DNA of 64,000 bases from Crossiella cryophila (GTDB taxonomy: Bacteria > Actinomycetota > Actinomycetes > Mycobacteriales > Pseudonocardiaceae), in contig NZ_JACHMH010000001.1 of NCBI RefSeq assembly GCF_014204915.1, forward strand, positions 8,147,501-8,211,500. The letters are read 5' to 3'. The notes below the pieces were generated by a model. The model made no database searches and was not told the DNA's origin. It saw only the letters and a list, made by a program, of their open reading frames with translations. Positions 1-64,000 of the stretch are shown here, piece by piece (within the stretch, counting starts at the first letter, position 1; every line of letters begins with the position of its first letter). The position numbers and the translations under genes are program-made.

Positions 1-2910
1 GGCATCAACGCACACGTCGTACTCGAAGAAGCACCGTCCACAGTGGACCGCCCGAAGATCGCCGTGACCGAGCCGGAGCGGGTGCTGACCATCAGCGCCC
101 CCACCCCGGCCCGGCTGGCCGAACTCCTCGACCTGCCAGACCACGAGATCCGCTCCACCGCACCCTCCACAGAGGACGGATGCAGGCTGGGCATCGTGGC
201 CCCCACCGCGAAACGCCTCGGCATCGCGCGCAAGGTGGTCGGCAAGCAGGTCGCCTGGCGTGGCCGCAACGACGTCTGGTTCAGCCCGGAACCGTTGCTG
301 GCCAAGGGCGGCAAGGTCGCCTTCGTCTTCCCCGGCCTGGAAGCCGACTTCGAGCCCAGGGTCGACGACGTGGCCGCGCACTTCGGCCTCACCGTGCCCG
401 GCCTGGACGCGGGCAACGTGGGCGCGCACGGCGCCGGTGTGGTCGGTGTCGGCCGTTTACTCGACACGGTGTTGCGCAAGCTCGGCGTCCAGCCCGACCA
501 CATCGCCGGGCACAGCGTCGGCGAGTGGACCGCGATGATCACCAGCGGCATCTACGACCAGGCCCAGATCGACGAGTTCCTGACCGGGTTCGACCCCGCC
601 TCGCTCAGCGTGCCCGGCGTGGTCTTCGCCGCCTTCGGCTGCGGCGCGGACCGGGTCACCGAGGTCATGGCCGACCGGCCCGGTGTGGTGCTCTCGCACG
701 ACAACGCGCCCAACCAGTCCATTGTCTGCGGCCTGGAACCCGTGGTGAACGCACTGGTCCTGGAACTGCGGGCACGCAACGTGCTCGGCCAGGTGCTGCC
801 GTTCCGCTCCGGCTTCCACACCCCCATGCTCGCCCCCTACCTGGACCCGATCCGGGAGGCCGCCGCCGGATTCCGGCTGCACCAGCCGAGTGTGCCGATG
901 TGGTCGGCCACCACCGCCTCGCCCTACCCGCCGCAGGAAGAAGCCGTGCGGGAGCTGTTCATCCGGCACCTCCTGGAACCGGTGCGGTTCCGGCCCCTGG
1001 TGCAGGCCATGCACGCCGCCGGTGTCCGGGCGTTCGTCCAGGTCGGCACCGGGGCGCTGAGCACCCTGGTCAGCGACTCCCTCGCCGGGCAGGAACACCT
1101 GTCCATCTCGGCGAACAACCCCAAGCTCAGCGGCATGGCCCAGCTGCGCCGGGTGCTCACCGGGCTGTGGGCCGAGGGCGCGCCCACCCACCCGGACCGG
1201 CTCGACCCGGCCCCGGCCAAGGTCCGCGCGGGCAAGGAACTGCCCCTGGACCTGTCCGCGACCACGGTCCGGCTCGGCGGCGACCTGCCCCGCACCATCA
1301 AGGCCGCGCTCACCAGCACCCCGAGCCCGGTCCAGCAGCCGGTTCCGGCCGGTGCGCTCGGCGGGGCCTTCGCCGAACTCGACCGGCTCGCCGCCCGCTT
1401 CCCCCTGGCCGCCGAACTCGGCGGGCTGCTCAAGGACACCGCCGACACCGCCGCGAGCGTGCTCGGCGCCGCCCAGCAGGGCACCGTGACCGCCGCACCC
1501 GCCCCGGCCGCGCCACTGCGCACGGTGCTGCGGATGTCCACCGAGACCATGCCCTACCTGCGCGACCACGCCTTCTACCGCACCCCGGCGGGCTGGCCGG
1601 ACGACACCGACGGCTTCCCGGTCGTCCCGGCCACCACGATGATCAAGCACATGATGGACGCCGCCGAAACGGCCGCGCCGGGACAGCGGGCCATCACCGT
1701 GCACAACGTGAAACTGTTCCGCTGGCTCGTGGTCGCTCCCCCGGTCGAGGTCGAACTCACCGTCACCCCACTGGCGCCGAACCGGGTCAAGGTGACGCTC
1801 GGCCAGAACGCCGAGGCCGAGATCGAACTCGCCGCCGCCTACCCGGCCGCTGACCTGCCGGTGTGGACCTTCGACGAACCCGGCCAGGCCCCCAAGATCA
1901 CCGCCCGGCAGCTCTACGACGAACGGTTCATGTTCCACGGCCCGCTCTACCAGGGCGTCACCTCCCTCGAAGCCATTGGCGAGCACCACATCCGCGGCGT
2001 GATCACCGTGCCCGGCGGGCCCGGCGCGCTGCTGGACAACGTCGGCCAGGTCTTCGGGTACTGGATCATGGAGAACGTCACCGAGAAGCGCGTGGTGTTC
2101 CCGATGTCCATGGACCGCATCCGTTTCTTCGGCCCCGAACCCGAACCCGGCACCCCGCTGGACTGCCTGGTCAAGATCACTCAGCTGGACGAGACCTTCT
2201 TCGGCGGGGCCATGCAGCTCGTGCACGCCGGGCAGGTGTGGTGCGAGATCGACACCTGGATCGACCGCCGCTTCGCCAGCAACGAGAACACCAAGAAGAT
2301 GGAGCGTTTCCCCGAGCACAGCAGGCTTTCCGAACGCCGGGACGCGGGTTTCCTGGTGGTGTGGGAACGCTGGCCCGATGTGGCCTCCCGCGACCTGATG
2401 ATGCGGATCTACCTCAACGCCGCCGAACGCGCCGAGTACGACACCACCTCACCGCGAGTGCGGCGGCAGTGGCTGCTCGGCCGGATGGCGATCAAGGACG
2501 CCGTGCGCCAGCACCTGTGGGACGACGGCGCCGGACCCATGTTCCCGGTGGAGCTGACCGTGACCGGCGAGGCCACCGTGCGTGGCCGAAACCCGTTGCC
2601 GTCATTGACTGTCTCCACCGCGCAGGAAGGCCAGGTGGGCGTCGCCCACGTGCGGGACGGCGAGGTCCCCACCGGAATCGACGTGCGCAAGGTCGCGGAC
2701 AGCCCCGGCACCACCGCCTTCGCCGCCGCGCTCGCCGCGGCCGCACGGGCCCACGGTGGCGAGGCCGAACAGTACGAAGTTGTCGGCGCGGAAGGTGACA
2801 CGCTCACCGTTCGCGGCGCCACTGGCAGCACCCCGGTGACGTGGACCGTCATCACCGACCCTGACGGTGAGATCGCAGGCGAGTACGTGGTCGCCTGGAC
2901 CAAGGACTAA
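1..2910 (+). CDS. Type I polyketide synthase, C-terminal part (KS end-AT-DH-PPTase-like), cut by the window edge
   Basis: The frame is open from the first base and begins with GINAHVVLEEAP, the usual end of a ketosynthase domain, so the KS lies upstream of the window. An acyltransferase follows, with nucleophile motif GHSVGEW (Ser about residue 172 from the window edge) and a FHTPM histidine motif. After a Pro/Ala-rich linker comes a hot-dog dehydratase-like region with DHAF near residue 522 and PVVP further on. The last 190 residues resemble an integrated phosphopantetheinyl transferase (WLLGRMAIKDAV near 824, TGID near 891). I see no carrier-protein motif inside, and a separate ACP gene follows 12 nt after the stop. 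The layout recalls iterative PKSs with a built-in PPTase. Domain family calls are confident; product type is unknown. Confidence 0.85.
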   Translation, partial: GINAHVVLEEAPSTVDRPKIAVTEPERVLTISAPTPARLAELLDLPDHEIRSTAPSTEDGCRLGIVAPTAKRLGIARKVVGKQVAWRGRNDVWFSPEPLLAKGGKVAFVFPGLEADFEPRVDDVAAHFGLTVPGLDAGNVGAHGAGVVGVGRLLDTVLRKLGVQPDHIAGHSVGEWTAMITSGIYDQAQIDEFLTGFDPASLSVPGVVFAAFGCGADRVTEVMADRPGVVLSHDNAPNQSIVCGLEPVVNALVLELRARNVLGQVLPFRSGFHTPMLAPYLDPIREAAAGFRLHQPSVPMWSATTASPYPPQEEAVRELFIRHLLEPVRFRPLVQAMHAAGVRAFVQVGTGALSTLVSDSLAGQEHLSISANNPKLSGMAQLRRVLTGLWAEGAPTHPDRLDPAPAKVRAGKELPLDLSATTVRLGGDLPRTIKAALTSTPSPVQQPVPAGALGGAFAELDRLAARFPLAAELGGLLKDTADTAASVLGAAQQGTVTAAPAPAAPLRTVLRMSTETMPYLRDHAFYRTPAGWPDDTDGFPVVPATTMIKHMMDAAETAAPGQRAITVHNVKLFRWLVVAPPVEVELTVTPLAPNRVKVTLGQNAEAEIELAAAYPAADLPVWTFDEPGQAPKITARQLYDERFMFHGPLYQGVTSLEAIGEHHIRGVITVPGGPGALLDNVGQVFGYWIMENVTEKRVVFPMSMDRIRFFGPEPEPGTPLDCLVKITQLDETFFGGAMQLVHAGQVWCEIDTWIDRRFASNENTKKMERFPEHSRLSERRDAGFLVVWERWPDVASRDLMMRIYLNAAERAEYDTTSPRVRRQWLLGRMAIKDAVRQHLWDDGAGPMFPVELTVTGEATVRGRNPLPSLTVSTAQEGQVGVAHVRDGEVPTGIDVRKVADSPGTTAFAAALAAAARAHGGEAEQYEVVGAEGDTLTVRGATGSTPVTWTVITDPDGEIAGEYVVAWTKD

Positions 2911-2922
2911 GGAGACACTGCG

Positions 2923-3243
2923 GTGGAACTCGCGGAAGCGCCCCTGACGCTCGCCCGGATGACGCATGAGGCCGTGCTGTCCGACATCGGCGTGATGCTG
3001 CACAAGGTCCTGGGCGAATACGGCCTGGACGAGGTCGAGGTCACCATGGACTCGACCTTCCACGACGACCTGGAACTGGAGAGCATCGACCTGGTCGCGC
3101 TCGCCGGTCAGCTGGAGGAGCGCTACGGCTCCCGGGTCAACTTCGCCGAGTTCATCGCCGAACTCGAACTCGATCAGATCATCGCGCTGACCGTCGGCCA
3201 GCTCGTCGACTACGTGGTCGGCGCGCTGGACGGGGGGAACTGA
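2923..3243 (+). CDS. Stand-alone acyl carrier protein
   Basis: A 106-residue protein with a GTG start preceded by AAGGAGA. It has the acidic helical profile of an ACP and the motif DLELESIDLV, where Ser54 is the predicted phosphopantetheine attachment site. It sits between the PKS and a hydrolase with only short gaps, so it is very probably co-transcribed and serves as the carrier for the upstream PKS, which appears to lack its own ACP. The PPTase-like domain at the end of the PKS is a plausible activator (inference). Confidence 0.9.
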   Translation: MELAEAPLTLARMTHEAVLSDIGVMLHKVLGEYGLDEVEVTMDSTFHDDLELESIDLVALAGQLEERYGSRVNFAEFIAELELDQIIALTVGQLVDYVVGALDGGN

Positions 3244-3245
3244 CC

Positions 3246-4049
3246 TTGGCGGTCGTGCAGGCCAACGGCATCCGGATGCACGTGCAGCGGATGGCGGCCC
3301 GCAACACCACGGCGGCGAACCCGCCGACCGTGGTGTTCATCCACGGCATCGGCACCGACAGCCTGGCCAGCTTCTACTTCACCCTGGCCGGGCCGGTGGC
3401 CGCCGCCGGGCACCAGGTCGTGGCCTATGACCTGCGCGGCCACGGTCGCAGCGAACGCACCGAGAACGGCTACCGGGTCGCGGACTCGGTGGCCGACCTG
3501 GCCGCGTTGCTGGACGAACTGGAGATCGCCGGACCGGTGCACCTGGTCGGGAACTCCTTCGGTGGCACGGTGTCCTTCAGCTTCGCCGCCACCTTTCCGG
3601 AGCGGGTGGCCAGCCTGGTGGTGATCGAATCCGAGCCGACCAGCGACGAGTGGTCGGCCAAGATGGGTTCGCTGCTGGGGCGGGCGCGGGCGCAGTTGCA
3701 GCACGCCGAGGCCCTGGAGTGGATCACCGAGAACCGCGGCGGGCACACCTCCAAACTGGCCAAGGCGGCCGGAAGGATGTTGCACACCACCGCGATCGCC
3801 GACGAACTGCCCACCGGGCCGATCCTGACCGCCGAGCAGGTCGGTGCGATCGGGGTGCCGGTGCTCGCGGTCTTCGGCAGCGAATCCGATCTCGTCGAGC
3901 AGGCGCCGATCCTGGAAGCCGCGTTGCCGCACTGCCGCACGGTGATCGTGCCGGGGCAGGAGCACTCGGTGCTGGTCGAGGCGCCCAAGGTGATGCGCGA
4001 ACTACTCCTGGACTGGCTGACCGAACACGGGGCGAAGGTCGCGGTGTGA
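3246..4049 (+). CDS. Alpha/beta hydrolase, likely thioesterase or lipase-like release enzyme of the PKS locus
   Basis: 267 residues; the best start is TTG, 8 nt after a GGGGGGAA ribosome-binding site that overlaps the end of the ACP gene. The alpha/beta-hydrolase landmarks are an oxyanion-hole HGIG near residue 33, nucleophile elbow GNSFGG with Ser104, an acid in the FGSESD region and His in GQEHSV near 240. The family covers esterases, thioesterases and C-C hydrolases, so the reaction cannot be fixed from sequence. Its place between the ACP and a glycosyltransferase gene suggests release or cyclisation of the polyketide chain (inference). The next gene overlaps by 4 nt (GTGA). Confidence 0.8.
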   Translation: MAVVQANGIRMHVQRMAARNTTAANPPTVVFIHGIGTDSLASFYFTLAGPVAAAGHQVVAYDLRGHGRSERTENGYRVADSVADLAALLDELEIAGPVHLVGNSFGGTVSFSFAATFPERVASLVVIESEPTSDEWSAKMGSLLGRARAQLQHAEALEWITENRGGHTSKLAKAAGRMLHTTAIADELPTGPILTAEQVGAIGVPVLAVFGSESDLVEQAPILEAALPHCRTVIVPGQEHSVLVEAPKVMRELLLDWLTEHGAKVAV

Positions 4050-5227
4050 AGGTACTTTTCGTGGTCCCGCCACTGTTCGGGCATGTCAACCCGACCATCG
4101 GGCTCGGCGCGGCCCTCACCGCGCGCGGGCACCAGGTGGCCTGGGCGGGACACGGCGAGTTCGTCCGGCAGCTCACCGGCGAGGACGCGCTGGTCTATGA
4201 CTGCGCCGTCCCGGCCGAGGTCGAGGACCGGCCCGCGGACCTGCGCGGGCCGGGGGCGCTGAAGTTCCTGTGGGAGAAGTTCCTGGTCCCGCTCACCGAG
4301 TCGATGTTGCCCGACGTCGAGGCCGCCATCGGCGAGTACCGGCCGGATCTGCTGGTGGTGGACCAGCAGGCGATGGCCGGGGCACTGGCGGCGTTGCGGC
4401 TCGGCCTGCCCTGGGTGACCTCGGCGACCACCTCGGCGGAGTTCACCGATCCGTTGCGGGGCATGCCGAAGGTCGTCGAATGGGTCCAGGAGACCATGGC
4501 CGGGATGCGGGCGCGGGCGGCGGTGGCCGCCGAGGTCGACCTGCGTTACTCCCCGCACCTCACCCTCGCCTTCACCACCAGGGAACTGGTGGGGGAACTG
4601 GATTCCGCGTTCGACAACGTCGCCTTCGTCGGCCCGTCGATCACCGAACGTCCTGACCACACACCGTTTCCGTGGGATCGCCTCGACGAGCGAGCCAGGG
4701 TGCTGATCAGCCTGGGCACCGCGAACGCCGACGCGGGCGCCCGGTTCCTCGCCGAGGCCGCCGCCGGGATGGGCGAGCTGGCCGACCGGGTGCAGGCGGT
4801 GCTGGTCGACCCGGGTGGCAGCGTGAAGTCCGCGCCGGACAACGTGATCGTGCTGCCCAGGGTGCCCCAGCTCGCGCTACTGCCGCACCTGAGCGCTGTG
4901 CTCTGCCACGCCGGGCACAACACCGTCTGCGAGGCACTCGGCCACGGCCTGCCCCTGGTGGTGGCGCCGATCCGGGACGACCAGCCGGTGATCGCCCAGC
5001 AGGTCGTCGACGCCGGGGCCGGGATCCGCTTGCGCTTCACCAGGTCGACCGCCGGGCACATCCGGGACGCCGTCGCCACCGTTCTCGACGAGCCGGGCCA
5101 CCGCGAGGCCGCCCGGAGCATCGCCGACTCCTTCACCGCCGCCGGTGGCTCCCCAGCCGCCGCGTCGCGCTTGGAGGAACTCGCCGCACAGGCAGTACCC
5201 ACCGCCATCGGGAGGATCTCCGAGTGA
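4046..5227 (+). CDS. GT1 family glycosyltransferase (MGT/macrolide-type)
   Basis: 393 residues, GTG start inside a GTGA overlap with the hydrolase. The N-terminus VKVLFVVPPLFGHVNP is typical of GT-B fold glycosyltransferases acting on small molecules. The C-terminal half has the donor-binding motif HAGHNTVCEALGHGLPLVV near residues 288-306, followed by the conserved D-Q pair in IRDDQPVIAQQV. Family members move an activated sugar to polyketides, macrolides or terpenes. In this operon it probably glycosylates the PKS product. No sugar-nucleotide biosynthesis genes lie in the window, so the donor may be a common primary-metabolism sugar or come from genes to the left. Confidence 0.88.
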   Translation: MKVLFVVPPLFGHVNPTIGLGAALTARGHQVAWAGHGEFVRQLTGEDALVYDCAVPAEVEDRPADLRGPGALKFLWEKFLVPLTESMLPDVEAAIGEYRPDLLVVDQQAMAGALAALRLGLPWVTSATTSAEFTDPLRGMPKVVEWVQETMAGMRARAAVAAEVDLRYSPHLTLAFTTRELVGELDSAFDNVAFVGPSITERPDHTPFPWDRLDERARVLISLGTANADAGARFLAEAAAGMGELADRVQAVLVDPGGSVKSAPDNVIVLPRVPQLALLPHLSAVLCHAGHNTVCEALGHGLPLVVAPIRDDQPVIAQQVVDAGAGIRLRFTRSTAGHIRDAVATVLDEPGHREAARSIADSFTAAGGSPAAASRLEELAAQAVPTAIGRISE

Positions 5228-7071
5228 GCCCGCGTTCCACTGCCCGGACCTGGCTGCGCCGTGGCGTCCAGGCCGCGCTCCTGGCCGGACTGGTGCTCGA
5301 CACCGCCGCCCTGCGCCGCCGCGTCGCCGCGTTGCGCACCCTGCCGGAACGCCCGGCCCCCGGCGACGACCGGTACCGCCTGCTGCACGCCGACGGCGTC
5401 ACCGTGGACGGCCCCACCCTCAACGCCGCCCGCGCGCACGCCAAGGCCGAGGGCCTGTGCGCCCTCGAACTCGTGCCCCGCGACCTGCCCACCGCGCAGG
5501 CCCTGGACCTGTTGCGCACCGTGGACCCGGCCACCTACCGCACCGACCGGCAGGCCAAGGGCGCCGGGGCCTGGCACGCGGTGCTCGCCGACGACGGCGT
5601 GCTGCGCGCGGTGGGCTATCCGGCCGAGCACGTCAGCCGGGACGCCGCCGAACTCGGCCAGGCCGCGGCCAAACTCAAACTGCACGCCCCCGACGGCACC
5701 GACCTGGTGGTCAGCCCCCGGCTCACCAGCGCCCCGGAGATCGTCGAGGACGACGCGCGCATCCTGGCCCGGCTGCTCGGCCGCAAGACCGGCGGCGAAC
5801 TCGGGCCCCGGCTGGGCTGGCTGGCCATCCTGGCCGGCAGCTCGGTGCTCGGCCCCGGCTGGGCCGCCGCGCTGCTGGCCGCCTGGTCCGCGCAACCGGC
5901 CGTGGTCTTCGCCGGCAGCCGCAGCCTCAAGCCGGTGGACCTGTTCTCCTACAGCCTGCGCCGGGTGGTGGCCGAGCCGAAACGGTTGCTGGCCGCCATG
6001 TCCGAGGCCCGACTGTCCACATCGGACGATCTGGACCCGGTGACCCGGCTGCGCCCGGACTACCTGGCCGAACTCGCCGACGGCGTCGACCGCTTCTTCG
6101 AGCCGCGCCGCCGGGACTGCCCGTGGTGCGGCAGCGCCAACCTGGCCACCCACCTGAAACTGCCGGACCTGTTGCAGCACAAGCCCGGCGAGTTCACCCT
6201 GGACCGCTGCCGGGCCTGCACGCACATCTTCCAGAACCCGCGCCTGACCATCGCCGGACTGGACTTCTACTACCGGGACTTCTACGACGGTCTCGGCGAG
6301 GACAAGCTGGACAAGCTCTTCGCCGCCCGCGGCATCGCCTACCGCCCCCGTGCCGAGATGCTCAAACCCTTCGCCGAACCCGAATCCTGGCTCGACGTCG
6401 GCACCGGCCACGGCCACTTCTGCAACGCCGCCCGCGAGGTGTGGCCGCAGACCACCTTCGACGGCCTGGACATCACCGAGGGCGTCGAACTCGCCGAACA
6501 CCGCGGCTGGGTCGACCGCGGCTACCGAGGGCTGTTCCCGGAACTGGCCGCGGACATCCACGAGAGCTACGACGTGGTCAGCATGTACCACTACCTGGAG
6601 CACAGCCGCGACCCGCGCCAGGAACTGGAGGCCGCGCTCAAGGTGCTCAAGGCCGGTGGCCACCTGATGATCGAGGTGCCGGACCCGGAATCACGCTGGG
6701 GCAAGCTGCTCGGCAAGTGGTGGCTGCCCTGGCTGCAGCCGCAGCACCTGCATTTCGTGCCGATCGGCAACCTGCGGGAAGCGCTGTCGGAGATGGGTTT
6801 CACCGTGGTCGCCGAACAACGCGGCGAACCGCACGAGCCCATCGACCTGGTCGGCGCGGCCTGGAACGCGGTCAACCACTTCGCCCCGCGCGACGACGTG
6901 CCGTGGGCGCCGCAGCCGCCGACCGCGGGGGCCAAGGCTGGCCGGGCGGCGACGATGATCGCGGCCGCCCCCGCGCTGCTGACCGCGGCGCTGACCGACC
7001 GGGTGCTGTCCCCGCTGTCCAAGCGCTACGGCGGTTCCAGCGCCTACCGGCTGCTCGCCCGCAAGGACTGA
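5224..7071 (+). CDS. Large class I SAM-dependent methyltransferase with zinc-ribbon-like motif (paralogue 1)
   Basis: 615 residues, GTG start in a GTGA overlap. The first 270 residues form a domain I do not recognise, with hydrophobic stretches near residues 14-28 and 200-240 (ending in WSAQPAVVFAGSRSLKP). Next is a Cys-rich segment (CPWCGS, then CRACTHIFQNP near 300-345) and a Rossmann methyltransferase with motif I LDVGTGHGHFC near 397 and a later SMYHYLEH. A short hydrophobic segment lies near the C-terminus, which ends in YRLLARKD. Two proteins at 22264 and 24099 share this architecture. Membrane association and tailoring of the glycosylated polyketide are inferences. The hairpin at 7079-7110 follows the stop. 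Confidence 0.8.
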   Translation: MSPRSTARTWLRRGVQAALLAGLVLDTAALRRRVAALRTLPERPAPGDDRYRLLHADGVTVDGPTLNAARAHAKAEGLCALELVPRDLPTAQALDLLRTVDPATYRTDRQAKGAGAWHAVLADDGVLRAVGYPAEHVSRDAAELGQAAAKLKLHAPDGTDLVVSPRLTSAPEIVEDDARILARLLGRKTGGELGPRLGWLAILAGSSVLGPGWAAALLAAWSAQPAVVFAGSRSLKPVDLFSYSLRRVVAEPKRLLAAMSEARLSTSDDLDPVTRLRPDYLAELADGVDRFFEPRRRDCPWCGSANLATHLKLPDLLQHKPGEFTLDRCRACTHIFQNPRLTIAGLDFYYRDFYDGLGEDKLDKLFAARGIAYRPRAEMLKPFAEPESWLDVGTGHGHFCNAAREVWPQTTFDGLDITEGVELAEHRGWVDRGYRGLFPELAADIHESYDVVSMYHYLEHSRDPRQELEAALKVLKAGGHLMIEVPDPESRWGKLLGKWWLPWLQPQHLHFVPIGNLREALSEMGFTVVAEQRGEPHEPIDLVGAAWNAVNHFAPRDDVPWAPQPPTAGAKAGRAATMIAAAPALLTAALTDRVLSPLSKRYGGSSAYRLLARKD

Positions 7072-7078
7072 CCCGCGC

Positions 7079-7110
7079 CTGCTGGCCCCGGTTCAGACCG
7101 GGGTCAGCAG
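7079..7110. terminator. Shared hairpin terminator between convergent genes
   Basis: CTGCTG-G-CCCCGGT pairs with ACCGGGG-T-CAGCAG across a TCAG loop: 13 Watson-Crick pairs plus one G-T position. It begins 8 nt after the methyltransferase stop and overlaps the last codons of the convergent ASCH gene. There is no strong T-tract on either strand, which is common for terminators in GC-rich actinomycetes. Confidence 0.7.
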
Positions 7111-7512
7111 CCGGAACCGCTGGGTGAGCACCAGGGTGTCGTCGTCCACGGTGAACCCCGGATCACCCAGCTCAGCGCGTACTTCCGGGCTGTGCCAGAA
7201 CTCCTCGTGCCCGGCCCGCCACTGGGCCAGGGACTCGTCGCCCTCGCCCTCGTCCAGGGCGTGCCGGAGGTCGACCTCGGCCAGCCGCAGCACCCGCACC
7301 TCGGTCAGCTCGATCACCGCCACCGGGCGGTCCGCCGAGTCCACCACTACCTCCCGCTGCCCGGCCACCGGCAGCGGCTCGCCCACTGCCTGGTAACTGA
7401 GCACCAGGGCGGAGGTGGTGGTCTTCGCACCGGCGAGGATGGCGGCCACCAGGCGGTCGCGCAGCGGACCGGGGAAGCCGAACTCGGCCTTGGACAGCCC
7501 GTCGAGATCCAT
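7093..7512 (-). CDS. ASCH domain-containing protein
   Basis: 139 residues from the ATG that gives MDLDGLSKAEFGFPGPLRDR; an upstream in-frame ATG at 7563 exists but adds a basic tail. The protein has the ASCH-type layout: LVAAILAGAKTTTSAL near the N-terminus, a central beta-strand region (VIELTEVRVLRLAEVD), and W/E/F-rich AQWRAGHEEFWHS. ASCH domains are beta-barrel folds thought to bind RNA or modified nucleotides. The gene stands alone, convergent with the PKS operon and divergent from the ABC transporter, so context gives no further clue. Confidence 0.75.
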   Translation of the reverse strand: MDLDGLSKAEFGFPGPLRDRLVAAILAGAKTTTSALVLSYQAVGEPLPVAGQREVVVDSADRPVAVIELTEVRVLRLAEVDLRHALDEGEGDESLAQWRAGHEEFWHSPEVRAELGDPGFTVDDDTLVLTQRFRLLTPV

Positions 7513-7637
7513 GCCGGGCACCCTACGGATCAGCGGCAGGCGGGCAAGTCGATATCGGGGCATCCACCGAACGGTGGGTGGATCCGACCATCGCCCGATG
7601 CTGCCGCGACCGGGCAGCCCGGCGACAGACTTCCGGT

Positions 7638-8486
7638 ATGGCTGGAGACCCGGCGGTCCGGATCCGCGGACTGCGCAAGACCTACCAACGGACCCCGGCG
7701 GTCCAGGACGTCGACCTCGACATCGAGCACGGCGAGATCTTCGCCCTGCTCGGCCCGAACGGGGCGGGCAAGACCACCACCATCGAGATCCTCGAGGGCT
7801 ACCGGGACCGCGACGGCGGCACCGTCTCCGTGCTCGGCGCCGACCCGGCCAAGGCGGGCCTGGGCTGGCGCAGGCGGATCGGCGTGGTGCTGCAGGAGAA
7901 CGGGGACTTCCCCGAACTCACCGTCGGCGAGGTCCTCAACCACTTCGCCTGCTACTACCCCGACGCCCGCGACCCCGACGAACTCCTCGAAGCGGTCGGC
8001 CTGACCGACAAACGCGACTCCCGGGTGCACCGGCTCTCCGGCGGTCAACGGCGCAGGCTCGACGTGGCCCTTGGCATCATCGGCAACCCACGCCTGCTCT
8101 TCCTGGACGAACCCACCACCGGCTTCGACCCGGCCGTGCGCCGCCAGTTCTGGGAACTGATCAGCGGACTGCGCGCCGCCGACACCACCATCCTGCTCAC
8201 CACCCACTACCTCGATGAGGCCGAGTTCCTCGCCGACCGGGTCGCGGTCATCGCCGCCGGGAAGCTGGTGGACGTGGCCACCCCGCGCCAGCTCGGCGGC
8301 CGGGACCGGGAACAGGCCACGGTGGCCTGGACCGACGCCGAGGGCACCCACGAGGTGCGCACCGGCAACCCCACCCGCACCGTCGGCGAACTCGCCGCCC
8401 GCTACCACGGCGACGTGCCCGAGCTGAGCGTGCGCAGACCCAGCCTGGAGGACACCTACCTGCAACTGATCGGCGGCGCGCGATGA
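7638..8486 (+). CDS. ABC transporter ATP-binding protein (ABC-2/drug-export type)
   Basis: 282 residues. Walker A is GPNGAGKTT (residues 39-47), the signature is LSGGQRRRLDVALGI near 133, Walker B is LLFLDEPTTGFDP near 155, and the H-loop is TTHYLDEAEFLADR. This is the CcmA/DrrA-like class that pairs with a separate ABC-2 permease for drug, peptide or lipid export. The permease gene overlaps by 4 nt and a sensor kinase/regulator pair follows, a common actinomycete resistance arrangement. It could also export the LAP made from genes starting 3 kb to the right (inference). No clear ribosome-binding site is visible before the ATG. Confidence 0.92.
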   Translation: MAGDPAVRIRGLRKTYQRTPAVQDVDLDIEHGEIFALLGPNGAGKTTTIEILEGYRDRDGGTVSVLGADPAKAGLGWRRRIGVVLQENGDFPELTVGEVLNHFACYYPDARDPDELLEAVGLTDKRDSRVHRLSGGQRRRLDVALGIIGNPRLLFLDEPTTGFDPAVRRQFWELISGLRAADTTILLTTHYLDEAEFLADRVAVIAAGKLVDVATPRQLGGRDREQATVAWTDAEGTHEVRTGNPTRTVGELAARYHGDVPELSVRRPSLEDTYLQLIGGAR

Positions 8487-9310
8487 CCACCACCACCCGG
8501 ACCAGGGCCAGCCACCGGAGCACCGCGCTGGGCATCGGCCTGCGCCGAGGAGTGCTGGAACTGAAGCAGTTCCTGCGGCAGAAGGACACCGTGATCTTCA
8601 CGTTCTCCTTCCCGCTGCTGATGACCGTGCTCTTCGGCGCGATCTTCCAGCGCAAACTGCCCGGCACCGACGTCGACTTCACCCAGTACTTCCTGGCCGG
8701 CATGGTCGCCACCGGCATCATGGGCACCACGTTCGTGCTGCTGGCCGTGGGCATCGCCCTGGAGCGCGACGACGGCACGCTGAAACGCCTGCGCGCCATG
8801 CCGATGCCACTGAGCGCCTACTTCATCGGCAAGACCGTGCTGGTGCTGGTGGCCTCGATCGCGCAAACCGTGCTGCTGCTGGTCTTCGGCTCGCTGTTCT
8901 TCGGCCTGACCATGCCCGCCACCGCCGGGAAATGGCTCACCCTCGGCTGGGTGCTGCTGCTCGGCGTGATCGCCTGCACCCTGCTCGGGGTGGCGATGAG
9001 CGCGGTGCCGCGCAGCGGGCGCAGTGCCGCCGCCGTGGTGATGCCGATCTTCGTGGTGCTGCAGTTCATCTCCGGGGTGTTCTTCGTCTTCACCGAACTG
9101 CCGGGGCCGGTGCAGGCCGTCGGCGGGGTGTTCCCGCTGAAGTGGCTCAGCCAGGGCCTGCGCTCGGTGTTCCTGCCCGAGGAGCTGCAACGGATGGAAC
9201 CCACCGGATCGTGGGACCACCCTGGCATCGCGATCGTGTTGGCACTCTGGATCGTGGCCGGTCTCGTACTCTCGGTGGCGACGTTCCGCTGGCAGCGCGC
9301 GCGGAGCTGA
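8483..9310 (+). CDS. ABC-2 type transporter permease
   Basis: 275 residues starting in the ATGA overlap with the ATPase gene. I count about six hydrophobic segments, for example FTFSFPLLMTVLFGAIF, VLVLVASIAQTVLLLVFGSLFF, LGVIACTLLGVAMSAV and IVLALWIVAGLVLSV. The N-terminal ELKQFLRQKDTVIFTFSFP and the internal LERDDGTLKRLRAMPM are typical of ABC2_membrane permeases. With the preceding ATPase it should form a homodimer-type exporter in the cytoplasmic membrane. Substrate unknown. Confidence 0.9.
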   Translation: MTTTTRTRASHRSTALGIGLRRGVLELKQFLRQKDTVIFTFSFPLLMTVLFGAIFQRKLPGTDVDFTQYFLAGMVATGIMGTTFVLLAVGIALERDDGTLKRLRAMPMPLSAYFIGKTVLVLVASIAQTVLLLVFGSLFFGLTMPATAGKWLTLGWVLLLGVIACTLLGVAMSAVPRSGRSAAAVVMPIFVVLQFISGVFFVFTELPGPVQAVGGVFPLKWLSQGLRSVFLPEELQRMEPTGSWDHPGIAIVLALWIVAGLVLSVATFRWQRARS

Positions 9311-9334
9311 CCGCGGCAGGACAGGGAGGGACCG

Positions 9335-10483
9335 ATGGCCGCCCCAGGGGAACAGGCCTGGCAGTGGCACGCCGTGCAGGCGCTGGTGCTGCTGCTGATC
9401 GCGGGCCTGTTCCCGGTGGTGGAGGCGCCGTGGTGGGGTTATCCGCTGCTGGCCGCGGCCTGGCTCTGGTACCTGGTGCTCGGCGCGCCCGCGGTGCGCA
9501 CCGGACCGGTCTCCACCCCCGGCAGCCTGGTCTACCTGCTCGGCGCCATCCCGCTGCAGGCCGCGCTGGTACTGGCCTCCCCGATCGCGCTGGTCCTGCT
9601 GCCCGACCTGTTCGCCCAGGTGTACTGGCTGGTCAGGCAGTTGTGGCTGGCCAACCTGGCGGTCGCGGTGACCACCGTGCTCAGCGGCTTCGCGGTCGTG
9701 GAGCACTTCGGCTGGAGTCAGCTGGCCATCCTCGGCTCGCTGCTGGGGGTGGCGGGCTGCCTGCCGGCCACGATCGGGCTCGGCGTGCTGTCCCGGCGGC
9801 TCATCGAGGCGGCCCAGGCCAGGGAACGGCTCAACCGGGAACTGCGCCAGGTGCGCTCCGAACTGCACACCGCCTACCACCGCGAGGGCGAACGGGCCGA
9901 GCGGGAACGGCTCGCGCACGACATCCACGACACCCTGGCCCAGGGCTTCACCAGCCTGGTGATGCTCATCCAGACCGCGGACGCCCTGGTCACCGCCGAC
10001 CCGGACCGGGCGCGGGACCAGTTGCGGCTGGCCGAGCGCACCGCGCGGCAGAACCTGGCCGAGGCGCGGGCGCTGGTCACCGACCTGATGCCGGCCGCGC
10101 TGCGTGATTCCACGCTCAGCGAGGTGATCTGCCGCCTGGTCCGCCAGCTCGCCGAGGAACTGGGCGTGCCGCACGAGGTCACCGTGCACGGCCAGCCAGC
10201 CGACCTGGCCCCGGCCACCGAGGCGGTGCTGGTGCGCACCGCCCAGGAGGCACTGGCCAACATCGCCAAACACGCCGCGCCCGGCCGGGTGACGGCCAGA
10301 CTGATCTTCACCGCGGACGGCAGCGTGCTGGAGATCATCGACGACGGGCGCGGCTTCGACCCGGCCGAGGCCACCGGCTTCGGCCTGCCGGGCATGCGGG
10401 CCAGACTGGAACGGATCGGGGGCAGCGTGCACATCCACAGCGACCACGGGCAGGGCACCACCGTGCGGATCACCGCGCCATGA
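9335..10483 (+). CDS. Sensor histidine kinase, NarL/DesK type (HisKA_3)
   Basis: 382 residues; the ATG follows GGGAGGGACCG. The first 155 residues hold about five transmembrane segments with short loops, the intramembrane-sensing layout of kinases that watch envelope stress or transporter activity. A coiled linker (about 157-185) leads to the HisKA_3 H-box ERLAHDIHDTLAQG, phospho-acceptor His198. The ATPase domain has an N-box (EALANIAKHA) and G-box (IIDDGRGFDP, GFGLPGMRARLERIGG). It overlaps the response regulator by 4 nt and probably controls the upstream exporter. Confidence 0.92.
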   Translation: MAAPGEQAWQWHAVQALVLLLIAGLFPVVEAPWWGYPLLAAAWLWYLVLGAPAVRTGPVSTPGSLVYLLGAIPLQAALVLASPIALVLLPDLFAQVYWLVRQLWLANLAVAVTTVLSGFAVVEHFGWSQLAILGSLLGVAGCLPATIGLGVLSRRLIEAAQARERLNRELRQVRSELHTAYHREGERAERERLAHDIHDTLAQGFTSLVMLIQTADALVTADPDRARDQLRLAERTARQNLAEARALVTDLMPAALRDSTLSEVICRLVRQLAEELGVPHEVTVHGQPADLAPATEAVLVRTAQEALANIAKHAAPGRVTARLIFTADGSVLEIIDDGRGFDPAEATGFGLPGMRARLERIGGSVHIHSDHGQGTTVRITAP

Positions 10484-11109
10484 CCGGGCGGGCGATCCGG
10501 GTGCTGCTGGCCGATGACCACCCGGTGGTGCGCGAGGGCTTGCGCGGCATGCTGTCCCTGGCTGGGGACATCGACGTGGTCGGCGAGGCCGCCGGTGGCG
10601 CGGAGGCGATCGAGCTGGCCGGCCGGCTGCGCCCGGACGTGGTGCTGATGGACCTGCGCATGCCCGACCTGGACGGGGCCACCGCGACCTCGCGGATCAC
10701 CGCCGAACTGCCCGGGGTGCGGGTGCTGATCCTGACCACCTACGACGCCGACCGGGACATCGTGCACGCGGTGGAGGCCGGGGCCGCCGGCTACCTGCTC
10801 AAGGACACGCCGCGGGCCGAGCTGACCGACGCGGTGCGCGCCGCCGCCCGCGGCGAGACCGTGCTGACCCCGACGGTGGCCACCAAACTCCTAAGCCACC
10901 TGCGCGCCCCGGCGGCCGAGACGCTGACCGCGCGGGAGGTGCAGGTGCTGCGCCTAGTGGCCCAGGGCTGCACCAACGCCGAGATCGGCCGCCAGCTCAC
11001 CATCGGCGAGGCCACCGTCAAAAGCCACCTGATCAAGATCTTCGGCAAACTCGGCGTAGACGACCGAACCGCCGCCGTCACCACCGCAATGTCCCGCGGC
11101 ATCCTCTGA
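10480..11109 (+). CDS. Response regulator, NarL/LuxR type
   Basis: 209 residues, ATGA overlap with the kinase. The receiver is intact: acidic pocket LLADDH near residues 9-14, phospho-acceptor Asp58 in VVLMDLRMPD, switch Thr in ILTTYD, Lys in YLLKDTP. A LuxR-type helix-turn-helix follows (LTAREVQVLRLVAQGCTNAEIGRQL, ATVKSHLIKIFGKLGV). It is the cognate partner of the preceding kinase. Repeat cluster A begins 20 nt after its stop. The intact receiver contrasts with the two degenerate ones elsewhere in the window. Confidence 0.94.
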   Translation: MTGRAIRVLLADDHPVVREGLRGMLSLAGDIDVVGEAAGGAEAIELAGRLRPDVVLMDLRMPDLDGATATSRITAELPGVRVLILTTYDADRDIVHAVEAGAAGYLLKDTPRAELTDAVRAAARGETVLTPTVATKLLSHLRAPAAETLTAREVQVLRLVAQGCTNAEIGRQLTIGEATVKSHLIKIFGKLGVDDRTAAVTTAMSRGIL

Positions 11110-11129
11110 CCCCACAGTTCCCACACGGC

Positions 11130-11315
11130 GTGTTGGCCGTTCTCGTACGGTGTGTTGGCCGTAATGGACGGTGTCTTGGCCGTTCTGGACGGAGTGTTGG
11201 CCGTTGTGGACGGCGTCTTGGCCGTTGTGGGCGGCGTCTTGGCCGAAGAGGCGTACCAGTTCGGCCAACACTGGGTACGAGAACGGCCAACACACCGTAC
11301 GACAACGGCCAACAC
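11130..11315. repeat. Repeat cluster A: six direct then three inverted 21-22 bp units
   Basis: Direct units of the form GTGTTGGCCGTTCTCGTACG start at 11130, 11152, 11173, 11194, 11215 and 11236. Inverted units ending in CGGCCAACAC finish at 11271, 11293 and 11315. Later direct copies drift (GTCTTGGCC, TGGACGG). The cluster fills the gap between the 3' ends of the response regulator and the convergent EstB-like gene. The RNA from either strand could fold into a long stem, so a bidirectional terminator role is plausible. Confidence 0.85.
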
Positions 11316-11346
11316 GCTGGCGGGGGGCGGTGGACCGGGTGGTTCA

Positions 11347-12483
11347 GTGTGTTGTGCGGGCGGCCTCTACGCAGGTGCGCAGCAGGTCGGTGTTCTCCGC
11401 CGCGGCGCCGCCGGGGTAGGCGTAGCGGCGGCGGTTGTAGCCGTAGGCCAGGCCGCTGCGCGGATCGGCGAGGGACAGGCTGCCCGCGGCGCCGCTGTGT
11501 CCGAAGGCGCCCTGTCCCAGGAACGGGTAGAACTCGGTCACGGCGCTGAAGCCCAGCCCGAAAGCCTTGTGCACGCGCGAGACCACGTCGTAGCCGATGG
11601 ACTGGATCTGCGCGAATTCCGCCATGGTGTCCGGTTTCAGCAGCGGTGGCCTGCCGTCGAACCCGGTGCTGGCCGCCGCGTACATACCGGCCAGGCCGCG
11701 GGCCGAGGCGACCCCGCCCGCGGAGGCCTGGCCCTGCGCGCGGACGATCCGCTGGTTGGGGAAGTCCCACAGTTCGGGTGCGTCGGTGCGATGGGTGTTG
11801 AACGCGATCGCGGCCAGGCTCTCCGGCCCGGAGTCCCAGTCGTCGATCTCGGCCTGCTGTTCCGGGGTCGGCAGCATCGGCAACGTGGTCACGAACCGCG
11901 GCTCCAGCTCCTCCGGCAGTCCCAGGTGGAAGTCGAGGCCGTAGGGCGCCCGGATCCGCTCCTCGAACAGCTCCTGGATGCTCTGCCCGGTCACCCGGCG
12001 CACCACCTCGCCGGCCAGCGCGCCGATCACCCACGCGTGGTAGCCGTAGGCTGTGCCCGGCCGCCAGTACGGCCGCTGATCCGCCATCCGGGCCGCGATC
12101 AGCCGGTCGTCGGCCAGCTCGGCCAGGCTGAACCCGGCGTCCGCGCCGACCACCCCGGCGCGGTGCGCGAGCACCTCCCGCAGCGTGATGTCCCGCTTGC
12201 CCTGCGCCGCGAACTCCGGCCAGTAGTGGCTGACCCGCTGGTCGGGGTCGAGCACGCCGTCCTGCACCAGCAGGGCCACGACGAGGGACATCGCCCCCTT
12301 CGTGGCGGAGAAGACCCCGGTGAGCGTGTCGGCGGTGAACCCGGGGCCCGACCACAGGTCCACGACCTTCTCGCCGCGCACGTAGGCGACCAGCTGGCCC
12401 GCGTAGTCCGCCCGTTCCCCGGCGACGACCTTCGCGAACTCCGCGCCCACGCTCTCGTACCCCGCCGCGACCGTGCCGTGCAT
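11347..12483 (-). CDS. Serine hydrolase of the EstB/class C beta-lactamase family
   Basis: 378 residues from the ATG at 12483, which follows GGAGGAACCAC; an upstream in-frame ATG at 12522 has no such site. The catalytic SATK tetrad gives Ser59 and Lys62, and the Tyr motif lies in the YGYHAW region. Family members are esterases, D-aminopeptidases or beta-lactamase-like enzymes. No signal peptide is visible, so a cytoplasmic esterase is more likely than a secreted beta-lactamase. It is transcribed in the same direction as the LAP operon but lies 79 nt beyond the last LAP gene, so membership in that operon is possible but unproven. Confidence 0.85.
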
Positions 12484-12562
12484 GTGGTTCCTCCTCCGAC
12501 CCCTATGACTCGCGGTCAACATAACCTGGCGCGCCAGCCTTTTCAGGTCGAAGCGAGGGCTC

Positions 12563-13519
12563 TCACCTGCGAGTTTGCTCCGAGAGCAATTCGGGCGGGG
12601 TGCCGTAGCGGCGTTCGTCGGCGTACAGCAGCGCGAGGGCGAGCCGTCGGGAGACCGGGGTGGGCAGCAGGGCGACCAGTCGGGGCAGCAGGTGCGCGCC
12701 CGCGGTGTCCACCGCGAGCATGGCCACCAGCAGCGCGCCCAGGGTGTGCCGGTCGGCGGTGGTGATCAGGGCGGCGGCCGGGCCGGTGATGGCCGCCCGG
12801 AGTTCGCGCAGCGCGGCGACCGCCCCGGCCGGGCCGTGCGCGCGGACCTGCAGGCGCAGCAGGTTGAACGCGTTGTCGGCGCGGTCGCGCTGGTAGGAGA
12901 GCTGGTCGTGGCCGATCTCCAGCAGTGCCAGCCAGTGCCGCAGCAGCGCGGTCAGCTCGGGCGCGGGCCGGGTGCCGCGGATGCGGTGCAGCACCGCCCA
13001 AAGGAGGTGGATGTCGCTGGAGCGGTCGTAGGTGAGGCGCAGCAGGTGTTCCGGGTCGGGTTCGGTCTCGCCGAGCAGCAGCCGGGATTCGGCGCGGAAG
13101 TAGCCGTCCAGGGCGGTCACGGCCGCGTCGGTGTCCGGGCCGGACAGGCCGTGTTCGGCCAGGGCGATCGCCAGGCTCTCCCGCCAGGCCGGATCGGCCT
13201 CGGTGACGCCGGCGCGCTGGGCCGCCTCGAAGGCCAGATCTCCTTGGTAGACCAGGGTTTCCAGGCGGATCAGCAGTGGCTGCACGGCCTGGGCGGCGGC
13301 CCGGTCGTAGCCGGCCAGCCGGACCAGGAACTCCGACATGGCCACGATCCCGACGGCCTTCTCGATCTCCCGGCCGTGCCCCGGTTCGCCCGGTGGCACC
13401 GGCCGGGCGGCCCTGCCCCGCCGGACCTGGCGCACCCGGCTCACCGTGGACAGTGCCAGCGGCACCAGCACCGGCGCCCCGGCCAGTCCGAGCAGCATGA
13501 CGATTCTCTTGCCCCACAT
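12563..13519 (-). CDS. Unknown protein of the LAP operon, one N-terminal membrane helix
   Basis: 318 residues. The N-terminus MWGKRIVMLLGLAGAPVL is hydrophobic to about residue 25 and followed by basic residues, consistent with a single membrane anchor and a cytoplasmic body. The rest is Ala/Leu/Arg-rich and looks all-helical, with repeated helix pairs such as LALAEHGLSG and ALLVAMLAVDTAG. I recognise no catalytic motif or family. It is the last tightly spaced gene of the leftward operon, 14 nt after the CPBP protease gene. Immunity, export help or scaffolding are guesses from position only. Confidence 0.6.
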   Translation of the reverse strand: MWGKRIVMLLGLAGAPVLVPLALSTVSRVRQVRRGRAARPVPPGEPGHGREIEKAVGIVAMSEFLVRLAGYDRAAAQAVQPLLIRLETLVYQGDLAFEAAQRAGVTEADPAWRESLAIALAEHGLSGPDTDAAVTALDGYFRAESRLLLGETEPDPEHLLRLTYDRSSDIHLLWAVLHRIRGTRPAPELTALLRHWLALLEIGHDQLSYQRDRADNAFNLLRLQVRAHGPAGAVAALRELRAAITGPAAALITTADRHTLGALLVAMLAVDTAGAHLLPRLVALLPTPVSRRLALALLYADERRYGTPPELLSEQTRR

Positions 13520-13533
13520 GGGTTTCTCCCCCT

Positions 13534-14145
13534 CTACTCCCAGTCACTGACGGCGGGTAGCGCCCTGGCCGCCGGGGCGGGTGGGCGTCGTGGCACGGCG
13601 GTGGCCAGGGTCAGGTTGTGCGTGAGATGGCAGGCGATGGCGGCGGCCAGTCCGCCGGTGGCCGCGGCCGCGGTGAACACCGCGCCGGAGGCCAGGTGGT
13701 ACGGCAGTCGGCGCGGGCCGCCGCCGGGCAGGTGCAGCAGGGCGAACCCGGCCAGGGCCAGCCCGGTGGCGGCCGGGGCTGGCAGGCCGAACCGGGTGAG
13801 CAGTTCGGGTGCCCCGGCCCGCCACAGCAGCTCCTCGGCCGCCGCGCACAACGTCAGCCGCGCCAGCTCCCCGCCGGGCAACGCCTTGCCCGCCAACGAC
13901 AACGGCTTCCCGGCCAGCCGGGCCGCGGTCAGCGGCAACACCACCCCGGCCAGCGCGGCCACCACTGTCCACAACAGACCCATTCCGGTCCACTGTGGAC
14001 TGAGCAGGGTCAGCACCGGCAGCGCGCACAGCACGGTGCCCCAGTCGTAGACCGCCGCGCCGTGCCTGCCCAGCCCCCGCCCGAACACCAGCAGCAGCCA
14101 CGGCAGCCCGAGGTGGCCGAGCAGCCCGGCCAGCACGGGCCACAT
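13534..14145 (-). CDS. CPBP-family intramembrane metalloprotease, candidate LAP leader peptidase (E protein)
   Basis: 203 residues, largely hydrophobic, with about five to six predicted membrane helices. The CPBP/CAAX-protease motifs are present: EELLWR (Glu104-Glu105, Arg109), a His at 138 in LLHLPGG, and HLTHN (His173, Asn177). In the plantazolicin cluster the proposed leader-removing enzyme (E) is also of this family, so cleavage of the precursor before the core Arg is the likely job (inference). It starts 2 nt after the dehydrogenase stop, indicating translational coupling. Confidence 0.82.
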   Translation of the reverse strand: MWPVLAGLLGHLGLPWLLLVFGRGLGRHGAAVYDWGTVLCALPVLTLLSPQWTGMGLLWTVVAALAGVVLPLTAARLAGKPLSLAGKALPGGELARLTLCAAAEELLWRAGAPELLTRFGLPAPAATGLALAGFALLHLPGGGPRRLPYHLASGAVFTAAAATGGLAAAIACHLTHNLTLATAVPRRPPAPAARALPAVSDWE

Positions 14146-14147
14146 CG

Positions 14148-14978
14148 CTAGCCCGCCGGGGGTGTGCCGATCAGCACCACGTACACCGGCGCGTCGTCCA
14201 CCCCGTTGTGGTCGGGCAGCAGCGCGGTCAGCGGATCATCGTCGAAGCCGCCGATCAGCCTGCTCGGCAGCCCGTAACCGGTGGCGACCAGGAGCAGATT
14301 CTGCGCCAGGTGCCCGGATTCCATCAGCACGAACCGCAGCGAGCGCTGCCCGTACTTGAACCGGGACCGCCAGAAACTGGCGGAGAGGATCAGGCCGAAG
14401 GCGGCCTGCCCGGACATCTCGGCCTGGTTGCCGCAGTTGTCGAAGGCGTCCAGGTCGACCTCACCCAGGTCGGCCAGCACCCCGCGGAACGGATCGAAGT
14501 GGTAGAGCCCCGGCCGCACCCCGGTGACCCGCCTGGCCACCACGTACAGGTCGAGGGGGTAGAGCGCGCCGCCGGAGGGGGTGGGCCGGAAGCCCTGGTG
14601 TCCCTGCCACCGGTTGATCCCATAGGTGCGCTGGAGCACCCCGGCCAGCACGTCCAGGCCGACCTCGCCGCCGCCGAAACCCTTGGCGCTGCGCCGGGAA
14701 TCCAGTACCCGGGCCAGATCGGCGGTCAGCGGCGCGGGTTCGGGTAGCGGCACGGTCGGTCGGCTGGCGTACCAGCGGCCGGAGCGGGCGGCCATCTCCC
14801 GCAGCTCGGCCGACTGTTCGAGGGCGACCACGCCCGGCACGTCCCATGGCAGGGAGGCGTTGTAGAGCTTGGACGCCTGGAAGTAGTTCTCCGCCGGGTC
14901 GTCGACGCCGGGCACACCGTCGGTGTAGACGATATCCAGGACGTTGGAACCGTGGATGCTGCTGTCGGTCACGGACAT
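14148..14978 (-). CDS. SagB-type FMN-dependent azoline dehydrogenase (LAP B protein)
   Basis: 276 residues. Nitroreductase-fold features of SagB/ThcOx proteins are visible: LDSRRSAKGFGGGEVGLDVLAGVLQRTYG near residues 90-115, the PSGGALYPLDLYVVARRV region for FMN binding near 135-155, and the C-terminal LMESGHLAQNLLLVATGYGL. These enzymes oxidise thiazolines and oxazolines to azoles, the second step of LAP maturation. The start follows GGGGGTGA. It sits between the YcaO gene (11 nt gap) and the protease gene (2 nt gap), the same C-D-B-E order as in the plantazolicin cluster as I recall it. Confidence 0.9.
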   Translation of the reverse strand: MSVTDSSIHGSNVLDIVYTDGVPGVDDPAENYFQASKLYNASLPWDVPGVVALEQSAELREMAARSGRWYASRPTVPLPEPAPLTADLARVLDSRRSAKGFGGGEVGLDVLAGVLQRTYGINRWQGHQGFRPTPSGGALYPLDLYVVARRVTGVRPGLYHFDPFRGVLADLGEVDLDAFDNCGNQAEMSGQAAFGLILSASFWRSRFKYGQRSLRFVLMESGHLAQNLLLVATGYGLPSRLIGGFDDDPLTALLPDHNGVDDAPVYVVLIGTPPAG

Positions 14979-14989
14979 TCACCCCCAGG

Positions 14990-16357
14990 TCAGGGAAACG
15001 GATGCGGCAGCGGGTTGAGGTGTTCGGTGTCCACCTGGCCGGTCAGGCCGAGTGCGACGGGCAGCTCCCGCAGCCGCCTGCCGCCCAGCATTCGTTGCTG
15101 GAAACCCACATCGAGGGGTTGCAGCTGCGGGGAGAACACCTTCACCACATGCCCACCGGCCTCGCGCACATCGGGGCTGGTGACATCCACCGCGAGCAGG
15201 TCGACGCCCTGTTCGGCCAGGGTGGACACCAGTCCGGACAGGAGCTGTCCCGGGGTGCCGTCGGGCAGTGCGGGCAGTTCGGCCAGGGCGCGCCGGTGCG
15301 GGCTGGCGGTGAGGAATTCGGTGCCGGGCACCATTTCCGCGGAGGTGTAGAGGCCGACGTGGTCCTCGAAGTCGCGCACGGTCTTGTCGTAGTCACCGTG
15401 CGGCGCCACCACCTGGCCCTCGCGTTGCTGGGCCCAGGCCCAGGTGCGGGTGCTGAACGCCTCGAACAGCGTCTTGGCCGCCGCCCGCCGCGGTGAGCCC
15501 GCCGCCGCCGCGCCCAGGCCGATCGGGGCCAGTTCGGAGGCCCGGTTGCGGACCACGCCGAGCATGGCCGGGATGCCGGTGAACACGCTCAGGTCGACCA
15601 GGTGGAAGTCCAGTCCGGACGGGGTGGCGTGCCGCCGGATCAGCTCGGCCAGTGCCGGATCCGAGCCGGGGTCCAGCAGTGGCAGGGACAGCCGGTGGTG
15701 CCAGGCCAGCATGAAGGCGTCCCGCTCGACGAGTTCCAGGATGCCGGAGACCGCCGCCTCCGCCGGGGTGTTGGCGAAGGCCAGCCCGCTGCTGGTGGGG
15801 TAGCCGATCCGGCTGTCGTCGGGCAGGTTGTTGCGCAGGTAGGTCAGCTGCGCGGGCAGCCACACCGGCGCGCCGTCGTGCAGCCGCCGCGATTCGGTCC
15901 ACCACAGCCGGGTGGCCGCGGTGAAGGGCACGTAGGGGAACCCGGTCCGGCCGAACTGCCAGTCCGCGAACAGGGTGAGCTGCGCGGGCTGGAGGCAGGT
16001 CAGGCCGGCGTCGGTGAGTTCCTCGGCACTGCCGTAGCGCAACGCCTCCTCCGGCACCCAGGCCGCGCTGTAGCGCTCCACGCCCTCACCGATCGCGGCC
16101 AGCCTGGCCCCGGTGTGGCTGGCGTCCCAGCCGCCGTTGCCCTTGTTGCAGGGCGCGCCGAGCAGCAGCCGGGAATCGCAGGTCTCGCTGCCCATGGAGT
16201 GCGCGTACAGGTCGTCCACATCGTGCATGCGCTCGTGCACCCGGCGGACGATGCCGGTCAGCGGGGACAGGTAGATCGCCATCGCCGCCTCCGCCTCGGC
16301 GGTGCTGGTCCAGCGATCCGCACCGGCGCCGGGCCGGTAGCCGGTGGCCGAGGTCAT
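14990..16357 (-). CDS. YcaO-domain cyclodehydratase (LAP D protein)
   Basis: 455 residues. YcaO proteins use ATP to activate backbone amides so that Cys, Ser and Thr side chains cyclise to azolines. Visible signs are the GEGVERYSAAW motif near residue 90, FANTPAEAAVSGILELVERDAFMLAWHHRL near 215-245, an AAAKTLFEAFSTRTWAWAQ segment near 290, and a C-terminus ending PLPHPFP. That end fits the PxPxP tail found in YcaO cyclodehydratases of azole-forming systems. The start overlaps the C-protein stop by 4 nt, so the two are made together. Confidence 0.93.
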   Translation of the reverse strand: MTSATGYRPGAGADRWTSTAEAEAAMAIYLSPLTGIVRRVHERMHDVDDLYAHSMGSETCDSRLLLGAPCNKGNGGWDASHTGARLAAIGEGVERYSAAWVPEEALRYGSAEELTDAGLTCLQPAQLTLFADWQFGRTGFPYVPFTAATRLWWTESRRLHDGAPVWLPAQLTYLRNNLPDDSRIGYPTSSGLAFANTPAEAAVSGILELVERDAFMLAWHHRLSLPLLDPGSDPALAELIRRHATPSGLDFHLVDLSVFTGIPAMLGVVRNRASELAPIGLGAAAAGSPRRAAAKTLFEAFSTRTWAWAQQREGQVVAPHGDYDKTVRDFEDHVGLYTSAEMVPGTEFLTASPHRRALAELPALPDGTPGQLLSGLVSTLAEQGVDLLAVDVTSPDVREAGGHVVKVFSPQLQPLDVGFQQRMLGGRRLRELPVALGLTGQVDTEHLNPLPHPFP

Positions 16358-17367
16358 GCCTGCCCCTCCGCTCCGGCCGGGCGCAGCTGGTGGAACCAGA
16401 CCTGCGGATGTCCGGTCTCCCGGCCGGGCGCGCAGCGCGGGCAGCGCGGCACCCGCAGCACCCGGTGCCTGCCCACCCGCAGCCCGGACAGGTCCAGTTC
16501 GACCGTGCTGATCCCGCCGGGCACCAGCTGGGCACTGCGCTCGCCCAGGGCGAGGTACTCCAGCAACCAGTCCAGGACCAGGCCGGTCTGCACCGCGACC
16601 AGGCCGGGCGCGCAGGCGGCGGCGTCCAGGCGCGGGCCGAGCCAGCGGGCCTGGGGCAGTGCCACGGACAGTCCGGTGTCCGGGAACACCGAGGCCCGGC
16701 GCAGCCGGTAGCAGTGGTGGCAGGCGGACTCACCCGGCAGGATCCACGGCCCGACCGTGGCGCGTTCGCCGTCGTAGGGGGTGACCGCCAGCCAGGGGCC
16801 GCGGTCCGGGTCGGCCAGGGCCTGCTCGTTCCAGTCGGCCAGCACCGGATCGTCCTCGTGTTCGCCGACCACCACGGTCACCGCGGCCGGATCGTCCTCA
16901 CCGGCCACCGCCAGTCCCGCCGCGGCGACCTCGGTCCGGATCCGGGTGGCCAGTGCCCCGCCGCCGCTGATCCGCACGGTGGCCGTGCGCAGCCGCTCGG
17001 CGATCACCGCCCGTTCCACGGCCTGGCCGGAGCGCCGCCACAGGCCGAGCACCACCGGGTCGGCGGTGCCGGGCGCGCCGGTCTCGATGAGCAGCCCGGC
17101 CTCGACCAGGTGGTCGATCACCGCGTCCGCGCGGTCCCGCTGGTCCTGGTCCAGGTCGGCGAAGAGCACCGGTTCCAGGACCCCGCCGTCCGTGCGTTCC
17201 AGCAACGCCGCGACCAGCGGCAACAGGCCGGTGCCCGCGCATTTGACCACCGCGTCCCCGGCCCTGACCAGGACATCCTCCCCCGCGGCCAGCACCCGCG
17301 TGCCGGGATCGGTGCGCCAGCTCGCCCGGCTGGCCGAGGCGGATCCGTCCGTGCTCGAACCCTGCAC
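16354..17367 (-). CDS. E1-like precursor-recognition partner of the cyclodehydratase (LAP C protein)
   Basis: 337 residues, GTG start 7 nt after AAGGAGG. The N-terminal 90 residues fit the winged-helix peptide-clamp region (RRE) that binds RiPP leaders. The rest fits an ocin-ThiF-like protein, with a zinc-site candidate pair CHHC near 224 and CPRC near 307. It should bind the leader of the peptide encoded at 18442 and present it to the YcaO partner, with which it overlaps by 4 nt. I see no clear E1 nucleotide-binding GxGxxG, as expected for C proteins that do not adenylate. Confidence 0.85.
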   Translation of the reverse strand: MQGSSTDGSASASRASWRTDPGTRVLAAGEDVLVRAGDAVVKCAGTGLLPLVAALLERTDGGVLEPVLFADLDQDQRDRADAVIDHLVEAGLLIETGAPGTADPVVLGLWRRSGQAVERAVIAERLRTATVRISGGGALATRIRTEVAAAGLAVAGEDDPAAVTVVVGEHEDDPVLADWNEQALADPDRGPWLAVTPYDGERATVGPWILPGESACHHCYRLRRASVFPDTGLSVALPQARWLGPRLDAAACAPGLVAVQTGLVLDWLLEYLALGERSAQLVPGGISTVELDLSGLRVGRHRVLRVPRCPRCAPGRETGHPQVWFHQLRPAGAEGQA

Positions 17368-17399
17368 TGTGAACCTCCTTGAGTACGACGATCGGGTGG

Positions 17400-18185
17400 T
17401 CAGCCGCGGGCCGCGGCCGACTCGGACTGATAGGCGTGCCAGGCCGCGGACAGGTAGGCCGACGGGGGCCTCCCGGCCCGGCCCAGCGCGCGTTCCAGCA
17501 CCGGGGACACCGAGCGGCGGGCCTTGGCCGAGCCCCAGGCCAGGTGGTGGCCGAGGCGTTCCCCGGCCGGGGAGTCGATCCCGGCCCGCCGCAGGGCGTG
17601 CAGGTATGCCTCTTCGGGGAGGTAGACGTGCCTGCGGGGCGCCTCGGCGATCCCGGCCAGCAGCGCGATCGCCGCGGGCACGCCGAGCACCTCAGGGCCG
17701 GTCACCTCGTAGGCCCTGCCGCCCCGCCTGGCCGGGTCGGCGGCCAGCACGGCGATGAGTTCGGCCAGGTCAGCGGCGTCCAGCCAGGCCGTGCCCGCCG
17801 GTTCGCAGGTGCTGTAGAGGGTGCCCTCGACGGTGCCGTGCACGCAGGCCCTGACCAGGTCCTGGCCGAGCAGGGCGCAGCGCAGCACCACGGTGTCCAC
17901 GGCCCCGGCCAGGGCGGCCGCCTCGGCCTGGGCCTGCACCGCCGGGAAGGTGCCTGCCGGGGCCAGCTCGGCCGCGCGCGGGGAGAGCACCACCCGGGGC
18001 AGGGCCGGGTCAATGGCCGCAACCTGCAACCGGAGGTCTTCCTGATTCAGCGAACCGGCGTCCACGACGGCCAGCCCGGCCGCGGCGGGGGTGTCCACGC
18101 AGGTCGTGCCAGCCGCCTCGGCCAGCGCCCGCCGGAGCAGCACCCGGTCGCCGGCATAAAATATGGCAGTTCTATTCTCTGCCAT
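17400..18185 (-). CDS. NmrA/SDR-like protein of the LAP operon, function unknown
   Basis: 261 residues from the ATG giving MAENRTAIFYAGDRV, preceded by GAGGGGG; a longer frame runs upstream to 18653 across the control region and precursor but has no support. The layout resembles NmrA-like atypical short-chain dehydrogenases (VVLRCALLGQDLVRACVHG; AWLDAADLAELIAVLAADPARRGGRAYEVTGPE), but the N-terminal glycine-rich NAD(P) loop is missing. It is the first gene of the leftward LAP operon, 32 nt before the C protein. It may be a scaffold or regulator rather than an oxidoreductase (inference). Confidence 0.65.
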   Translation of the reverse strand: MAENRTAIFYAGDRVLLRRALAEAAGTTCVDTPAAAGLAVVDAGSLNQEDLRLQVAAIDPALPRVVLSPRAAELAPAGTFPAVQAQAEAAALAGAVDTVVLRCALLGQDLVRACVHGTVEGTLYSTCEPAGTAWLDAADLAELIAVLAADPARRGGRAYEVTGPEVLGVPAAIALLAGIAEAPRRHVYLPEEAYLHALRRAGIDSPAGERLGHHLAWGSAKARRSVSPVLERALGRAGRPPSAYLSAAWHAYQSESAAARG

Positions 18186-18441
18186 GGCCCCCTCAATTCT
18201 TCCGGCCAGAATTGGCGATGGCGCAAACCTAGACGAAATGACTGTCGGCGAACAACAGAGCATGAGACATTGCGTGTCAACCGATAGGGGTACACGGGCC
18301 TCCACCGAAAGACAGCGATCGACCCGTCGAAAGTGGACTCTTTCCGCACCCCAACAGATGTCTTGCCCTATTCCACCCGGTTGCGGATATGGTCTGCACC
18401 GCAATACCGGCGCACTTTCTTCACCACTGGAGGGAACTGTC
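18186..18441. promoter_or_regulatory. Divergent control region of the LAP cluster
   Basis: These 256 bp separate the start of the leftward operon (18185) from the rightward precursor gene (18442). The stretch is visibly more AT-rich than its surroundings. Promoters for both directions must lie here, but I cannot place -10/-35 boxes with confidence. The regulator encoded at 19468 is the obvious candidate to act here. Confidence 0.6.
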
Positions 18442-18576
18442 ATGCAGGAACTTCTGAACAAGGTCGAGATCCCCTCGATCACCATCACCACGCACGGCCA
18501 GGAGTCGAACCTGTTCGAGCCGACGGCGGCCCGTTGTACCTCGACGATCCCGTGCTGCTGCTGCAGCGGCGGCTGA
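18442..18576 (+). CDS. LAP precursor peptide, plantazolicin type
   Basis: 44 residues; the ATG lies 6 nt after GGAGGGA. The leader (1-30) ends HGQESNLFEPTAA and the core (31-44) is RCTSTIPCCCCSGG. From memory the plantazolicin precursor has HGEGQHLFEPMAA followed by RCTCTTIISSSSTF: the leader end matches at HG, LFEP and AA, cleavage would fall before Arg, and both cores are 14 residues. Cyclisable residues are Cys2, Thr3, Ser4, Thr5 and Cys8-Cys11 plus Ser12, giving two azole blocks separated by Ile-Pro. C, D, B, E and methyltransferase genes surround it. The gene is inside a longer open frame from 18163 that has no other support. Confidence 0.93.
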   Translation: MQELLNKVEIPSITITTHGQESNLFEPTAARCTSTIPCCCCSGG

Positions 18577-18585
18577 TCTCCACCT

Positions 18586-18610
18586 GATCGGCCGCTTTCC
18601 CAGGCCGATC
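18586..18610 (+). terminator. First hairpin after the LAP precursor
   Basis: GATCGGCC (18586-18593) pairs perfectly with GGCCGATC (18603-18610) across a 9-nt loop, starting 10 nt after the precursor stop. It could attenuate transcription or protect the 3' end of the precursor mRNA. There is no T-tract. Confidence 0.55.
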
Positions 18611-18624
18611 GGCGGGTACACTCC

Positions 18625-18654
18625 GGTGGCGGCGGAAGCAGTTCCGCCGCCACC
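18625..18654 (+). terminator. Second, strong hairpin after the LAP precursor
   Basis: GGTGGCGGCGGAA (18625-18637) pairs perfectly with TTCCGCCGCCACC (18642-18654) over a GCAG loop: 13 pairs. It lies between the precursor and the methyltransferase gene, so it probably makes precursor transcripts much more abundant than the downstream message (inference). Confidence 0.7.
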
Positions 18655-18684
18655 GTTCACGGACTCCTGGGGGGAGTACGCGGC

Positions 18685-19452
18685 ATGCTCAGTCATACTC
18701 GGACGCCGTCGTCAATTGCCGGGCGCGCAGGCCATCGGCGGCACGCCCAACGCTGGTTCACCGATCCCGGTCTATCCCCGGTCAGCACCACCTATGACCA
18801 ACGCGAAACAATGATCTCGGCATGTGTCGCGCTGTCCGTCGGCATTTCCGAACTCGGCCGCACACCGGACCGGGTCCTGGACGTCGGCTGCGGCGGCGGA
18901 ACAATGCTGGAAATCGCGGCCAAACAACTCCCGGACAGCGCTTTGTTCGGCCTCGACCCGCACCGCCCCTCGATCGAGGCGGCCCGGACCCGGCTGGCCG
19001 ACACCGGCGCGGAACTGTTCGCCCTGGCCGCCGGTGAGCTGCCCGGTTCGGCCGCGGCCGCCCGGATCGGCCAGGCCGACCTGGTCCTGGTGCACCTGTG
19101 CCTCGGCCTGTGGACCGATCCGGTGACCGAACTCGCCGCCGTGCTGGACCTCCTGGCCCCCGGCGGCCTCTGCTACGTCGTCGACCTGATCCGGCCGGCC
19201 GCACTGGACCCGGCGACCCTGGATCCGTTCCTGGCCGCGGCCGCCACCGAGGCCGAACGGGACTACCTGCGTGACCAGGTGACCGCCTCGCTCTCCGCCA
19301 CCGAGGCCGCGGAACTGGCCGAACAGCTCACCGCGGTCGCCGGGGTCACCGCGGAGATCCGCACCGGCGACTTCAACGGCTTCGCCACCGGCGATCCGGC
19401 CACCGCCATCGCGCTGCACCTGCTGCTGCGCCGAAGTGCCGGACCCGCCTGA
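18685..19452 (+). CDS. SAM-dependent methyltransferase, candidate N-alpha-methylase of the LAP
   Basis: 255 residues; the ATG follows GGGGGGAG. Class I methyltransferase motif I is VLDVGCGGGTMLEI near residue 67, the acidic end of strand 2 is LFGLDPHRPS near 90, and the post-I region is ADLVLVHLCLGLW near 132. The plantazolicin cluster encodes a methyltransferase of similar size (L) that dimethylates the alpha-amino group of the N-terminal Arg after leader removal. The core here also begins with Arg, so the same role is likely. It lies 108 nt downstream of the precursor gene, past two hairpins. Confidence 0.85.
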   Translation: MLSHTRTPSSIAGRAGHRRHAQRWFTDPGLSPVSTTYDQRETMISACVALSVGISELGRTPDRVLDVGCGGGTMLEIAAKQLPDSALFGLDPHRPSIEAARTRLADTGAELFALAAGELPGSAAAARIGQADLVLVHLCLGLWTDPVTELAAVLDLLAPGGLCYVVDLIRPAALDPATLDPFLAAAATEAERDYLRDQVTASLSATEAAELAEQLTAVAGVTAEIRTGDFNGFATGDPATAIALHLLLRRSAGPA

Positions 19453-19467
19453 CCGGGCGCGACAGCC

Positions 19468-20121
19468 ATGGACCTGAACGAACCCGGCCCCCGGCCCCGC
19501 CGGGTGGTCGTACTGGACCGGCGGGTGGTGGTCTGCCTCGGCCTGGCCGCGGTGATCCTGGAATGCCCCAACCTCCTGGTCGTGGGCAAGGTGACCGAGG
19601 ACCAGCGCGCCCTGACCGAGATCGAGCGCCTGCGACCCGACCTGGTGCTGGCCAGCGCGGCCCTGTGCACCAGGGTCGACCTGCTCAGCGCGGTGACCAC
19701 GCTGCGGCACCAGCCCAAGGTGCTGGTGCTGACCGAGACCGAGGACAGCGCCTTCGTGCTGCAGGCCCTGCTCGCCGGGGCGAACGGATGTGTGTCCCTG
19801 CACGCGCCACCACGGGACATCGTGCAGGCCATGCGCGCGGCGGTGAGCGGGCAGACCCCGCTCACCGCCGCGGTGGCCGCCCGGATGGCGATGGCCGCCC
19901 GGACCCCTCGACGCACGGTGCCGTTGAGCCTGCGCGAGATCGACGTGCTCCGGCACGCCGCCGCCGGACACACCAACGCCCAGATCGCCAAAGGACTCGC
20001 GGTGAGCGAGGCGACCGTGAAGACCTACTGGCGGCGCATCTTCAAAAAACTCTCCGCCCAGGACCGCACCTCCGCGGTGACCATCGCCCTACGCCAGAAC
20101 AGCATCGCCCTGGAGGACTGA
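19468..20121 (+). CDS. LuxR-type regulator with degenerate receiver, candidate LAP cluster regulator
   Basis: 217 residues, 15 nt after the methyltransferase. The C-terminal helix-turn-helix is intact (LSLREIDVLRHAAAGHTNAQIAKGL; ATVKTYWRRIFKKLSAQDRTSAV). The N-terminal half aligns with a receiver, but the acidic pocket reads VVVLDRRVV and the phospho-acceptor position reads DLVLASAAL instead of the usual DLVLMDLRMP, so the Asp is missing. The switch Thr (LVLTETED) remains. It is therefore unlikely to be phosphorylated; such atypical regulators can respond to small molecules, often pathway products. Repeat cluster B begins 9 nt after the stop. Confidence 0.85.
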   Translation: MDLNEPGPRPRRVVVLDRRVVVCLGLAAVILECPNLLVVGKVTEDQRALTEIERLRPDLVLASAALCTRVDLLSAVTTLRHQPKVLVLTETEDSAFVLQALLAGANGCVSLHAPPRDIVQAMRAAVSGQTPLTAAVAARMAMAARTPRRTVPLSLREIDVLRHAAAGHTNAQIAKGLAVSEATVKTYWRRIFKKLSAQDRTSAVTIALRQNSIALED

Positions 20122-20129
20122 CCCACACC

Positions 20130-20272
20130 GTGTTGGCCGTTCTCGTACGGTGTGTTGGCCGAACTGGACGGTGTCTTGGCCGTTATGGACGGGGTGTTGG
20201 CCGAGGGGCGTACCAGTTCGGCCAACACTGTGTACGACAACGGCCAACACGGCGTACAAGAACGGCCAACAC
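20130..20272. repeat. Repeat cluster B: four direct then three inverted 21-22 bp units
   Basis: Direct units start at 20130, 20152, 20173 and 20194; inverted units end in CGGCCAACAC at 20228, 20250 and 20272. The first unit is identical to the first unit of cluster A. The cluster lies between the 3' ends of the LAP regulator and the convergent VOC gene and can form a long stem in RNA from either strand. Confidence 0.85.
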
Positions 20273-20308
20273 ACCGGCGGATCGCGGACCGGGGTGCTGG
20301 CCGCCTGC

Positions 20309-20698
20309 CTAGCGGGCGGCGAAGAGGTCCACGCCGTTGCCGTCGGGGTCCAGTACGACCGCGTAGCGCTGGCCCCAGAACGCGTCGAAGGGCGCCAGTT
20401 CACTGTGGTGGCCCAGGCCGACCAGGTGCTCGTGCAGCGTGTCCACCTCGGCCGGGCCGTCGACCTCGAAAGCCAGGCTCAGCCTGCCGCCGGGGGCCCG
20501 CGGGGTGAAGTCCGGGGTGAACGAGGCGATGGTCGCCTCGGTGTCCCAGGCCAGCTTCACCCCGCCCGGCAGCACGTGCTCCACATGCCCCTCGGCATCG
20601 GCCGCGGCGGGCAGGTCCAGGCCCAGCTCCCGGTAGAACGCCAGCGACCTGGCCATGTCCGCGACCACGATGCCGATCACGGCGAAACGTGCCTTCAT
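20309..20698 (-). CDS. VOC-family (glyoxalase/bleomycin-resistance-like) protein
   Basis: 129 residues from MKARFAVIGIVVADMARSLAFYRELGL, with a perfect AAGGAGGAAC site upstream. It has the paired beta-alpha-beta-beta-beta modules of vicinal-oxygen-chelate proteins: the ADMARSLAFYRELG opening, HVLPGGVKLAWDTEA, and the C-terminal RYAVVLDPDGNGVDLFA. The family includes metal-dependent lyases, dioxygenases and drug-binding resistance proteins. It is divergent from an AraC-type regulator across 85 nt, a frequent pairing, and I infer control by that regulator. Substrate unknown. Confidence 0.88.
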   Translation of the reverse strand: MKARFAVIGIVVADMARSLAFYRELGLDLPAAADAEGHVEHVLPGGVKLAWDTEATIASFTPDFTPRAPGGRLSLAFEVDGPAEVDTLHEHLVGLGHHSELAPFDAFWGQRYAVVLDPDGNGVDLFAAR

Positions 20699-20783
20699 CC
20701 GTTCCTCCTTCAACGTCGGCCCCACGCTAGGCGGCCCGGCGGGTTACCGTCTTGAACGAAACGGCCACTGTGGAGGGCGGGCG
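20699..20783. promoter_or_regulatory. Divergent promoter region of the VOC and AraC genes
   Basis: This 85-nt gap must hold start signals for both divergent genes. Ribosome-binding sites lie at each edge (AAGGAGGAAC for the VOC gene, GGAGGG for the regulator). The middle contains CCACTGTGG, a core copy of the palindrome that recurs across the window. Confidence 0.5.
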
Positions 20784-21494
20784 ATGAGCGGATACCGGGA
20801 GTACCACCCGGCCGCCGCGCTGCGCGCGCACGCGAGCTGCCTGTGGACCGACCACGGCCCGAGACCGCGCGTCCAGCGGGTGGTCCCGGACGGCTGCCTC
20901 GACCTGCTGTGGCTGGACGGTCGCCTGGTGGTCACCGGCCCGGACACCGCCTGGCGGCTGGCCCGGCTGCGCCCCGGCGGACTGCTGGTGGGACTGCGGC
21001 TGCGGCCGGGGGCCGGTTCGCTGCTGCTCGGGAAAATACCGGCCGAACAGTTGCGCGATCGGACCGTGGACGTCGAGGATCTGTGGGGAGTCCGCGGACT
21101 GGCCGAACAGTTCGACGGATCACCCGATGTGCCGACCATCGGCGGACTGGTGCAGCGGATCGCCACCGGACGGCTCGCACACTGCGGTGAACTGGATCCG
21201 ATCGTGATGACAGCCAGCCGGGCTCTTGACGTGCCCACGCCATTATCGGTAATGGCGCTGGCCGACCGGCTCGGCGTGTCCGAACGAAGCCTGCGGCGAA
21301 GGATCACCGCCGCGGTCGGATACGGTCCGAAAACACTCGCGCGAATCCTGCGCTTCCAGCGAGTTCTGCGCGACAACCAGGGCAACCTGGCCGATCTGGC
21401 CGCCGCGCACGGGTACGCCGACCAGGCCCACCTCAGCCGCGAGTTCAGCCGGCTGGCCGGACATCCGCCCAGCTCAGGCCGGACGGTAGCGTGA
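20784..21494 (+). CDS. AraC-family transcriptional regulator
   Basis: 236 residues from MSGYREYHPAAALRAHASC, ATG 6 nt after GGAGGG. The N-terminal domain is the DUF6597-like type (CLWTDHGPRPRVQRVVPDGCLDLLW, then GLRLRPGAGSLLLGKIPAEQLRDRTVDVEDLWG). The C-terminal part has two helix-turn-helix motifs: VMALADRLGVSERSLRRRITAAVGYGPKTLARILRFQRV and LADLAAAHGYADQAHLSREFSRLAGHPPS. It probably controls the divergent VOC gene. Effector unknown. Confidence 0.9.
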   Translation: MSGYREYHPAAALRAHASCLWTDHGPRPRVQRVVPDGCLDLLWLDGRLVVTGPDTAWRLARLRPGGLLVGLRLRPGAGSLLLGKIPAEQLRDRTVDVEDLWGVRGLAEQFDGSPDVPTIGGLVQRIATGRLAHCGELDPIVMTASRALDVPTPLSVMALADRLGVSERSLRRRITAAVGYGPKTLARILRFQRVLRDNQGNLADLAAAHGYADQAHLSREFSRLAGHPPSSGRTVA

Positions 21495-21689
21495 TCGACA
21501 CCCGGTGTGCCCGAAGTGCGCGGGACCCTGCCGGAAATGCCCTATCGGGCAACAAGTTTCGCGTCACATCGGTGAATCGGCGTGCCGTTCGTGGCCGCCC
21601 CGGTGTGGTTTCTGCCAGAATGGTGTCATCTCCCCGATCTCGGGAGCACCTGCCCGCAGGTGGGAACGGTAACTGAGAGAGTTGATCCA

Positions 21690-22154
21690 GTGACCTTTGA
21701 TGCCGAGACCGTTGTGGCATGGGCTGAACTGCCCACCGCGGAACTCCGTGTGAATGCCCAGCGCCTCGCCGCGGCCCGTCTTCCGGCGAACCATCCGCTG
21801 TGGACGGTCATCCGGGAGCGCCCCGCCCTGGCGGCCAAGCTGCGCAGCGCCTTCTCCGGTCTGCTAGTCACGATCAAGGGCAGCCGGGACGAGCACATGC
21901 TGCGACTGTGGATCACCGCCGCGCGCAACGCGATCGACGCGAAATCCGCTCCGGCGCCGGAGAAGAAGCCGGTCGCGGAGAAGAAGCCGGTGGCGGACAA
22001 GCCGGTCGTGGTCGCGCCGGTGCTGACCGAGCCCGCCCCGGTGGAACGGCCGCGGCAGTCCATGGTCTCCCAGCCGCAGTTCGCGCCGCCGCCCCCGGCC
22101 CAGTCCTCCCGCTCGGCCGCGCCGATCCCCCAGGTCGTCTTCCAGGAGCCCTAG
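21690..22154 (+). CDS. Unknown small protein with charged/proline-rich tail
   Basis: 154 residues from a GTG after GAGAGAG; the open frame continues upstream to 21582 without a better start. Residues 1-80 look like a compact helical domain (TVVAWAELPTAELRVNAQRLAA; LRLWITAARNAI). The remainder is a low-complexity Lys/Pro/Val/Ala stretch with the near repeat KKPVAEKKPVADKPV, then a Pro/Gln/Ser tail. I do not recognise the family. It lies just before two large methyltransferase genes on the same strand. Confidence 0.55.
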   Translation: MTFDAETVVAWAELPTAELRVNAQRLAAARLPANHPLWTVIRERPALAAKLRSAFSGLLVTIKGSRDEHMLRLWITAARNAIDAKSAPAPEKKPVAEKKPVADKPVVVAPVLTEPAPVERPRQSMVSQPQFAPPPPAQSSRSAAPIPQVVFQEP

Positions 22155-22263
22155 ACCTCGCAGTATCCACTGTGGACGGTTGGCACGACTCGATCGGGCG
22201 TAACCTGCCGCGACACGCCCCCGCAGATCGGGATCCCGCGAGTCGCGGTTGAGGATCGTGATC

Positions 22264-24093
22264 ATGCCGAGTCGTCGCCGCTGGATCGCCCGCCTGGCTC
22301 AGGCCGCCGTGGTCGGGCTGCTCGCCGCCGACACCGCACAACTGCGCCGCCGCCTGGCCGCGCTGCCGGTGCTCCGGGACCAGCCCGCCACCCCGGCCCT
22401 CGACGACGGGCGGGTGGCGGTCGCGCACGGGGTGCGGCTGGACCAGTCGACCCTGGCCGCCGCCGAGGCGTACCGGCAGCGCGAACAGCTCGCCGCGCTC
22501 GACCTGGTGCCCGCCGACCTGACCCTGGCCCAGGCCCTTGACCTGCTCCGGGACGTCGATCCGGCCACCTACCGAGGCAACCGGCTGGCCGGCGGGCGCA
22601 CCGCGGCGCACGCCATCGCCGCCGACCCCGGCCTGCTCGACCAGGTGGGCGTACCCGCTCGCCCGGACGGCGCCGACCTGGCCACCGCCGCGCTGGAGAT
22701 CAAACTGCGCGCCCCGGCCGACACCGCCTTCGCCGTCGCCCCCGGCCTGGCCGCCAGCGCCGAGGTGCGCGAACAGGACCCGGCGATCCAGCACGCCGTG
22801 CACGGCGCCGGCCTGGAACTGCACGTCATCCTGCGCGCCGCGGTGCTCACCGCACTGGCCGCCACCGCGCTGACCGGCCGCAGATGGGCCGCGGGTCTGC
22901 TGCTGGCCTGGTCGGCGCAACCCCTGGCGGTCTTCGCTGGCAGTCGCACGCTCAAGCCGGCCGACCTGGTGCGCGGCAGCCTGACCAGGGTGATCGCCGA
23001 ACCCGGCAGGCTGGTGCGCACGCTGACCGGCACCGCCGGGGTCCGCGCCCAGCGCGCCGCCGCGATCGAGACCAGCCGGATCGCCTACCGCGAGGACATG
23101 GCCGCCGGACTCGGCCGCTTCTTCGAGCCGCCCCGCCGGGACTGCCCGTGGTGCGGCGGCACCGAGTTGCGACGGCGACTGCTGGGCACCGACCTGCACA
23201 CGCACAAACCCGGCCGGTTCGTCCTGGACGAATGCGTCTCCTGCGGGCACGTCTTCCAGAACCCGCGGCTCAACGCGGCCGGACTGGAGTTCTACTACCG
23301 GGACGTCTACGACGGGTTCAACGAGCACGCCGTCCAGTCCGTCTTCGCCACCCGCCGGGCCTACTTCCTCAGCCAGGCCCGCGCGCTGTCCGGACACGCC
23401 AAACCCGAGCGCTGGCTGGACGTGGGCACCGGGCACGCGCACTTCTGCAACCAGGCCAAGGAGATCTGGCCGCAGACCAGCTTCGACGGCATCGACCTGA
23501 GCAGCGGAGTGGAACTGGCCCAGCGGCGCGGCCGGATCGACCGCGCCTACCGCGGCTTCTTCCCCGACCTGGCGCCCAGCATGGCAGGCGCCTACGACGC
23601 GGTCAGCATGTTCCACTACCTGGAACACGTCACCGACCCGGTGGCCGAACTGCGGGCCGCGCACACCGCGCTCAAACCCGGCGGCCACCTGGTGATCGAG
23701 GTGCCCGACCCGGAATGCCGGTTCAGCACCCTGCTCGGCCGCTACTGGGGCGGCTGGGTGCAGCCGCAGCACCTGAACATGTACCCGGTGGACAACCTGC
23801 GGGCCAAACTCGGTGAACTCGGTTTCACCGTGGTCGGCACCCAGCACCGCGAGGCGGGCGCGCCGGACCTGACGGTGGCCGCCTGGCTGCTGGCCAACCG
23901 GTTCGCGCCGCGCTCCAACCAGCCCTGGCACGACCGCGCGCCCGGCCTGCTCCAGCGGGCGGCCAGGGGCGCGGCGCTGACCGCGGCCGCCCCGCTGCTG
24001 CTGGCGGCGGTGATCGGCGACCGGCTCATCGAACCGGCCACCGAGAAGCTGCGGCTGTGCAACGGCTATCGCGTGATCGCCCGGCGGGACTGA
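22264..24093 (+). CDS. Large class I SAM-dependent methyltransferase (paralogue 2)
   Basis: 609 residues from MPSRRRWIARLAQ; an upstream in-frame ATG at 22249 is less likely. Architecture matches the protein at 5224 from end to end: hydrophobic N-terminal helix, the unrecognised domain containing AQALDLLRDVDPATYR, a membrane-like LLAWSAQPLAVFAGSRTLKPADL, Cys motif CPWCGG with CVSCGHVFQNPRL, motif I LDVGTGHAHFC near 385, SMFHYLEH, and an end YRVIARRD. The family may act on a lipid or membrane-bound substrate (inference). It is 5 nt upstream of a third paralogue. Confidence 0.8.
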   Translation: MPSRRRWIARLAQAAVVGLLAADTAQLRRRLAALPVLRDQPATPALDDGRVAVAHGVRLDQSTLAAAEAYRQREQLAALDLVPADLTLAQALDLLRDVDPATYRGNRLAGGRTAAHAIAADPGLLDQVGVPARPDGADLATAALEIKLRAPADTAFAVAPGLAASAEVREQDPAIQHAVHGAGLELHVILRAAVLTALAATALTGRRWAAGLLLAWSAQPLAVFAGSRTLKPADLVRGSLTRVIAEPGRLVRTLTGTAGVRAQRAAAIETSRIAYREDMAAGLGRFFEPPRRDCPWCGGTELRRRLLGTDLHTHKPGRFVLDECVSCGHVFQNPRLNAAGLEFYYRDVYDGFNEHAVQSVFATRRAYFLSQARALSGHAKPERWLDVGTGHAHFCNQAKEIWPQTSFDGIDLSSGVELAQRRGRIDRAYRGFFPDLAPSMAGAYDAVSMFHYLEHVTDPVAELRAAHTALKPGGHLVIEVPDPECRFSTLLGRYWGGWVQPQHLNMYPVDNLRAKLGELGFTVVGTQHREAGAPDLTVAAWLLANRFAPRSNQPWHDRAPGLLQRAARGAALTAAAPLLLAAVIGDRLIEPATEKLRLCNGYRVIARRD

Positions 24094-24098
24094 CCACA

Positions 24099-25124
24099 AT
24101 GGACAGACGGGCGGCCTACACCGTCGAACTGGCGCAGGGCCTGGCCCGGTTCTTCGAACCGCGCCGGGCCACCTGCCCGTGGTGCGGCTCCACCCGGATC
24201 GCGCTGCTGCTGCGCTCCCCCGACCTGATCCAGGGCAAGCCCGGCGAGTTCACGGTGGACCGCTGCACCGACTGCCGTCACGTCTTCCAGAACCCGGGCC
24301 TGTCCCCGGCCGGACTCGCCTTCTACTACCGCGACTTCTACGACGGTCTCGGGGAGAAGACCATGGGCGCCGTCTTCGCCAAGCAGACCCGCGCCTACCG
24401 GGAGCGGGCCGAGATCGTGCGCACGCACGCCGACCCGGCCGAGTGGCTGGACGTCGGCTGCGGGCACGGCCACTTCTGCCACACCGCGCGGCAGGCGCTG
24501 CCCGGCACCCACTTCGACGGTCTGGACTTCGGCGCGGGCGTGGACCTCGCGCGGCGGCACGGCCGGATCCGCCGGGCCTACCGCGGTGAGTTCGCCGCGC
24601 TGGCCCCGGAACTGGCCGGACGCTACGACGTGGTGAGCATGCACCACTACCTGGAGCACAGCACCGACCCTCGGCTGGAACTGGCCACCGCACTCGAGGT
24701 GCTGCGCCCCGGCGGCCTGCTGCTGATCGAGGTGCCCGACCCGGAATCGCGCTACGGCAGGCTGGCCGGACAGTGGTGGGTCGGCTGGATGCAGCCCCAG
24801 CACCTGCACTTCGTGACCAGGGAAAATCTGCGGACCGCGCTGACCGAACTCGGTTTCACCGTGCTCGGCGACACCACCGACCGCCCGGCGGCCAGCCACG
24901 CCCTGGTGGGCGTGCTCATCCAGTTCACCTTCCGGCTGCTGCCCCGCCCGGACCGCCCCTGGCTGCCCCCGGCAGGCCGTCTCCGCCGGGTGCTCCGCGC
25001 CGCCGCACTGGCCCTGGCCATCCCGGTGCTCGCCACGGCCGCGCTGGTGTCCTGGGTGCTCGGCCCGCTCACCCGGTTCCGCGGTCTGCACAGCGCCTAC
25101 CGGATGCTGGCCCGCAAGGACTGA
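24099..25124 (+). CDS. Class I SAM-dependent methyltransferase lacking the N-terminal domain (paralogue 3)
   Basis: 341 residues. It begins at the point that corresponds to residue 270 of its paralogues (AYTVELAQGLARFFEPRRATCPWCG), so it consists of the Cys motif (CPWCGS, CTDCRHVFQNPGL), the methyltransferase domain (LDVGCGHGHFC, SMHHYLEH, LLIEVPDPESRYG) and a hydrophobic C-terminal helix ending YRMLARKD. It follows the preceding gene by 5 nt and probably shares its mRNA. The short form may be a partner subunit or a separate enzyme. Confidence 0.82.
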   Translation: MDRRAAYTVELAQGLARFFEPRRATCPWCGSTRIALLLRSPDLIQGKPGEFTVDRCTDCRHVFQNPGLSPAGLAFYYRDFYDGLGEKTMGAVFAKQTRAYRERAEIVRTHADPAEWLDVGCGHGHFCHTARQALPGTHFDGLDFGAGVDLARRHGRIRRAYRGEFAALAPELAGRYDVVSMHHYLEHSTDPRLELATALEVLRPGGLLLIEVPDPESRYGRLAGQWWVGWMQPQHLHFVTRENLRTALTELGFTVLGDTTDRPAASHALVGVLIQFTFRLLPRPDRPWLPPAGRLRRVLRAAALALAIPVLATAALVSWVLGPLTRFRGLHSAYRMLARKD

Positions 25125-25244
25125 ACTACTCCAGTCAGCCCTGTCGCGATTGGACTAGACCAGACAGCATGGCAATCGTTGTCTCCCTGCCCTTCCGCCG
25201 CCGTGGGGGACCTTCGAGCATCCCTGAGATCGAAGGACGAGACC

Positions 25245-25877
25245 ATGACGAGAACACCCAGGCGCGGGCTGGTCCTGCTGGCCCTGCTGCCCATGCTGCT
25301 CACCCTGTTCGGCGCCCTGCCGGCCTCGGCGCACGGCACCATGCTGTCCCCGGTCAGCCGGTCCTACCAGTGCCGCTGGCACGAGAACCCGGAAAACCCC
25401 ACCTCAGCCGCGTGCAAGGCGGCCGTGGCCACCGGCGGCACCCAGGCCTTCTACGACTGGCACGAGGTCAACCTGGCCAACGCCGCCGGCAACCACCGAG
25501 CCCTCATCCCCAACGGCAGGCTCTGCAGCGCCGGCCGCGACAAGTACCGCGGCCTTGACCTGACCCGCTCCGACTGGGCCACCACCCAGCTGACGGCGGG
25601 CGCCTCGGTCGGCTGGCAGTACCGGGCGGCCGTCCCGCACCGCGGCCACTTCGAGCTGTACGTGACCCGCAACGGCTACAACCCCGCCGCCCCGCTCCAG
25701 TGGTCCGACCTGGAACGCTTCCACACCCAGGCCGACCCGCCCCTGGTCAACGGCAGCTACAACCTCAACCCGCGCCTGCCGGCGGGCAAGTCCGGCCGCC
25801 ACCTGATCTACTCGATCTGGCAGCGCTCGGACAGCCCGGAGGCCTTCTACACCTGCTCGGATGTGAACTTCCGCTAG
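25245..25877 (+). CDS. Secreted AA10 lytic polysaccharide monooxygenase (chitin/cellulose active)
   Basis: 210 residues; ATG after GAAGGA. A classic Sec signal peptide (residues 1-29, ending LPASA) is followed by His30, which becomes the N-terminal copper ligand of the histidine brace. The second brace His is in the VPHRGHFEL segment near 130. Typical AA10 features are HGTMLSPVSRSYQC, the NGRLCSAG region and the C-terminal FYTCSDVNF. It is a single catalytic domain with no carbohydrate-binding module. The product is an extracellular copper enzyme that oxidatively breaks crystalline chitin or cellulose. The gene stands alone and is followed by a strong hairpin. Confidence 0.95.
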   Translation: MTRTPRRGLVLLALLPMLLTLFGALPASAHGTMLSPVSRSYQCRWHENPENPTSAACKAAVATGGTQAFYDWHEVNLANAAGNHRALIPNGRLCSAGRDKYRGLDLTRSDWATTQLTAGASVGWQYRAAVPHRGHFELYVTRNGYNPAAPLQWSDLERFHTQADPPLVNGSYNLNPRLPAGKSGRHLIYSIWQRSDSPEAFYTCSDVNFR

Positions 25878-25886
25878 TGCGGACAG

Positions 25887-25912
25887 CCGCTGTGCCCGCC
25901 GGGGCACAGCGG
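25887..25912 (+). terminator. Hairpin terminator of the LPMO gene
   Basis: CCGCTGTGCCC pairs perfectly with GGGCACAGCGG across a GCCG loop, 10 nt after the LPMO stop. Eleven GC-rich pairs, no T-tract. Confidence 0.75.
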
Positions 25913-26175
25913 TTCCCGCTCAGCCCGGCAGAGGCGCGAACGCGCCGGAACCGAGCGGACGGATCAGCCAGGATTCACACCGACCGGGGACACCTCACCC
26001 GAACGGCCCCCGGCGACGGAGGAACTCTGGAGAAACCGCTGTGCCTTCCCTCGCACCCCGGGCACAGCGGTTCCTTCCCCAGAACCAGCGAACCACGGTG
26101 TCGGACGCGGTCGCTGCACTGCCGCGGGATCGCCGTGAACAGAGAAGACCCCCAGGTACCCCTCGTTCTCCCGCT

Positions 26176-26239
26176 ATCCGCTTGAGCGGATGTCCTTGCG
26201 GTATTAGCGTACGCTCTCCAACGGGCGGGTTGTCAACCC
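26176..26239. promoter_or_regulatory. Two palindromes upstream of the HTH operon, candidate operators
   Basis: ATCCGCTTGAGCGGAT (26176-26191) has 7-bp arms with a 2-nt spacer. GGGTTGTCAACCC (26227-26239) has 6-bp arms around one base. Both lie 95-160 bp before the HTH start, where an autoregulatory operator would be expected. Function is inferred from position only. Confidence 0.45.
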
Positions 26240-26333
26240 TGGCGGACATGTGAACAATCGAGACGTACTCTTGATTCGCCATGGCGGACGATTCAGAGGT
26301 CGACTCCGCCACCGACATCGAGGAACGTTTCGT

Positions 26334-26807
26334 ATGGATCCCGGCCGGAACGAGGGGCTCGAACCCGAGGCGGGGCAGCTCGCGCGCAAGATCAACCACT
26401 TGATCGCGACGCTGTACCCGGACAAGCGCACGCGTCCTGGCTTTGCCAAGCTGGCGCAGGAGATCCGTGAGAAAACCCGGTCCTCCATCTCCAACACCTA
26501 CCTGTGGGAGCTGGCCACCGGGAAGAAGCGCAACCTCACCCAGGGCACGCTGGCCACGCTGGCGGAGTTCTTCGGCGTGCCCAGTGAGTACTTCCTCAAC
26601 GACGAGGTCGCCGCGCGCATCGACACCCAGCTCGAACTGGCGCTGGCGCTGCGCAACCAGAAGGTCCGCTCCATAGCGCTGCGGGCGGAGGGGCTCTCCG
26701 ACGCCACGCTGGACTCGATCCTGACCATGCTCACCCAGGCCCGCAAGATCGAGCGGTTGCCGCCACTGGACACCGGCCGCGACCGGCGACCAGAATCAGA
26801 CGGATAG
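26334..26807 (+). CDS. XRE-type helix-turn-helix regulator
   Basis: 157 residues; ATG 8 nt after GAGGAA. Residues 15-85 form the DNA-binding domain (LARKINHLIATLYP, FAKLAQEIREKTRSSISNTYLWELATGKKRNLTQGTLATLAEFFGVP, then SEYFLND). This resembles the XRE regulators that pair with ImmA/IrrE-type proteases. The C-terminal 60 residues are helical and may oligomerise. It is the first gene of a rightward operon with a putative protease, a membrane protein and a methyltransferase, and is likely its regulator. Confidence 0.88.
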   Translation: MDPGRNEGLEPEAGQLARKINHLIATLYPDKRTRPGFAKLAQEIREKTRSSISNTYLWELATGKKRNLTQGTLATLAEFFGVPSEYFLNDEVAARIDTQLELALALRNQKVRSIALRAEGLSDATLDSILTMLTQARKIERLPPLDTGRDRRPESDG

Positions 26808-26871
26808 CCGCCCGGGTATGAGGCACGACTGCTCGTTCCGCAGGTGTCCCATCGGAAAATATGGCGAGGCG

Positions 26872-27402
26872 ATGACCACTCGGCAGATCCGCAAGAGATG
26901 CCAGGCGCTGGTCGACGGGCTGACCCTGCCGGTGCCGTTCTCGGTGGACGCGCTGGTGGACGAGCTGGCCGCGCAGCGCGGGCGGCCGATCCACCTGCTC
27001 GCGCTGCCCAACGGCATGGTGGTCAACGCCTGCGGGCTGTGGATCGCCACCGAGGACCACGACGAGATCTACGTCGAGGAGAAGACCACCCCGCTGCACC
27101 GGGAACACATCATCCTGCACGAGATCGGGCACATCCTCTGCGACCACGAGGCCGCCGAGGAGGGGGGCCAGGTGTCGCTGGCGAAGTTCCTGCCCGATCT
27201 GAGCCCGGAACTGATCGAACGGCTGCTCGCGCGAACCAACTACACCAGCCAGCAGGAGCAGGAGGCCGAACTGGTGGCCAGCCTGATCCGCACCGCCGCG
27301 GGCACGCGCACCGCCTCGTCCGCCACGAGCGGGGCCCTGGGGGAACTCGAAGCCGCACTGGGGATCCGCAACAAGGGGCGTGGAGACAATTTCGGTCTAT
27401 GA
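26872..27402 (+). CDS. ImmA/IrrE-family metallopeptidase
   Basis: 176 residues from MTTRQIRKRCQALVDGL. The zinc motif HEIGH lies near residue 83 in REHIILHEIGHILCDHEAAEE, and DELAAQRGRPIHLLALP upstream is usual for the family. Such proteases cleave the HTH regulator encoded next to them when a signal arrives, relieving repression. That fits the XRE gene 64 nt upstream. An alternative start at 26818 adds 18 residues. The next gene starts inside this one (27380). Confidence 0.85.
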   Translation: MTTRQIRKRCQALVDGLTLPVPFSVDALVDELAAQRGRPIHLLALPNGMVVNACGLWIATEDHDEIYVEEKTTPLHREHIILHEIGHILCDHEAAEEGGQVSLAKFLPDLSPELIERLLARTNYTSQQEQEAELVASLIRTAAGTRTASSATSGALGELEAALGIRNKGRGDNFGL

Positions 27403-28567
27403 ACTGGGCACCCAGATCCAGCTCTACGGCGTGCTGGCGATGTGGGTGGTCATCCTGCTGCGCATCCCGGCGGCCAGGAGGTCCCGGCAGCAGCGGATGC
27501 TGTTGCTCGCCGTGGTGGGCATGGCGGGCTCCATCACCATCTACCTCGCGCCGGTGCTCTCGGCGCTGAACGCGTTGCCGGGCATCGTGATCGCCGGCTG
27601 CGGGCTGTTCACCAACCTGTGGGGCGTGTTCAGCTCCGCGCTGGTGCTGGACTTCGTGCTGGCCGCGATCGGGGTGCGCCGGGCCAAGCTGGTCTACGGC
27701 GGCACCGCGGCCGTGCTGCTGGCCCTGGTGGCGCTCAACCTGACCGTCTTCCCCAACGACGAGGGCTGCGTCACCACCAACCAGGCGCAGTGGTACTCCA
27801 CGTTCTGGTGGATCATCATCGCCGCGCACCTGGTGGCCAAGATCCCGTGCATGCTGCTGTGCCTGCGCTACGCCCACCAGGCCAAGCAGGACCGCTCGCT
27901 GCGGATCGGGCTCGGCCTGTTCGCCGCGGCCTTCGCGGTCTCCGCGTTCTTCTGGCTGACCATGCTCTACGTGCTGCTCACCGGCGCCCGCTGGCTGGGC
28001 CAGTACTCCGCGCTCAACATCGGCATCACCGGGGTGCTGATGACCGCGGGCGCGGCGCTGCCGCTGGTGCTCGACACCGGGCAGATGCTGCGCAACATGC
28101 GCTGGCTGTGGCGGTTGTGGCCGCTGTGGCGGGACCTCATCGAGGAGGTGCCGCACGTGGCGCTGTCCCGCCCGCAGGCCCGCCCGCGCGACCTTCTCGG
28201 CACCCCGCACTCGACCTACCTGCGGCTGTACCGCCGGGTGATCGAGATCCGGGACGCGATGCTGATCCTGCGCGACTACGTCAGCCCGGAGACGGTGGAG
28301 CGGGCACGGGCGCACGTGATCGCCAACGGGGTGCCGGAGGAGGATCGGCAGGCCGCGGTCACCGCCTGCTGGCTGGCCGCCGCCCGGCGGGCCAAGAACG
28401 CCGGGGTGGAACCGGATCCGAACCCACTGGACGCCGCCCAGCTGCCAGGTGACGGCCTGCCCGGCGAGATCGACTTCCTGCTGTCGGTGGCCCAGGCGCG
28501 GGAACAGCCGTGGGTGGCCACCTTCGACCTGGCCGGATCGGACCACAACGCCGGGAAGCGGGCATGA
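27380..28567 (+). CDS. Membrane protein of the MAB_1171c type (putative transporter)
   Basis: 395 residues, GTG start overlapping the metallopeptidase gene by 23 nt, after AAGGGGC. Seven or so hydrophobic segments occupy residues 1-240 ([79 protein letters not shown] and others). A cytoplasmic helical domain of 150 residues follows, containing [22 protein letters not shown]. Proteins of this layout often accompany XRE and ImmA-type genes in actinomycetes, named as putative transporters; their true function is not established to my knowledge. Confidence 0.75.
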
Positions 28568-29331
28568 CGCGGTACACCGACAGCGCGCTGGGCAAGGACT
28601 CCCCCACCGAGCACGGGCGGCTGACCTCGATCCAGAACGCCGCGGACGCGGGCACCATCGGTGTCATCGAGGCCCTGGACCCCCGGCCGGACTGGGACTG
28701 CCTGGACCTGGGCGCGGGCGCCGGATCCATCGCGCGCTGGCTGACGCAACGCTGTCCGCTCGGGCGGGTGCTGGCCAACGACATCGACATCCGCCACCTC
28801 ACCGACCTGGGCGCGGCCGCCCAGGAGGCCGATCTGACCGATCCGGCCTACGCGCCGGGCCGGTTCGACCTGGTGCACGCCCGCTACGTGCTCTGTCACC
28901 TGCCCGAACGCGATGAGATCGTGCGCCGCGCGGCGGGCTGGCTCAAACCGGGCGGCTACCTGGTGGTCACCGACCCCTACCAGCTGCCGGCGGAGACCTC
29001 GCCGTTCCCGGTGGTGCGCCGGATCATGGCCGCCTACGAGCGGGTCTACGCCGGGCACGGGGCCGATCTGCACTGGGCCCGCGGCCTGCCCGCGCTGCTG
29101 GCGGCCAGCGGACTCGGCGAGATCGGCTACACCGGCACCCTGGGTCGCATGGGCAACCTGGACCAGGACCGGTGGCGGCCGCTGGTGGCACAGGTCAAGC
29201 CCAAGATGCTAGCCGACGGGCTGATCGAGCAGTCCGAAATGGACGAATTTGAGAGATTGTTGAACAGCTCTACCTTCATTGACATCCCACAGTTCACGAT
29301 CTCGGTATGGGGGCGGGCCGTCACCGGCTGA
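28564..29331 (+). CDS. SAM-dependent methyltransferase of the HTH operon
   Basis: 255 residues, starting in an ATGA overlap with the membrane-protein gene. Motif I is CLDLGAGAGSIARWL near residue 46, the post-I region is RFDLVHARYVLCHLPERDEI near 100, and motif III is LKPGGYLVVTDPY near 127. A small-molecule methyltransferase is the likely type; the C-terminal ISVWGRAV strand is common among UbiE-like enzymes. Tight coupling to the membrane protein suggests a joint role, possibly making or modifying a signal (inference). The stop lies 38 nt before the first PHP-domain gene. Confidence 0.82.
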   Translation: MTRYTDSALGKDSPTEHGRLTSIQNAADAGTIGVIEALDPRPDWDCLDLGAGAGSIARWLTQRCPLGRVLANDIDIRHLTDLGAAAQEADLTDPAYAPGRFDLVHARYVLCHLPERDEIVRRAAGWLKPGGYLVVTDPYQLPAETSPFPVVRRIMAAYERVYAGHGADLHWARGLPALLAASGLGEIGYTGTLGRMGNLDQDRWRPLVAQVKPKMLADGLIEQSEMDEFERLLNSSTFIDIPQFTISVWGRAVTG

Positions 29332-29369
29332 CCCCCGCACCACCGTTTCACGCACTGGGGAGTCAGCAG

Positions 29370-31109
29370 ATGGGTCACCACCACCACGGTCACGGACACG
29401 GCCATGGGCACGGCCACGGCCAGGACCACGCGCACGGCCACGATCACGACCATGAGCACGAGGGCGCCGGGCCGGACCTGGCCGTGGACACCTCGATCCC
29501 GGACACCGAACTCAGCCCCGGCCAGCTCTCCCGCCGCACCATGCTGCGCGGCGCGGGCCTGCTCGGCGCCGGACTGGCCGGCTCCACGGTGCTCGCCGGC
29601 GCCGCCGCGGCCGACCCGGACCGCGCCCAGCCCCGCCAGCCGCGCGCCGGGTACCAGTGGCTGGCAGGCGATCACCACATCCACACCCAGTACAGCCTGG
29701 ACGGCCGCTACCGGGTGATCGACCAGGTCCGGCACGGCCGCAACTACGGCCTGGACTGGATGGTGATCACCGACCACGGCGGCACCACGCACGCCCGGAT
29801 CGGCGTGGAGAAGATCCACCCGGACATCCTGGCCGCCCGCAAGGACGTGCCGGACACGCTGGTCTTCCACGGCATGGAGTGGAACGTGCCCGCCGCCGAG
29901 CACGGCACCGTGATCGTGCACCCCGGCGGCGACGGCGAGGTGGCCGTGCTCAAGGAGTTCGTCAACAACTACGACGGCATCCTCAAGAACGCGCTCAGCA
30001 GCACCCCGGCGAATGAGACGCTGGCCATCGCCGGGGTCAACTTCCTGGCCGACGCGGTCAAGCGCAAGCGGGTCGAGGACATCCTGTTCCTGGCCAACCA
30101 CCCCGCGCGCAAGGGCTGGGACTCCCCGCACGAGCTGCGCAACTGGCGGGACGCCGCCCCGCACATCGCCGTCGGCATGGAAGGCGCGCCCGGCCACCAG
30201 GCCGCCGGCATCCCCAAACCGCACGGCCCCGGCCTGTTCCGCGGCTACTACGACGCCTCCCCCGGCCCGGACTCCTGGCCCGGCTACCCCCTGGAGTCCT
30301 TCCGCACCTACGGCGGCTTCGACTGGATGACCTCCACCGTCGGCGGCGTCTGGGACAGCCTCCTCGCTGAGGGCAAGCCGTGGTGGATCACCGCCAACTC
30401 CGACTCGCACACCATCTACGCCGACGCCGCCGTACGCGGGCCGGGTGGCGACTTCGACCGCGACGGCAAGTGGCCGGACCCGGTGCACGGCGGCGCGCCC
30501 GACCTCAACGAGGTCGACTTCTTCCCCGGCTACTACACCCGCACCCACGTCGGGGCCACCGACTTCAGCTACAGCGCGGTGATGAACGGCATCCGGGCCG
30601 GGCGGGTCTGGGTCGACCACGGCGCGCTGATCGCCGGCCTGGACATCCAGCTGCGCACCACCGGGCACGGCCTGCAGCACCAGGCCACCCTCGGCGGCAC
30701 CCTCACCGCCCGCCGCGGCACCCCGCTGGAACTGGTGATCACCATCGACCAGGCGCGGCTGCCGAACTGGGCGCACTTCGTGCCCAAGCTGGCCAGGGTG
30801 GACGTCATCCAGGGCAAGGTCACCGGGCCGGTCACCGACCGGGACGCCTCCACCGCCCCGGACACCAAGGTGGTCAAGGCCTTCGAGGTCGGCGGCCAGC
30901 CCGGCAAGGTGCACTTCGTCTACCGGATCGGCGCCCTGGACGGGCCGTTGTACCTGCGGGTGCGCGGCACCGACGGCAACCGGCAGGCGGTCGGCCTGCG
31001 CGGCGCCGCGGTCGACCCGCACGGACCGGCCATGGACGTCCCGCACGACGCGGACCCGTGGAAGGACCTGTGGTTCTACACCAACCCGATCTGGGCGGTG
31101 CCGGTGTGA
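29370..31109 (+). CDS. Tat-exported PHP-domain metallohydrolase with His-rich N-terminus (copy 1)
   Basis: 579 residues. Residues 1-32 contain 15 His, many as HG/HD/HE pairs. A twin-arginine signal follows unusually late (SRRTML, Arg55-Arg56, then GAGLLGAGLAGSTVLAG). The mature part has PHP metal-site motifs: DHHIHTQYS near 109, ITDHGG near 132, HGMEWN near 170, LANHPARKG and NSDSHT. PHP proteins are multi-metal phosphoesterases or related hydrolases. The His-rich segment could bind Zn, Ni or Co and stay cytoplasmic before Tat cleavage. The next gene is a close tandem copy. Confidence 0.85.
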   Translation: MGHHHHGHGHGHGHGHGQDHAHGHDHDHEHEGAGPDLAVDTSIPDTELSPGQLSRRTMLRGAGLLGAGLAGSTVLAGAAAADPDRAQPRQPRAGYQWLAGDHHIHTQYSLDGRYRVIDQVRHGRNYGLDWMVITDHGGTTHARIGVEKIHPDILAARKDVPDTLVFHGMEWNVPAAEHGTVIVHPGGDGEVAVLKEFVNNYDGILKNALSSTPANETLAIAGVNFLADAVKRKRVEDILFLANHPARKGWDSPHELRNWRDAAPHIAVGMEGAPGHQAAGIPKPHGPGLFRGYYDASPGPDSWPGYPLESFRTYGGFDWMTSTVGGVWDSLLAEGKPWWITANSDSHTIYADAAVRGPGGDFDRDGKWPDPVHGGAPDLNEVDFFPGYYTRTHVGATDFSYSAVMNGIRAGRVWVDHGALIAGLDIQLRTTGHGLQHQATLGGTLTARRGTPLELVITIDQARLPNWAHFVPKLARVDVIQGKVTGPVTDRDASTAPDTKVVKAFEVGGQPGKVHFVYRIGALDGPLYLRVRGTDGNRQAVGLRGAAVDPHGPAMDVPHDADPWKDLWFYTNPIWAVPV

Positions 31110-31192
31110 GTGCCGAAGCGGGACCGCGCGGCCACCTCCCGGCCGGTGATCGTTTGCCTGGCGTTCACCACCCGCGCTGAAGCTGTGCGCTC

Positions 31193-32893
31193 ATGGGCCA
31201 CGGACATCACCACCATCCACATGTTCACCAGCATGAACACGCTCACACCGAGGGCCCGGCGGACTCCGCCGCGGTGCTCGACCGACAGGTCCCGGACGAG
31301 GCGCTGAGCCCCGCCGAGCTGTCCCGGCGCTCGATGCTGCGCCGCACCGGACTGCTCGGCGCGGGCCTGGCCGCAGGCTCGACCGTGCTGGGGGCCGCCG
31401 CGGGTGACGCGGCGGCCTCCCCGGCGCCGCCGCGCGGCGGTTACCGGTGGCTGGCCGGGGATCACCACATCCACACCCAGTACAGCGACGACGGCAAGTA
31501 CCGGGTGATCGACCAGGTCCGGCACGCCGGCGCGCACGGCCTGGACTGGGTGGTGATCACCGACCACGGCGGGCCGGTGCACGCCAAACTGGGCGTGGAC
31601 AAGGTCAACCCGGACATCGTGGCCGCCCGCCGCGACGCCGGCGGCACCCTGGTGTTCCAGGGCCTGGAGTGGAACATCCCGGCCGCCGAGCACGGCACCG
31701 TGATCGTGCACCCCGGCCGCAACGAGGTCGCGGTGCTCAAGGAGTTCGAGACCAACTACGACGGCCGCACCCAGAACGCCGGCGCCCCGACGCCCGCCAA
31801 CGAGGCACTGGCCATCTCCGGCATCAACTTCCTGGCCGATGCCATGGGCCGCAAGCGAATCGAGGACGTGCTCTTCCTCGCCAACCACCCCGCCCGCAAG
31901 GGCCTGGACTCCCCGCACGAGATCCGCGGCTGGCGCGACGCGCAACCCCGCATCGCCGTCGGCATGGAAGGCGCCCCCGGCCACCAGGCCGCCGGGATCC
32001 CCAAACCACACGGCCCCGGCGGCGCCCGCGGCTACTACGACTCCAGCCCCGGCGCGGATTCCTGGCCCGGCTATCCCCTGGAGTCCTACCGCACCTTCGG
32101 CGGCTTCGACTGGATGACCGCCACCGTCGGCGGCCTGTGGGACAGCCTCCTGGCCGAGGGCAAACCCTGGTGGATCACCGCGAACTCGGACTCGCACAGC
32201 GTGTACGCCGACACCGCCGTCCGCGGCCCCAACACCGACTACAACACCCACGGCAAACACGCCGACCCCGTCCACGGCGGCAAACCCGACCTCAACTCCG
32301 GCGACTTCTTCCCCGGCTACTACAGCCGCACCCACGTAGGAGCCCGCGACCACTCCTACGGCGCGGTCATGGACGCCATCCGGGCAGGCAGGGTCTGGGT
32401 CGACCACGGCGCCCTGCTCGCCGGCCTGGACGTCCAGCTCCGCACCACCGACCGCTGGGCCCAGCGAACCCAGTCCCTGGGCGGAGTCCTGCACGCCCGC
32501 CGAGGAACCCAACTCGAACTGGTCATCACCATCGACCAAGCCCGCCTTCCCAACTGGGCCTGCTTCATCCCGAAGCTGGCCCGAGTAGACCTCATCCAGG
32601 GCAAAGTCACCGGCCCCGCCACCGACCGCGACACCTTCACCGCCCCCGACACCAAGGTGACCCAGTCCTTCGAGGTCAAAACCGACGGCACCCTGCGCAT
32701 CACCCACCAGCTAGGACGCCTGGACCAGCCGTTCTACCTGCGCCTGCGCGGCACCGACGGCAACCGGCAAGCAGTAGGCCCGCGTGGGGCGGCGGTAGAC
32801 CCACACGGCCCCGCGATGGACGTAATCGGAGACGCCGACCCCTGGAGGGACCTGTGGTTCTACACCAACCCGATCTGGGCACTGCCATGGTGA
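31193..32893 (+). CDS. Tat-exported PHP-domain metallohydrolase with His-rich N-terminus (copy 2)
   Basis: 566 residues. It shares the full layout of copy 1: His-rich start (10 His in the first 18 residues), Tat motif SRRSML (Arg45-Arg46), hydrophobic GLLGAGLAAGSTVLGAAAG, then PHP motifs DHHIHTQYS, ITDHGG, LANHPARKG, NSDSHS. Long identical stretches between copies (for example GMEGAPGHQAAGIPKPHGPG) show a tandem duplication, while the His-rich tails have diverged in spacing but kept their character. Gap to copy 1 is 83 nt. Confidence 0.85.
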   Translation: MGHGHHHHPHVHQHEHAHTEGPADSAAVLDRQVPDEALSPAELSRRSMLRRTGLLGAGLAAGSTVLGAAAGDAAASPAPPRGGYRWLAGDHHIHTQYSDDGKYRVIDQVRHAGAHGLDWVVITDHGGPVHAKLGVDKVNPDIVAARRDAGGTLVFQGLEWNIPAAEHGTVIVHPGRNEVAVLKEFETNYDGRTQNAGAPTPANEALAISGINFLADAMGRKRIEDVLFLANHPARKGLDSPHEIRGWRDAQPRIAVGMEGAPGHQAAGIPKPHGPGGARGYYDSSPGADSWPGYPLESYRTFGGFDWMTATVGGLWDSLLAEGKPWWITANSDSHSVYADTAVRGPNTDYNTHGKHADPVHGGKPDLNSGDFFPGYYSRTHVGARDHSYGAVMDAIRAGRVWVDHGALLAGLDVQLRTTDRWAQRTQSLGGVLHARRGTQLELVITIDQARLPNWACFIPKLARVDLIQGKVTGPATDRDTFTAPDTKVTQSFEVKTDGTLRITHQLGRLDQPFYLRLRGTDGNRQAVGPRGAAVDPHGPAMDVIGDADPWRDLWFYTNPIWALPW

Positions 32894-33384
32894 CCGGAGT
32901 GGACCGAGGCAGCCCCGACCTGGCCGCCGCCGACCACCTGGCCCGCGCCCTGGTAGCCGAATACGCCCTCCCCGCCACCACAACGGTCTGCACCCACCTG
33001 ATCCGGACCGACACCCCCCACGTAGCCCTGTCCTTCGAGGTCCCCGCCGACTTCCCCGGCCCAGTCCCCAGCGACGACTCCCCCGGCGCGACCACGGCCG
33101 CCACCGAACACCGCACCCGCAACTCCGGCCGGGCAGTCCTGTTCCCCGGCGCGGCCGACCTGACCGGCACAGTCCCACTCACCTCGGTCCTGTCCACCGC
33201 GATCACCCACCTCACCGTCCTCGGCGGCGCCCCACCCACCCCCAACGCCACCCTGCACACCCGAGACCACATCCGCCCCGAATGGCGAGAGGGCAACCTA
33301 ACCCTCACCATCACCCCCGCAGGCACCAACACCTACGCCCCCTTCGAAGTCCCCAACCCCACCCCCTGCTGCGCCGACCACTAG
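32887..33384 (+). CDS. Unknown small protein ending in CCADH
   Basis: 165 residues; the ATG overlaps the end of PHP copy 2 by 7 nt, so it is translationally coupled. No membrane segment or known motif is visible. It has Thr/Pro-rich stretches and a C-terminus PNPTPCCADH, with a Cys-Cys-x-x-His cluster that could bind metal. Given its neighbours with His-rich tails, a metal-related accessory role is possible (inference). Confidence 0.6.
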   Translation: MVTGVDRGSPDLAAADHLARALVAEYALPATTTVCTHLIRTDTPHVALSFEVPADFPGPVPSDDSPGATTAATEHRTRNSGRAVLFPGAADLTGTVPLTSVLSTAITHLTVLGGAPPTPNATLHTRDHIRPEWREGNLTLTITPAGTNTYAPFEVPNPTPCCADH

Positions 33385-33390
33385 CCCCGC

Positions 33391-33544
33391 CGTCCCACAA
33401 CGGCCAACACACCGTACGAAAACGGCCAACACCCGGTACAAGAACGGCCAACACGCCGGCGAGGGTTTCAACCCCCGCGCGTGTTGGCCGTTCTGGGACG
33501 GTGTGTTGGCCGTTCTTGTACACCACGTTGGCCGTTGTGGGACG
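33391..33544. repeat. Repeat cluster C: three inverted then three direct units
   Basis: Inverted units end in CGGCCAACAC at 33410, 33432 and 33454; direct units start at 33481, 33503 and 33527. The order is the reverse of clusters A and B but still gives a foldable stem. It begins 7 nt after the upstream gene's stop codon. Confidence 0.85.
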
Positions 33545-33550
33545 CCGGGC

Positions 33551-33734
33551 GGGCGGAGCCCGGAGCGGTGGGCGTTGGGGGTGGGCGGGCGAAGCCCGGA
33601 GCGGGGAGCGGGGAGCGGGGAGCGTTGCGGGCAGGCGGGCGAAGCCCGGAGCCGTGAACGTTGGGGGCAGGCGGGCGAAGCCCGGGAACGCTGCGGCTAG
33701 GCGGTTCCCACGCGCCGCGACCGGGCGAAGCCCG
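33551..33734. repeat. Five GGGCGRAGCCCG hairpin units in an 86-bp higher-order repeat
   Basis: Copies start at 33551, 33587, 33637, 33673 and 33723. The spacing alternates 36, 50, 36, 50, so the true period is 86 bp. Each unit can form a GGGC/GCCC hairpin with a short GRA loop. Between units the sequence is rich in GGGGAGC repeats. Confidence 0.8.
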
Positions 33735-33773
33735 CACACAAGCAGACGGGGTGGCTTTTCAAACATCCCCTGA

Positions 33774-33925
33774 GCGGTTCCCCATCCCCGTCAGCCTGGA
33801 GAGGACACACCGCATCCTGGGCGCGCGGACCCGCAACCCGCCGCCGCCCTAGCCACCCAACCGCAGGGGTCCGCGCGCCCAGGATGTGGTTTGGTATCGG
33901 AAGGCTGACGGGGATGGGGAACCGC
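33774..33925. repeat. Long nested inverted repeat (24-bp outer and 20-bp inner perfect arms)
   Basis: The outer arms 33774-33797 and 33902-33925 are perfect complements (starting GCGGTTCCCCATCC). The inner arms 33813-33832 (CATCCTGGGCGCGCGGACCC) and 33867-33886 are also perfect. Unpaired spacers separate the two arm pairs. It could be a MITE-like element, a remnant of an inverted duplication, or a strong transcription barrier. Confidence 0.8.
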
Positions 33926-34034
33926 ACGAGCACTGCTCTCTGCCCTTGACTTTGAACCTCCCCCCATCCTTTGATTCCTGCCCGTCCGGCGAGGACGCTC
34001 TTGATCTTGGCTCTTGCCACAACCCACCCACAAC

Positions 34035-34088
34035 CGGCCAACAACCCGTACAACAACGGCCAACACGCCGTACCAGAACGGCCAACAC
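34035..34088. repeat. Repeat cluster D: three inverted units
   Basis: Units ending in CGGCCAACAA/CGGCCAACAC finish at 34044, 34066 and 34088 with 22-bp spacing. They lie 18 nt beyond the SARP gene stop. On the strand that carries the SARP message these read as direct GTGTTGGCCG units. Confidence 0.8.
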
Positions 34089-34105
34089 GCCGAGCGAGAA
34101 CAGCG

Positions 34106-35980
34106 TCAGCGGTCGCCGGGAGCGCTCAGCAGCGGGAACCCCAGCGGCCGTTCGTCCAGCACCCCCGCCGCCGCCAGCGCCCGAGCCGCCAACTGCATCA
34201 ACGGGTGGAACCGATACCGGAAATAAGCACTGTGATCCGCCGGCTCAGCCGAAGCGACCTCCGCTAGCTGGAACTCGACCAACCTCTCCAGCACCGCCTC
34301 CGCCGCCTCCTCATCCACCTTCAAAGCCAGCGCGGCCTGCTCCACCGAGATCGGCCCACCCGGCAGCGAACCCAGCCGCACGAACGCCGTCCGATACCGC
34401 CCCGCCAGCAGCCGGAAGTTGGCCTCCACGCTCGCGCGCACATCGAGCTTCCCACTCGCCAGCTCACGCAGCCGCTGATCCTCCGACACCAGCCGATCGG
34501 TGAGACGGCCGATGGACCAGTGCGGCCGCAGGGTCAGCCGGGTGGCCGCGGCCAGCAACGCCAGCGGCAGGCCGCCGCACAGCTCGACCAGGGTCTGGGC
34601 GGAGCCGGGGTCCTGGGCGACCCGGGGCGCGCCGATCACGGAGCGGAGCAGTTCCAGGGATTCGGGGGCGCCAAGGGGGGCCAGGTCGACGGTGAGGGCG
34701 GCGCCGCGGAAGGGGACCCGGCGGCGGCAGGCGACCAGCACGGCACAGCCCTGGCCGCTGGGCACCAGGGGGGCGATCTGGGCGGCGCTGCAGGCGTTGT
34801 CCAGGACCACGATGACCTTGCGCTGCACCGTCCAACTGCGGAAGAGCTGACTGCGTTCGCGGAGTTCGGTCGGCAGCGGGGTGTTCGGGCCGCGGATGGC
34901 GCGCAGGAAACCGGCCAGGGCCTCCTCCGGCTCGGTCTCGGCCAGGTCGGCGTAGAGCTGGCCGTGCGGGAAGCGGGTGCGCACCCGGTTGGCCACGTGC
35001 GTGCAGAACGCCGACTTGCCCACCCCTGGCGGCCCTACCACCGAGACCACCGGCGGCGCGCTCTGCGGACCGGCGGTCAGCAGGGCCTCGGCCTCGGCGA
35101 GTTCCCTGGCCCTGCCGACGAAGGAGGGCAGGTCCGGCGGGAGCTGCGCCGGCGGTTCGGCCCAGCTGGGCGCCGGGCGGACCTGGGTGGTCAGCGGCGG
35201 CGCGGGTTCGGTCTCGTCGCCGCCGTTGAGCAGGGTGCGGTGCAGCCGTTGCAGCTCCGGACCGGGTTCCAGGCCCAGGCGGTCCACCAGGGTGGCGCGC
35301 AGCCGCTGGAAGACCCGTAACGCCTCGGAACGGCGGCCGGAGCGGTGCAGGGCCAGCATCAGCTTGGTGTGCAGGCCCTCGTGCGTGGGGTGCGCCTCGG
35401 CCAGGGTGGTCAGCTCGCCGATGAGCTGGTGGTGGCGGCCGAGCATCAGCTCGACCTCCATCCGCTGGTCGGTCACGCTGGCCCGGCTCTCCGCCAGCCG
35501 CGCCACGTGCCCGCGCAGCACCGGCCCCGGGTCCACATCCGACAGCGCGGGGCCGCGCCAGACCGCCAGCGCGCCACGCAGCGATTCGGCCGCCTCGTCC
35601 AGGAGGCCGTTCTCCAGTTCGCCGCGGCCGCGCTGGGCCAGTTCGGTGAAGCGCTGCACGTCCAGGGTTCCCGGCGGCATCGTCAGGGAATAGCCGACGC
35701 GATGGGTGTGCAGCACCACGGAGGCGGATTCGGGGGCGTTACGACCGGTGGCCCCGAACAGCTTGCGCAGGTGGGAGACGTAGGTCTGCAGGGTGGTGGT
35801 GGCTGTCGGCGGAGGGGTTCCGTCCCACAGCTCGGCCATCAACTCGTCCACGCGCACGACACTGTTCGCGCTGACCGCGAGAAGAGCTAGCACTTGACGC
35901 AGTTTTGGTGGGCTCGGCGTGATGGCAACCCCGCCGCGCAGCACCTCCAACTGGCCGAGCACGGACACTTGGATGTTCAT
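34106..35980 (-). CDS. SARP-family (AfsR-like) transcriptional activator with NB-ARC ATPase domain
   Basis: 624 residues; ATG after GGAGG. The N-terminus (QVSVLGQLEVLRGG, PPKLRQVLALLAVSANSVV, TLQTYVSHLRKLFG) is the OmpR-like winged helix of SARPs. The bacterial transcriptional activation domain follows to about residue 255. The central NTPase has Walker A VGPPGVGKSAFC near 315 and ALLVACRRR-like sensor regions. There is no TPR tail, so it is shorter than full AfsR. SARPs switch on antibiotic clusters by binding direct heptamer repeats. No biosynthetic cluster is adjacent, so its target may be distant, including the PKS or LAP locus (inference). Confidence 0.92.
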   Translation of the reverse strand: MNIQVSVLGQLEVLRGGVAITPSPPKLRQVLALLAVSANSVVRVDELMAELWDGTPPPTATTTLQTYVSHLRKLFGATGRNAPESASVVLHTHRVGYSLTMPPGTLDVQRFTELAQRGRGELENGLLDEAAESLRGALAVWRGPALSDVDPGPVLRGHVARLAESRASVTDQRMEVELMLGRHHQLIGELTTLAEAHPTHEGLHTKLMLALHRSGRRSEALRVFQRLRATLVDRLGLEPGPELQRLHRTLLNGGDETEPAPPLTTQVRPAPSWAEPPAQLPPDLPSFVGRARELAEAEALLTAGPQSAPPVVSVVGPPGVGKSAFCTHVANRVRTRFPHGQLYADLAETEPEEALAGFLRAIRGPNTPLPTELRERSQLFRSWTVQRKVIVVLDNACSAAQIAPLVPSGQGCAVLVACRRRVPFRGAALTVDLAPLGAPESLELLRSVIGAPRVAQDPGSAQTLVELCGGLPLALLAAATRLTLRPHWSIGRLTDRLVSEDQRLRELASGKLDVRASVEANFRLLAGRYRTAFVRLGSLPGGPISVEQAALALKVDEEAAEAVLERLVEFQLAEVASAEPADHSAYFRYRFHPLMQLAARALAAAGVLDERPLGFPLLSAPGDR

Positions 35981-36039
35981 CTACCTCCACGTTCCGGACC
36001 CCCTCGGGGGCACAGCACGCACTGGTATATCGCAGTTAC

Positions 36040-36078
36040 TCACTCGATTGGTGCAATTGTGCCGGTTCAATCGAGTGA
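36040..36078. promoter_or_regulatory. Inverted repeat upstream of the SARP gene
   Basis: TCACTCGATTG (36040-36050) is perfectly complementary to CAATCGAGTGA (36068-36078), separated by 17 nt. It lies 60-100 bp before the SARP start in an AT-richer stretch, where a regulator binding site would be expected. Confidence 0.55.
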
Positions 36079-36154
36079 AGGGAAATCATCCCTGATCGAA
36101 CTTCGGGTGTCATGCGAGATGCTTAGAGATTCTTTAAGGCTGAGATCACCCGAA

Positions 36155-36210
36155 AGAGCCGACGTCAGGGGGTTCCCATTATCGGGAATCCGCGCTATGA
36201 CGTCGGCTCT
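36155..36210 (-). terminator. Nested stem-loop terminating the Rieske transcript
   Basis: AGAGCCGACGTCA (36155-36167) pairs perfectly with TGACGTCGGCTCT (36198-36210), and TTCCC/GGGAA (36173-36177, 36184-36188) pair inside the loop. On the minus strand the stem is followed by TTTCGGG. It lies 63 nt after the Rieske stop, so a terminator for that gene is the natural reading. Confidence 0.65.
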
Positions 36211-36273
36211 GTCGTCATCGGTTGTTAACAAGTGCGTGCTTTTGCTGCTCCCAGCATAATCCTGACCCGCCGC

Positions 36274-36720
36274 TCAGGCGGCCAGGACCTGGCCGTCGGC
36301 CACCTTGACCGGGACCGGGGTGAGTCCGGTCTCGGCCGGACCCTTCCGTTTGGCCCCGGTCTTGGCGTCGAACTGGCTGCCGTGGTTGGAGCAGGTGACC
36401 ACGCCGTTGACCGGTGCGTCGACCGGGGTGCCGGCGTGCGGGCAGGCCGCGTTGAACGCCTTGACCTCGGTCTCGGAGGCCCGCACGAGCAGCAGTGGCC
36501 CGTTGGGTCCGGTGACCACGGCGCCCTTGCCGACCGGGATGTCGGCCAGGGCGGCCAGGGCCCCGCCGGGTGCGGGTGGCGCGCCGGTGCCCGGCTTGCC
36601 CGCACCCGTGGGCGCGCTGGGACCGCACGCCGAGATGAGTGCGCCGGGGGCCAGCAGGGCGGCGGCCAGTCCGCACAGCACGGTGCGTCGACTGGGCCCT
36701 GACAGCTCGGGAACGGGCAC
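36274..36720 (-). CDS. Exported Rieske [2Fe-2S] lipoprotein
   Basis: 148 residues. The N-terminus combines a Tat-like SRRTVLCGLAAALLAPGALI with a lipobox ending ISAC (Cys32), so the protein is probably exported folded and lipid-anchored outside the membrane. A Gly/Pro/Ala linker precedes the Rieske domain with its two cluster motifs, CPHAG near 92 and CSNHGS near 109, giving Cys-His/Cys-His ligands. It should be a small electron-transfer protein; no partner oxidoreductase is encoded next to it. An alpha/beta hydrolase gene lies upstream on the same strand. Confidence 0.9.
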   Translation of the reverse strand: MPVPELSGPSRRTVLCGLAAALLAPGALISACGPSAPTGAGKPGTGAPPAPGGALAALADIPVGKGAVVTGPNGPLLLVRASETEVKAFNAACPHAGTPVDAPVNGVVTCSNHGSQFDAKTGAKRKGPAETGLTPVPVKVADGQVLAA

Positions 36721-36789
36721 GGGGAACCTCCTGTGGTGGGTGGACGGTCCGGTTCGTGCCCTGTACTACGCGATCTCCCCGGACCGGGT

Positions 36790-37611
36790 TCAGGCGGTGG
36801 CGAGCTTGATGATTTCCTCGGCCACCAGTTTCGGCGCCTGTTCGGGAATCCAGTGCGTGAGGCCCTCGACCTCGACGAACCGGTACTTGCCGGTGACGTG
36901 CTGGACGCAGCGCTGCGCACCCGCTCGTCCGAGTGCGCGATCCTCGGTGCTCCAGATGTAGGTGGTGGGCACGGTGGACGGGCCGAGGTCGCCGAGGCTG
37001 GGGTTGATCGCCCGGTACCAGTTGAGCGCGCCGGTGAGCGCGGGCCGGTTGCCGAGCAGGGCCAGGTGCGGGGCGGCCTGATCGGCGCTCAGCGGCGGGG
37101 TGAGGGTCTGCTTGAGCCGCTCGCCGTCCTCGGCCAGCAGCACGTCCTCGGCCTTGCCCTCGGTGCGGAACAGGTCGATGTAGGTGGAGCGCCGCTGCTG
37201 GTCGGGGTCGTTCTCCCGGGCCCAGGCGAAGGCGGCCGGGTGCGGCACGGACAGCGCGGTCAGGGTCAGCGCCCGCTCGGGGTGCCGGACGGCGACGTTC
37301 CAGGCCACGATGGCGCCCCAGTCGTGGCCGACGATGTGCGCCTTGGGCAGGTCGAGGGCGTCCAGGATGCCGACCGCGTCGGCGGCCAGCAGCGGGATGT
37401 CGTAGTCGGCGACGGCGGCCGGGCGGGCGCCGGGGGAATAGCCGCGCTGGTCGGGGGCGATGGTGCGGTAGCCGCTGGCGTTGAGCTGCTCCACGACTTC
37501 GTCCCAGCAGTGGTGCGACTGGGGGAAGCCGTGCAGCAGCAGTACCGCGGGCCCGTCGGCCGGGCCGGACACGGCGACGTCGAAGGTCAGCTCACCGAGA
37601 CGGATCTCCAT
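36790..37611 (-). CDS. Alpha/beta hydrolase, epoxide-hydrolase/haloalkane-dehalogenase-like
   Basis: 273 residues from MEIRLGELTF, with GGGG upstream; an ATG 9 nt earlier is also possible. The oxyanion motif is LLHGFPQSHHCWDE near 28, the nucleophile elbow is VGHDWGAIVAWN near 98 with Asp as nucleophile, and the catalytic His is near the end in LTHWIPEQAP. The Asp nucleophile and HGFPQ point to epoxide hydrolase or dehalogenase activity rather than an esterase. PDQRGYSPGARP is typical of epoxide hydrolases. Confidence 0.88.
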   Translation of the reverse strand: MEIRLGELTFDVAVSGPADGPAVLLLHGFPQSHHCWDEVVEQLNASGYRTIAPDQRGYSPGARPAAVADYDIPLLAADAVGILDALDLPKAHIVGHDWGAIVAWNVAVRHPERALTLTALSVPHPAAFAWARENDPDQQRRSTYIDLFRTEGKAEDVLLAEDGERLKQTLTPPLSADQAAPHLALLGNRPALTGALNWYRAINPSLGDLGPSTVPTTYIWSTEDRALGRAGAQRCVQHVTGKYRFVEVEGLTHWIPEQAPKLVAEEIIKLATA

Positions 37612-37632
37612 GTGCCCCAACGTATCCGGTTC

Positions 37633-40443
<2,811 letters not shown>

Positions 40444-40454
40444 TTGATCCTCCT

Positions 40455-41483
40455 CTAGCGCGGGAAGACCGCGCTGATCCGCACATCAGGTCCGCTCATG
40501 CCGACCTCTTCGAACTGCAACCGCACGGTGTCCGCGATCGTTCCCACCCCGGCCTCGGCGAGCGCGGCCGGGCCGGCGCCGAGCAGGCCGGGGGCGAGGT
40601 AGAGCAGCACCCGGTCGACGAGTCCGGCGGCGACGAAGGCCCCGGCGAGGCGGGGTCCGCCTTCCAGGAGCACGTCGACCACGCCGCGGGCGGCGAGTTC
40701 GGCCAGCACCATCTTGGGCTCGTGGGTGCGCAGGTGCAGGGTTTCGGCGAGATCGTTGCGCACCCGGGCGCCGACCGGCAGATCCCCTGCCCCGACGACC
40801 ACCCGGAGGGGCTGCCGGTCGGCGAGGGAGCCGTCCTCGGCGCGGGCGGTGAGTTCGGGGTCGTCGGCGAGCACGGTGCCGCGGCCGACCATGATCGCGT
40901 CGGCCTGGCGGCGCAGCTGGTGCACCTCGGCCCTGGATTCCGGGGAGCTGATCCAGCGGCTGGTGCTGTCCGCGGCGGCGACCCGCCCGTCCAGGGTGGC
41001 GGCGTACTTCCAGGTGACGTGCGGGCGTCCGGTGCGGGCGTAGTGCAGCCAGGCGCGCAGTGGTCCGCGCCGGACCTGTTCTTCCAGGAGGCCGGAGCCG
41101 ACCTCGACGCCGTGCGCGCGCAACCGGTCCGCGCCACCTGCGGCCTTGGGGTTGGGGTCGGCCACGGCGAAGTGCACCTCGGCGACCCCGGCCGCCAGGA
41201 GGCCGTCGACGCAGGGCGGGGTGCGGCCGGTGTGGTTGCAGGGTTCGAGGGTGACCACGGCGCAGCCGCCGCGGGCCTTCTCCCCCGCCTCGCGCAGGGC
41301 CATCACCTCGGCGTGCGGGCCACCGGCCGGCTGGGTGGCGCCCACCCCGACCACGACGCCGTCGACGTCCAGGATGACCGCGCCGACCGGCGGGTTGGGG
41401 CTGGTGGTGCCGAGCACGGCGGTGCTGGCGGCGATGGCCGTGCGCATCGCCTCCACCAGGGGCAGCCGGTCCTGGGGGCTCAT
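40455..41483 (-). CDS. ribD: Bifunctional diaminohydroxyphosphoribosylaminopyrimidine deaminase / uracil reductase
   Basis: 342 residues from [17 protein letters not shown]. The deaminase half has the zinc motif GPHAEVMAL and [14 protein letters not shown]; the reductase half has [22 protein letters not shown], and [13 protein letters not shown]. The protein catalyses the second and third steps of riboflavin synthesis. An apparent longer frame to 42146 is an artefact of the overlapping rpe gene. Overlap with rpe is 4 nt. Confidence 0.96.
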
Positions 41484-42133
41484 CCCCGGACCGCGGCGGC
41501 CTTGGCGCGCAGCGCGCTGACGGCGGCGGCCGGGTCCTGCGCGCCATAGACGGCGGAACCGGCCACGAAGCAGTCCACCCCGGCCTCGGCGGCGGCCTCG
41601 ATGGTGTCGTCGTTGATGCCGCCGTCGATCTCCACCACCAGGGTGAGGTGGCCGGTGTCGACCAGGCGGCGGGCGGTGCGCACCTTGTCCAGGACCTCTG
41701 GCATGAAGGACTGGCCGCCGAAGCCGGGTTCGACCGACATCACCAGGAGGGTGTCGTAGTGCTTGAGCACCTCGAGGTAGGGCTCCAGCGGGGTGCCGGG
41801 CTTGACCGACAGCCCCGCCTTGGCACCGGCGGCCTTGAGGTTCTTGGCCAGGGTGATGGGGTCCTTGGCGGCTTCGACGTGCACGGTGACGTTGTAGGCC
41901 CCGGCCTCGGCGTAGCCGATGGCCCACCGGTCCGGGTCCTCGATCATCAGGTGGCAGTCGATCGGGATGTCGGTGGCCTTGAGCAGGGATTGCACGACCG
42001 GCAGGCCGAGGGTCAGGTTCGGCACGAAGTGCGCGTCCATCACGTCGACGTGCAGCCAGTCGGCACCGCGCACGGCGGCGGTCTCCTCGGCGAGACGGGC
42101 GAAATCGGCGGAGAGGATCGACGGCGCGATCAT
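41480..42133 (-). CDS. rpe: Ribulose-phosphate 3-epimerase
   Basis: 217 residues from [17 protein letters not shown]; a GTG 15 nt upstream (42148) would add five residues and is also plausible. Family signatures are [45 protein letters not shown] and the phosphate loop [11 protein letters not shown]. It interconverts ribulose- and xylulose-5-phosphate in the pentose phosphate pathway; its coupling to rib genes fits the need for ribulose-5-phosphate in riboflavin synthesis. Confidence 0.96.
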
Positions 42134-42158
42134 CGGCTGGCGGCACACGCCGGGCAGT

Positions 42159-43529
42159 CTATGCCGCCCGCTGACGCCGCCTGGACAGCAGGTATGCGCC
42201 CACGAGCATGAGCAGGAACGGGACCCCGGCCAGCCAGGCGGTGGCGAACTGCTCGGTGAAGGCGGTGGTGACCAGTACCGCGCCGACGAAGAGCATGGCG
42301 GCGATGGTGGTGTAGGGCGCGCCGGGCAGCCGCACCGGGGAGGGCGGCAGGCCGGCGGCGGCACGCTGCTTCCGGAAGGCCAGCTGGGTGGCGAAGATCA
42401 GGATCCAGGCGACCAGTGCCCCGAACAGCGCCAGGCCCACGAGCAGCGGAAACGCCTCGGTCGGGGAGACGATGGAGACCAGCACGGCGATCACCAGGCC
42501 CAGTGCGCAGACGGCCAGGGCGCGGGTGGGCGAGCCGCGGTCGGAGACCTTGGCCAGGGCGCGCGGGGCGTGTCCGTCGCGGGCCAGGGAGTAGAGCATC
42601 CGGGAGCTGAGGTAGAGGTTGGTGTTCATCGCGGAGAGCGCGGCGGTGAGGATGACGAAGTTCATGATCCCGGCGGCGGCGGGGATGCCGGCGAAGGTGA
42701 ACAACCTCACGAACGGGCTTTCGGTGATGCCCTGCGCGGAGGCGGTCTCCCGCCAGGGCACGATGCTGACCACCACGGCCATGCCGAGCACGTAGAACAG
42801 CACCAGCCGGGCCACCATGTTGCGGGCGGCCCGCGGCACGTCCCGCCCGGGGTCCTTGGATTCGGCGGCGGTGACCGCGACGGCCTCGGTGCCCAGGTAG
42901 GAGAAGGTGACCACGGCCACGGCCAGCCAGACCGCGCCGAGCCCGTTGGGCGCGAAGCCGCCGTCGTTCCAGGCGGACAGGCCGGGCGAGGGGTGGCCGG
43001 GCAGGCCGAAGGCCAGGTAGGCCGCGCCGAGCAGGACGAACACCACGATGGTGGCGACCTTGATCATGGCGAACCAGTACTCGAACTCGCCGAAGAACTT
43101 CACCGAGGCGAAGTTGACCGCGAGCACGCCGAGGGAGAACAGCAGCACCGGCAGCCACAGCGGCAGCTGCGGGAACCAGAACCGGGCGTAGAGCCCGGCG
43201 GCGACCACCTCGCTGCCGATGTTGACCACCTGGGCGGCCACGTAGATCCAGCGCTGCACGAACCCGGCCATGGGTCCGAGGTAGCGGTGCGCGACGGTGC
43301 CGAACCCGCCGGGTTCGGGGTGCACCACGGTCATCTCGGCCAGGGCGTAGGCCAGGGCCAGTGCGGCCACCGCGGCGAGCAGGTAGGCCAGCACCACCGC
43401 CGGTCCGGCCAGGGAGATGGCCAGTCCGGAGCCGAGGAACAGCCCGGTGCCGATGGCCCCGCCGATGGCGATCATGCCGACCTGCCTGCCGGTCAGCTCT
43501 CTGCGCAGCCCCTGCTCTTCCACGTCCAT
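42159..43529 (-). CDS. Amino acid permease (APC family)
   Basis: 456 residues from [16 protein letters not shown], after AGAGAGGCG. Twelve membrane segments can be traced, with the amino-acid permease hallmark [13 protein letters not shown] near residue 23, [41 protein letters not shown], and [18 protein letters not shown]. This subfamily includes GABA, aromatic and D-Ala/Ser/Gly permeases; substrate cannot be assigned. It lies between rpe and repeat cluster E and interrupts the usual rsmB-rpe neighbourhood. Confidence 0.92.
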
Positions 43530-43658
43530 CGCCTCTCTCTGACAGCGGATGGCGGGACCGCTGGCGCATGTGCTCCAGCCGGACATGCTGCCTGGCGACG
43601 CTGCGTGAGCGACGAGCGGGGCCTGGTGTTCCGGAGTCCCGGTCCGCACCCCACCGGC

Positions 43659-43780
43659 GTGTTGGCCGTTCTCGTACACAGTGTTGGCCGTTGTCGTACA
43701 CAGTCTTGGCCGAACTGGTACGCCATCCGGCCAACACACCGTCCACAGCGGCCAACACACCGTACGAGAACGGCCAACAC
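43659..43780. repeat. Repeat cluster E: three direct then three inverted units
   Basis: Direct units start at 43659, 43681 and 43703; inverted units end at 43737, 43758 and 43780. It lies 28 nt beyond the stop of the regulator gene at 43809 and about 130 nt before the permease start, so it could separate these same-strand genes. Confidence 0.85.
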
Positions 43781-43808
43781 ACCCTCGGGGGTGCTGTCCT
43801 TTGTGGAC

Positions 43809-44456
43809 TTAGACTAGTTGGTAGCCTGCTCGGGGGACGGTGCGGATCACGTTGGGCTGGCCGAGTTTGCGGCGCAGGGTCATCACCGCCATCCGGACCG
43901 CGTTGGTGAACGGGTCGGCGTGCTCGTCCCAGGCCTTCTCCAGGAGTTCCTCGGTGCTGACCACGCCGCCCTGGGCCCGCAGCAGCACTTCCAGGACGGC
44001 GAACTCCTTGGGGGACAACAGCAGTGGCGTGCCGTCGCGCAGCGCCCGGTGCCGGGGCAGGTCCAGGACCAGGCCGCCGTGTTCGAGCACCGGCGGCAGC
44101 GCCGGGGCGGACCTCCTGGCCAGCGCGCGGATCCGGGCCAGGAGTTCGGCGAAGGCGTAGGGCCGGGCCAGGCAGTCGTCGGCGCCGAGTTCCAGGCCGC
44201 GGATCCGATCGCGCACGCCAGGGCCGGTGACCAGCAACAACCTCGCTCCCGGGGCGAGCACGGATGCCTTGGCGCACAGGAATTCCCAGCCGAGCAGTTC
44301 CTGGCCGACGACGAGCACGTCGTAGTCGTGCACGCCGACCCGTTCCAGCACGCCGCCCATGTTCCGGCAATGGTCGACCGCGATCGCCAGTCGCCGCAAC
44401 GACTCCAGCTCCTCCGCGACCCCCCGGTGCCCGGCCTCGCCAAGCAGCACCCGCAT
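43809..44456 (-). CDS. OmpR-like response regulator with degenerate receiver
   Basis: 215 residues from MRVLLGEAGHRG, after GGGGTCGGGG. The C-terminal winged helix is intact (LVLDLPRHRALRDGTPLLLSPKEFAVLEVLLRAQGG, TNAVRMAVMTLRRKLG, IRTVPRAGYQLV). In the receiver the acidic pocket (normally ED/DD) reads GEAG, the phospho-acceptor position in YDVLVVGQELLG is Gly rather than Asp, and the conserved KP is RP (LARPY). No kinase gene is adjacent. Regulation by phosphorylation is therefore unlikely. Confidence 0.85.
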   Translation of the reverse strand: MRVLLGEAGHRGVAEELESLRRLAIAVDHCRNMGGVLERVGVHDYDVLVVGQELLGWEFLCAKASVLAPGARLLLVTGPGVRDRIRGLELGADDCLARPYAFAELLARIRALARRSAPALPPVLEHGGLVLDLPRHRALRDGTPLLLSPKEFAVLEVLLRAQGGVVSTEELLEKAWDEHADPFTNAVRMAVMTLRRKLGQPNVIRTVPRAGYQLV

Positions 44457-44581
44457 CCCCGACCCCTGTTCTGTCAGCGATCCATAAGGATCGTCCTTAG
44501 CGGCCCGATAACAGCCGCCACATACACCTGACTCCGAAGCCGGCCGTGTGTTGCGTCCGGAGTGGATGGTGGAGGTGGCAG

Positions 44582-45829
44582 ATGCGCGCCGCGTTGGAGA
44601 AACTGTGGCGCAGCCCACTCGGGCGCGCCGGGATCGTGCTGGCGAACCTGGTGGCGCTGACCGCGTTGGTGGTGCGCTGGGGTGATCAGGGGCTGTTCCT
44701 GTTCACCACGCCGATCGATCTGGACGTGTACCGGATCGGCGCGCAGGTGTGGCTGGACGGCGGCGAGCTGTACGGGCAGCTGCCGGTGACCCAGGCCGGG
44801 GTGGCGTTGCCGTTCACCTATCCCCCACTGGCCGCGATGCTGTTCGTGCCGTTGACCTGGATGTCCTGGGACACCGCGGCGCTGCTGCTGGACGCGGTGA
44901 CCGCCGGACTGCTCGCACTGGTGCTGGCACTGGTGTTGAAGCGACTCGGGGTCAGCTCGCCCGGCCGGGTGCCGTGGGCGCTGCTCACCGTGTTCCCATT
45001 GGCACTGGCCCTGGATCCGGTGCGCGGCACGGCCGGGTTCGGGCAGATCAACGCGATCCTGATGGCCATGGTGGCCCTGGACTGCCTGGTGCGTGCCCCG
45101 CGCTGGCCGCGCGGCCTGCTGATCGGGGTGGCGGCCGCGATCAAGCTCACACCCGCGGTGTTCCTGCTGTACTTCCTGCTGAACAAGGACCGGCGGGCCG
45201 CGGTGGTCACCGTGCTGGGCTTCCTCGGCGCGACCGCGCTCGGATTCGCCCTGACCGCAAGGGATTCGGTGCAGTACTGGACCGCGACCCTGTTCGACAC
45301 CGGCCGGATCGGCGGCGCCACCTATCCCGGCAACCAGTCGCTGAAGGGTTTCCTGGCCCGCACCGGCCTGGAGGGCACCACGCTGAACATCGCCTGGCTG
45401 CTGCTGTGCCTCGGCGTGCTTTTCCTGCTGCTGCGCGGAATGCGGCACGCCCTGGACACCGTCGGCACGCCGTGGGCGTTGTCGTTGAACGCCCTCGGCG
45501 GGTTGCTGGTCTCGCCGGTGTCCTGGTCGCACCACTGGGTGTGGGCCGCCCCGGCGTTGCTGTGCCTGGTGGTGCACGGGGTGCGCAGCGGCAACCGGTT
45601 GCCGTTGTGGCTGGCGGGCGGGTTCGGGCTGGCCACCGTGCTGTCCCCGCACTGGTGGTTCTCCTACTACGACCACCTGGGCTGGAACCTGTTCCAGCAT
45701 GTGCTCGGCAACAGCTACACGGTTATGGCACTGGCGATCCTGATCGCCGCGCCGAAGCTGTTCGCGCCCAAGGCGACCGAGCTGTCCGGCCCGGCCGACC
45801 AGGTCAGGCTGACCCCGGTCGGCCGATGA
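44582..45829 (+). CDS. Polyprenol-phosphate-sugar-dependent glycosyltransferase, DUF2029/GT87 type
   Basis: 415 residues; ATG after GGTGGAGGTGGCAG. About ten membrane helices with a DLDVYRIGAQVWLDGGELY motif in the first periplasmic loop and FTYPPLAAMLFVPL, the hallmark of GT-C fold mannosyltransferases of the GT87/DUF2029 family (PimE-like). GQINAILMAMVALDCL and SWSHHWVW are also typical. Members use polyprenyl-phosphate mannose to glycosylate cell-envelope lipids or glycans. It is divergent from the OmpR-like gene and convergent with rsmB, only 7 nt from its stop. Confidence 0.87.
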   Translation: MRAALEKLWRSPLGRAGIVLANLVALTALVVRWGDQGLFLFTTPIDLDVYRIGAQVWLDGGELYGQLPVTQAGVALPFTYPPLAAMLFVPLTWMSWDTAALLLDAVTAGLLALVLALVLKRLGVSSPGRVPWALLTVFPLALALDPVRGTAGFGQINAILMAMVALDCLVRAPRWPRGLLIGVAAAIKLTPAVFLLYFLLNKDRRAAVVTVLGFLGATALGFALTARDSVQYWTATLFDTGRIGGATYPGNQSLKGFLARTGLEGTTLNIAWLLLCLGVLFLLLRGMRHALDTVGTPWALSLNALGGLLVSPVSWSHHWVWAAPALLCLVVHGVRSGNRLPLWLAGGFGLATVLSPHWWFSYYDHLGWNLFQHVLGNSYTVMALAILIAAPKLFAPKATELSGPADQVRLTPVGR

Positions 45830-45836
45830 CCCTGGA

Positions 45837-47270
45837 CTACTCCGCCGGGCGGCGCAGCAGTGCGCAGAACATCGCGTCGGTGCCGTGCCGGTGGGGCCAC
45901 AGCTGGACCGACGGCCCGGCGCCGAGGTTGGGCACGCCGGGGAAGAACTCCCGGGTGTCCAGGGTCTCCGCGCCGGTGCGGCGGGCGATCTCGGTGACCA
46001 CGCTGACGGTTTCCCGCACGTGCGGGGAGCACACCACGTAGGCGACGATCCCACCTGGGCGGACCAGGCTCATCGCGGCGGTGAGCAGCTCTCGTTGCAG
46101 CTTGGTCAGCTCGGTGAGGTCCTCGGGGCGTCGCCGCCACCGGGCCTCGGGGCGGCGGCGCAGCGCGCCGAGGCCGGTGCAGGGGGCATCGACCAGGACC
46201 CGGTCGTAGCCGCCGGCAGGCAGGCCGGAGTCGCGGCCGTCGCCGACGTGCACGGTGATGGGCAGTCCGGTGGTGGCCTTGCGGACCAGGTCGGCGCGGT
46301 GCGGGGCCTTCTCCACCGCGTCCAGGACGCCGCCCTGCATGCTGACCAGCGAGGCGAGCAGCGCGGCCTTGCCGCCGGGTCCGGCGCACAGGTCGAGCCA
46401 GGTCTCGTCAGGGCCGTCCAGGGGCACCCTGGTCAGGGCGAGGGCGCAGAGCTGGCTGCCCTCGTCCTGCACGGCGGCCAGGCCCTCGCGCAGCGCGTCC
46501 AGGTCGCCGGGGTCGCCGGAGCCGGGGTCCAGGTGCACGCCGTAGGGCGAGTAGGGGGCTTCCTCGCCGCCGGTGATGGCGGCGAGTTCCTCGGCGCTGA
46601 CCTCGCCGGGGCGGGCGGCCAGGTGCACGGCGGGCCGGGCGTCGTCGGCGGCGAGCGCGTCGGCGAGTTCGGCCTTGTCGGTGGCCAGTGCCTCGGTGAA
46701 GGCCTGCGCGATCCACTTGGGGTGGGCGTGGGTGAAGGCGAGGTGCCCGACCGGGTCGGTGTCCTCGTCCGGGGCGAGTTCGGTGACCCAGGCTTCCTCG
46801 TCCTGCTGGGCGACCCGGCGCAGCACCGCGTTGACGAACCCGCCCGCGCCGGTGCCGAGTTCCAGGCGGACCAGGTCCACTGTGGAGGCGACCGCGGCGT
46901 GCGCGGGGATGCGGGTGCGCAGCAGCTGGTAGGCGCCCAGCCGCAACGCGTCCAGGGCGACGCCGTCCACTTCGGACAGCGGCCGGTCGCTGCACGCCTG
47001 CAGCACCGCGTCGAGCAGGCCCTGGGCGCGGCAGGCGCCGTAGGTGAGTTCGGTGGCCAGGCCGGCGTCGCGGCCGTGCAGCCGCCGGTCGCGGAGCAGG
47101 CCGGGCAGCACCAGGTTGGCGTAGGCGTCGCGTTCGCGGACGGCGGTGAGGGTGTCCAGGGCGGCCTTGCGGGCGGGGTCGGTCTCCGGCGGACGGCGCG
47201 GCCCCGAGCGCCGGCGCGGGGGTCCGCTGCGATCCGAGCGGGCCTGCCGACGGTTGGGCTGGTGCATCAT
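45837..47270 (-). CDS. rsmB: 16S rRNA (cytosine-967 C5)-methyltransferase
   Basis: 477 residues. After a basic Arg/Pro-rich start comes a NusB-like RNA-binding domain ([20 protein letters not shown] to about 190), then a NOL1/NOP2/Sun methyltransferase with motif [18 protein letters not shown] and the catalytic [20 protein letters not shown] plus [17 protein letters not shown]. It overlaps fmt by 4 nt, the widespread def-fmt-rsmB arrangement. Confidence 0.94.
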
Positions 47271-48193
47271 CCGAGCCGTTCTCCCTGTTCCGGCCGCACG
47301 CCCCGAGCCCAGTCGGTGGCGGCCATCCGTTTCTTTCCCTGTGCCTGGACCTCGCCGAGGGCGACCGGGCTGGTGGCGGTGCCCACGAGCACCCGCTTGC
47401 GTTCGACCTTCAGCTCGCCGGGTGGCAGCGTCTCGGCCTCGACGAGGGTGAGTGGGCCCAGTTTGAGTCGTTCACCGCGGAACTCCGCCCAGGCCCCCGG
47501 TTCGGGGGTGACCGAGCGGACGAGGCGGTCCACCGCGAGGGCGGGCAGGCCGAAGTCGGCCTTGGCGTCCTCGACGGTGACCTTGCCCGCGTAGCTGACG
47601 CCGTCCGCGGGCTGCTCGCGCGCTTCCACGGTACCGGCGGCGATGCCGTCCATGGTCGCGGACAGCAGTGCCGCGCCGGAGATGGAGAGGCGTTCGAGCA
47701 GCTCACCGGCGGTGTCGGTGAGCCGGACGGTTTCGGTGACCACACCGAAGACGGGTCCGGCGTCCATGGGTTTGACGATCCGGAACACGCTGGCCCCGGT
47801 GACCTCGTCGCCCGCGCGCACGGCGGCCTGCACGGGGGCGGCGCCGCGCCAGGCCGGCAGCAGCGAGAAGTGCAGGTTCACCCAGCCGTGTTTCGGGATG
47901 TCCAGGGTGCGCTGGGGCAGCAGGTTCCCGTAGGCGACGACCGGGCAGCAGTCGGGGTCGAGTTCGCGCAGCCGGTCCAGGAACTCCGGCGCACCGGCCT
48001 TCTCCGGGGTGAGCACCTCGATGCCGTGCTCGTCGGCGAGCGCGCCGACCGGGGAGCGGTGCAGCGTGCGGCCGCGGCCAGCTGGCGCGTCGGGGCGGGT
48101 GATGACCGCGATGACCTCGTGCTCTGGCGAGTCGATGAGCGTGCGCAGGGAGGGCAGGGCGACCTCGGGGGTGCCTGCGAAGATCAGCCGCAT
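47267..48193 (-). CDS. fmt: Methionyl-tRNA formyltransferase
   Basis: 308 residues from [19 protein letters not shown]. The formyl-folate binding and catalytic residues are in [37 protein letters not shown], and [11 protein letters not shown] and the C-terminal anticodon-arm domain follow. It formylates initiator Met-tRNA. One nucleotide separates it from def, whose product removes the same formyl group. Confidence 0.96.
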
Positions 48194-48194
48194 G

Positions 48195-48749
48195 TCAGCG
48201 ACCACCGCCGAAGAGCGGGTGTGGGCTCTGCTTGATCACGGGTGCGGTGGTCTCCTGCCCGAACCAGTCGGATTCGCGGATCTGTCTGAGCGCGAGTTTG
48301 CGGGTCTCGGCGTCGAGCCGGTCCACGAAGAGCACGCCGTCGAGGTGGTCGGACTCGTGCTGGATGCAGCGGGCCAGGAGGTTGCTGCCCTCGACCTCGA
48401 CGGGTTCGCCGTGCATGTTCCAGCCCTTGGCGACCACGTGGAGGTGGCGGCGGCAGTCCCAGCGCAGGCCGGGGATGGACAGGCAGCCCTCGGGGCCGTC
48501 CTGTTCCTCCTCGCCGACCACGTCGAAGCTGGGGTTGATCAGGTGTCCGGCGAAGCCGTCGCAGTGGTAGGTGAACACGCGCAGCCCGACCCCGATCTGC
48601 GGGGCGGCCAGTCCGGCCCCGCCCTGGCCCTCCATGGTGTCCCAGAGGTCCTTGACCAGGTGCCGCAGCTCCGCGTCGAAGTCGGTGACCTCGGTGGCCG
48701 GGGTCCGCAGCACGGGGTCCCCGAATAGCCTGATCGGCTGGACTGTCAC
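48195..48749 (-). CDS. def: Peptide deformylase
   Basis: 184 residues; GTG start after AAGGGAG (the open frame upstream to 48974 lacks a site). All three family motifs are intact: [12 protein letters not shown] near residue 44, EGCLSIPG near 89, and the metal-binding [16 protein letters not shown] near 132. It removes formyl from nascent proteins. First gene of def-fmt-rsmB, divergent from the sigma-factor gene. Confidence 0.96.
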
Positions 48750-48870
48750 GCGGCTCCCTTCAGGACGGTTCGGCGTGCACGAGTCTAGAGGTTGGAATTC
48801 GTGTGCAACGCAGGACGCCGATCGGTCACTTACCCATGTGACCGCGTTCGTGAGACAGAACTGGGGTGCG

Positions 48871-49473
48871 ATGGTCTTGGCCCAACCTGTCGGCCAACCC
48901 GAGCCGGTGCCACGCGCGGACGGCAAGGACGACGACCGCGTGCTGTGGCAGCGGGCGGCGGCCGATGACCGCAACGCCTTCGGCGAGCTGTTCGAACGGC
49001 ACGCCGAGGCGGTGTGGAACCACGCCTACCGGTTGACCGGGTCGTGGTCGGCGGCGGAGGACCTCACCTCCACCACCTTCCTCACGGCCTGGCGCAAACG
49101 GGCGGAGCTGACCCTGGTCCGGGAGTCGGCGCTGCCCTGGCTGTACACGGTCGCGGGCAACCTGGCCCGGACGGAGTTCCGCAGGCTGGGCCGCTTCCGC
49201 AAGGCGCTGGCCAGGATGCCCGCGCTGCACGTGGTGCGCGATCACGCCGAGGAGGTCGTGGACCAGGTCGACGGGGACCGGCGCCTGCAGAAGGTGCTGG
49301 CGGCGATCGACGAGTTGCCCAAGGCTGAACGGGAGGCCGTGCAGTTGTGCCTGCTCGGTGAGTTGTCGATCCCGGAGGCCGCGGAGGCGCTGGGTGTGGC
49401 CGAGGTGAGTGTGCGTTCCCGGATATCGCGTGCCCGCAGCAGACTGCGTGGCCTGGTCGAGGAGGAGCTGTGA
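48871..49473 (+). CDS. ECF-type RNA polymerase sigma factor
   Basis: 200 residues. Region 2 is DRNAFGELFERHAEAVWNHAYRLTGSWSAAEDLTSTTFLTAWRK and region 4 is AIDELPKAEREAVQLCLLGELSIPEAAEALGVAEVSVRSRISRARSRLR. Start choice: ATG after GGGGTG; a GTG at 48838 is an alternative. It is coupled (TGATG) to a membrane protein gene that may act as its anti-sigma or signal partner. The ECF subgroup is not assignable by eye. Confidence 0.93.
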   Translation: MVLAQPVGQPEPVPRADGKDDDRVLWQRAAADDRNAFGELFERHAEAVWNHAYRLTGSWSAAEDLTSTTFLTAWRKRAELTLVRESALPWLYTVAGNLARTEFRRLGRFRKALARMPALHVVRDHAEEVVDQVDGDRRLQKVLAAIDELPKAEREAVQLCLLGELSIPEAAEALGVAEVSVRSRISRARSRLRGLVEEEL

Positions 49474-50819
49474 TGGACGACAAGTTCGAGCTGCCTCCGC
49501 GGCGGGAGCTGCCGGAGGACATCAAGGACCGGATGCGCGCCACGGTGCGGATGCGGATGGACGACCCGGAGTTCGAGCCGCAGGGCCGGGGCCGCCGGTT
49601 CCTGGCCGCGGCGGCGGCGATCATGGTGGTCGCGGTGGGCGCGGCGGTGGTGGTGCAGTCCGCACAGGACGAGGGCACGGCCAACGACCCCGGCGCGACC
49701 ACGACCCCGAGCGCGAGTGGCGGCTTCCAGGCGGGCAACCAGGCCACCGCGGACCGGGCCCTGGTGGACCGGTGCTGGCGGGCCGCGATGCTGTCCCCGC
49801 AGGCCGAGAAGTACCCGAGGCGCCGCGAGGAGTGGATGGGCGGCCGTCAGATGACCTGGAGCGGGGTGCGCCAGATCGGGCTGCGCCTCGGTCAGCAGAT
49901 CGCGGGCTGTGAGCTGAGCGAGACCACGGTGTGGATCTCCGAGCCGCAGACTCCCCTGGCGCCGGAGGACCCCACCCAGTTCAAGATGATGATGATGACC
50001 CCCAACGGCGGGTCGGCGCTCAACGTCCGGGCCGGGGTCGGCAAGGTCGTGGTCGGCGTTGACCAGTCGGCGCGGGGCGGGGAGAAGTCGGCGCTGGAGC
50101 CCTACGACATGTTCTACGGGGTGCGCACGGGTGAGCCGCGGCAGCTGCCCGGTGGGGCGAAGGTGCACGTCGGGGTGGAGGATCCGGCCACCCGCAAGTT
50201 CCGCGATGTGATCTACGCGCAGTTGCCCGCGCCGATGGTGACCGTGGTCGACCAGCCGCAGCCGCCGGGTGAGCGCACCTCACCGGCCGGGAAGAAGCTG
50301 GCCGAGTGCGTCGAGACGGAGCGGACCAAGTACTTCAGGCCGGTGGTGAACGCGGAACTGCTGGTGCCCGGCGCCTACGCCGAGTTCCCGGCCACGGGTC
50401 AGTGGACGGTGGTCGGCAGGCACCAGGAGATGGTGGTGGCCTGTGCCTGGAACCAGGCCAGCGGGAGCTACCGGATGGAGGTGGACCGCTGGGGCCTCCC
50501 GCTGATACCGGAGGACGCGGCCAGGCCCGTCCGGTACACCGACGCGATCCCGTTCGACGAGCTGCGGTTGCCGGAGCGGGACCGGCGCAAGGACCGGTTC
50601 GCCGGTTTCGCCGGTGCGGCCGCGGAACAGGTCGCGGAGCTGAGCCTGACCCAGCCCAACGGCACGCCGATGCGGGTCATCCTGGCCAAGGGCACCTTCA
50701 TCGCCTACGTGACCGGTCCGCCGCAGGGCCACGACCAGATGGACATCGACCTGGCCACCTATGTCGCCAAGGACGCCAAGGGCAAGGTGATCGGCTCGGG
50801 GCGGCTGGTCCCGCAGTGA
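49473..50819 (+). CDS. Membrane-anchored partner of the ECF sigma factor, extracellular domain unknown
   Basis: 448 residues from MDDKFELPPRRELPEDIKDRM, sharing one base with the sigma-factor stop. A cytoplasmic start of about 45 residues precedes one membrane helix (FLAAAAAIMVVAVGAAVVV), then a 380-residue outside domain with several Cys (DRCWRAA, GCELSET, LAECVETE, VVACAWN) that may form disulphides. No zinc anti-sigma motif (HxxxCxxC) is present. Position implies a regulatory link with the sigma factor, but that is inference. Confidence 0.75.
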   Translation: MDDKFELPPRRELPEDIKDRMRATVRMRMDDPEFEPQGRGRRFLAAAAAIMVVAVGAAVVVQSAQDEGTANDPGATTTPSASGGFQAGNQATADRALVDRCWRAAMLSPQAEKYPRRREEWMGGRQMTWSGVRQIGLRLGQQIAGCELSETTVWISEPQTPLAPEDPTQFKMMMMTPNGGSALNVRAGVGKVVVGVDQSARGGEKSALEPYDMFYGVRTGEPRQLPGGAKVHVGVEDPATRKFRDVIYAQLPAPMVTVVDQPQPPGERTSPAGKKLAECVETERTKYFRPVVNAELLVPGAYAEFPATGQWTVVGRHQEMVVACAWNQASGSYRMEVDRWGLPLIPEDAARPVRYTDAIPFDELRLPERDRRKDRFAGFAGAAAEQVAELSLTQPNGTPMRVILAKGTFIAYVTGPPQGHDQMDIDLATYVAKDAKGKVIGSGRLVPQ

Positions 50820-50823
50820 CGCC

Positions 50824-52830
50824 TCAGAGCAGTTCGAGTGGATCGAGCCGGACCCGCACCAGGTCCGGCTCTTTTCGCGCGGTGCGGGCGGCGACCGCGT
50901 CGTGCAGGGCGGTGGCCAGGGCGCGGCCGTCGGTGCGCGGGGTGCGGATGAGGGCGCGTTCGCGTTCCTCCTCCTGACCGCGGGTCTCCAGGGTGACCGG
51001 GCCGAGGATCTGGGCGCTGGGCGGCAGGGTGAGGCCGTCGAGGAACTCGTTGACCGCGGCGGGGGTGCCGTCCACGGTGGCGATGCGCACGGCAGGCGGG
51101 AAGCCGAGTTCGGTGCGCGCGTCCAGTTCGGTCTCGGCGTGCCAGACCGGGTCCCAGCGGACCAGGGCCTGCACCACGGGCAGGCTGGAGTCGGCGATGA
51201 CCACCACCCGCCCACCCTCGGCCGCGCCGCGGACCAGGGCGGCGGCGGTGAGCCAGCGACGCAGCGCCTCCTCGCCGGCACGCAGGTCGGAGCGGGCCAG
51301 CATGGCCCAGCCGTCCAGCAGCAGCGCGGCCCCGTAGCCTTGCGGCACAAAGGGTTCCGCGCCCGGGGTGGCGACCACGAGGGCCGGTTTCGCGGGCACC
51401 TCGGAGAGCACCTCGTCGGCGCCGGAGGTGCGTACCGGGAAGCCGGGGAAGGCCCGGCCGAGTTCCTCGGCGGTGCGTTTGGCGCCGACCACGACGAACC
51501 GCAGCCGCCGTGATCCGCAGGCGGGGCAGGAGAATCCGGCCTCGGCCGCGCCACACCACCGGCAGGCGGCTGGCCGGGGCACGTCCTCACCGCCCGCGGG
51601 CAGGGCGAGCGGTCCGGAGCAGCGGCGGCAGCGGGCGGGGGCCCGGCAGCCACCGCAGGCCAGCGCGGGCACGTAGCCCCGGCGCGGCACCTGCACCAGC
51701 ACCGGCAGCCCGGCGGCGAGGGCCTCGCGGGCGGCGGCGAAGGCCACCGAGGGCAGCCGGGCGGCCCGCGCGGCCGCGTCCCGCTCCTCCTGGCGGTCGT
51801 CCTCGCCGATGGAGGTCACCCGCGGCGCGACGGCCCGCAGTTGTTCCCTGGCGCCGACGATCTCGTGCGCCCACCCCGTCCGCACCAGCAGCGCGGCCTC
51901 CGCGGTGCGGGCGAACCCGGCGACCAGCAGCGCGGCCCCGCTGGCGTGCGCGCGCAGCATCAGCACGTCCCTGGTGTGCGGGTAGGGCATCCGCTGATCG
52001 GCATGGAGGTCGTCGCCGTCGTCCCACACCGCGACCAGCCCGGGGTCGGCCACCGGCGCGAACGCCGCCGCCCTGGTGCCCACCACGACCTTGACCGCGC
52101 CACGGCGTACCGCCAGCCACCGCTTGTACCGCTCCGAGGGCCCCAGGTCCGCGGCCAGCGCCACCACACCCGCCTCGCCCAGCACCCGCACACAGGCCGC
52201 GTGCACCCGGGCCAGGTCCCGGTGATCGGGCACCACCAGCACCGCACCCCGCCCGGCCGCCGCGACCTGGGCGGCCGCCTCGGCCAGCCGCGCGGGCCAG
52301 TCCTCCCCCGGCAGCGCCTGCCACACCGCGTGCGCGGGCCGCGCGCCCCGCAACGCCTCCAGGAACGCCCCGCCCCGCGGATACCGCGCCCACCCGGCCG
52401 GGTCAGGCGGCTCGGGCGGCGGCGCGGCCGCCCGCGGCTCCGCGGCCTCGGCCCTGGCGTGCCGAGGCGGGATGGCCAGCCGCAACACGTCGATCAGGGT
52501 GCCCGCGTACCGGTCGGCCACGGCGCGGGCCAGGCTGAGGATCTCCGGCGACAGCACCGGTTCGGGCGAGGTGACCCGTTCCAGGTAGGCGAGTTTGCCC
52601 TGGTGCCCCGACTCGGCCACCCGTTCCAGGATGTACCCGTCCACGAGCTGCCCGGCGAAGCGCACCCGCACCCGGCAGCCGGGCACCGCGTCCTCGGCGT
52701 ACTTGTCCGGCACCAGGTAGTCGAAGGGCCGGTCCAGGTGCGCGAGCGGGACGTCCACGCAGATCCGCGCCACCGGTTCGATGGCGGCGGGCTGCTGTTC
52801 CCCACGTCGGTACCCGCCTGGTTTGCCCAC
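50824..52830 (-). CDS. priA: Primosomal protein N' (PriA), actinobacterial form without Walker A
   Basis: 668 residues. The N-terminal 3'-DNA-binding domain (ICVDVPLAHLDRPFDYLVPDKY) and the helicase-body zinc sites (CGGCRAPARCRRC; CRWCGAAEAGFSCPACGS) are present. Where other PriA proteins have a GSGKT loop, this one reads ALPGEDWPARLAEAA, and the DEAH-like motif is VWDDGDDLHAD. As known for actinobacterial PriA, ATPase activity is probably lost and a structural role in replication restart is kept. Neighbours metK and def fit the usual locus. Confidence 0.9.
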   Translation of the reverse strand: MGKPGGYRRGEQQPAAIEPVARICVDVPLAHLDRPFDYLVPDKYAEDAVPGCRVRVRFAGQLVDGYILERVAESGHQGKLAYLERVTSPEPVLSPEILSLARAVADRYAGTLIDVLRLAIPPRHARAEAAEPRAAAPPPEPPDPAGWARYPRGGAFLEALRGARPAHAVWQALPGEDWPARLAEAAAQVAAAGRGAVLVVPDHRDLARVHAACVRVLGEAGVVALAADLGPSERYKRWLAVRRGAVKVVVGTRAAAFAPVADPGLVAVWDDGDDLHADQRMPYPHTRDVLMLRAHASGAALLVAGFARTAEAALLVRTGWAHEIVGAREQLRAVAPRVTSIGEDDRQEERDAAARAARLPSVAFAAAREALAAGLPVLVQVPRRGYVPALACGGCRAPARCRRCSGPLALPAGGEDVPRPAACRWCGAAEAGFSCPACGSRRLRFVVVGAKRTAEELGRAFPGFPVRTSGADEVLSEVPAKPALVVATPGAEPFVPQGYGAALLLDGWAMLARSDLRAGEEALRRWLTAAALVRGAAEGGRVVVIADSSLPVVQALVRWDPVWHAETELDARTELGFPPAVRIATVDGTPAAVNEFLDGLTLPPSAQILGPVTLETRGQEEERERALIRTPRTDGRALATALHDAVAARTARKEPDLVRVRLDPLELL
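50845..50875 (+). terminator. Rho-independent terminator for the sigma-factor operon, inside priA
   Basis: GAGCCGGACC (50845-50854) pairs perfectly with GGTCCGGCTC (50862-50871) over a 7-nt loop and is followed by TTTT. It lies 25 nt after the plus-strand stop, within the 3' coding end of the convergent priA gene. Confidence 0.8.
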
Positions 52831-52856
52831 CCACCTGGTCTATCAGACGAACCCCG

Positions 52857-53276
52857 TCACACCGGCATCGCCCGCCCAAGATCGCCCGCCAGAGCCGCCA
52901 GCCGCTCCGCCGCGGCCCGCTCGCCGACCCCGTCCGGCCCGACGGAGAGATCCCGCGATTCCAGCCCCGGTTCGGCGCTCAGCGCGGGCAGATTCCCGCC
53001 CGCCCGCTCGACAAGCACCACGGCGGTGGCCGCGAACCCCTCCAGCAACGCCCGCAACACCGGGTGACCCGATTCCCGGCACCGCCGCACCACGGCGTCG
53101 GTGAGGGCCGCGAACACCGGCAGGTCGATCTCACACTCATCGGCGACCATCGCCCCCAGCCCGGTCGGCAGGTCCACGGCGGTCGAGGCGGCCTGGGCCG
53201 AGGCGAGGAACAACGCGGCCACCCCGTTGGCCGGATTCCACAGCGTACGCCCGGCATGCTTGAAGTACTGACTCAT
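52857..53276 (-). CDS. Unknown helical protein
   Basis: 139 residues from MSQYFKHAGRTLWNPANGVAAL, after GGGGGAG; the frame runs upstream through the repeats but without a site. It is Ala-rich and mostly helical (VAALFLASAQAASTAVDLPTGLGAMV, VFAALTDAVVRRCRESG, AAAERLAALAGDLGRAMPV). No family recognised. It sits 26 nt before priA and may share a transcript with it. Confidence 0.6.
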   Translation of the reverse strand: MSQYFKHAGRTLWNPANGVAALFLASAQAASTAVDLPTGLGAMVADECEIDLPVFAALTDAVVRRCRESGHPVLRALLEGFAATAVVLVERAGGNLPALSAEPGLESRDLSVGPDGVGERAAAERLAALAGDLGRAMPV

Positions 53277-53348
53277 CCCACTCCCCCAAGTGCTTACCGG
53301 ACAACGACTTCCGGCCCGGTCCACAGTAGACGCCAACATCCAACCTGC

Positions 53349-53458
53349 CGTCCCACAACGGCCAACACGCCAGCGGGGTCTCCCAACCCTCGGCGTGTTG
53401 GCCGTTCTCGTACGGGGTCTTGGCCGTTCTCGTACGCCACGTTGGCTGTTGCGGGACG
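53349..53458. repeat. Repeat cluster F1: one inverted and three direct units
   Basis: The inverted unit ends at 53368; direct units start at 53395, 53417 and 53441 (the last degenerate, GTTGGCTGTT). Left half of a duplicated block. Confidence 0.8.
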
Positions 53459-53566
53459 AGGGTTGGGCTGCCAGCTCAGGAACCAGCGTGACTTGAGGGC
53501 ACACGAACCGCGATTGGCCTGTCCCTGCCCCAGCCCAAGCCCCGGGCCAGACCCGCTGTACCGCAA

Positions 53567-53759
53567 CGGCCAACACACCGTCCCACAACGGCCAACACTC
53601 CGGCGGGGGTCTCCCAACCCTCGGAGTGTTGGCCGTTCTCGTACGGAGTGTTGGCCGTTGTTGTACGGGGTCTTGGCCGTTGTCGTACGCCACGTTGGCC
53701 TGTCCCGGCCGCCAGGGCGTACGAGAACGGCCAAACTGGTGTACGAGAACGGCCAACAC
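53567..53759. repeat. Repeat cluster F2: two inverted, four direct, two inverted units
   Basis: Inverted units end at 53576 and 53598; direct units start at 53626, 53648, 53670 and 53694; further inverted units end near 53737 and at 53759. It lies 82 nt beyond the metK stop and is the longest single cluster after A. Confidence 0.82.
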
Positions 53760-53841
53760 GCCGGGTGGGGGGGTTCGGGGGCTGGGAATGGCGAACGGCC
53801 GGGCTGCCCGTGGGCGGCCCGGCCGTTGCTTCGGGTCAGGC

Positions 53842-55038
<1,197 letters not shown>

Positions 55039-55103
55039 GGTTCTCCCCTGGAGACAAGTTAGGTACGGCTAAGTAGCTTAGTTGGGGGTGCCTAGAGCAT
55101 GGC

Positions 55104-56354
55104 TCACAGGCGGTCAGAGCTGGAAAGCCGCAGGATCGCGTCCCACACTGTGGACGCGAACCGGGCTTTAGAGCCCTGTGGGATGGGCGCCTCTGCGCCG
55201 TCTGCCGTGAGCAGCCATCCCTGGTTGTGCTCGACCTCGAAGGCCTTGCCGTCGCCCACCGCGTTGACGACCAGCAGGTCGCAACCCTTGCGGGCGAGCT
55301 TCGCTCGTGCGTGGTCGAGCACGTCGCCGCCTGGATCTCCAGTCTCCGCGGCGAACCCGACGACCAGTTGACCCGGACGTCGTCCCTTGACCAGCTCCAC
55401 CAGGATGTCAGGGTTTCGCCGGAGTTCAAGCGGCTGTGGCTCGGATCCTTCGGTTTTCTTAATTTTGTGATCCACGAACTCTGCCGGTCGGAAGTCGGCG
55501 ACGGCGGCGGCCATGACCACCACGTCTGCCTGCTCAGCGGCGGTCAGCACGGCCGCGCGGAGCTGTTCGGCGGTGCTCGCCGGGACCACCTCGACCCCGG
55601 CCGGGTCGCTCAGCGGCCCGCCGGTGACGGTGGAGACCAGGGTGACCTGGGCGCCGCGCTGGGCGGCGACCCTGGCCAGGGCGTAGCCCTGTTTGCCGGA
55701 GGACCGGTTGGTCAGGTACCGGACCGGGTCCAGGGGTTCGCGGGTGCCACCGGCGGAGATGACCACGCGCAGGCCGGTGAGATCGCGCGGCAGCGCGTCG
55801 GGGCGCTCCAGCAGCAGGGTGGCCAGCGCCACGATCTCACTGGGCTCGGGCAGGCGCCCCTTGCCGGTGTCCTTGCCGGTCAGCCGCCCCGCGGCTGGTT
55901 CGGCGACGATCACGCCGCGGGAGCGCAGGGTGGCCACGTTGGCCTGGGTGGCCGGGTGCTCCCACATCTCGGTGTGCATGGCGGGGACCATCAGCACCGG
56001 GCAGCGCGCGGTGAGCAGCGTGCCGGTGAGCAGGTCGTCGGCCATGCCGGCGGCGGCCTTGGCCATCAGGTCCGCGGTGGCCGGGGCGACGACGACCAGG
56101 TCGGCGGTCTGCCCGATGCGCACGTGCGGGACCTCGGGCACGTCGGTGAACACGCCGGTGGCCACCGGCTGCCCGGAGAGTGCCTCGAAGGTGGCGGCGC
56201 CGACGAAGCGGAGAGCCGCCTCGGTCGGCACCACGCGCACCGCGTGGCCGGACTCGGTCAGCCTGCGCAGGACCTCACAGGCCTTGTAGGCGGCGATCCC
56301 GCCGCCCACGCCGAGCACGACCCGCGGCCGGTGCTCTGCTGGGGTGGAACTCAC
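55104..56354 (-). CDS. coaBC: Phosphopantothenoylcysteine decarboxylase / phosphopantothenate-cysteine ligase
   Basis: 416 residues. The N-terminal flavin-dependent decarboxylase has [19 protein letters not shown], the His-motif in [20 protein letters not shown] and the VPAMHTEMW substrate clamp. The C-terminal synthetase has [26 protein letters not shown] and [12 protein letters not shown]. It catalyses two steps of coenzyme A synthesis. It overlaps rpoZ by 4 nt. Confidence 0.97.
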
Positions 56355-56644
56355 TCGCCTTCGGTGTGTTCGAGCACACCGGCGTGGATCTCGCGCATGG
56401 CGATGGACAGCGGCTTCTCCCGCGCGCCCGGCTCCACCAGCGGTCCGACGTACTCGAGCAGGCCCTCGCCGAGCTGCGCGTAGTAGTCGTTGATCTGGCG
56501 GGCCCGCTTGGCGGCGTAGATCACCAGGGCGTACTTCGAGCTGACCTTCTCGAGCAGGTCGTCGATCGGCGGGTTGGTGATGCCCAGCGGGGTGTTGGCC
56601 GGTTCGGCCAGGACACCCAGCTCAGTGGGGATGCTCACTCGCAT
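56351..56644 (-). CDS. rpoZ: RNA polymerase omega subunit
   Basis: 97 residues with the omega core [35 protein letters not shown] and the C-terminal [21 protein letters not shown] typical of actinobacteria. It helps assemble the beta' subunit. Overlaps gmk by 10 nt and coaBC by 4 nt. Confidence 0.96.
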
Positions 56645-57252
56645 GCTCCTGCGGTCGTGTTGCGCACCGGATGAGTATCAGTGCCGGTCAACAAGGTTAC
56701 CAAGTCCTCGGCGGCACGTTGCACGTCGTGGTTGACGATCACCACGTCGAACTCGTCCTTGGCCGCCAGCTCCTCCCGCGCGGTGTCCAGTCTGCGGCGC
56801 ACCACGTGTTCCGGTTCGGTGCCCCGACCGACCAATCGGCCGACGAGCACCTCCCAGCTGGGTGGGGCCAGGAAGACCTGGACCGCCTCGGGCGCGGCGG
56901 CCCTGATGGCCCGCGCGCCCTGCAGGTCGACCTCGACGAGAATGGGCTCACCTGCGGAAAGCCGCTGCTCGACGGGGCCGCGGGGGGTGCCGGAGCGGTG
57001 CGTGCCGCGATGGATCTCGGCCCACTCCAGCAACTCGTTCCCGGCGACCATCCGGTCGAACTCGGCCGGGGTGACGAAGTGGTAGTCGCGGCCGTCCTCC
57101 TCGCCGGGGCGCGGGGCCCTGGTGGTGGCGGACACGCTGAACCACAAGCCGGGCATGATCTTGCGCAGCCGCCCGACCACGCTGCTCTTACCGACGCCCG
57201 AAGGGCCGGCCAGTACTACCAGCCGGCCCCTCGTGGTTGTTGAGTCGGTCAC
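56635..57252 (-). CDS. gmk: Guanylate kinase
   Basis: 205 residues. P-loop [17 protein letters not shown] near residue 12, the GMP-binding [22 protein letters not shown] near 38, and [15 protein letters not shown]. It converts GMP to GDP. It overlaps mihF by 4 nt and rpoZ by 10 nt, the standard actinobacterial order. Confidence 0.97.
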
Positions 57253-57566
57253 TCGGCGCTGAACTCGGTCAGCAGCGCCTTGCGCTGCCGGTCACCGAGT
57301 CCACGAAGACGACGGCTCGTCGCGATCTCCAACCGCTCCATGATCTGAGCGGCGCGAACCTTGCCAACGCCGGGAAGTGCCTCAAGAAGGGCCGAGACCT
57401 TCATCTTGCCCAGGACCTCGTCGGTCTCCGCGGACTTGAGCACCTCCTTGAGGTTGGTGCCGCCGCGCTTGAGGCGCTCCTTGAGCTCCGCGCGGGCACG
57501 ACGAGCCGCAGCCGCCTTCTCCAACGCTGCGGCCCGCTGCTCCTCGGTCAGCTGGGGAAGGGCCAC
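57249..57566 (-). CDS. mihF: Integration host factor, actinobacterial type
   Basis: 105 residues. Basic helical N-terminus ([30 protein letters not shown]), then the helix-hairpin-helix-like [28 protein letters not shown] and [16 protein letters not shown]. This nucleoid protein is specific to Actinobacteria and unrelated in fold to enterobacterial IHF. It begins the mihF-gmk-rpoZ-coaBC-metK run. Confidence 0.96.
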
Positions 57567-57912
57567 GTTATTCCTCCGTATGTGGGGTGTCCTCTAGGAA
57601 AGGTGCCGCGACCGTACCGAGGGCTTCCGACTCGGCACAACGCGGGTCCGGATTCTCTACGCCGAGTGGTGCTGGAGTAGGCCCGTCCTCCGCCGGAAAT
57701 CAGCCTGTGGGCTGAATCCCGTGCGCCGGGTCGTCGTTCTCGCGACGGACTTGGTTCGATGTCGTCCTTCGAAAATTTTCGGTTCCGGCCTGGTTTCGTA
57801 CCCCAGTTCGGGACGCCGTTCTCGTCGGCCTCATCTGGCACCGGCCGCAACTACTACCAGCTCAGACCGGGTTGACGCCACCCGCCGCGGTTGGTGGCCC
57901 CGATCTTGTAGG
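57567..57912. other. 346-bp intergenic region before mihF, with an AT-rich palindrome
   Basis: It must contain the promoter for the mihF-to-metK run. The only clear structure is CGAAAATTTTCG (57770-57781), a perfect 12-bp palindrome that stands out in GC-rich surroundings and could bind a regulator or nucleoid protein. I see no gene or RNA. Confidence 0.5.
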
Positions 57913-58745
57913 TCACACGGAGGACAGCGCGGCCACATCGTCAAGGGTCCGGCGCGCAGCCCCGCGAAGTGCTGCGACGTCCGGTCCGTGCTTCAGGATG
58001 TCCCGCGAACTGGCCGGCAGGACGTGCGGCAGCGCGTCCCCGAAAACCGCCTTCAGCTCGGCCGGGCCGGCCCCCTGGGCGCCGTAGCCCGGCGCCAGGA
58101 TAGGGCCGTTGAGCTGCGACAACTCCAGTCCGTGAGCACCGACGGTGGCGCCGATGACCAGGCCGATCCCACCCAGTGGATCAGCCCCGGAGTTGACCTC
58201 CGCCGCCGAGTCCACAATGGACTGTGAGATCGTTTTGCCGTCGGCGGTGCGGGCGGACTGGACGGTGCGCGCCTCCGGGTTGGATGTGAGCGCGAGCACG
58301 AAAATTCCTCTGCCGTTTTCTGCCGCCGCGCGCACGGCCGGGTCCAGAGAACCGAATCCCAAATACGGCGAAAGTGTCACCGCGTCGCCCGCCAAAGGTG
58401 AACCTTCGGTCAGATATGCGGCGGCATAGGCGGCCATGGTGGACCCGATATCGCCCCGTTTGGCGTCCACGAGCACCAGCGCGCCCGCCTCCCGGCCCTC
58501 CGCAATCACCCGTTCGAGTACTGCCACGCCGCGGGAGCCGTATGCCTCGAAGAAGGCCGCCTGCGGCTTGAGCACGGCGACCTCGCCCGCGAGGGCCTCC
58601 ACCGCGGTCAGCGCGAAGCGTTCCAGGCCGGCCACGTCGGCGCTCAGGCCCCAGTCGGCGAGCAGGCCGGGGTGCGGGTCGATGCCCGCGCACAGCGGTC
58701 CCCTGGCGGAGACCGCTGTGCTCAGCCGCGCGCCGAAGCTCGCGT

Positions 58746-58749
<4 letters not shown>
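57913..58749 (-). CDS. pyrF: Orotidine 5'-phosphate decarboxylase (long, actinobacterial form)
   Basis: 278 residues, GTG start in a GTGA overlap with carB; longer apparent frames through carB are shadows. The catalytic segment [23 protein letters not shown] near residue 100 is intact, as are [12 protein letters not shown] and [12 protein letters not shown]. This longer form is typical of mycobacteria and relatives. It makes UMP in the last step of pyrimidine synthesis. Confidence 0.96.
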
Positions 58750-62062
<3,313 letters not shown>

Positions 62063-62063
<1 letters not shown>

Positions 62064-63193
62064 CAGTTGTTCCCGTCCTTGTCGGTCATCAGGTTCACGA
62101 ACTCGTCGAAGAGCGGGGCCGCGTCGTGCGGTCCGGCCGCGGCCTCGGGGTGGTACTGGACGCTGAAGGCGGGCACGTCGAGTGCGCGCAGGCCTTCCAC
62201 GGTGTCGTCGTTGGGGCAGTAGTGGCTGATCATCGCCGCGCCGAACTCGGAGTCGAACCGCTCGCCGGGAGTGCCCTCGACGGCGAAGCCGTGGTTCTGC
62301 GCGGTGATGGCGACCTTGCCGGTGGCCACGTCGATGACCGGGATGTTGATGCCCCGGTGCCCGTAGCGCATCTTGTAGGTGCCGCGGCCCAGGGCGCGGC
62401 CGAGGATCTGGTTGCCGAAGCAGATGCCGAACAGCGGCAGCTTGCGGCGCAGCACCTCGCGGGTGACCGCGACGGCGTGTTCGGCGGTGGCCGGGTCGCC
62501 GGGCCCGTTGGACAGGAACACCCCGTCCGGGTTGAGCGCGAGGATGTCCTCGATGCCCGAGCCCAGCGGCAGCACGTGCGTCTCGATGCCGCGGGCGGAC
62601 ATCATCCGCGGTGTGTTGGCCTTGATGCCCAGGTCCAGGGCGGCCACGGTGAACTTCTTCTCGCCGAGCGCGGGGACCACGTAGGTCTGCGCGGTGGTGA
62701 CGTCGCCTGCCAGGTCGGCGCCGGCCATCGCGGGGGCCTGGCGGACCCGCTGGATGAGCGCCTCGGTGTCGGCGAGGTCGGCGCCGGAGAAGATCCCGGC
62801 GCGCATGGCGCCGCGGTCCCGGATGTGCCGGGTCAGCGTGCGGGTGTCCACCCCGGCGATGCCGACGATGTGCTGGCTGATGAGTTCCTCGTCCAGGGAA
62901 CGCTTGGAGCGCCAGTTGGACGGGGTCCGCGCGGGGTCGCGCACGACGTACCCGGCGACCCAGATCCGGCTGGACTCGTCGTCCTCGTCGTTCCAGCCGG
63001 TGTTGCCGATCTGCGGCGCGGTCTGCACCACGATCTGCCGGTGGTAGGACGGGTCGGTCAGGGTCTCCTGGTAGCCGGTCATGGCCGTGGAGAAGACGAC
63101 CTCGCCCAGCGAGGCGCCGGTGGCGCCGTAGGCCTCGCCACGGAAGGTTCTGCCGTCTTCCAGCACGAGCACGGCGGCGTTACGCGGACTCAT
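62063..63193 (-). CDS. carA: Carbamoyl-phosphate synthase, small subunit (glutaminase)
   Basis: 376 residues from [23 protein letters not shown], after AAGGCAG. The class I glutamine amidotransferase site is [16 protein letters not shown] (nucleophile Cys near 266) with His-Glu in [15 protein letters not shown]. It delivers ammonia to CarB. The start lies within the end of the preceding PH-like gene (14-nt overlap). Confidence 0.97.
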
Positions 63194-63689
63194 TGGCTGC
63201 CTTCCTTTGCGTGATTGCGGCGATCCAGTCGGAGTAGCCGGTTTTGTCGTCACCGCGGAAACCGGTGTCCAGCAGGTGTTCCCCGTGTGCCCAGGTGATC
63301 ACCAGCAGTCCGTTGTTCCCGACGACCTTGCCGGCCAGCCCGCGTGCGGTGCGGGCGTCGCGGATCGTGGCGGCGTCGATCCACAGTGGACTGGCGCCGA
63401 CGCGGTCGAGCAGCAGTCCCTGCGGGTAGAGGGTGGCCGTGGCCTCGGCGCGGTGGCCGATGTCGGCGACGGTGATGCGTTCGACCCAGTTCTCCGCCGC
63501 GGTGGTGCCGACGTAGACGCCGGTCTCCGGCGGCAGCAGTGGTTCCACTGTGGACAGTCCGGCCGGGACGGCGGGGAACGGGGGCAGTTCGGTGGCCTGG
63601 CGGCGGGATCGCTTGCGCCAGCCGTGCAGCATGCCGTAGGCGCACAGCAGGATCAGCGCGACCATGGCCAGGGTGAGCAGGATCCGCAT
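63180..63689 (-). CDS. PH-like membrane protein between pyrC and carA
   Basis: 169 residues. One N-terminal membrane helix (ILLTLAMVALILLCAYGML) then a basic RKRSRRQ stretch and a soluble domain (GVYVGTTAAENWVERITVADIGHR, GLLVITWAHGEHLLDTGFRGDDK). A gene of this kind sits at this exact position in many actinomycete pyrimidine operons. It starts one base into the pyrC stop. Function not established. Confidence 0.82.
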   Translation of the reverse strand: MRILLTLAMVALILLCAYGMLHGWRKRSRRQATELPPFPAVPAGLSTVEPLLPPETGVYVGTTAAENWVERITVADIGHRAEATATLYPQGLLLDRVGASPLWIDAATIRDARTARGLAGKVVGNNGLLVITWAHGEHLLDTGFRGDDKTGYSDWIAAITQRKAANESA

Positions 63690-64000
63690 CAGCCGCGCGC
63701 CTTCCCGTCGGCGGCGGTGATCTCGCCGCGCAGCATGGTGAGCACGACCCTGGCGGGCAGTTCCATGCCCTCGAAGGGGGTGTTGTCGGCGATGCTGGCG
63801 AACTCGCGGCCGCGCACGGTCCAGCGCGCGTCGGGGTCGATGAGCACCAGGTTGGCCGGTTCGCCCTCGGCCAGGGGGCGGCCCTGGTCGGGCAGGCCGG
63901 CGATGGCGGCTGGGCGTTCGCTCATGACCCTGGCCACGCCGCGCCAGTCCAGCAGCCCGGTCTCCACCATGGTCCGCGCGACGACCGAGAGCGCGGTCTG
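63689..64000 (-). CDS. pyrC: Dihydroorotase, C-terminal part, cut by the window edge
   Basis: The frame is open to the last base ([19 protein letters not shown]) and ends at 63689. The visible 103 residues match the end of dihydroorotases: [39 protein letters not shown], then [26 protein letters not shown]. Third enzyme of pyrimidine synthesis. The metal-binding N-terminal part lies outside the window. Confidence 0.94.

Follow-up and report, generated by a model that had tools for sequence, protein, structure and literature searches.

According to reports, plantazolicin is an antibiotic of very narrow spectrum. The locus described here raises the question of whether an actinomycete, Crossiella cryophila, carries the genes for a relative of it with a different core. 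We analyzed the locus within a 64,000-nucleotide stretch of the genome (the window). The interval delimited in the original prediction, 12563..20121, is bounded by the gene for a protein termed H and a gene for a LuxR-type response regulator. Read from its sequence, the locus is an intact cluster expected to make a new, sulphur-rich plantazolicin relative, and we consider it highly probable that it belongs to the plantazolicin family of LAPs, on a side branch found in Pseudonocardiaceae, and works through the C/D/B, CPBP protease, methyltransferase and export mechanism proposed below.

Gene content of the locus

The cluster is compact, with the J, C, D, B and CPBP genes on the minus strand and the A, methyltransferase and LuxR-type genes on the plus strand. 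ORF reading and Pfam/NCBIfam matches recovered every gene that had been predicted, namely those for the precursor, C, D with its PLPHPFP tail (the C-terminus reads NPLPHPFP), B, the CPBP protein and the methyltransferase. The features are listed below in window coordinates.

7578..8486, plus: ABC transporter ATPase (PF00005), likely for export or self-protection
8483..9310, plus: ABC-2 permease (PF01061), adjacent in SN42 and G111
9335..10483, plus: sensor histidine kinase (PF07730/PF02518), a module member in SN42, G111 and Longimycelium
10480..11109, plus: response regulator of the two-component pair (PF00072/PF00196)
12563..13519, minus: H, an ORF that closes the J-C-D-B-E run (93% identity in Crossiella sp. 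S99.2; dN/dS 0.19)
13534..14145, minus: E, CPBP-family membrane protease, candidate leader peptidase (PF02517 above cut-off)
14148..14978, minus: B, SagB-family azoline dehydrogenase (TIGR03605 E 5e-33, above cut-off; McbC 6gos match E 2e-13)
14990..16357, minus: D, YcaO cyclodehydratase (PF02624 E 3e-65; TIGR03604 above cut-off; placed by a tree, see below)
16354..17367, minus: C, leader-binding/E1-like cyclodehydratase partner (TIGR03882 E 4.9e-13, above cut-off; match to the TruD N-terminal region)
17400..18185, minus: J, NmrA-like atypical protein of short-chain-dehydrogenase type, between A and C, recurring beside D
18442..18576, plus: A, precursor gene, 44 aa and stop (TIGR04218; homologous precursors)
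18442..18531, plus: A leader, MQELLNKVEIPSITITTHGQESNLFEPTAA
18532..18573, plus: A predicted core, RCTSTIPCCCCSGG, from the translated sequence
18685..19452, plus: L, PznL/BamL-type N-terminal Arg methyltransferase (phmmer against the BpumL/BamL structures)
19468..20121, plus: LuxR/NarL-type response regulator (PF00196 E 7e-17; receiver domain PF00072 at 29.8 bits, slightly below the Pfam cut-off of 30.2)

The C and D genes overlap by 4 bases. The ABC/two-component module at 7578-11109 lies outside the interval and very likely belongs to the cluster, being syntenic in divergent relatives: the ATPase is 62% identical in SN42, where it is adjacent, and 61% in G111, and the two-component response regulator is 74-75% identical in both. 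A LuxR-type gene adjoins the methyltransferase gene also in S99.2, SN42, Longimycelium and G157. Neither this module nor the LuxR-type regulator nor J had figured in the earlier description. We are unsure whether H is a cluster member; it gave no Pfam/NCBIfam match at E<=0.01, and of the plantazolicin-type stretches examined, only that of S99.2 contains a match at E<=1e-3.

The precursor and its core

The precursor, preceded by a GGAGG-type site upstream of its ATG, reads MQELLNKVEIPSITITTHGQESNLFEPTAA followed by RCTSTIPCCCCSGG, a short peptide with FEPxAA ahead of an Arg-Cys core. The NCBI plantazolicin model TIGR04218 matched it with 44.8 bits (E 8.8e-12), 0.2 bit short of the curated cut-off of 45; in the genome search it scored 43.2 bits, and none of the 390 family genomes passed the cut-off. 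A precursor-like sequence arising by chance was ruled out, as a search of the 10.06-Mb genome at E<=0.001 returned no match to the precursor other than itself and TIGR04218 locates a single place there at E<=0.01. Homologous precursors filled an 11-row alignment, with that of G157 in addition, and share the leader pattern G.....FEPxAA. FEPxA[A/G] and, after it, a C/S/T-rich tail occurred in all nine plantazolicin-type loci and in none of the 29 other D loci.

The core consists of a CTST block (4), an Ile-Pro hinge and a CCCCS block (5), a 4+2+5 plan of ring-forming residues. This is similar to the cores given in the consulted part of Cox et al. 2015 (n=10; about 5 ring-forming, two nonpolar and 5-6 ring-forming residues) but one residue short. 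The six classical loci have nearly one core throughout, with SSSS at the place of the CCCC block. A close comparison is with the plantazolicin-type loci of Bacillus safensis (L021) and Priestia flexa (L018), whose core is RCTCTTIISSSSTF. They share with the window the A, J, C, D, B, CPBP and methyltransferase set, the FEPxAA leader end, the Arg-Cys start and the two-block core. In the window, however, the methyltransferase gene adjoins A and is divergent from J-C-D-B-E, and the core has CCCC for SSSS, Ile-Pro for Ile-Ile, and one ring residue fewer in its first block.

Assignment to the plantazolicin family

We considered whether the locus is a member of a different TOMM class (cytolysin, goadsporin-like or gallolytisin-like with CCCC cores) that resembles plantazolicin only superficially. 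In favor of this, gallolytisins also have a CCCC block (Cys4-X-Cys4), and the part of PMC4603692 drawn on here describes their D proteins as the nearest to those of the PZN cluster. In a tree with 34 YcaO proteins as outsiders (29 other actinobacterial D proteins and five Crossiella paralogs), the window D grouped with the plantazolicin-type D proteins of Bacillus, Priestia and Auritidibacter with 100/100 support, and a 12-row tree with G111 and G157 added retained this clade (98/99); the rows of these trees do not include the named D proteins of gallolytisins and cytolysins. The window D is 41-42% identical to those of the B. safensis and P. flexa loci. A BamL-type methyltransferase is present, and FEPxAA and J are both absent from the 29 other D loci. 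On the D trees we rejected this explanation, which we regard as very improbable. As to whether D and B might fall in unrelated TOMM classes, a point raised with the original prediction, the trees place D in the plantazolicin-type clade and thus do not refute it; for B the comparison goes as far as the SagB-family match.

The neighboring genes agree with a plantazolicin-type assignment as first claimed. C and B stand beside D in 9/9 plantazolicin-type loci, as does J (0/29 other D loci), the methyltransferase gene is present at 8/9 and the CPBP gene at 7/9. No CPBP match was found in Bacillus badius at E<=1e-3, and in Longimycelium the methyltransferase and CPBP protease genes lie on a separate contig. 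An 8-row alignment of CPBP proteins showed conserved EE..WR, H and H..HN residues. When the methyltransferase was compared with structures by phmmer, BpumL/BamL took the top six places (E 1e-22 to 4e-20), and the next family followed at 2e-7. The enzyme carries Arg-type residues at the six positions where Arg-core and Tyr-core enzymes are set apart among 11 sequences, although the columns were selected for this separation and are not independent evidence, and the two Tyr-core sequences are related (their D proteins fall in one clade). It has Q-Val where the six classical enzymes have Q-Tyr. This exchange, the precursor score below the cut-off and the 4+2+5 core speak against the assignment, as do the divergence of J and the absence of the cluster from some Crossiella genomes, both described below.

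Distribution and conservation

The consulted part of Cox et al. 2015 (PMC4603692) predicted actinobacterial relatives, as had been claimed, with a PZN-specific methyltransferase and precursors of ~45 aa, and places Bacillus, Clavibacter, Brevibacterium, Corynebacterium, Nesterenkonia and Sorangium in the plantazolicin group; Crossiella and Longimycelium are not among the names in that part. Our literature search on plantazolicin in actinobacteria yielded nothing beyond Cox et al., and nothing on Crossiella LAPs or a Bacillus badius compound. The A, J, C, D, B, CPBP and methyltransferase set is also present in loci of Bacillota and in one MAG of Spirochaetota. The loci of Auritidibacter ignavus, a Propionibacteriaceae MAG and a Spirochaetia MAG (L020, L022, L023) have the gene set of the window but classical RCTTTTIISSSS cores, and form a sister subclade in the D trees.

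A D profile search found the branch in 6 of 390 Pseudonocardiaceae genomes; three of its nine matches (236-260 bits) represent another D group and were excluded. TIGR04218 at E<=0.01 matched eight of the 390, of which four are true clusters (G000, G186, G187, G252). Two others, G165 and G082 (stretches L012 and L014), lack the cluster genes save for a weak beta-lactamase-like match in L014, and G231 and G359 were left out of the cluster count. Because TIGR04218 missed G111 and G157, both found by the D profile, counts from this short model are low. In samples drawn evenly from the larger groups, the D profile at E<=1e-50 matched 12/397 genomes of the order and 3/396 of the phylum, with scores above 600 bits in G000 and G111 only. 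Within the reach of two search patterns, which possibly left out the genome studied here, nine plantazolicin-type loci were found among 84,980 species genomes. Describing the class as very small therefore remains fair.

Since two of five Crossiella genomes are without it, the cluster is dispensable, which would suit a cluster that is silent or decaying and yields no product. We consider this improbable. The cluster is intact in two species: the nine genes compared with S99.2 have no internal stops, with dN/dS of 0.06-0.48 at dS of 0.12-0.27, and the regulators and exporter are retained alongside the cluster in relatives. The dN/dS of the precursor, 0.21, derives from 4 synonymous changes and 3 nonsynonymous ones, and between the two species a Ser-to-Thr exchange is the sole change in the core.

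Proposed maturation pathway

For a functional plantazolicin-family cluster, we infer the following course from the homologies of the encoded proteins. C would bind the leader through the conserved G.....FEPxAA, and the C/D cyclodehydratase would drive the ATP-dependent cyclization of Cys, Ser and Thr in RCTSTIPCCCCSGG. Oxidation of the azolines by B would give as many as nine azoles, spread over the CTST and CCCCS blocks on either side of Ile-Pro. The CPBP protease may then cut off the leader after FEPTAA, and the BamL-type enzyme would dimethylate the alpha-amine of the freed Arg beside a thiazole. In the consulted part of PMC11285071, PznL dimethylates an N-terminal Arg and requires a heterocyclized backbone. 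The predicted product has a calculated mass of 1237.29 Da; recalculation reproduced both masses given originally, 1389.50 for the linear core and 1237.29 for its dimethylated form with nine azoles. The ABC pair would export the product under the control of the histidine kinase/response regulator pair and the LuxR-type regulator. J would also be required.

The family could be right and this end product wrong, in that Ser/Thr stay open, Gly-Gly is trimmed or J introduces a change such as a reduction, instead of a fully heterocyclized N,N-dimethyl-Arg polyazole being formed. The core departs from the classical one, with CCCC ahead of S-G-G and Pro in the hinge, and the profile matches of the J family include reductases (YtfG 2zcu, E 5e-11; SimC7, 4e-6), the best covering the C-terminal half. 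The enzymes for full processing are all present and constrained, however, and a redox role for J is not obvious because the GxxGxxG cofactor motif is not conserved in the J alignment. We judge incomplete or altered processing possible but rather unlikely, and favor the fully processed polyazole. The AF2 model of J has a mean pLDDT of 89.7, and J is only 18-27% identical to its counterparts in six non-Pseudonocardiaceae loci.

Core start and sugar genes in the Pseudonocardiaceae branch

The clusters of the window, S99.2 and Longimycelium start their cores with Arg, those of SN42 and G157 with Tyr and that of G111 probably with Ala. EryCIII-type glycosyltransferase and amino-deoxysugar genes lie near the clusters in SN42, G157 and G111. 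These three glycosyltransferase-bearing clusters form one clade and so have one origin. This may represent a second plantazolicin branch, mostly with sulphur-rich cores, in which core residue 1, methyltransferase and tailoring switch together. The Arg-start clusters would make N,N-dimethyl-Arg azole peptides, and the derived Tyr/Ala clade would make amino-deoxysugar polyazoles through EryCIII-type glycosyltransferases, its methyltransferase re-specified (SN42, G157) or lost (G111); the window would hold the Arg-type, mostly thiazole counterpart. We hold this scheme to be evenly poised. Our confidence is lowered because in G111 about 16-18 kb separate the aminotransferase and C-methyltransferase genes from the precursor. 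An AMP-binding protein and additional glycosyltransferases are encoded in this gap, and the two genes could be part of a neighboring cluster.

If the sugar genes are linked as they look, glycosylated LAPs are to be expected from the sister clusters; a narrow literature search found no report of a glycosylated plantazolicin-type LAP. Cacaoidin is glycosylated. It is a lanthipeptide with an N,N-dimethylated N-terminus, and thus resembles the plantazolicin family in this modification, but it belongs to another RiPP class and its own methyltransferase is distant from BamL/BpumL, according to the consulted part of PMC11447909; we compare it only with the sugar-gene-bearing relatives. The plantazolicin-type clusters offer a natural series in which CCCC blocks, first blocks of reduced length and starts other than Arg each come with their own enzymes. 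With it one can ask which rings determine activity and what makes the methyltransferase so strictly selective for Arg.

Gene content and intactness of the cluster

The original prediction named genes for a precursor, C, D, B, a CPBP protease and a methyltransferase, and all of these were found at 12563..20121, with family matches to PF02624, PF00881 and PF02517. The window is part of one 10.06-Mb contig, and the genes are as follows.

18442-18576, +, A, precursor MQELLNKVEIPSITITTHGQESNLFEPTAA-RCTSTIPCCCCSGG, with a GGAGG-type site 5' of the ATG
18685-19452, +, methyltransferase, 3' of the precursor
19468-20121, +, LuxR-type regulator, after the methyltransferase
17400-18185, -, J, NmrA-like
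16354-17367, -, C, TIGR03882 above cut-off
14990-16357, -, D, YcaO (PF02624, E 3e-65; TIGR03604 SagD above cut-off)
14148-14978, -, B, SagB-like nitroreductase (PF00881; TIGR03605 SagB above cut-off)
13534-14145, -, CPBP protease, Rce1-like (PF02517)
12563-13519, -, H, end gene

The minus-strand run from J to H is densely packed, with a 4-base overlap between C and D and a gap of 2 bases between B and CPBP. The precursor scored 44.8 bits against the plantazolicin peptide model TIGR04218 (cut-off 45). Nine genes compared with those of the relative Crossiella sp. S99.2 contain no stops and share 88-97% amino acid identity, with dN/dS of 0.06-0.48, a ratio that is weak for the precursor because its 44 codons are too few. 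Between the two precursors the leader differs by N23S and T28A and the core by S34T, a Ser-to-Thr change that leaves ring chemistry possible. Judged at the sequence level, the cluster is real, intact and probably functional, a member of the plantazolicin family with a new sulphur-rich core.

In the regulator, the receiver domain scored marginally below the Pfam cut-off (29.8 versus 30.2 bits), and LVLASAALC was read by eye at the expected place of the phosphoacceptor Asp; it is perhaps a phosphorylation-independent regulator.

Assignment to the plantazolicin class

A profile built from four aligned D proteins and searched against genome contigs returned 38 loci, from a set that the window's own genome possibly lies outside. 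Nine are plantazolicin-type (Crossiella S99.2 and SN42, Longimycelium, Priestia flexa, Bacillus badius, Auritidibacter, B. safensis, a Propionibacteriaceae MAG and a Spirochaetia MAG) and 29 carry other D proteins, some on short stretches such as L028 (3.7 kb). The motif FEPxA[A/G] ahead of a C/S/T-rich end, scored with F, Y, W or L permitted as first letter, is present in all nine and in 0 of the 29, and J has the same distribution; CPBP is found in 7/9 and the methyltransferase in 8/9 plantazolicin-type loci.

Its placement speaks against D belonging to an unrelated TOMM class: among 44 rows, the window D groups with the nine plantazolicin-type rows at 100/100, apart from the 29 others and five YcaO paralogs of Crossiella genomes, in trees with long branches flagged by the program and without named representatives of the other TOMM classes. 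A 16-row tree including two further family members (G111 and G157) and four outgroups kept 12 plantazolicin-type rows together at 98/99, with a Pseudonocardiaceae subclade (89/86) opposite a classical one (99/99). The six best PDB matches of the methyltransferase are all BpumL/BamL, the solved plantazolicin N-terminal Arg methyltransferases (E 1e-22 to 4e-20), and the next falls to 2e-7.

J matched YtfG (E 5e-11), SimC7 (4e-6) and further NmrA-like or related proteins in profile searches, the best match spanning its C-terminal half. In a confidently predicted AF2 model (pLDDT 89.7, pTM 0.89), the order of strands and helices reads as Rossmann-type, and the GxxGxxG form was not found at the N-terminal cofactor loop of the aligned rows. 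The Bacillus gene at this position goes by the name PznJ.

A separate locus in another genome, L091 (G491), has two adjacent D proteins and small ORFs with alternating Cys-rich tails, e.g. ELVHGACACTTSCGCTSCSCVVWW; it is a different LAP class.

Cores and sugar genes in the Pseudonocardiaceae branch

At 1e-60, the D profile matched 9 of 390 family genomes; six with at least 612 bits were counted as members and three at 236-260 bits were not. Each of the six classical loci has a core reading RCT(T/C)TTIISSSS; those of this branch are listed below.

Core peptides of the Pseudonocardiaceae branch
Window: RCTSTIPCCCCSGG
S99.2: RCTTTIPCCCCSGG
Longimycelium: RCTTTTSTCSTCCCSS
SN42: YCSSIVCCCCSS
G111: ...FEPVVA-ASSSIVCCCCS; cut site uncertain
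G157: YCSSSSSHGSCA; located on a second contig that also carries an additional J and an additional glycosyltransferase

The most interesting extension of the window finding is a sister clade with sugar genes. EryCIII-type 'activator-dependent' glycosyltransferases (TIGR04516 above cut-off in all three) occur in SN42 and G111, where they lie directly 3' of the precursor, and in G157, where they are close by. The stretches examined of all three also encode a DegT aminotransferase and a C-methyltransferase of sugar type, and those of SN42 and G157 a 2,3-dehydratase. In G111, ~16-18 kb separate the precursor from the aminotransferase (incomplete at the stretch end) and C-methyltransferase, which may be part of a neighbouring cluster. 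Because the three D proteins form one clade (99/98 in the 16-row tree), the sugar-gene gain counts as one origin, not three independent cases. At a cut-off of 1e-5, the sugar-gene queries found nothing in S99.2, in either Longimycelium locus or in any of the six classical loci; their sole match in the window is a partial glycosyltransferase (30%, 4682-5200).

A BamL-type enzyme is present in G157 (2.6e-53) and was not found in G111 (best match 6e-10, 41 bits). Six aligned methyltransferase positions (S31, V48, G141, V199, S202 and G232, window numbering) separate two Tyr-core from nine Arg-core enzymes, and the window enzyme has the Arg-type residue at each of them.

In the available text of Cox et al., 12 of 13 plantazolicin D proteins, actinobacteria included, come with a methyltransferase and 10 with Arg-start cores (PMC4603692). 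Excerpts of other papers state that activity requires dimethylation and that PznL, an enzyme of the same type, requires a heterocyclised substrate (PMC11285071), and term a Dermacoccus LAP a potential plantazolicin cluster (PMC11206071). Plantazolicin and thiopeptide are not mentioned in the accessible part of a Crossiella bioactivity paper, where the one 'lap' comes from the cited author Lapidus (PMC9415966). Among the papers listed by literature searches, with most subscription papers outside their coverage, none reported the window cluster or glycosylated plantazolicins.

Cluster limits and surroundings

Genes for an ABC ATPase, a permease, a histidine kinase and a response regulator lie at 7578-11109. 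Their homologues adjoin the cluster in SN42 (62%, 60%, 49% and 74%, respectively) and G111 (61%, 59%, 46% and 75%), and in Longimycelium homologues of the methyltransferase, LuxR, CPBP, ABC, histidine kinase and response regulator genes are grouped on a separate contig. Because this module adjoins or joins the cluster genes in these relatives, the functional cluster most likely spans 7578-20121, as gene neighbourhood suggests. Among the plantazolicin-type stretches examined, the beta-lactamase-like gene at 11344-12522 and H match S99.2 alone.

Three related methyltransferase-domain proteins flank the cluster (4672-7071, 22249-24093 and 24057-25124; ~49-56% alike in cross-matches to S99.2), the first with a weak glycosyltransferase-like stretch.

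A 22-base tandem repeat, GTGTTGGCCGTTnTnGTACGnn, is dispersed at 11125-11315, 20130-20272, 33399-33514, 34030-34101, 43659-43783 and 53357-53759, apparently largely intergenic, and occurs mostly in arrays of strand-switching, hairpin-like units. With at most one mismatch, GTGTTGGCCGTT has 33 matches in the window versus 0.29 expected. Exact tandem matches were absent from G185 and the congeneric G187, and for a reversed control; they number 98 forward and 91 reverse in this genome, 12 and 9 in the congeneric G186, and 15 and 11 in G188. The repeat lies on either side of the cluster, yet occurs genome-wide.
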